In this document: positions 1-20,148 of the stretch, one piece after another
Layout: every line of letters begins with the position of its first letter
Position numbering within the stretch: position 1 is the stretch's first letter
IMG/VR virus record: IMGVR_UViG_3300025120_000751
Coordinates: 1 to 20,148 of that record
Length of the DNA: 20,148 nucleotides
From: a virus
Direction: 5' to 3' (one strand)
The notes under the pieces: model-generated
What the model saw: the letters and a program-made list of their open reading frames with translations, nothing else
Told to the model about the DNA's origin: nothing
The model's database searches: none
Program-made: the position numbers and the translations under genes

Positions 1-210
1 AATATTCCACATAGCTGGATAATGAGAAACCATTATGAAGATAGCACATTCCTTGCAGCTATGGAGTTTATCAGAGATAACGGATATCAAGAAAGATTTT
101 ATTCTAAAGTGTATACATATTACAACATAGGAGAACATAAGTATTGGGTAATGACGGATAAACAAGGATTTAACGATAAAACTGCAATAATTAACAGAGC
201 TAAAATATGA
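1..210 (+). CDS. 3' end of an unknown aromatic-rich protein (partial)
   Basis: The reading frame is open from the first base (reading NIPHSWIM...) to the TAA at 208-210, so the gene very probably begins upstream of the window. The ATG at 22 is probably an internal methionine. About 69 residues are visible. They are rich in Tyr, Phe, Trp and His, with segments such as FIRDNGYQERFY, YTYYNIGEHKYWVM and INRAKI. No signal peptide or membrane segment is seen in the visible part. I do not recognise the family. The stop overlaps the ATG of the methyltransferase by 4 bases (ATGA), so it belongs to the same translational unit as the methyltransferase, PP-loop and ParB-like genes, and it may be part of the same modification system; that is inference from position only. 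Confidence 0.7.
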   Translation, partial: NIPHSWIMRNHYEDSTFLAAMEFIRDNGYQERFYSKVYTYYNIGEHKYWVMTDKQGFNDKTAIINRAKI

Positions 211-833
211 GTATTAAACAAATAGGAAAACACCGAGTATCTGAAAACGATATACAAAATGTTGATTTCAATAATTTATTAGAGGGTAAAAAAGCATATA
301 TACTTTACACCGATCCTCCTTGGGGAGATGGTAATATGAAATATTGGTGTACATTAAACAAAAGACATACTGGCAAAGAGATTGAGGCTATGTCTTATAA
401 GCAGCTAATACAAATAATTAGAGGCATTATAGTTAATAACGTAGATGGATATGTATTCTTAGAGACTGGCAACAAATGGCTAGAGGAGACTAAAAACGAT
501 CTCAAGGATATTTTATTTAATGCAGAGACTTATTCCCTTAGATACAAGTCTGGAAGTAAGCTATTGACTAATCCAGTTATTGTAGGATCTACAAACCCTA
601 ATATTAAGTTGCCAGACCTATCAAGCCTTGAGGGTGCAATAGATGAGAAGAGTCTAGAGATAGCTATTCCATTACTTGCAAAAGAGGGAGAGATATTATT
701 AGATCCTTGTTGTGGAATGGGCAACTCAGCTAGGAGTGCTATAAAGAATAAGATGGCATTCGTTGGCAACGAGTTTAATGCAAAGAGATTGCAAAAAACA
801 ATCAAGTCATTAGAGAAAGATGAAAATATATAG
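207..833 (+). CDS. Beta-class SAM-dependent DNA (N6-adenine/N4-cytosine) methyltransferase
   Basis: A 208-residue methyltransferase. The catalytic motif IV, DPPW, is at residues 36-39, preceded by the hydrophobic strand AYILYT. The SAM-binding motif I, LLDPCCGMG, comes late, at about 164-172, followed by an FVGNE motif (184-188). The order motif IV before motif I is that of beta-class amino-methyltransferases, and DPPW suits N6-adenine or N4-cytosine methylation of DNA. An RNA-directed MT-A70-like activity is less likely. The middle part, between the motifs, would carry target recognition and is short, so the protein may be a stand-alone phage methyltransferase without a restriction partner; no endonuclease gene is adjacent. 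It overlaps the gene before it by 4 bases and the PP-loop gene after it by 14 bases. Its likely role is to mark phage DNA or regulate it before packaging. Confidence 0.85.
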   Translation: MSIKQIGKHRVSENDIQNVDFNNLLEGKKAYILYTDPPWGDGNMKYWCTLNKRHTGKEIEAMSYKQLIQIIRGIIVNNVDGYVFLETGNKWLEETKNDLKDILFNAETYSLRYKSGSKLLTNPVIVGSTNPNIKLPDLSSLEGAIDEKSLEIAIPLLAKEGEILLDPCCGMGNSARSAIKNKMAFVGNEFNAKRLQKTIKSLEKDENI

Positions 834-1986
834 CAAGACTAATGTATTAACGGAAGCAGAAAATAGGATTAACAGACTATTTGACGAGTTTGAAAATGTA
901 GTCGTTGGATTTTCTGGTGGCAAAGATAGTACAGTCTGCTTAAATCTCACATTAGACATTGCAGAAAAGAGAGGCAGATTACCTTTAAAAGTAGTATGGG
1001 TAGATCAAGAAGCAGAGTGGCAAGGAACGGCTGATTATTGTGAGTCAGTATTCGCTGACAAAAGAATAGAGCCTATGTGGTTTCAGATACCAATGAAATG
1101 GTACAATAACGTATCTTCATCGGAAAAGTATATACATATATGGGAGGAGGGCAAAAAACACATTAGAGAGCGTTCTAGTATATCCATAAAGGATAATGTA
1201 TATTTAGACTTTGGTTTTCACGAATTATTTGAGCGTATTTTTAAAGTGCATTTTCCTAATCAAAAGTCTTGTTACATTTCTGGTGTAAGAACGGAGGAAA
1301 GCCCAAAAAGATTAATGAGCCTCACAAGTGGATTAACTTACAAGGATATTACTTGGGGTAAGATCTTAAACAGAAAACTTGAGCATTATACTTTTTACCC
1401 TATTTATGATTGGAGTTATTCTGATGTCTGGAAGTATATATTTGACAACAACATAGAATACAATAGAATCTATGACGAATTATTTAGGCAAGGGGTAGGG
1501 GTTACAAATATGAGGATATCTAACTTGCATCACGAAACGGCTATACAGAATTTATTACTGATACAAGAGATTGAACCAGACACTTGGAACAAGGTTGCAG
1601 AGAGAATAGATGGGGTTAATGCAGTTAAACACTTAAAGGACGAATCATTTAGATGTCCAGATAATTTACCTCATATGTTCAAGTCTTGGAAAGAATACGC
1701 ATTTTTCTTACGTGACAAGTTAGCTGATGATGAAGATTTTGTAAATAAAATGAATAAGGTTATCAAAAAGAATGAGAAGTATATGATCACTAATCTTGTT
1801 TATGTAGATTTTTACAAGCAGATAATTAAGACGATCTTATCGCAAGACTTTGACTTTACAAAAATAACGAACTGGATGACTTCGCAATATTTTAATACAG
1901 TTAAAAAATACGTTGACGGAAAGATTACTAGACAAAACATAGAGATAAATAAGAAGTACAATAAATATATAAAAGAACTATTATAA
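820..1986 (+). CDS. IbrA-like PP-loop ATPase, PAPS reductase family (DUF3440 type)
   Basis: A 388-residue protein of the adenine nucleotide alpha-hydrolase/PAPS reductase superfamily. The PP-loop SGGKDS is at residues 32-37 and binds the nucleotide pyrophosphate. Other family signatures are VWVDQEAEW (59-67), SGVRTEES (154-161) and YPIYDWSYSDVW (193-204). The long C-terminal half, with MRISNLHHE and a helical tail, is like the DUF3440 part of E. coli IbrA rather than a short sulfate-assimilation CysH. I see no C-terminal CysH-type ECGLH motif, so sulfate reduction is unlikely. DndC, used in DNA phosphorothioation, belongs to the same superfamily, but no cysteine desulfurase or DndDE partner is visible here. 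The next gene is ParB-like, which reproduces the ibrA-ibrB pairing. The biochemical role is unknown; nucleotide or DNA modification, or regulation, is possible. Confidence 0.85.
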   Translation: MKIYSKTNVLTEAENRINRLFDEFENVVVGFSGGKDSTVCLNLTLDIAEKRGRLPLKVVWVDQEAEWQGTADYCESVFADKRIEPMWFQIPMKWYNNVSSSEKYIHIWEEGKKHIRERSSISIKDNVYLDFGFHELFERIFKVHFPNQKSCYISGVRTEESPKRLMSLTSGLTYKDITWGKILNRKLEHYTFYPIYDWSYSDVWKYIFDNNIEYNRIYDELFRQGVGVTNMRISNLHHETAIQNLLLIQEIEPDTWNKVAERIDGVNAVKHLKDESFRCPDNLPHMFKSWKEYAFFLRDKLADDEDFVNKMNKVIKKNEKYMITNLVYVDFYKQIIKTILSQDFDFTKITNWMTSQYFNTVKKYVDGKITRQNIEINKKYNKYIKELL

Positions 1987-2654
1987 TGACTGATAATTTA
2001 AGCAAGGAACTAACTAAGGCATTAAGCATAGAAGATAACATAGAACTTATTGAAGAGATAAAAGAGATGTTACATAAAAACTCTGTTCTTAAAACTCAGC
2101 CAATAAACAGAATTAAATGGGCTAAGATCGAGGAGGTAACGCCAAACGATTACAACCCTAATTCAGTAGCTAAAAAAGAAATGGGGCTATTATATACGTC
2201 TATAAAGCAAGACGGATACACTCAGCCAATAGTTACTATTTACGATCCTAAAGAGAAAATGTATGTTATAGTTGACGGATTCCATAGGTACTATACTGCA
2301 AAGACTAATGAAGATATACTAGAAAGAAACAAGGGACGTATTCCGATCGTAGTAATTGACAAAGATATTAACGACAGAATGGCAAGTACAGTTAGACACA
2401 ATAGAGCAAGAGGTATGCATAGCGTTACTGGTATGTCAAATATGGTTTTCCAGATGCTAGAAAATGGTTGGAGCGATGAGGATATATGCAACGAGGTAGG
2501 ATTAGGCATAGAGGAGCTTGTCAAATTAAAGCATATAACTGGTTTTTCTAAGCTATTTGAGGACGCAGAATATAATAAGGCTTGGGAGACTAAAAATCAA
2601 ATCAAGTTAAAGATAAACTATAAGAAAGGGCAAGAGGGCAATGGACAAAAATAG
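1986..2654 (+). CDS. IbrB-like ParB/Srx-fold protein
   Basis: A 222-residue protein with a ParB N-terminal domain at about residues 43-145. It begins with a WAKIEEVTPNDYNPN strand and includes IKQDGYTQPIV and the GxHR-type nucleotide-binding signature VDGFHR (96-101), then RHNRARG (137-143). A predicted helix-turn-helix-like segment follows (about 162-182). It lacks the length and central domain order of a chromosomal ParB, and no ParA is next to it, so plasmid-style partitioning is unlikely. Its ATG overlaps the stop of the IbrA-like gene in a TAATG arrangement, so the two are almost certainly made together, as with ibrA/ibrB of E. coli. ParB-fold proteins bind CTP or act as nucleases in other systems; the activity here is not known. 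The gene overlaps the terminase small subunit by 14 bases. Confidence 0.82.
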   Translation: MTDNLSKELTKALSIEDNIELIEEIKEMLHKNSVLKTQPINRIKWAKIEEVTPNDYNPNSVAKKEMGLLYTSIKQDGYTQPIVTIYDPKEKMYVIVDGFHRYYTAKTNEDILERNKGRIPIVVIDKDINDRMASTVRHNRARGMHSVTGMSNMVFQMLENGWSDEDICNEVGLGIEELVKLKHITGFSKLFEDAEYNKAWETKNQIKLKINYKKGQEGNGQK

Positions 2655-3021
2655 ACACATAAAAAAAGAGTCTCTGCTGAAATCCTTAGAACAAAGCCTT
2701 GGGGTAGTAACCGTGGCTTGTAGTCAAGCAGATATTCCGAGAAGCACTTACTATAAATGGCTAAATGAAGATGATGAATTTGCTAAACAAGTTAAGGAGA
2801 TAGAGAATGTTGCACTAGACTTTGCAGAGAGTAAGCTACACGCTCAGATAGAAAGTAACAATACCTCTGCCACTATATTCTTTTTGAAAACAAAAGGGAA
2901 GAACAGAGGATATGTAGAGCGTACAGAGGTACAACAAGAAACAACCTACAAGAGCCTAGACATAAATATAATAGATACTGGCGTACCATTAGCGTCTAAT
3001 GAGAAAGATATAGTTGATTAA
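2641..3021 (+). CDS. terS: Terminase small subunit (helix-turn-helix)
   Basis: A 126-residue protein whose N-terminal half has a helix-turn-helix of the form GVVTVACSQADIPRSTYYKWL (split around residues 21-41), followed by the acidic helix NEDDEFAKQVKEIE, typical of small terminase subunits that recognise the packaging start on phage DNA. A middle helical stretch (AESKLHAQIESNNTSATIFFLK, split here only for description) suits oligomerisation. It lies between the ParB-like gene, which it overlaps by 14 bases, and the large terminase, which it overlaps by 8 bases. The position directly before the large subunit supports the call more than the sequence alone does. Confidence 0.82.
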   Translation: MDKNRHIKKESLLKSLEQSLGVVTVACSQADIPRSTYYKWLNEDDEFAKQVKEIENVALDFAESKLHAQIESNNTSATIFFLKTKGKNRGYVERTEVQQETTYKSLDINIIDTGVPLASNEKDIVD

Positions 3022-4171
3022 GACCAGTCCACTATATCACAAGAACTATAAGTCTACTGCCGACGTAGTAGTGAATCAAGGAGGTACGTCCTCTGGTAAG
3101 ACCTATGCTATTTTACAAGTATTATTTAGTAAGGCTATAAATGAGGTATGTACAATTACAATAGTAGGGCAAGATATACCTAATCTTAAGGTAGGTGCTG
3201 GAAGAGATGCAGAGGATATTGTAGTTGCTTCACCAGCAATAAAACAACAGATCGTATCCTTTCATATGTCAGATAGAGTCTTTACATTTAGGAATGGGTC
3301 TATAATCGAATTCAATAGCTATGACAACGAGCAAGATGCAAAGTCTGGTAAAAGAGATTATTTATTTGTTAACGAGGCTAATGGTATACCCTACAACGTA
3401 TATGAGCAACTATATTTAAGGACAAGAAAACAGACTTTTATTGATTACAATCCAGATGCTAGTTTCTGGGTGCACGATAAGGTTATTCCTCTGTCAACTA
3501 CTGAGCTAATAATATCTGATCATAGGCATAACCCTTTTCTCAGTAATAAGGTAAGGGAGAAAATAGAGGCTCTAAAGGACAAAGATATGGATCTATGGAA
3601 AGTATATGCTAGGGGCATTACTGGCAGAATAGAGGGTCTAGTATTAAGGAACTGGTACATAACTAAGGACGACTTTAGTGATAAAAAGCTTGTAGGATAC
3701 GGAATGGATTTTGGTTTTGCTAATGATCCGTCAACGCTTATAGAGGTGCGTATGGAGGATGGAGAGCTATATGTCAAGGAATTATTGTATGAAACTGGAT
3801 TAACTAATCAAGACATAAATAATAGAATGAGTATATTGGGGATAAGTAGAGGAACGTTAATTGTAGCTGATTCTGCCGAGCCTAAAAGTATTGAAGAGCT
3901 TAGAAGATTAGGTTGGACAATAGATGGCGTTAAAAAGGGCTCTGATAGCCTTATGTTTGGTTTAAATCTACTTAAAGGGTACAAGATAAATGTAGACGCA
4001 AATAGCTCTAATTTAATTAAGGAGCTTGAACAATATAAATGGAGAGTTAAAAAAACTGGGGAAACAATAAATACTCCAGTAGATAAATATAATCACGCAA
4101 TAGATGCCTTAAGGTATTTAGTTATGCACAAATTTAGTAAAAAAGGATATGGACAATACGCAGTCATTTAA
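3014..4171 (+). CDS. terL: Terminase large subunit (packaging ATPase and nuclease)
   Basis: A 385-residue DNA packaging motor. The N-terminal ATPase has Walker A GGTSSGKT at residues 23-30 and Walker B YLFVNEA at about 116-122. The C-terminal RNase H-like nuclease shows acidic residues in GMDFGFANDPS (Asp232), VADSAEP (Asp286) and HAIDALRY (Asp364). The architecture is that of the Terminase_3 (PBSX/SPP1-like) group. The start must be a TTG at 3014: an in-frame TAG sits just before it, and no in-frame ATG occurs before Walker A. The start overlaps the small subunit gene by 8 bases, so it is probably translationally coupled. It would act at the portal, which here lies more than 11 kb downstream. 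Confidence 0.95.
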   Translation: MIKTSPLYHKNYKSTADVVVNQGGTSSGKTYAILQVLFSKAINEVCTITIVGQDIPNLKVGAGRDAEDIVVASPAIKQQIVSFHMSDRVFTFRNGSIIEFNSYDNEQDAKSGKRDYLFVNEANGIPYNVYEQLYLRTRKQTFIDYNPDASFWVHDKVIPLSTTELIISDHRHNPFLSNKVREKIEALKDKDMDLWKVYARGITGRIEGLVLRNWYITKDDFSDKKLVGYGMDFGFANDPSTLIEVRMEDGELYVKELLYETGLTNQDINNRMSILGISRGTLIVADSAEPKSIEELRRLGWTIDGVKKGSDSLMFGLNLLKGYKINVDANSSNLIKELEQYKWRVKKTGETINTPVDKYNHAIDALRYLVMHKFSKKGYGQYAVI

Positions 4172-4745
4172 GATCTCGGTTAGGCAATACCAAGAAATCA
4201 ACGGAATAGATGAGAGTTTATCATTAGTTGAGCAGAATATCTACGCAGTAGCAGCGATCAAGGATATCACATACGAGGAGGCATCTAAGATTAAGATGTC
4301 AGAATTCAAGAAAATAGTAGATCAGCTAAACGATTTCAATGTAAGGCTATTAGAGAAGCTAAGAATAAGAAACAAGATCTTTCTTAACGGAACAGAGTAC
4401 CACATTGAGCATAAGCCAGATAAGCTAACTAGTGGACAACTACTAGACGTTATTAATGTAAGGAGTAAGAATCAAGGGGAGGCAGTAAAGGTAATGCACC
4501 TACTCCTAGCTGCTATGTGTAGACCTAGAGGCAAGGAATATGGTGACGACAATATAAACCTAGAGGAGAGGGCAAAGCTAATTCAAGAGGTAGATTTACC
4601 AGATGTATGGAATGTCTTTGTTTTTTTTTGGAATCTTTGGAACGATTACTTGAGCGATTCAGAGGACTCTTTGAGCAAGTGGATGAGGGAGACGTTGGAG
4701 ATGACAAAAGAGATTTTGGACAACGATGGGGACTCTTTAGCGTAA
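4149..4745 (+). CDS. Tail assembly chaperone, short form (gpG-like)
   Basis: The zero-frame product is 198 residues. The N-terminal part (ISVRQYQEI, EQNIYAVAAIKDITYEEASKI, MSEFKKIVDQLNDF) and the central HKPDKLTSGQLLDV region resemble tail assembly chaperones of siphoviruses, which bind the tape measure while the tail tube is built. The last 38 residues, after the slippery site, are acidic and look like a simple tail. The ATG at 4149 lies inside the end of the large terminase gene (23-base overlap). In most siphoviruses this gene directly precedes the tape measure; here the tape measure is about 6 kb downstream. A longer frameshifted form is described separately. The family call rests on sequence pattern and the frameshift; a search would be needed to confirm it. 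Confidence 0.7.
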   Translation: MDNTQSFKISVRQYQEINGIDESLSLVEQNIYAVAAIKDITYEEASKIKMSEFKKIVDQLNDFNVRLLEKLRIRNKIFLNGTEYHIEHKPDKLTSGQLLDVINVRSKNQGEAVKVMHLLLAAMCRPRGKEYGDDNINLEERAKLIQEVDLPDVWNVFVFFWNLWNDYLSDSEDSLSKWMRETLEMTKEILDNDGDSLA

Positions 4746-4870
4746 TAAAGGCTATGGCAGATTTACACAATATTAGTATTAACGAGTCTACTAAATTAGG
4801 TGCAATAGAATTCCTAAACTGGTGGGCATATATGGTAGAAAAAGAAGATTATGACAGATCAACAAAATAA
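4149..4870 (+). CDS. Tail assembly chaperone, long form by -1 frameshift (gpGT-like)
   Basis: A -1 shift at the T-run (4622-4628) would join residues 1-160 of the zero frame to 80 residues of the -1 frame, giving a 240-residue protein that ends at the TAA at 4868-4870. The -1 frame is open from before the T-run and has a protein-like end: GLFSVIKAMADLHNISI and AIEFLNWWAYMVEKEDY. Without a shift, the 106 bases between 4745 and the next ATG at 4851 would have no clear coding role, and this segment would lack a start other than the ATG at 4607. The arrangement matches the lambda G/GT pair in function and direction of shift. An independent start at 4607 is the main alternative. Confidence 0.75.
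4622..4630 (+). promoter_or_regulatory. Slippery site for -1 programmed ribosomal frameshifting
   Basis: A run of nine T residues (4621-4629) follows a G. In the zero frame the codons are GTT TTT TTT TGG. The heptamer T TTT TTT followed by G fits the X XXY YYZ rule, so both P- and A-site tRNAs can re-pair after slipping back by one base. A weak hairpin (TCAGAG 4659-4664 with CTTTGA 4669-4674) lies about 30 bases downstream, further than usual for a stimulator. No strong Shine-Dalgarno-like stimulator is seen just upstream. Confidence 0.72.
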
Positions 4871-5420
4871 ATTATACGATAGTTTAACGGACTATTGGCA
4901 AAAGATAGTAGATGACCTAGTAAAATCGTTGTATGATGTAGGTAGGGTCGCTAGTGGAGCTACTGCTCAGAGTATAGGTGCTTTAAACCCTATGCCAATA
5001 ACTTTTACCTCGACTGGATTTAAGGTGCAAATTAATATGCCTAAGTATTATCAGTTTATTGATGAGGGTGTAAGTGGAACAAAGAGGAATACTGGCATAA
5101 GTAGGTTTAAGTATAAAACTAAGCTGCCCAATATATCTGCTATTAGAAAGTTTATGGTCAATAGGGGTATAAACGATTTCTCTGACATTAAGTCAAAGAG
5201 AGGATATGCTCGAAAGAACACAACCTCTGGTAAGCGTAGGGATGCTGAGGAGATCAGAAAGTCTATTGCATTCGTAATAGCAAGGAGTATATTTGAAAAT
5301 GGTGTAGAGCCTACAAATTTTTACTCTAATGTCATTAATGATCAAGAGTTAATAGACTTTGAGCGTCAATTATTCGTTGAATATCGCAAGTATATTGTAG
5401 GATTAATAAAAATAAATTAA
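4851..5420 (+). CDS. HK97 gp10-like tail completion / head-tail joining protein
   Basis: A 189-residue protein. The pattern KYYQFIDEGVSGTKRNTG (residues about 64-81) followed by FKYKTKLPNISAIRKFM and a C-terminal IAFVIARSIFENGVEPTNFYS resembles the HK97 gp10 family of Bacteroidota phages, in which a 'Y-fxdxGv-G' loop precedes basic, flexible sequence. Such proteins act at the head-tail joint or tail terminus. The start ATG overlaps the end of the frameshifted chaperone by 20 bases, which supports translation through that region. It is the last gene before a short non-coding stretch containing a promoter. It might alternatively be a minor head protein; the structural class is surer than the exact role. 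Confidence 0.68.
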   Translation: MTDQQNKLYDSLTDYWQKIVDDLVKSLYDVGRVASGATAQSIGALNPMPITFTSTGFKVQINMPKYYQFIDEGVSGTKRNTGISRFKYKTKLPNISAIRKFMVNRGINDFSDIKSKRGYARKNTTSGKRRDAEEIRKSIAFVIARSIFENGVEPTNFYSNVINDQELIDFERQLFVEYRKYIVGLIKIN

Positions 5421-5425
5421 AAAAA

Positions 5426-5457
5426 GTGTAGGATATTAAAATTATTGTATATATTTG
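5426..5457 (+). promoter_or_regulatory. Bacteroidota-type promoter
   Basis: TATATTTG at 5450-5457 is an exact match to the Bacteroidota -7 consensus TAnnTTTG. A GTG at 5426-5428, 21 bases upstream, is an imperfect -33 TTG element. The predicted transcription start, near 5464, leaves a short A-rich leader before the ATG at 5481. It lies in the first sizeable non-coding gap of the window, directly after the gp10-like gene. Confidence 0.6.
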
Positions 5458-5480
5458 TAATACAATTAACAACAATAAAG

Positions 5481-5714
5481 ATGACAAGACAACAATTTTA
5501 CGCAAAACACAGAGAAAGAACAGAGAATTTTGACACAGATAGCATTTTAATGCGAATAGTATCAACTCTATCAGATCTTCAGCACGTCAATAACTTTAGA
5601 GGTAACAATAAAAAGCAAGATATTAACGATATCTGTAATGCTCTAAAGGATTACATATTCGATTACAAAGACCTTATAACACTAGAGGAAGATATCAAAG
5701 AATTTATAAAATAA
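5481..5714 (+). CDS. Small helical protein of unknown function
   Basis: A 77-residue, charged protein with several predicted helices (SILMRIVSTLSDLQHV, DINDICNALKDYIFDY, TLEEDIKEFI). I chose the ATG at 5481 because it follows an A-rich leader (AACAACAATAAAG). A longer frame from a TTG at 5445 would start inside the promoter and upstream of the predicted transcript start. No membrane segment, Cys cluster or recognisable catalytic motif is visible. It is the first of two genes in a unit bounded by its own promoter and a terminator, so it may be expressed apart from the structural genes, as a phage moron would be. Confidence 0.7.
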   Translation: MTRQQFYAKHRERTENFDTDSILMRIVSTLSDLQHVNNFRGNNKKQDINDICNALKDYIFDYKDLITLEEDIKEFIK

Positions 5715-5722
5715 ACAAAACA

Positions 5723-6280
5723 ATGAACACACAAACAAAACAACAAACAAGAAAAGTAGGAGTTGCTGGAGGATTTATCAATCAGATGATGGGTAATAAT
5801 AGATCAGAGCCAGTAGTTGGCAAGGGAGCTACAATACTACACTACTCAGATAGAGCAGCGTACGAAGTAATCGAAGTATCAAAAGACAAAATGAGCTGCA
5901 TAATTAGAGCAATGGATTGCAAGAATGTAGGTAGGTGCTACGGAGATGAGCAATACGAATACAAGAGCGATCCAAATGGAGTAGAATTGCACTTAGAATG
6001 GAATACTAAAAAAGGATGCTGGGGTAAAATATGGTACACAATCGAAATAATCAAAGCCCTAATAAAAAAGTATGAGAAAGAACACGGATATGATTCTATG
6101 AGCATCCTACTTAAAGATCACGGACTTAATAATTATGATGAATTATATGAAGATCCAGAAGCAGATAATTTTCAACACCCAAAAAAGTTAATAAAAGGCT
6201 TAACAAAAGAATACAAGAATTTTAGCAAAGTATCAATCATATTTGGTATAATGGAAGAATATAGAGATCCGCACTTTTAA
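5723..6280 (+). CDS. Conserved-looking phage protein of unknown function
   Basis: A 185-residue protein. After a Gln/Lys-rich start (residues 1-12), it has GVAGGFINQMMGNN, then a probable beta domain containing VGKGATILHYSDRAAYEVIEV, four Cys residues in the first half (about 57-70 and near 98), and GDEQYEYK. The C-terminal half is helical and charged. The pattern is familiar from Bacteroidota phage and prophage proteins, but I know no function. It has no signal peptide or membrane segment. The ATG at 5723 follows an A-rich leader 8 bases after the previous gene, and an intrinsic terminator lies 20 bases after the stop. Its lysine- and glutamate-rich content differs from the surrounding structural genes. 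Confidence 0.75.
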   Translation: MNTQTKQQTRKVGVAGGFINQMMGNNRSEPVVGKGATILHYSDRAAYEVIEVSKDKMSCIIRAMDCKNVGRCYGDEQYEYKSDPNGVELHLEWNTKKGCWGKIWYTIEIIKALIKKYEKEHGYDSMSILLKDHGLNNYDELYEDPEADNFQHPKKLIKGLTKEYKNFSKVSIIFGIMEEYRDPHF

Positions 6281-6299
6281 ACCAAAACCTAAAACAATT

Positions 6300-6325
6300 A
6301 AACCTCCAGAGATGGGGGTTTTTTT
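6300..6325 (+). terminator. Intrinsic terminator
   Basis: AAACCTCC (6300-6307) pairs with GGGGGTTT (6314-6321), an 8-bp stem with one T-G wobble and a 6-base loop, running into a T tract (6319-6325). It ends the two-gene unit that begins at the promoter near 5450. Confidence 0.85.
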
Positions 6326-6345
6326 ATGACGTTAAATTTATATGT

Positions 6346-6353
6346 CAAATTTG
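6346..6353 (+). promoter_or_regulatory. Possible -7 promoter element for the tail genes
   Basis: CAAATTTG at 6346-6353 differs by one base from TAnnTTTG and sits 15 bases before the ATG at 6368, just after a terminator. No clear -33 TTG is seen at the right distance. The position is sensible but the match is weak. Confidence 0.25.
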
Positions 6354-6367
6354 GTATATATTAGTGT

Positions 6368-7627
6368 ATGGCACTTACAATTCAAGATCAACCTATAACT
6401 AATATTCCAGAGCCAAGCTTTGCTCCAATAGAATACTTAGTCAGTAGCACAAGTACTGCTCAAAGTGGATTTAAAGTTATAGCGAGTTTGTTTACAGATC
6501 CTACTGGGACAAATACAAATATTGCTACTTTGCAACTTAATACTATTCCGTCAGCTACGCAAGTGGTTACTGACATCCAGAACATCATACAATCTTTCGT
6601 TACTAGCGAATATTCTGTTTTAGCTGGTGACACTACGGATATATCACAAAGTGCCTTAAAAGCGTTTAAAATAGCTTTTCAAGAATATTACTCTGGAGCT
6701 TTACAAGGTAGTGCAGTAAGTGGCAATACGTTTACTAGCTGGAACTCGTCACCTAAGTATATTGAATGGGCAGACTTATCTGGAGGATCTAAGGACTATT
6801 ATAACTGGAGTATAGAGGATGCTAGTGCTGAAACAAATAAAGAGTTTCTAAACGGCTTTGAACAACAAGCCGAGTGGTTTAACTTGAGCAAAGCAAATAA
6901 CTTCTTAAAGGTAAGATCAACACAGAAGTATCAATCCTCTTGGATTATGAGAGGAGGTCTTACTGACACATATAAAATATACCTACAAACGCTAGATAGT
7001 ACATTCACAACTATTTTGTCAACCACAATGACTGCATCAAATACTGCTGGATTATATACACTTGATGTAGGTGCTTCAGAGGTAGCTTCTCATAGCTGGG
7101 GTACTACTCCAGTAATGACTAATGTAAAATATTATGCTCTTAGGATCTTAAACTTTACAGAGGACGTATGGGCTACAAAAACAATAATGTTTGAAATAGA
7201 CGATTGTGAAAACACCTATACAGATTACGAGCTACATTGGTTAAACAGAAAAGGTGGATATGATAGCTTTATGTTTAGTGGCAAGTCTAATCAGACTACA
7301 AGCATAAATAAGAACTTTGCAAAGTACAATACTCGTACAATAGGAGCAAGTAGCATCACACATAATACCTATTCGCAACGCAAGAGGGCATTTAAAACGT
7401 CTCTAAGCGATTCTTACACATTAAACAGTAGATTATTAAAGGACTTTGAGGTTGAGGGCTTAGAGGATCTATTCTCATCACCAGAAGTTTACTGGAAAAA
7501 CGATGCAAATTTCGTATCTGTGAATGTAACTAGCAATATATTTGAACACGCTAAAAGCGAAAATGGTCAAGTTTACTCTATGCAAGTTACAATGGAAGTA
7601 GATAATAGCGATACTAGGCAATGGTAA
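6368..7627 (+). CDS. Tail structural protein, possible distal-tail (Dit-like) component
   Basis: A 419-residue, Ser/Thr/Asn-rich, beta-type protein with no membrane segment. The C-terminal third shows the pattern YTDYELHWLNRKGGYDSFMF, then a YSQRKRAFKTS segment and VEGLEDLFSSPEVYW, ending with a beta strand pair. This pattern is common in Bacteroidota phage tail proteins, where the protein pairs with a large tail-tip protein, as it does here. The N-terminal region looks like repeated beta sandwiches. It overlaps the 1005-residue tail gene by 7 bases. Position next to that gene and the tape measure points to a baseplate or distal-tail role, but no residue proves it. It could be a different minor structural protein. 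Confidence 0.7.
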   Translation: MALTIQDQPITNIPEPSFAPIEYLVSSTSTAQSGFKVIASLFTDPTGTNTNIATLQLNTIPSATQVVTDIQNIIQSFVTSEYSVLAGDTTDISQSALKAFKIAFQEYYSGALQGSAVSGNTFTSWNSSPKYIEWADLSGGSKDYYNWSIEDASAETNKEFLNGFEQQAEWFNLSKANNFLKVRSTQKYQSSWIMRGGLTDTYKIYLQTLDSTFTTILSTTMTASNTAGLYTLDVGASEVASHSWGTTPVMTNVKYYALRILNFTEDVWATKTIMFEIDDCENTYTDYELHWLNRKGGYDSFMFSGKSNQTTSINKNFAKYNTRTIGASSITHNTYSQRKRAFKTSLSDSYTLNSRLLKDFEVEGLEDLFSSPEVYWKNDANFVSVNVTSNIFEHAKSENGQVYSMQVTMEVDNSDTRQW

Positions 7628-10600
7628 TAGAGCATATAATAGCTGGGTACACGATACCACATAACGAGGGAGCGATCCCTTTGACAAAAGAAGCGTATGA
7701 CGTAAATAACCCACAGAAACGTTTGACGGACTTTAGTAAGACGATCACAATACCAGAGAATAAAGTAGTTAATCAGATATTTGAACACGCCTTTGACGTT
7801 AATATTGATCTTCAGACGTTTAACCCTAATCTAAAAACTAGCTATCAGATAATCCAAGACGGAATAACTGCCATAGACGGCTATTGTCAGCTAAAAGCTA
7901 TCTCTAATGTAGATGGATTAATCAATTACGAGATACAAGCTACTGGTAAAATAGGAGATTTGTTTGAAAAGATACGAGGCAAATATTTAACTGATCTAGA
8001 TCTTAGCAGTTTAAATCATACTTGGAATAGAACTAATATACAAAATAGTTGGACTGCCACAATAGGACAAGGCTATGTATATCCTATGATTGATTTAGGA
8101 GGCAGAACAAGTTATGGTAACTGGGCATTAGAAGATTTTAAACCAGCAATATATGTTAAGCAATATATTGATACTATATTAACAGAGGCTGGATTTACTT
8201 ATGATAGTACATTCTTTAATAGTGATTTATTTAAGCGTCTTATTGTGCCTTATGGTAGTGGTCAAATACTATTAGATAATGCAGATATATTGTGTAAAGA
8301 ATTCAATGTACAAAGAACGAGCCTACAAACTATTGAGTGTCAAAATATTAATACACTATCAAATTTAGAAAATAGTATCGCTATATTTAATGACGATAGT
8401 AGCCTTTCTGCATATGAAAGCCGAGTTATTGCAGATGGTGGAGTTGTAGAGGCTCTAAGTTGTGCAGAGGCTGAGTTTAATTTCTCTGCTGACTATTATA
8501 ATACTTGTACAAACGAGTATAGCTCTACTACTGGCAAGTATACTGCAACAGACCCAAATAGGATGTCTTTTCAAGGGTTATTAAATTTTGATTTATTATA
8601 TACGCAATCAGTTTCTACTATAACAAGCAAACTAAATTACTTTCATCAAGGTACAAAGGTTTTACCATATAGTTTAAATGTTTATTTAGAGGGTTATTTA
8701 GTTGAAAAACTGAGTGGAATATTTACAATCGTAGATACTTTTAAATTTGATGTAACAGAGCCAATAAGAAACAACGCTCTAGGAAGCTCCACAACAATAG
8801 CAGTAGGAGAGCTGCCTTTTCAAACTGGAGAAATAAATGTACAAGCTGGTGCAGAATACTTTATAGCTTTTGGTGGACTATATTACAACGCTGCTGAATT
8901 AGAATTATATGGAACTCCCCCAATAAATAGAAGAGTAGTGCCAATTAGTGCATCAAATAGTGGTGATTTTAAAGTTTTATTACAAGCTAATTCTAATTTT
9001 GGAAGCAATTTATTAGAAACCGAGATTGGAATAGGAGACACTTTACAAACAAAATTTGTAATACCAAAAGAGATTAAACAATCAGATTTTTTTAGCAGTA
9101 TTATTAAGCGTTTTAATTTATATCTTGAGTATGATATAATAGATCCTAACAAATTAATAATTGAAACAAGAGACGGATTCTTGACAGATGAGCGAGTTAA
9201 TTTAGAGCATTTAGTTGATAGATCCAAGGAGTATAAAATAACTCCTTTAGGGGCTTTAAATTCTGGCAGATTTATATATAAAGATCAACTAGATAAGGAT
9301 TATCATAATGACCTATATAACAAGGCTAATAATGAGGTTTATGGAGAAGTAACTATTGACATACAAAATGACTTTATAGATTCTGACAAAAACATTACTA
9401 CAATATTTGCTCCAACTCCATTAAGAAGCATCCCAAATGTAGGTAGGATAATATCTTCAATGGTATTTGTTAATCAACAAAATCAACAAGTAGATGCAAC
9501 TGCTAAAATAAGGTTATTATACTGGGGTGGATTATTAGACCCTAAAGATGCTTGGAGTTTTGCTGGAGCTTTGCATTTAACGTATCCTTATGCTGGACAC
9601 TTAGATAATCCTTTTAACCCTACCTTTGATTTAAACTGGTTTGTGCCTAAACAACTATATTATGATTTCAGTTACGGAAATAAATTTAATCTGTCTTATA
9701 GCAACAATAATTGTTACAATGTATATTGGAAAAAATATATAGAGGAGATTACTGACAAAAATAGCAAGATACTTGAGTGCAATCTAGCCTTAAGACCTTA
9801 CGATTACAATGAACTTGATTTTAGAAAAAATTACTATATAGATGGATCTTATTGGAGGTTGCTAAAAGTAACCGATTTTGATGCATTATCTGGACAAACT
9901 ACAAAATGCACATTCTTAAAAGTAGAGCCAAAGAATGTATTTAGCCCAGAAGTTAAGCCAGTAAGAGGAGGACAAGACGATTTTGCAGATGATACGCCAA
10001 TACCAACTGGAGATATGCTGAGAAGTCCTAATAATAATAGTGGTACTGGTCAAGATAGCTTACAATTTGGCGATAGCGTAAAAGGTGGGACAAGATCAAT
10101 TATAGCATCTGAAAATATTAATCAAGGTTTAAGCTCTAAAAATGCTTTGATAGTAGGCAGCGATTATAGCGAGGCTATGGCTGATAATGTTATGATTGTA
10201 AATAGTCCTTTTATTAATGTAGCAAGACCTAATGAGGCTTATATTAATGGCTTATTTGTAGAGAAACTCACAAGTATAGTACTGGATTACGATATACTAA
10301 CTAATCTTGAATTAGAAATGCCAGTATTGCCTCCTTTGCCAGATGATGAATTTTACGAAGTGACAAGAGGTTATGTTAGGTTAGACGGAAACGCTGCAAC
10401 TGGCGGAAGTCATCAAGTAGATATAGTTACAGACGATGCTTCAGAGCATTTATTAGCTAAGATTGCAAGTGCATTTTTTAATACGGATAACAATACAGAC
10501 CTTATTGAAGTAATTGCACATAATACAACCCCTATTCACTTTGGTAGTGGGCTTAAAATAACGACTAATTCAGCAATGACTTTTGATGCTGGAACTCAAT

Positions 10601-10638
10601 TAATAATAAACTTAGTGTACCGAATAATTAAATTATAA
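7621..10638 (+). CDS. Large tail-tip/baseplate structural protein
   Basis: A 1005-residue protein, the largest in the window. The N-terminal 220 residues show a pattern known from Bacteroidota phages: RLTDFSKTITIPENKVVNQIF, FNPNLKTSYQIIQDG, GYVYPMIDLGG and PAIYVKQYIDTILTEAGF. In position and size it would suit the tail-associated protein at the tail tip, with receptor contact or cell-wall passage as the role; no peptidase motif is visible. An embedded segment at residues 264-281 (AYESRVIADGGVVEALSC) reappears in the small ORF at 19455. The C-terminal quarter has a Gly/Asp/Pro-rich linker (RGGQDDFADDTPIPTG) followed by a beta-rich end. The stop overlaps the tape measure start in TAATG. Confidence 0.75.
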   Translation: MVIEHIIAGYTIPHNEGAIPLTKEAYDVNNPQKRLTDFSKTITIPENKVVNQIFEHAFDVNIDLQTFNPNLKTSYQIIQDGITAIDGYCQLKAISNVDGLINYEIQATGKIGDLFEKIRGKYLTDLDLSSLNHTWNRTNIQNSWTATIGQGYVYPMIDLGGRTSYGNWALEDFKPAIYVKQYIDTILTEAGFTYDSTFFNSDLFKRLIVPYGSGQILLDNADILCKEFNVQRTSLQTIECQNINTLSNLENSIAIFNDDSSLSAYESRVIADGGVVEALSCAEAEFNFSADYYNTCTNEYSSTTGKYTATDPNRMSFQGLLNFDLLYTQSVSTITSKLNYFHQGTKVLPYSLNVYLEGYLVEKLSGIFTIVDTFKFDVTEPIRNNALGSSTTIAVGELPFQTGEINVQAGAEYFIAFGGLYYNAAELELYGTPPINRRVVPISASNSGDFKVLLQANSNFGSNLLETEIGIGDTLQTKFVIPKEIKQSDFFSSIIKRFNLYLEYDIIDPNKLIIETRDGFLTDERVNLEHLVDRSKEYKITPLGALNSGRFIYKDQLDKDYHNDLYNKANNEVYGEVTIDIQNDFIDSDKNITTIFAPTPLRSIPNVGRIISSMVFVNQQNQQVDATAKIRLLYWGGLLDPKDAWSFAGALHLTYPYAGHLDNPFNPTFDLNWFVPKQLYYDFSYGNKFNLSYSNNNCYNVYWKKYIEEITDKNSKILECNLALRPYDYNELDFRKNYYIDGSYWRLLKVTDFDALSGQTTKCTFLKVEPKNVFSPEVKPVRGGQDDFADDTPIPTGDMLRSPNNNSGTGQDSLQFGDSVKGGTRSIIASENINQGLSSKNALIVGSDYSEAMADNVMIVNSPFINVARPNEAYINGLFVEKLTSIVLDYDILTNLELEMPVLPPLPDDEFYEVTRGYVRLDGNAATGGSHQVDIVTDDASEHLLAKIASAFFNTDNNTDLIEVIAHNTTPIHFGSGLKITTNSAMTFDAGTQLIINLVYRIIKL

Positions 10639-12635
10639 TGGCAGATAAAAAAGTAGCATTTGAAATGGCGATCAATCTCAAGAAAGGAGATATGACGATA
10701 GAGGAACTTAATGCCCAGCTAGAAGAGGCTAAAAAATTACTTGAAGATGTAGAAGATACTGGCAGTGATGAATTTAAAGCATTAAGTCAAGTGGTTACAG
10801 ATACCGAAAAGTCTATTGAGGATATGAATGGCGAGTTAAAAAAGACTAAAAAAGGTTTTGAAGATACTGCCGATGCTCAGAAGGAAGCTGGTAAAATGAG
10901 TAAATTATTCTCTAAAGGATTAAAAGCCGTTGGAGTTGGTCTTAAAGCATTAGGAATAGGAATTGTAGTTGGTGCTATTAAGTTATTTTATGACGCTATT
11001 TCTAAGAATCAGCGAATAATGGATGCACTTAGTACGGCTTTAGGTACTATTGGCGTATTGTTTGAGAAACTCTTTGGGGTCGTATTCGATACTTTCGATG
11101 CAGTATCTAAAGCAACTAAAGGCTTTAGTGGATTAACTGCCGTTATGAAAGGGTTAATTACAATAGGATTGACACCTATAAAACTACTATTTAGTAGCAT
11201 AGTATTAACAATAAAAAAAGCTCAACTAGCTTGGGAGCAGTCTTTTTTTGGTGGGAAAGATCCAGAAACAATTAAAAAATTAACAAAAGACGTAGCAGAT
11301 ACACAAAAAGAAATAAAAGAAACTGGTGAGGAAGCAGTCAAAGCTGGTAAAAGTGTAGTCGATAATATGGGCAAAGCAGTTACTGAAGTAGGTAGCGTTG
11401 TCGGAGGAGTTGTCGAGGGCGTTCAAGAGATTACAGTTAAAGGTGCTTTTGAGATAGCCAAAGCAAATACAGAACTTAAAAACTCAGCAGCGATTGCAGA
11501 AGCTCAACAAACATTATTAGTCGAGAAATACGACAGACAAGCAGAGAAGTTAAGACAGACTAGAGACGAAGAGCGTAATAGTATTGCAGAACGTAAGAAA
11601 GCAAATGATGAGTTGCTTAATGTTTTAGATGAGCAAGAAAAGGCTATGATTTCTCAAGCTAATTTACAAGTAGCAGCTGCTCAAGCTGCCGTAAACGAGA
11701 ACGATAATACAGAAAATCAAATAGCATTAATTCAAGCTCTCGCAAATAAGCAAGGAGTTTTAGCACAAGTTGAGGGTATTAGGTCTGAACAAAAAGCACA
11801 AGACCTGGCTTTGGACAGAGAGCAAATGGAACTAACAAAATCTATTTCTGATTCTGAAGCAGAATTATCATATCAAAGGGAATTATTTAATGCACAACAA
11901 ATAAAAGATAAACTAGAACAAGCTGAAAAAATAGTAGAGATTGAGGAGAAACGTCAACAAGATGAAATGCTTAGGCTAGAAACTATTGTTGAACAAGCTA
12001 AACAAGGTACTCAAGCTGAAGTAGACGCACTTAATGCATTAGACGCTTTTAGAGAGGAAAGCAGACAAAAGAATATAGAAGCAAATAACGCAGTATTAGA
12101 GGCTACAATAGCAGCGAATGTAGAAGCAGATAAAAAGATAGAGGATAATAAAAAGAAATCAGAAGAAAAGAAAAAAGAACTTGCTCAAGCTGCATTAGGT
12201 GCAGTAGTTAATATAGCAAATGCATTAGCTGCTGGAAACGAAAAGGATCAGAAAAAAGCGTTCCTAATTAATAAGGCAGTCAGTTTAGGACAAGCTATTC
12301 AGAATACTGCAACTGGTGTTACTAAGGCTTTTGGTCAAGGTGGTGTTGCTGGTTTTGTTACTGGTGGATTAGTAGCAGCTGCTGGTGCAGCTCAGATCGC
12401 TACTATTGCAAAGACTAAATTTCAAGGAGGGGGGCAAGGAGTTGAAGAGCCTAGCACTTCACAAGTTAGCCAAGCTCTTGGTGGTGGATTAGCTGGATTA
12501 CAACCTAGAGGATTTACAAGCCCAATAATAGATACAGACGTACAGACTACAAAAGTAATTGTAACAGAAACGGATATTAGAAGCGTATCTCGTAATGTGG
12601 ATGGCGTTTATAGTAGAGCCACCGTAGTGCAATAG
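10638..12635 (+). CDS. Tape measure protein
   Basis: A 665-residue tape measure protein that sets tail length and probably passes into the host with the DNA. The first 90 residues are a charged helical region. Hydrophobic Gly-rich helices occur at about 94-122, 130-155 and 163-192. A long coiled-coil, rich in Gln/Glu/Lys/Ala, spans about 275-515. A second hydrophobic Gly/Ala segment lies at 566-592 (GQGGVAGFVTGGLVAAAGAA). This hydrophobic/coiled-coil alternation is typical of the family, as is the phrase KKAFLINKAVSLGQAIQNT before the last segment. At roughly 0.15 nm per residue, the tail would be about 100 nm, which is an inference. It follows the tail-tip genes, whereas most siphoviruses place it before them. 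Confidence 0.93.
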   Translation: MADKKVAFEMAINLKKGDMTIEELNAQLEEAKKLLEDVEDTGSDEFKALSQVVTDTEKSIEDMNGELKKTKKGFEDTADAQKEAGKMSKLFSKGLKAVGVGLKALGIGIVVGAIKLFYDAISKNQRIMDALSTALGTIGVLFEKLFGVVFDTFDAVSKATKGFSGLTAVMKGLITIGLTPIKLLFSSIVLTIKKAQLAWEQSFFGGKDPETIKKLTKDVADTQKEIKETGEEAVKAGKSVVDNMGKAVTEVGSVVGGVVEGVQEITVKGAFEIAKANTELKNSAAIAEAQQTLLVEKYDRQAEKLRQTRDEERNSIAERKKANDELLNVLDEQEKAMISQANLQVAAAQAAVNENDNTENQIALIQALANKQGVLAQVEGIRSEQKAQDLALDREQMELTKSISDSEAELSYQRELFNAQQIKDKLEQAEKIVEIEEKRQQDEMLRLETIVEQAKQGTQAEVDALNALDAFREESRQKNIEANNAVLEATIAANVEADKKIEDNKKKSEEKKKELAQAALGAVVNIANALAAGNEKDQKKAFLINKAVSLGQAIQNTATGVTKAFGQGGVAGFVTGGLVAAAGAAQIATIAKTKFQGGGQGVEEPSTSQVSQALGGGLAGLQPRGFTSPIIDTDVQTTKVIVTETDIRSVSRNVDGVYSRATVVQ

Positions 12636-12672
12636 ATTTCCTCTTTTTGCCACAATAGGTATATATAAATAG

Positions 12673-13830
12673 ATGGACTTGCCATTTATAGAATTTAAAC
12701 TAACAGAAGAAGTTGAGGGACTGCAAGCGATAGCTCTAGTTGATAGCCCAGCAATAGGCTTAAACTATCAAGCTTTTGCACCTCACAAATTTGAAGTAAT
12801 TAACGAAGAGAAGCGTATTGTAATGGGAGCAGCGATGATCCCAGACCTACCTATATACAGAAGAGATGAAAGGGGAGAGTATTACGCAATCTTTAAAAAA
12901 GAGACGATCAAAGCACTCGTACAAAAGCTATTCAAAGAGAATAAGCATAATGTATTTAACGAGCAACACAACGCATTTAAGATATTAGATGATGTTTATA
13001 TATATCAGAGCTTTATAACTGACGCAGAGCTTGGCATTTCAGCCCCCTCTGGTTTTGAGAATGTAGCTGACGGAACTTGGTTTATCGCAGCTAAAGTAGA
13101 AAATGATGAAGCGTGGGCGAAGGTTAAAAAAGAGGGTATATTGAATGGGTTTAGTGTTGAGGGTGTTTTCGATCTTGAGCCGTATAAATTTAAAAAAATG
13201 AATAAATTAAACTTAGAGAGTGTTATAAGCACTTTAAAATCTGTATTTGCAGACGCTGAAGTAGAGGAAACTACTGAGGATAACTTTGCAGAGTCTACAT
13301 TAGTAGACGGAACAATCGTTAAATGGGAAGGTGAATTAGCTGATGGAACTGCTTTAGTAGTGGTTATGCCAGAGGGCGAAGTTGCTGCACCAGACGGAAT
13401 TCACGAATTAACTGACGGAACTATCGTTGAAACTGCTGGAGGTCTTGTTGTAAATATTGAGGCTGATTCAGATCAAGGAAAGGACAAGAAGAAAAAAAAG
13501 GATGACGAAATGTATGATAATGAGTTTACTTCTGAGGAGTTAAACGCATTAATTGAGAAAGCTATGGCACAATATGCTGAGGCTTTCACTGCATCTCTTG
13601 AACTTATTAAGTCTGAGAACGATACCTTGAAAACAGAATTAGCTGAGATTAAGTCTGCAAAAGAGGAGTTAAAAAATGAGTTTTCTGCTACACTCAACAA
13701 AGTAGGAGAGGAATTAGAAGAGATTGTTAAGGCAGAGCCTTCAACGGCTTCTAAACCACAAGAATTTAAAGCACTAACTAGAGCAGAAAGAGCTGCAAAA
13801 ATGGGTGCAATTATAAGAGCAAATAAATAA
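12673..13830 (+). CDS. XkdF-like prohead protease fused to scaffold-like C-terminus
   Basis: A 385-residue protein. Residues 1-170 resemble the XkdF-type phage serine protease: VMGAAMIPDLPIYRR, FNEQHN (95-100, with a likely catalytic His99), GISAPSGFENVADGTWFIAA, and GFSVEGVF (159-166, with a candidate Ser161). The middle (210-262) has repeated L-x-DGT beta units. A Lys-rich linker (270-277) leads to a coiled coil (about 285-352) and a basic end (ALTRAERAAKMG). Protease plus coiled-coil tail matches the joined protease/scaffold architecture of many tailed phages. The product would shape the prohead and then cut itself and the capsid protein. It lies directly before the major capsid gene, as expected. 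An internal start for the scaffold part is described separately. Confidence 0.87.
   Translation: MDLPFIEFKLTEEVEGLQAIALVDSPAIGLNYQAFAPHKFEVINEEKRIVMGAAMIPDLPIYRRDERGEYYAIFKKETIKALVQKLFKENKHNVFNEQHNAFKILDDVYIYQSFITDAELGISAPSGFENVADGTWFIAAKVENDEAWAKVKKEGILNGFSVEGVFDLEPYKFKKMNKLNLESVISTLKSVFADAEVEETTEDNFAESTLVDGTIVKWEGELADGTALVVVMPEGEVAAPDGIHELTDGTIVETAGGLVVNIEADSDQGKDKKKKKDDEMYDNEFTSEELNALIEKAMAQYAEAFTASLELIKSENDTLKTELAEIKSAKEELKNEFSATLNKVGEELEEIVKAEPSTASKPQEFKALTRAERAAKMGAIIRANK
13198..13830 (+). CDS. Possible scaffold protein from internal start in the protease gene
   Basis: An in-frame ATG at 13198 (codon 176) follows the A-rich stretch TAAATTTAAAAAA, the kind of leader seen before real starts elsewhere in the window. 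Translation there would give a 210-residue protein, starting MNKLNLESVISTLKSVF, that contains the beta repeats, Lys-rich linker and coiled coil but none of the protease. The position, exactly after the protease domain's GFSVEGVF end, is where a separate scaffold gene would begin. This mirrors lambda C/Nu3. It is a hypothesis from sequence context; residual protease-independent function has not been shown. Confidence 0.45.
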   Translation: MNKLNLESVISTLKSVFADAEVEETTEDNFAESTLVDGTIVKWEGELADGTALVVVMPEGEVAAPDGIHELTDGTIVETAGGLVVNIEADSDQGKDKKKKKDDEMYDNEFTSEELNALIEKAMAQYAEAFTASLELIKSENDTLKTELAEIKSAKEELKNEFSATLNKVGEELEEIVKAEPSTASKPQEFKALTRAERAAKMGAIIRANK

Positions 13831-13843
13831 ATAAAATAATAAT

Positions 13844-14779
13844 ATGAGTTTTGATGTATCAACGTTGACTAATTATGTTAACGAACAATCGACAGACCTA
13901 ATCTCAAGACTATACTTTGAGAAGACGTCAAGCGACTACTTCACGCTGCAATCTGGAGTAAAGAAAACTGATGCTTTGCATCTATTAGCAGTTACTGCAT
14001 TCCCACAAGACGGATCTGGATGTTCAGCTACTGCTTCTGGAGATGTAACTTTTACTGACAGAAACTTAACAGTAGGACAAATTACATACTACTCTGGTTT
14101 TTGTATGAAAGACCTTATCCCTAAGTACACTCAAATCTTGCTTAGAGCTGGAAACGGAGAGACTGAAGATATGGCTTTTGAAGCAGAGGTTGCTGAGTCT
14201 GTAATAAAGACTATTATGGAGCATAACGAGGTTGCTGACTGGCAAGGCGATACTACTTCTGCAAATGTTTACCTAAACAAGTACGATGGTCTTAATAAGA
14301 TTATTGACGCTGCTACTGGAGTTGTTGCTGGTAACACTTCTTCTGCTACTGCAATCACTTCTGGTGCTGCTGGTAACGTAGACGGATTAATTACAGATAT
14401 TTGCAATGCTCGTCCAGCTAAAGTAAAAGCAGCTGCTAACCAAGTATTATTTGTAGGTCAAGATACTTTTGACAAATACGTAGATACTTTAAACGCTAAA
14501 AACCTATACAATATTGATGCAACTGATTGGGCTAATTACGAGACTTCAATCGCTGGTAAAAATGTATCTTTAGTAGGTGTTGCTGGATTGGACGGAACAA
14601 ATAGAATGTTCTTAGGTGTTAAAGACAATTTCTTTTTAGGATTTGATCTACAAAACGATGAGGAAGAGTTTGATTTCTGGTATGACAAGAAAGATGACAA
14701 AGTTTATTACAGAGTTAAATTTAAAAGAGGACTACAAGTAGCATACCCAGACGAGATTGTACAATTTACATTAGCATAA
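13844..14779 (+). CDS. Major capsid protein (HK97-fold candidate)
   Basis: A 311-residue protein. The order protease/scaffold, then this gene, then a tail-tube candidate is the best evidence. The sequence has Bacteroidota phage capsid features: VSTLTNYVNEQSTDLISRLY near the start, DVTFTDRNLTVGQITYYSGF, an Ala/Gly/Thr-rich central part, FVGQDTFDKYVDTL, and an end with YYRVKFKRGLQVAYPDEIVQ. The codon use is biased to GCT, ACT, TCT and GGA, as in highly expressed genes, and is more uniform than that of its neighbours. There is a 13-base gap after the protease gene with the leader ATAAAATAATAAT. No decoration domain is evident within it. The HK97 fold is inferred from the family. Confidence 0.92.
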   Translation: MSFDVSTLTNYVNEQSTDLISRLYFEKTSSDYFTLQSGVKKTDALHLLAVTAFPQDGSGCSATASGDVTFTDRNLTVGQITYYSGFCMKDLIPKYTQILLRAGNGETEDMAFEAEVAESVIKTIMEHNEVADWQGDTTSANVYLNKYDGLNKIIDAATGVVAGNTSSATAITSGAAGNVDGLITDICNARPAKVKAAANQVLFVGQDTFDKYVDTLNAKNLYNIDATDWANYETSIAGKNVSLVGVAGLDGTNRMFLGVKDNFFLGFDLQNDEEEFDFWYDKKDDKVYYRVKFKRGLQVAYPDEIVQFTLA

Positions 14780-14802
14780 CCCTTTAAAACAAAAAAAAGA
14801 TT

Positions 14803-15315
14803 ATGGCGTGTAATTTAACAACTGGTTTTTCGGTAGGATGTAATGATTCAATCGGTGGTGTAGCAGAATTCTGGATAGCAAATATGCCAACAGATTTCGC
14901 TGCAAACACTGACGGAAGTGGAGAGGTAACTGGTCTAGCTGGAACTGGACTAGATTATCACAAATTTGAGTGTACTAATGCTCAAGGTGCTTCTTCTGTA
15001 ATGAATGATAATCCTACTGTTAACGATGCTAACGGAACAAGCTTTTTTGATCAGACTGCAACTTACGTTCTCAATAAAATGGAGAAAGCAAAACGCAACG
15101 AGGTTAAAATGATAGCAAGAGCCAAGATGTCAATAATTATCAAGGATAATAACGGAACATACTGGCTAATGGGAGAGACAAATGGAGTACGTTTAGTCTC
15201 TGGCGACAACGGAACTGGTACTGCTCTTGGAGACAGAAATGGTTATAGCCTTTCTTTCCAAGCACAAGAATCAGAGCCTATGCCAATAGTAACTGCTTCT
15301 ATTCCAACTACATAA
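14803..15315 (+). CDS. Probable major tail tube protein
   Basis: A 170-residue protein beginning MACNLTTGFSVGCNDSIGG, a familiar start for a Bacteroidota phage structural family. The core is beta-rich: NGTSFFDQTATYVLNKMEK, SIIIKDNNGTYWLMGETNGV, GTALGDRNGYSLSFQAQE. The length, the Gly/Asn turns and the location straight after the capsid gene fit a tail tube protein that stacks around the tape measure. It follows the capsid gene by 23 bases with an A-rich leader (AAACAAAAAAAAG), and is closed by an intrinsic terminator. Codon use resembles the capsid gene, so high expression is likely, as expected of a tube subunit. A head decoration role is the alternative. Confidence 0.72.
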   Translation: MACNLTTGFSVGCNDSIGGVAEFWIANMPTDFAANTDGSGEVTGLAGTGLDYHKFECTNAQGASSVMNDNPTVNDANGTSFFDQTATYVLNKMEKAKRNEVKMIARAKMSIIIKDNNGTYWLMGETNGVRLVSGDNGTGTALGDRNGYSLSFQAQESEPMPIVTASIPTT

Positions 15316-15339
15316 GAGATCTAACTCTAAATAGAACAC

Positions 15340-15372
15340 AAGCCCACTTCGTAATAGGGGTGGGCTTTTTTT
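15340..15372 (+). terminator. Intrinsic terminator after capsid and tail-tube genes
   Basis: AAGCCCAC (15340-15347) pairs with GTGGGCTT (15360-15367), an 8-bp perfect stem with a 12-base loop, followed by a run of seven T residues (15366-15372). Only 11 bases separate it from the next ATG, so no separate promoter fits in the gap; downstream genes need read-through. Confidence 0.9.
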
Positions 15373-15383
15373 AAAATATTACA

Positions 15384-15746
15384 ATGGACATAATAGAACA
15401 AGACGCTACAAATTACATTTATTGCAATATCTCAAATGAGGTAGTTAATGCTTATTACACTATGTCTATTCAAAGTGCTGAGTACGAAGTAAACGCTACT
15501 CTTGCAGCTCCAGTAGGGGTAAATAATAGGTACGTTAAATTTACGTTAATAGAGGGGACGCAAGACCTTTCTAATGCAACAATAGAGCTACCTAACAAGG
15601 GAGATTATCCTTATAAAATAATAAATGCCACTACATTAGGAGGAACAGAGGGGATAGAAATACACAGAGGTATATTAAGATTGAAACAACCAAAAGAAAT
15701 TGTATATTCGTTTACTGACGAGCAAAATACTTACATATATGAATAA
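15384..15746 (+). CDS. Small beta-rich phage structural protein, unknown role
   Basis: A 120-residue protein without membrane segments. Alternating hydrophobic strands (ATNYIYCNIS, AYYTMSIQSAEYEV, RYVKFTLIEG, GDYPYKIINAT, EGIEIHRGILRL) suggest a small beta sandwich. I do not recognise a named family; proteins of this length and style are common between tail and portal genes in Bacteroidota phages. Its start lies 11 bases after the terminator, and its stop overlaps the portal gene's ATG (15739) by 8 bases, so translation is probably coupled to the portal. A role in the connector or tail is an inference from position. Confidence 0.65.
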   Translation: MDIIEQDATNYIYCNISNEVVNAYYTMSIQSAEYEVNATLAAPVGVNNRYVKFTLIEGTQDLSNATIELPNKGDYPYKIINATTLGGTEGIEIHRGILRLKQPKEIVYSFTDEQNTYIYE

Positions 15747-18183
15747 GTTTCCAATTATAACTGAGTTTACTTCACAAGAAGTGCCTAAGTTTTTAGAGAA
15801 AAAGAACAAAAATATAGTCTGGTTTGGTGCAGATAATATGTACCCTTACGAGTTAATAGACTTGTACAATGATAGTAGTACACATAATGCTATAATTAAT
15901 GGCAAGGTGGGCTATACAATAGGCAACGGATTAGAGGGAGAGGATCTAGAGACTAAAAAATGGCTAAGTCAAGCTAATATAGATCAAGATTGGACATCTT
16001 TAATGAAGAGTTTGTCATTAGATTACGAGATATTTAATGGCTATGCTATTGAGGTAATAAAAACTAAGGTGGGTAACCAGTACCATCATATAGATTTTGC
16101 CAATATTAGAGTAGGATTAGATGGCAGTATACAATATGCAGACGATTGGATTACTGACAAGGGGACAAAAAACTCTAAACCACATATTCAGTATCTAGAA
16201 AGATATAATCCAAGAAATCCAGAACAAAAAAGAGGTGTTATTTATCACGTTGATTATAGACCTAACTTTAAATTTTATCCTTTGCCAGTATATGTAGGGT
16301 CTTTGGCAGAGATTAAAACTGATGTTCAGATAGGAGATTACTGGCTAAACGAGGTAGAACACGGATTTGTAGGAGGAACACTAATACAACATAATAATGG
16401 TGTACCAGAAACTAAGGAAGAATCGGAAACATTTGAAAAAGCATTTCAAGAAAAGTTTGGCAAGGCTACTGGTACAAAAATAGTACACTTATTTAGTCCA
16501 TCTAAGGATAATGCAAGTGAAATTACTAGCTTAAATGGTAATGATCTACACGAAAGATATGTAGAAATGTCTAAAAGAGTAAAGGAATCTATATTTATTG
16601 GGCATAGAGTTACCAATCCGATCTTATTTGGTGTAAAAGAGGAGGGGCAATTAGGTGCTCGTAACGAGCTTGATCTAGCATATGAGATATTTACTAATAC
16701 TTATATTGCAGAACGTCAAAATACGCTCCTTAGAACGATTAAAAAACTAGCATTTTACGAGATACAAAGAACAGATATTGACATTATACCTCTAAAACCA
16801 ATAGACGCTATTGACTTAACAAGCGATATTATACTTGCAAACCTAGATAGAAACGAGATTAGGGAGCTTATTACTGACCAAACTGGACTTGAACTTGAAG
16901 AGGCTATTGAAGAGCCAGTAGAGATGTCAGAAGATTGTGGTTGTAGCGAATTTAAGGAGCCTTGCTGGAAAGGATACGAGATGATAGGTATGAAACTAAA
17001 GAATGGCGTACTTGTACCTAACTGCGTACCAGAAAAGATGTCGCAAGACCTTGCTAAGATCGTACAAGATAATAAACCACTATTTGATACAATAGAAGAG
17101 GCAGAGAGTGTAGCTCAGCAAATAGGTTGCGAGGGATATCACGAACATAATATAGACGGAAATATATGGTATATGCCTTGCTCTAGTCATTCAGAGATAA
17201 ATGACAAGAATTTAGACGAGTTTAGTGCTATAACAAAATTTGATACATATAATGACTATCCAAAATCAGCTAGTAAAAATGCACAAACTGCATTAAATTG
17301 GGCAGAGAAAAACGGATGGGGAGGTTGTGGCACGGCAGTAGGTAAAAAGAGAGCTAATCAACTTGCAAAAGGGGATAATATAAGCAGAGAAACAATAGCT
17401 CGTATGGCAGCCTTTGAACGTCATAGAAAGAACTCAAAGAAAAAACTTGGAGACGGATGTGGTCGTTTAATGTGGTTAGCTTGGGGAGGCGATGCTGGTG
17501 TAGCTTGGGCACAGAGAAAATTAAAACAAATAGATGCAGAGAAAATGTCTGCTTGTAGCTGCTTTTCTAATGACGAGGATATTAGCGACCTATTTGACAA
17601 GATAGGGGTGCCAGAGGAGGGTTATGAGATAATAGAAAACTTTGACATTAATTATGATACAGACGGAAGTCCTATTGAATTCGCAACAGAGGAGCAAGGT
17701 GTCATACAGAGAGTGCTGAAAACGATCCTTACAAACCCTTTAATAGCTGCAACTGGAATTTCTGAGGTTTTAGGGCTTAATTTCGAGGAGTTAGTAGGTG
17801 CAATAAATATTCTAAGCACTTCTGATCTTATTACAATAGAGGGTAGTGACATAGGCTTGACTAATATAGGGGAGAGAGTTGCAAAAACAATAGATCTACC
17901 AGAAACAGAAGTAAAATACAGATACGAATTAAGACCAGATGCTCCACCATTAAAAGCTGGAGGAGAGTCAAGAGACTTTTGTAGAAAGATGATGGCTAAA
18001 AAAAGGCTTTGGTCAAAAAAAGAAATAGACGTAATGCGTAATGGTATGAAATCGAGTGGCATAGCAGACGTCACAGACGTTTGGTTGTCAAGAGGTGGTT
18101 GGTATAGGAAACCTAATACATCTACATCAGTACCTTATTGCCGTCACATATGGAAACAAGTTTTAGTTAGAAAGAAAAAATGA
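15739..18183 (+). CDS. Portal protein with extra C-terminal modules
   Basis: An 814-residue protein, about twice a usual portal. Residues 1-390 are portal-like: VWFGADNMYPYELIDLYNDS (27-46), HNAIINGKVGYTIGNGL, LSLDYEIFNGYAIEVI, then ESIFIGHRVTNPILFG and a helical stem with NTLLRTIKK. Then come: a Cys-rich piece (399-432, with CWKGYEMIGMK and VPNC); a segment at 449-486 with GCEGYHEH and WYMPCSSH, a possible metal site; a Trp/Gly-rich module at 504-598 (NDYPKSASKNAQ, QLAKGDNISRETIARMAAF, WLAWGGDAG); a probable winged helix at 655-717; and an end (725-806) with SRDFCRKM, GGWYR and YCRHIW, like the C-terminal part of MuF-type minor head proteins. I use the ATG at 15739; a TTG at 15700 would add 13 residues overlapping the previous gene. 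Confidence 0.88.
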   Translation: MNKFPIITEFTSQEVPKFLEKKNKNIVWFGADNMYPYELIDLYNDSSTHNAIINGKVGYTIGNGLEGEDLETKKWLSQANIDQDWTSLMKSLSLDYEIFNGYAIEVIKTKVGNQYHHIDFANIRVGLDGSIQYADDWITDKGTKNSKPHIQYLERYNPRNPEQKRGVIYHVDYRPNFKFYPLPVYVGSLAEIKTDVQIGDYWLNEVEHGFVGGTLIQHNNGVPETKEESETFEKAFQEKFGKATGTKIVHLFSPSKDNASEITSLNGNDLHERYVEMSKRVKESIFIGHRVTNPILFGVKEEGQLGARNELDLAYEIFTNTYIAERQNTLLRTIKKLAFYEIQRTDIDIIPLKPIDAIDLTSDIILANLDRNEIRELITDQTGLELEEAIEEPVEMSEDCGCSEFKEPCWKGYEMIGMKLKNGVLVPNCVPEKMSQDLAKIVQDNKPLFDTIEEAESVAQQIGCEGYHEHNIDGNIWYMPCSSHSEINDKNLDEFSAITKFDTYNDYPKSASKNAQTALNWAEKNGWGGCGTAVGKKRANQLAKGDNISRETIARMAAFERHRKNSKKKLGDGCGRLMWLAWGGDAGVAWAQRKLKQIDAEKMSACSCFSNDEDISDLFDKIGVPEEGYEIIENFDINYDTDGSPIEFATEEQGVIQRVLKTILTNPLIAATGISEVLGLNFEELVGAINILSTSDLITIEGSDIGLTNIGERVAKTIDLPETEVKYRYELRPDAPPLKAGGESRDFCRKMMAKKRLWSKKEIDVMRNGMKSSGIADVTDVWLSRGGWYRKPNTSTSVPYCRHIWKQVLVRKKK

Positions 18184-18683
18184 TATTAATAGTCAGCCCA
18201 GCTTTTGTTAAAGAAAATAGTGTACTGCATTATAATGTAGATGACGGATATCTTAAGCCGTTAATTGATAGCATTCAAAATACGTTTATAAGACCTATAT
18301 TGGGTAGCTCATTATTTGACGAGATCTTAACACAAATAAAAAACAACAATGTTTCAACGCTAAACGAGACTCTAATAAAAGAGTATATGCGAGATGCATT
18401 AAAATGGGAGGTATGCCACAAATACACTCGTATTGGTACATATAAATTAAGGAACAAAGGTGCTGGAACTAAGACTGGGGACAATTTTAGCCCACTAAGC
18501 GAGGGAGAGTTAGTCGTTGCAAAAAGCATATATAAAGATAATGCAGATTTTTATAGACGAAAATTACAATTATATTTGAAAGAGAATGAAAACAGTTATC
18601 CTTTGTTTAAAACTCCACCAGACGGCTTAGATATAGTCCACCCAGAACACGATACTAAATGGAGAAGCCAATTTATACTATAA
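18180..18683 (+). CDS. Head-tail connector/adaptor protein
   Basis: A 167-residue, mostly helical protein. The N-terminal half (YLKPLIDSIQNTFIRPILGSS, LFDEILTQI, LIKEYMRDALKWEVCHKY) is like head-tail connector proteins that extend the portal ring, where a first helix with 'I-x-P-x-L-G' precedes the helical bundle. The C-terminal half is charged and holds KSIYKDNADFYRRKLQLYL. Its ATG overlaps the portal stop (ATGA), so the two are probably made in step. The position directly after the portal supports the call. I cannot name a specific family with certainty, though DUF6712-like Bacteroidota proteins have this form. Confidence 0.7.
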   Translation: MILIVSPAFVKENSVLHYNVDDGYLKPLIDSIQNTFIRPILGSSLFDEILTQIKNNNVSTLNETLIKEYMRDALKWEVCHKYTRIGTYKLRNKGAGTKTGDNFSPLSEGELVVAKSIYKDNADFYRRKLQLYLKENENSYPLFKTPPDGLDIVHPEHDTKWRSQFIL

Positions 18684-18707
18684 ACAAGGAAAAGAAGTTA
18701 GAGAAAT

Positions 18708-19178
18708 ATGTCGAAAAGTTTAACCATAAAAAACATAAGGACGATAATGGAGGGCATCAAGTCAGAACATCCACAAATCAACACAATATTAAAAGGTAAT
18801 ATTTGGGATGTTGATCTAACAAAGGATGTTACTGGTAGCTATCTTATTTATGATGTTTCAAACATTTCTCCTAATGGTTTTAATGGAATAGATTATTCCC
18901 TGGATCTCTTTTTATGCGATAATGTTACAGAGATAAACACAGAATCTAACGAGGTAAGTGTGCAAAACGAATGTTGCTTAATCGCTTTGGATATTATGAG
19001 CATATTTGAGAACTATAAAAAGGCAAGTTATGCTGACAAAGATTTAGCTTTAGTTTTAAATAAGAGCTGGAGCATACAACCATTCACCGAAAGATTTGAT
19101 AGCCTATATAGTGGAGCAGCGATTACTATGTCGTTAAGCTCGGCTTATGGCTACGCACGATGTAAAATACCAACATAA
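18708..19178 (+). CDS. Tail completion/terminator-like protein
   Basis: A 156-residue protein. Strands and helices alternate, with SYLIYDVSNI, YSLDLFLCDNV, VQNECCLIALDIMSIF, and then SWSIQPFTERFDSLYSG followed by hydrophobic AAITMSLSSAYGYARCKIP. This closing pattern (a 'Pf-erf--aG' turn, strands and 'C-iP') is typical of tail completion proteins of Bacteroidota phages, which close the tail tube at the head end. It lies after the connector with a 24-base gap containing GGAAAAGAAG and is followed closely by two small genes. The role rests on position and pattern, not on an experimentally anchored motif. Confidence 0.66.
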   Translation: MSKSLTIKNIRTIMEGIKSEHPQINTILKGNIWDVDLTKDVTGSYLIYDVSNISPNGFNGIDYSLDLFLCDNVTEINTESNEVSVQNECCLIALDIMSIFENYKKASYADKDLALVLNKSWSIQPFTERFDSLYSGAAITMSLSSAYGYARCKIPT

Positions 19179-19182
19179 AAAA

Positions 19183-19455
19183 ATGACAACAACTGAATTA
19201 CAATTATCAAGAAACGGACAGAAATGCGTAACTGGAGATGTTACCTTTACTGCTTCAGACAAAGTAGCTTATCTCGTAGTAAACGCAGATGCTATATTCG
19301 CAAACCTTACAGATCAATCCGACAACAATATATTAACTGAAAGTGCATTAACTGGTGTAACGCTTTCTACTGGTATGATTGTTTCTGCTAAAAATAGTGG
19401 AACGATTAAAAGAGTTAATGTATCGTCTGGGTCTGTTTTAGCTATATTCGGATAG
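19183..19455 (+). CDS. Small beta-rich phage protein, unknown
   Basis: A 90-residue protein from the ATG at 19183, after the A-rich leader AACATAAAAAA. An earlier ATG at 19147 lies inside the previous gene and is less likely. The sequence is short hydrophobic strands with Ser/Thr/Asn turns: VAYLVVNADAIFANLTD, LTGVTLSTGMIVSAKNSG, VNVSSGSVLAIFG. It looks like a small beta-barrel or trimeric decoration-type protein and has no membrane segment or catalytic motif. Similar small proteins occur near tail or fibre genes in Bacteroidota phages. Decoration, fibre attachment or connector roles are all possible. Its stop overlaps the next GTG by one base. Confidence 0.65.
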   Translation: MTTTELQLSRNGQKCVTGDVTFTASDKVAYLVVNADAIFANLTDQSDNNILTESALTGVTLSTGMIVSAKNSGTIKRVNVSSGSVLAIFG

Positions 19456-19607
19456 TGTATAGCTACGGATATCAATACGGAAGCAAAATAAAGCGTATAT
19501 CAGAAGGACAACTGATATTCGAAGATTATAAGGTGCGTGTAGAAGCCGATGGAGGAGTAGTAGAAAACAGAAATTGTGTAATTAGAGACCTAAATAAATT
19601 AATATGA
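19455..19607 (+). CDS. 50-residue protein with ADGG motif (GTG start)
   Basis: A 50-residue ORF that starts at GTG 19455, sharing its G with the previous gene's TAG, and whose TGA (19605-19607) overlaps the fibre gene's ATG. Being joined by overlap on both sides supports real translation. The sequence includes YSYGYQYGSKIKRI and then FEDYKVRVEADGGVVENRNC. The ADGGVVE motif recurs in the 1005-residue tail protein. It has no membrane segment. Function is unknown; the motif's appearance in two tail-region proteins suggests a structural module. Confidence 0.6.
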   Translation: MYSYGYQYGSKIKRISEGQLIFEDYKVRVEADGGVVENRNCVIRDLNKLI

Positions 19608-20148
19608 GCGTAATAGACAAGGCAAGTTTAATCCAAATACCAAGTGGGTATAAAAACGGAAAGCTATACTCGGTAAAACCTACTCCAACGTATGGTAGTG
19701 AGTTGGTAACTAATGGGGATTTTGCAAGTAGCAGTAATTGGAACGGAGTTAACGCAAACGGAGTTACTATATCAAACGGAACTTTAAATTATTCAGAAAC
19801 ACCTAACGGAACTAATATAACACAGTCAAGTGTTGTTGAAATTGGTAAAAGATATAAGGTTACATTTACAATATCTAACTACGTAAAAGGTGGCATTCTT
19901 GTTGTTTTGGGTGCGGGTGGCACAACACAAGAGGTTTCATCGAATGGAACATTCAATCTTTATGGAGTTGCAAGTATAAACACAACTCTTTATATTCAAG
20001 CAAGAGGAGCAAGTGGAACAACTTTATCAATCGACAACGTATCAGTAAAAGAAATTACAAACATAGGCGACTTTGATTTCTCACGTTCATCAAGTGCAAC
20101 GAGGGTAAATAGTGAGGGGTTGATTGAGACTGCTCAAATAATTAGCAC
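19604..20148 (+). CDS. Tail fibre/adhesin N-terminal part (partial)
   Basis: The frame stays open from the ATG at 19604 to the window end, giving 181 full codons. The first 30 residues are short and Lys/Tyr-rich. Residues about 32-145 begin GSELVTNGDFASSSNW and run to LSIDNVSVKEI: a galactose-binding-like beta sandwich of the CBM4/9 sort ('lvtNGdFe..-W... DNVsv'). After it comes FDFSRSSSATRVNSEGLIE, a linker typical of Bacteroidota phage fibres with following LamG-like domains. The gene is therefore probably a carbohydrate-binding fibre or receptor-binding protein. Its start overlaps the 50-residue ORF by 4 bases (ATGA). Confidence 0.8.
   Translation, partial: MSVIDKASLIQIPSGYKNGKLYSVKPTPTYGSELVTNGDFASSSNWNGVNANGVTISNGTLNYSETPNGTNITQSSVVEIGKRYKVTFTISNYVKGGILVVLGAGGTTQEVSSNGTFNLYGVASINTTLYIQARGASGTTLSIDNVSVKEITNIGDFDFSRSSSATRVNSEGLIETAQIIS

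Follow-up and report, generated by a model that had tools for sequence, protein, structure and literature searches.

The IbrA-IbrB pair encoded in the window, the 20,148-nucleotide stretch of the virus record IMGVR_UViG_3300025120_000751 analysed here, is probably the core of a modular pathway for DNA hypermodification, with a beta-class methyltransferase (MTase) as the proposed tailoring enzyme that currently occupies an exchangeable slot. The original prediction had placed the MTase, an IbrA-like PP-loop ATPase and an IbrB-like ParB protein as three coupled genes at positions 207-2654 next to the terminase, and had left modification, protection or regulation of DNA as possible roles. The open reading frames and their overlaps were reproduced, and a role in DNA modification fits best, judged by the slot families and by the TET/JBP and ParB-MTase replacements in related phages. 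The exchangeable slot was absent from that earlier reading, and the upstream partner of IbrA is often an enzyme other than a methyltransferase.

All genes of the cassette lie on the plus strand. It starts with a g62 family protein (1..210) directly upstream of the variable slot, which is truncated at its 5' end by the window start; the gene had been listed at 22-210, the frame is open from base 1 and its start is lost to the window edge. The slot is occupied by the MTase (207..833, 208 aa). It is followed by the PP-loop ATPase IbrA (820..1986, 388 aa), the proposed adenylating enzyme, which carries PAPS_reduct and DUF3440 domains, and by IbrB (1986..2654, 222 aa) with predicted NTP- and DNA-binding domains. 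A terminase small subunit (TerS, 2641..3021) forms the cassette boundary and is a weak match (PHROG terminase small subunit 2.2e-6; Sf6_terminase 2.5e-4, below cut-off), while the large subunit (TerL, 3014..4171; Pfam Terminase_3C 3.4e-18, Terminase_3 2.7e-9) served as anchor for the control loci. The overlaps amount to 14 bases for MTase/IbrA, 1 base for IbrA/IbrB (TAATG), 14 bases for IbrB/TerS and 8 bases for TerS/TerL. When bases 1-3000 were shuffled 200 times, the longest run without a stop reached 234 codons, which the IbrA frame with its 388 codons exceeds. The MTase and IbrB frames alone do not go beyond the shuffle maximum; homologues exist for both. The motifs DPPW, SGGKDS, YPIYDWSYSDVW and VDGFHR reported earlier were all found in the window proteins.

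The MTase family is dedicated to the IbrAB pair. Its members were gathered with their own profile, yielding 62 distinct loci (10 duplicates removed), of which 37 extend for 2.5 kb or more to either side of the gene; 36 of these carry IbrA and 35 carry IbrB as well, and one locus with both flanks present (L461) is without IbrA. The linkage of the three genes in other phages, which the original prediction had named among its checks, was thereby observed. In the family alignment, DPPW and the AdoMet-binding DPxCGxG are invariant and stand in the beta order, DPPW first and DPxCGxG last. The MTase scores 16.7 bits against N6_N4_Mtase (PF01555), under the cut-off of 26.7, and its profile matches CcrM at 3e-4. 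The g62 family, seen in its alignment as a conserved domain of about 92 aa that precedes the cassette, is found close to IbrA in 65 of the 102 viral loci and in none of the 41 terminase relatives that lack IbrA. This domain is fused to a SET domain in one locus (L064, Pfam) and to a class I methyltransferase in another (L215).

Between the g62 gene and IbrA, the MTase alternates with GNAT, glucosyltransferase-like, AdoMet-decarboxylase-like or SET genes. Nine slot families, OX41 among them, were defined from IbrA neighbours and counted in the 102 viral IbrA loci, every locus being treated as independent and relatedness uncorrected; this gave 33 loci for MTb, 32 for GT_B, 27 for GNAT, 14 for SpeD-like, 12 for MT32, 11 for GT_A and 4 for GT_C. 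Fisher values calculated on these counts disregard relatedness and were given no weight. At least one slot family occurs in 85/102 loci, so that the clustering of tailoring enzymes with a core enzyme, as expected of a DNA hypermodification system, is found in these. Support from Pfam exists for GNAT (weak), for TylF MTase, for AdoMet decarboxylase (3e-22) and for SET, the TylF model being built on one seed and matching control loci too. GT_C corresponds to the PHROG 854 glucosyltransferase (3.7e-4), and the profile similarity is 98% for GT_B to GT_C and 79% for GT_A to GT_B. Neither GT_A nor GT_B matches a Pfam or PHROG entry directly, and their label as glycosyltransferases rests on the GT_C match, this profile similarity and DxD-like motifs identified by eye. 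OX41 (the "41" family) had been read by eye as a dioxygenase, which was dropped, since neither Pfam, NCBIfam nor PHROG supports it and the family does not resemble the TET profile. Likewise, a single frame of 644 aa joining a GT and IbrA in locus L005 was left unused as a fusion because locus L004 differs from it by one A in the A-run at the junction. A phosphatidylserine-decarboxylase-like gene was noticed in locus L103. For SpeD, IbrA is absent within the stretch fetched for two loci with 61% identity (L354, L355), and none was found near homologues of 34% identity or less (L361-L413).

As controls, 41 terminase relatives without IbrA were used; they come from a neighbouring lineage, because only 2 of the 43 usable terminase relatives carry IbrA. 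Here, the models of g62, SpeD, GT_A/B/C and GNAT gave no match in the 41 loci. Instead, the place taken by IbrAB holds families such as Tet_JBP, TAGT and ADDT (Pfam), with a TET/JBP dioxygenase in 11/41, a ParB-MTase in 7/41 and at least one modification family in 19/41 loci. Conversely, the TET model has 0 matches in the 160 loci of the IbrA scan. Counting against the slot reading, 12/41 controls match some slot model, via ParB-MTase fusions or TylF, and the controls contain glycosyltransferase-like genes of other families as well as one ABC-GNAT.

IbrA matches PF01507 at 4.2e-18 (66.4 bits, cut-off 22.5) and DUF3440 (PF11922) at 3.6e-8 (33.8 bits, cut-off 25), and belongs to PHROG 2302 (1.3e-81), IbrB to PHROG 2159 (2.1e-69). 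Within the IbrA alignment the residues of the PP-loop, DxE, GxRxxE and YP..DW are invariant or nearly so. A conserved cysteine column, on the contrary, is missing among 21 diverse sequences, the best column reaching 81% in 62 viral ones, an absence that speaks against phosphorothioation, thiolation and PAPS reduction. The AlphaFold2 model of IbrA (pLDDT 86.9) has FAD synthase (Z 17.5) and CysD (Z 16.6) as nearest folds, and the PP-loop relatives TilS and TtuA are also among the matches; the comparison spans IbrA 3-252 and IbrB 41-186, and families missing there carry no weight. IbrB is predicted to combine a ParB fold with a DNA-binding helix-turn-helix, with a ParB/sulfiredoxin-fold domain at about 41-126 and the helix-turn-helix domain at about 131-186. 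It matches ParB_N at 4e-6 (27.2 bits, cut-off 26.3), and the motifs NxYNPN, DGxHR and RHNRARGxH are invariant in the family alignment. Its model (pLDDT 77.5) resembles ParB-CDP (Z 12.2, rmsd 3.0, 95 aligned), a serine kinase (Z 9.9) and the DNA-binding domain of KorB (Z 9.1, rmsd 1.3, 56 aligned).

The IbrA-IbrB pair is ancient. IbrB lies at most 3 ORFs from IbrA in 70/80 bacterial genome loci and 68/80 viral loci, and the pair is known from Bacteroidetes, Proteobacteria, Firmicutes and actinophages. The likeness to E. coli ibrA-ibrB recognized earlier was confirmed for the K-12 pair ybdN-ybdM, which consists of the same two families in the same order with overlapping genes (26% identity of the window IbrA to YbdN, 41% of IbrB to YbdM). 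Unlike in the window, no tailoring slot, methyltransferase or terminase adjoins YbdN-YbdM. Of 75 cellular loci, 21 have a GNAT-like gene no more than 3 ORFs away from IbrA. Among ten named phages inspected, the terminase is close to the pair in two (Hendrix, FCV-1), so that its adjoining position is a lineage feature, and the earlier suggestion of a system acting late, drawn from this proximity, is not supported. The tailoring set was not seen beside the pair in 9/10 of these phages; several have a Snf2-like helicase instead.

Several other explanations have to be weighed against a DNA hypermodification core. The annotated function, a PAPS reductase that raises sulfate assimilation of the host as an auxiliary metabolic gene, is scarcely credible. 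The PF01507 domain and the labelling of similar phage genes as PAPS-reductase-like (PMC10434257, PMC8879888) speak for it, but IbrA scores only 23.7-28.7 bits against cut-offs of 154-254 of the PAPS-reductase models (including 26.6 vs. 165.1 and 28.7 vs. 154), has no conserved and hence no catalytic cysteine, and its near-constant partner has a ParB fold. It is very unlikely that the pair introduces sulfur in a Dnd-like way, as phosphorothioate or thio-base, with a host desulfurase as the supplier. Weak matches of IbrA to DndC (35.5 bits, cut-off 290.4) and BrxP (36 bits) point in this direction, and according to PMC10853773 DndC, too, is a PP-loop ATPase with a ParB-superfamily partner, DndB. 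The same source describes a three-cysteine Fe-S site and a cysteine dyad in DndC, which are absent from IbrA, and no DndD/DndE- or SspB/C-type match was found by PADLOC in 14 proteins scanned from the window, a 20-kb fragment. The earlier statement that classic phosphorothioation is unlikely therefore stands by the cysteines, but not by its own argument of a missing desulfurase, which proves little since host IscS can replace DndA (PMC10853773). Also highly improbable is a ParB-like protein for genome partition or packaging with incidental neighbours. In this lineage IbrB does end at the terminase with a 14-base overlap; the few named phages with a nearby terminase, the presence of the pair in cellular chromosomes without terminase and the score of 25.6 bits against the partition-type ParB model TIGR00180 (cut-off 58.45) speak against this.

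A transcriptional switch, in which IbrB would act as a ParB/KorB-like clamp and IbrA as co-activator to turn on prophage or late genes, appears unlikely. It would agree with the KorB-type domain of the IbrB model and with the regulator genes that adjoin the pair in some phages. By the title of Sandt 2002, E. coli IbrAB reportedly activates prophage eib genes, the only phenotype of the pair that we met in the literature, and this counts against the proposed pathway. However, a co-activator would not need the near-invariant catalytic PP-loop site, the GT/GNAT/MTase/decarboxylase slot and the TET/JBP replacements are left unexplained, and regulation could follow from DNA modification. A target other than DNA for the pair and the slot enzymes, be it tRNA or another RNA, a small molecule or a protein of the phage, is likewise regarded as improbable. 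TilS and TtuA work on tRNA, and GNAT, SET and glycosyltransferases often target proteins, which favors such a target; against it stand the predicted DNA-binding domain of IbrB, the DNA-modification enzymes holding the same place in sister phages and the MTase profile, which is closest to DNA methyltransferases such as CcrM.

For the hypermodification pathway, the following mechanism can be proposed. IbrB would contact DNA via the helix-turn-helix and a nucleotide via the ParB/sulfiredoxin domain, and thereby license or place IbrA. Using ATP at its PP-loop, IbrA would adenylate an oxygen, either of a base or of a group that it bears, and a non-sulfur nucleophile may then replace or use the AMP. 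The slot enzyme would complete the adduct, here by methylation and elsewhere by acetylation, glycosylation, pyruvoyl-type decarboxylation or SET methylation, and the finished adduct would probably shield the phage DNA from host nucleases. It is conceivable, if rather doubtful, that IbrA-IbrB makes a new class of DNA bases in a manner similar to lysidine synthetase on tRNA, an adenylated base oxygen being ligated without sulfur to an amine or amino acid, whose side chain is then decarboxylated (SpeD-like, or as by the L103 enzyme), acetylated (GNAT), methylated (SET, DPPW) or glycosylated. By swapping tailoring genes, phages would alter the final base, which would result in combinatorial DNA chemistries on one core that K-12 also carries as ybdN-ybdM. 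Further observations count against the pathway. The nearest folds of IbrA, FAD synthase and CysD, transfer AMP to phosphate or sulfate and not to a carbonyl, and the pair stands bare in many enterobacterial loci as well as in E. coli K-12, in addition to the nine named phages without tailoring set. To our knowledge, no such modification of K-12 DNA is known.

The open literature searched, to which the survey of Iyer et al. (2013) did not belong, contains no proposal of DNA modification by IbrA-IbrB. If true, the pathway would assign a function to a pair until now interpreted as a sulfur gene and a partition gene, rid virome studies of a class of false "sulfur AMGs", and add to phage DNA hypermodification a new core whose tailoring variants are already at hand. 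Furthermore, the 20-year-old question of the role of IbrAB would become testable.

Among known systems, CmoA-CmoX-CmoY of Synechococcus phage S-B43 can be likened to IbrAB as an AMP-forming ATP ligase on DNA with ParB-domain neighbours. Here, CmoY, an asparagine-synthetase homologue, is described to use ATP for ligating glycine to a phage DNA base, and contigs with CmoY frequently contain ParB genes (PMC12783734). In contrast, no Pfam family for asparagine synthetase matches the window IbrA at E <= 0.1, and the main text of PMC12783734 mentions neither "PAPS" nor "IbrA". The TET/JBP cassettes with TAGT/ADDT occupy the same position, between a ParB protein and the terminase, in relatives of the window phage; they differ in core chemistry and never occur with IbrA in the loci examined. 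In the Dpd system, as outlined in PMC12839542, the ParB-like ATPase DpdB assists the DNA base-modifying DpdA, which is a tRNA-guanine-transglycosylase homologue inserting deazaguanine, whereas IbrA is a PP-loop ATPase.

Within the first 2.7 kb of the window, a 20,148-base virus record that is probably a fragment, the cassette follows a truncated small gene and consists of the beta-class methyltransferase (MTase, 207-833), the PP-loop ATPase IbrA (820-1986) and the ParB-fold protein IbrB (1986-2654), directly followed by the terminase small and large subunits (TerS and TerL). All these genes lie on the same strand, and those from the MTase onward overlap their neighbours. IbrA carries PF01507 and DUF3440 domains and IbrB a ParB_N domain, and the matches to PHROGs 2302 (IbrA) and 2159 (IbrB) span most of each protein. 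In the MTase, DPPW comes first and DPxCGxG last, the beta order, and CcrM is the closest solved structure to the family profile (3e-4).

Among 50,697 phage records, 215 match IbrA and 218 IbrB with nearly equal organism tallies (a comparison of tallies), and none matches the MTase at 1e-5. A search with the MTase family's own profile gave 72 loci, 62 of them distinct; since its seeds were drawn from IbrA loci, distant members may be missed. IbrA is present in 36 of the 37 loci with at least 2.5 kb on each side, and IbrA together with IbrB in 35, while the 25 cut loci contain both (18), IbrA only (3), IbrB only (1) or neither (3). The three genes, which the original prediction had described as one unit, form a real and conserved one.

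For IbrA and IbrB, profile scans placed IbrB within three ORFs of IbrA in 70 of 80 bacterial and archaeal loci (the others: no IbrA ORF called, 5; no IbrB, 4; edge, 1) and in 68 of 80 IMG/VR loci (no IbrB, 6; edge, 3; no ORF, 3). In the ten named phages inspected both are adjacent or one small gene apart; in Hendrix, the genome of which is described as circularly permuted (PMC7302621), the adjacency runs across the map ends. In E. coli K-12 the pair is ybdN-ybdM, adjoining citR and dsbG.

The prevailing order in the first 80 IMG/VR loci is a second ParB-like gene (ParB2), optionally an AdoMet-decarboxylase-like gene (SpeD), the small conserved family g62, variable genes, IbrA, IbrB, optionally ParB2, TerS and TerL. 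Two scans gave 160 loci, of which 102 were kept after removal of identical IbrA (18), no IbrA ORF (5) and short flanks (35). Here, IbrB occurs in 96 and g62 in 65, and at least one of nine exchangeable families in 85: MTb, the window's MTase family (33), glycosyltransferase-like GT_B (32), GT_A (11) and GT_C (4), GNAT (27), SpeD (14), MT32 (12), OX41 (11) and TylF (2). Pfam backs the labels GNAT, TylF, AdoMet_dc (3e-22) and SET (2.3e-9), and GT_C matches the glucosyltransferase PHROG 854, also that of the Hendrix gene. The SpeD-like protein scores just under the equivalog cut-off (72.2 against 75.65); S70, H75 and C90 are invariant in 12 sequences and are spaced as the catalytic Ser, His and Cys are known to be. 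A spirochaete contig (L103) has a phosphatidylserine-decarboxylase-like gene (5.7e-36) within the cluster, another decarboxylase of the pyruvoyl type. Among 75 loci from bacterial genomes, 21 have a GNAT-like gene no more than three ORFs away from IbrA, in most cases as its immediate upstream neighbour.

This content varies even between close relatives: with IbrA 99% identical to the window's, L003 has an additional GNAT between MTase and IbrA, and with 81% identity L004 has GT_A replacing the MTase. L082, whose MTase is identical, carries ParB2, with a zinc-ribbon-like C-terminal end, and an AdoMet-decarboxylase-like gene directly 5' of the small gene and MTase; by analogy, both would also lie upstream of the window. 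Further upstream of ParB2, L082 encodes a 450-aa protein (4730-6082) matching a PHROG glycosyltransferase in part (7.4e-46), and several relatives without the pair have an ORF of the same length there. Elsewhere in the window, the portal protein (15700-18183) is extended far at its C-terminus, with a match to DUF3721 and stretches rich in cysteine.

A terminase-anchored scan supplied the controls (80 loci, 2 of them without a recognised TerL ORF and 43 in which TerL is preceded by 3 kb or more). IbrA was found in 2 of the 43; the 41 without it gave no match to the g62, SpeD, GT_A/B/C or GNAT models, and 12 matched MTb, confined to ParB-MTase fusions, or TylF, seen in several. The same place is filled by Tet_JBP dioxygenases (11), ParB-MTase fusions (7) or TAGT (2), with any of them in 19 of 41, and none of the 160 loci from the IbrA scans matched the TET model. 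For examples, the assignments to Tet_JBP, TAGT, ADDT (amino acid:DNA transferase) and N6_N4_Mtase were confirmed with Pfam. DNA-modification genes therefore often occupy the ParB2-to-terminase place in this phage lineage, the pair being one of several alternatives, and it is chiefly on account of this position that DNA is named as the putative substrate. The DNA-modification reading of the original prediction is the best supported one, the modification itself staying putative, and its claim of late action found no support.

As to chemistry, the PP-loop is retained, together with a number of polar residues, in 21 aligned IbrA sequences including K-12 YbdN, but no cysteine is conserved; the best cysteine column in 62 viral sequences reaches 81%. 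This makes a sulfur relay or an Fe-S site of the kind described for DndC (PMC10853773) unlikely, and PAPS reduction likewise. The phage 'PAPS reductase' genes (annotations of PHROG 2302/424) that virome papers list among sulfur auxiliary metabolic genes may encode such IbrA-type proteins lacking a conserved cysteine. The predicted IbrA model (pLDDT 86.9) has its closest folds in the PAPS domain of FAD synthase (Z 17.5, rmsd 3.5, 171 aligned) and CysD (Z 16.6, 4.1, 173), and TilS/MesJ also matches (Z 12.9, 3.2, 162), so that adenylyl transfer to phosphate or sulfate would fit as well as carbonyl activation. An AMP-forming ligase able to act on phage DNA is described for CmoY (PMC12783734). The predicted IbrB model (pLDDT 77.5) joins a ParB/sulfiredoxin domain, resembling ParB-CDP (Z 12.2, rmsd 3.0, 95 aligned) and a serine kinase (Z 9.9, 1.6, 76), to a KorB-type DNA-binding domain (Z 9.1, 1.3, 56). 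Other ParB-fold proteins are reported to bind ATP, GTP or CTP (PMC12704722), and PMC12839542 presents DpdB as a ParB-like ATPase in the service of base modification. Speculatively, since decarboxylase, acetylase and methylase genes recur, the putative adduct would bear an amine and then be tailored by such enzymes.

The IbrA frames of L070 (1247-2329) and L071 (8001-9083), two contigs that share one translation here, each contain a single internal stop codon, so that the gene is broken or the stop is recoded. Another phage group (L105, L236, L244, L246) has a family of about 290 aa directly upstream of IbrA, whose L236 member had no NCBIfam match. In Streptococcus and Flavobacterium phages (L090, L091, L092), a Snf2-like helicase (PHROG 62), perhaps giving DNA access, directly adjoins the pair, and no tailoring enzyme was seen there. 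In Fusobacterium phage phiFN37 (L480/L096), genes for a queuine tRNA-ribosyltransferase and a queuosine transporter, as well as a second ParB-like gene, are found a few genes away from the pair, so that this phage may also have a set for 7-deazaguanine DNA modification.

Follow-up and report, generated by a model that had tools for sequence, protein, structure and literature searches.

The slip site of the lambda G/GT system is a G/A-type heptamer. At that locus, which lies in the phage structural block, a -1 shift near the end of the gene yields a short protein and a C-terminally extended form with a shared N-terminal part (PMC5009743). The gene described here, in a 20,148-base IMG/VR record of an uncultured virus analysed over its whole length ('the window'), has the same layout. 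By contrast with lambda G/GT, its site is a pure run of nine or ten T residues (T9 or T10), its short product has a 38-aa tail of its own that overlaps the -1 domain, and it is located after the terminase gene rather than before the tape-measure gene; moreover, no similarity to tail assembly chaperone (TAC) profiles was found.

A/T runs of about nine residues, here a conserved one, are also known from Shigella mxiE and Thermus dnaX; in mxiE, the run bridges overlapping frames, and slippage yields a longer protein (PMC1088944). These genes are unrelated to the present one, which differs further in belonging to phages and in having a long overlap whose two frames are both under selection. The gp55 family of Bacteroides phage BS-TP3 (phrog_28240) is of similar size and also lies directly after the terminase gene, but its members are single-frame, and the relation falls short of significance (its highest value, prob. 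79%, is with the N-terminal part of the second family described below, and there is no match with the window's own family). Finally, genes 38 and 39 of the Nonlabens phages P12024S and P12024L share the place after the terminase gene, the T9 run and a homologous -1 extension, whereas their zero-frame tail is shorter (27 codons), identity over the aligned fusion profile is ~17%, and they are annotated as two genes with the frameshift unmentioned. No paper on this T-run site in Bacteroidota phages was found in the open-access literature, subscription papers not being covered.

Overlapping frames and the T run

The zero-frame gene (4149–4745; this and all other features are on the plus strand) encodes a G-like short product of 198 aa, of which residues 1–160 are common to the predicted long product and the last 38 form its own C-terminal tail. 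The T9 run (4621–4629) is read in the zero frame as GTT TTT TTT TGG and contains the slippery heptamer T TTT TTT (X XXY YYZ; 4622–4628) in phase with that frame, T GG coming next. The -1 frame is already open upstream of the run, within an ORF at 4607–4870; on translation, a -1 slip at T9 joins residues 1–160 to 80 further residues (LESL...STK, encoded by the extension at 4628–4870 with its stop at 4868–4870), which would form the C-terminal domain of a 240-aa product. The zero-frame tail and the -1 domain are thus encoded together at 4631–4745, where substitutions silent in both frames are enriched 4.3-fold. The original prediction, made from the sequence alone, had described the same two ORFs overlapping at a nine-T run, and its coordinates and lengths match; the join of 160 and 80 residues into 240 was reproduced by translation, and the ORF coordinates bear out its placing of the next gene's ATG (4851) within the -1 extension. 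The heptamer was said there to obey the slippery rule, but its spelling, T TTT TTT G, was one T short. An AlphaFold model of the short product, built with 22 relatives, is mostly helical and confident (pLDDT 83). The -1 domain modelled alone gave a low-confidence fold (pLDDT 65), and a Foldseek search with that model returned nothing informative.

Parsimony substitutions on a tree of 51 distinct sequences were sorted by their effect in each frame. Upstream of the run, silent zero-frame changes were over-represented (2.14), and changes altering the zero frame only were rare (0.41). After the zero-frame stop the pattern was reversed, with changes that are silent in the -1 frame and alter the zero frame at 3.03, and the converse class at 0.40. 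Within the overlap (111 nt tested), changes silent in both frames reached 4.27 times expectation and those altering both 0.75; among changes affecting one frame, those altering the zero frame stood at 1.34 times expectation and those altering the -1 frame at 0.96. These classes, taken by region, indicate that both frames are constrained in the overlap and locate the switch at the run. The zero frame is under purifying selection before the run and within the overlap; the -1 frame is unconstrained before the run, under purifying selection from the run onward and the sole constrained frame after 4745. The -1 domain is also more conserved than the zero-frame tail. Judged from these substitution patterns, both the 198-aa and the 240-aa products are maintained by selection, and it is very likely that both are real.

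The nine T sites themselves showed no parsimony substitutions in the 51 distinct relatives, compared with averages of 8.2 at 13 two-fold T/C third positions and of 10.2 over the full set of 154 third positions that precede the site, a single one of which was also at zero. A simple Poisson estimate for the three zero third positions within the run is ~2e-11, if these evolve like the 13 comparable ones. Position 4628 is the one base that coding fixes in neither frame, T to C exchanging synonymous codons in each (TTT/TTC and TTG/CTG), and yet it is invariant. By these counts, conservation of the run is far beyond chance.

The same picture is obtained from wider sampling. A protein scan of IMG/VR gave 47 loci, and every one that covers the site has retained T9 and the two frames. 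At protein identities as low as 55%, nearly all relatives have a zero-frame product of 198 aa and a -1 frame of 82 codons measured from the run. Some seed peptides of this first scan overlap the slip site, although as degenerate codons; a scan seeded on the -1 domain only returned the same result together with variants (V to I; W to Y or F) in which the T run is unchanged. A later domain-seeded scan, built solely from sequence beyond the slip site and hence free of bias towards it, found T9 (65) or T10 (13) in 78 of 80 loci. The two exceptions are L366, in which the site is lost through an apparent in-frame deletion of ~50 codons, with the N-terminal part and the -1 domain remaining (a misassembly is possible), and L302, from a Chlorobium MAG, which has neither T9 nor T10 and is a doubtful relative. 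Two domain-seeded scans confirmed at least 577 and at least 581 related loci, and in the pooled, thinned set every one of the 160 distinct genes with a site carries T9 (135) or T10 (25), none of them a shorter run. Across these 160 genes the run begins in a GTT, CTT, ATT or TTT codon and ends in TAT, TAC, TGG, TTG or TTC, so that the in-phase T TTT TTT is retained while the flanking residues vary (V/I/L/F and Y/W/F/L). The T10 register preserves the zero frame, and the T10 of one group lies one codon upstream in the protein alignment. Thus the alignment of homologues proposed with the original prediction finds the run and the -1 frame both kept (51 relatives; 160 genes), and the contrary outcomes it had named are absent: the -1 part is never a gene with a conserved start of its own, and a shorter run is seen in none of the intact relatives.

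Named phages gave no tblastn match to either frame of the window gene. A Foldseek comparison of the short-product model with viral models, however, returned 31 proteins at E <0.001, none functionally named, including I6R9M9 of Nonlabens phage P12024S. In this phage, P12024S_38 (175 aa) lies directly after the terminase gene and carries T9 at 23578, where the -1 frame enters the separately annotated P12024S_39; genes 38 and 39 (L143:23136–23830) carry annotations as two hypothetical proteins but very probably form a single frameshift gene. Of the sequences with a checkable run in this second family (63, comprising IMG/VR relatives down to 25% identity and P12024S; one seed peptide, FFYHLGND, spans the site as protein sequence), T9 is present in 62 and T10 in one, and the zero-frame tail is ~18–86 codons long, against 38 aa in the window gene. 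Profile comparison between the two families matched their N-terminal parts (prob. 97, E 1e-10), their -1 extensions (prob. 98, E 1.7e-13) and the joined fusions (prob. 99.4, E 4e-21), with the alignment of the last running straight across the junction; the zero-frame tails gave no match. On these profiles, the fusion is homologous end to end between two distant families, and a programmed -1 switch of frame at the T run almost certainly produces it.

Ribosome or RNA polymerase

Decoding would, in what is presumably the majority of cases, remain in the zero frame and terminate at 4745 to give the 198-aa protein, and in a minority change to the -1 frame at T9 (4621–4629) to give residues 1–160 followed by the conserved 80-residue domain. 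We lean modestly towards a switch at the ribosome, where two tRNA-Phe would slip by -1 on T TTT TTT. The in-phase heptamer is always present in the site-bearing genes, and the direction fits a ribosomal -1 shift; the phage tail-chaperone shifts studied so far are also ribosomal (PMC5009743), and 6–7% frameshifting has been measured for two HK97-like genes (PMC3711429).

A serious competitor, to which we give a smaller but substantial chance, is that RNA polymerase slips on T9, so that mRNAs with one extra U bring the -1 frame into phase and ribosomes read them normally, for which mxiE provides a precedent of transcriptional slippage (PMC1088944). The run is T9 or T10 in all 160 site-bearing genes and never 7 or 8. 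In bacteria, runs usually become prone to slippage at nine residues, and it is at this length that many species show selection against slipping by RNA polymerase (PMC1088944). However, the first T, as the middle base of a hydrophobic NTT codon, is forced by coding, as is the ninth by a Leu codon of the -1 frame, and these two coding-fixed residues, added to a seven-T heptamer, lead one to expect a minimum of nine under ribosomal slippage too. Similarly, polymerase slippage would account for the invariance of 4628, the last base of the second TTT, which is free to change silently, but a C within the heptamer would weaken ribosomal slippage as well, and both mechanisms predict that this base stays fixed.

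Other observations speak for the polymerase. In E. coli, ribosomal slippage at U_UUU_UUU is weak relative to that at A_AAA_AAG (PMC5009743). A ribosomal stimulator, which commonly but not always accompanies programmed -1 frameshifts, was not found downstream: 70-nt windows starting 0–120 nt past the run had mean z values of ~-0.2 to 0.8 (pseudoknots were not specifically covered), RNAalifold over 271 columns gave -2.5 kcal/mol and no conserved structure, and neither an Rfam family nor a tRNA was found within the 20,148-nt window. In the other genes of these phages, avoidance of T heptamers is independent of codon phase, in-phase heptamers (0.60) being no more avoided than out-of-phase ones (0.44 and 0.25), and T8 runs occur at 0.41 of expectation (4 versus 9.9, which are small counts). 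Against this stands the ribosomal nature of the tail-chaperone frameshifts studied to date. The junction peptide (V-F-F-L-E-S...) is identical under both mechanisms; mass spectrometry therefore cannot tell them apart, whereas RNA reads can.

The locus had originally been described as a -1 programmed ribosomal frameshift. The -1 fusion at the T run is upheld by frame selection, profiles and run conservation, but the ribosomal level is only modestly favoured, as polymerase slippage would give the same peptide. The wider proposition that a widespread group of flavobacterial and related environmental phages use polymerase slippage at an invariant T9/T10 to balance two tail-assembly (or head-tail) proteins in a given ratio, and not by ribosomal frameshifting, with the long dual-coding overlap giving the short product its own conserved tail, can be put forward only tentatively.

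Genome context and function

Immediately upstream, with a short overlap, lies the gene for the terminase large subunit (3014–4171; phrog_6672, E 1.5e-35; Pfam Terminase_3C, E 3.4e-18), and the next gene downstream, which starts inside the -1 extension, belongs to the PHROG 29822 family (4851–5420; phrog_29822, E 1.3e-6). The order terminase small subunit, terminase large subunit, frameshift gene and phrog_29822-type gene is common to both families. In the second family, one more gene stands between the frameshift gene and the phrog_29822-type gene, and the start of the gene that follows the frameshift gene lies at the -1 stop or slightly ahead of it, comparable to the start at 4851 in the window. 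Just before that start, in the region coding in the -1 frame only, 70-nt windows from ~140 nt past the run (4770–4839) are more stable than shuffled sequence (mean z -1.6; z < -1 for 81% of the 26 relatives folded). In two contigs, the gene downstream of the frameshift gene (L168:4658–5596 and L167:4658–5629) encodes a long proline-threonine repeat (PTPTPT...).

The gene order of the window at 2641–19455 is unusual in that the terminase, frameshift, tail and tape-measure genes precede those for a protease, a probable major capsid protein and the portal. The portal protein (15700–18183; phrog_33693) has a long C-terminal extension matching other phage families of unknown function and has the look of a fusion.

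The window virus probably infects marine flavobacteria, as far as relatedness of its genes can indicate. Among named phages, its terminase is nearest to those of Flavobacterium phages (38%), and the frameshift family includes Persicivirga/Nonlabens phages and a contig from a Winogradskyella MAG. By this indirect route, the earlier assignment to a Bacteroidota phage is supported.

The two proteins probably act like lambda G and GT, as tail assembly chaperones that are required in a fixed proportion. Comparative evidence supports a short and a -1-extended product from one start, phage tail genes lie downstream, and the Foldseek search described above (BFVD) also gave a weaker, suggestive match to a named tail assembly chaperone, A0A8S5V8Z8 (prob. 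0.97, TM ~0.41), and another to a named TAC at prob. 0.30, although the best matches are unnamed phage proteins. The layout and the named Foldseek match make the 'tail chaperone' of the original prediction plausible, and its analogy to lambda G/GT holds for the layout of short and -1-extended products; it does not extend to gene position, and no profile family identifies the gene. The frameshift could instead be real and its products not be tail chaperones but, for example, head-tail or packaging factors, which is compatible with either level of shift and which we consider rather unlikely given the G/GT-like layout, the named Foldseek match and the tail genes. In favour of such a role, the gene adjoins that for the terminase large subunit, and the probable tape-measure gene (10638–12635; phrog_9483, E 1.6e-6, and three other tape-measure families) is not adjacent but ~6 kb downstream, whereas G/GT genes usually lie directly upstream of the tape measure. 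Searches of PHROGs and Pfam gave no significant TAC match for the frameshift gene, TAC families being very divergent; a PDB sequence search gave no function, and a PDB structure comparison nothing above Z 3.3. In Flavobacterium phage 6H, a weak fold match, the one 191-aa CDS checked (10352–10927) lacks any run of seven or more T residues.

After the terminase gene, phages of the Bacteroides type carry a single-frame gene of ~180 aa (phrog_28240; L138:3915–4463, L140:15007–15543 and L141:2286–2855), which is possibly an unshifted counterpart of the frameshift gene. These genes had been considered as unshifted fused homologues after inspection by eye, but profile comparison with the window's family was unsupportive. 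The annotation of BS-TP3 gp55 as a 'TrkA-N domain protein' looks unfounded.

The -1 part as annotated and as conserved

The annotation of P12024S_39 implies that the -1 part is a separate gene starting inside the zero-frame gene. An ATG is indeed available in the -1 frame at 4607, and P12024S_39 is annotated from a -1-frame ATG. However, the ATG at 4607 is present in only 7 of 33 relatives, which argues against an independent start; conservation of the -1 domain begins at the run and takes in residues that precede the P12024S_39 ATG, and the -1 frame is unconstrained before the run. A separate gene is hence very improbable. A sequencing or assembly error, to which homopolymers are prone, or a recent frameshift mutation creating a pseudogene has a negligible chance, since T9 recurs in cultured phages and in tens of contigs that were assembled independently, and both frames are under purifying selection.

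The host group is generally held not to depend on Shine-Dalgarno pairing, and a cultured phage-host pair exists in which the choice between ribosome and polymerase could be decided directly. In the one annotated case found (P12024S), the -1 domain was called separately, which means that a conserved protein domain has been hidden from databases. With the site carried by at least 160 distinct phage genes in the sample, these phages offer a very large natural comparative set for a pure T run as a programmed frame switch.
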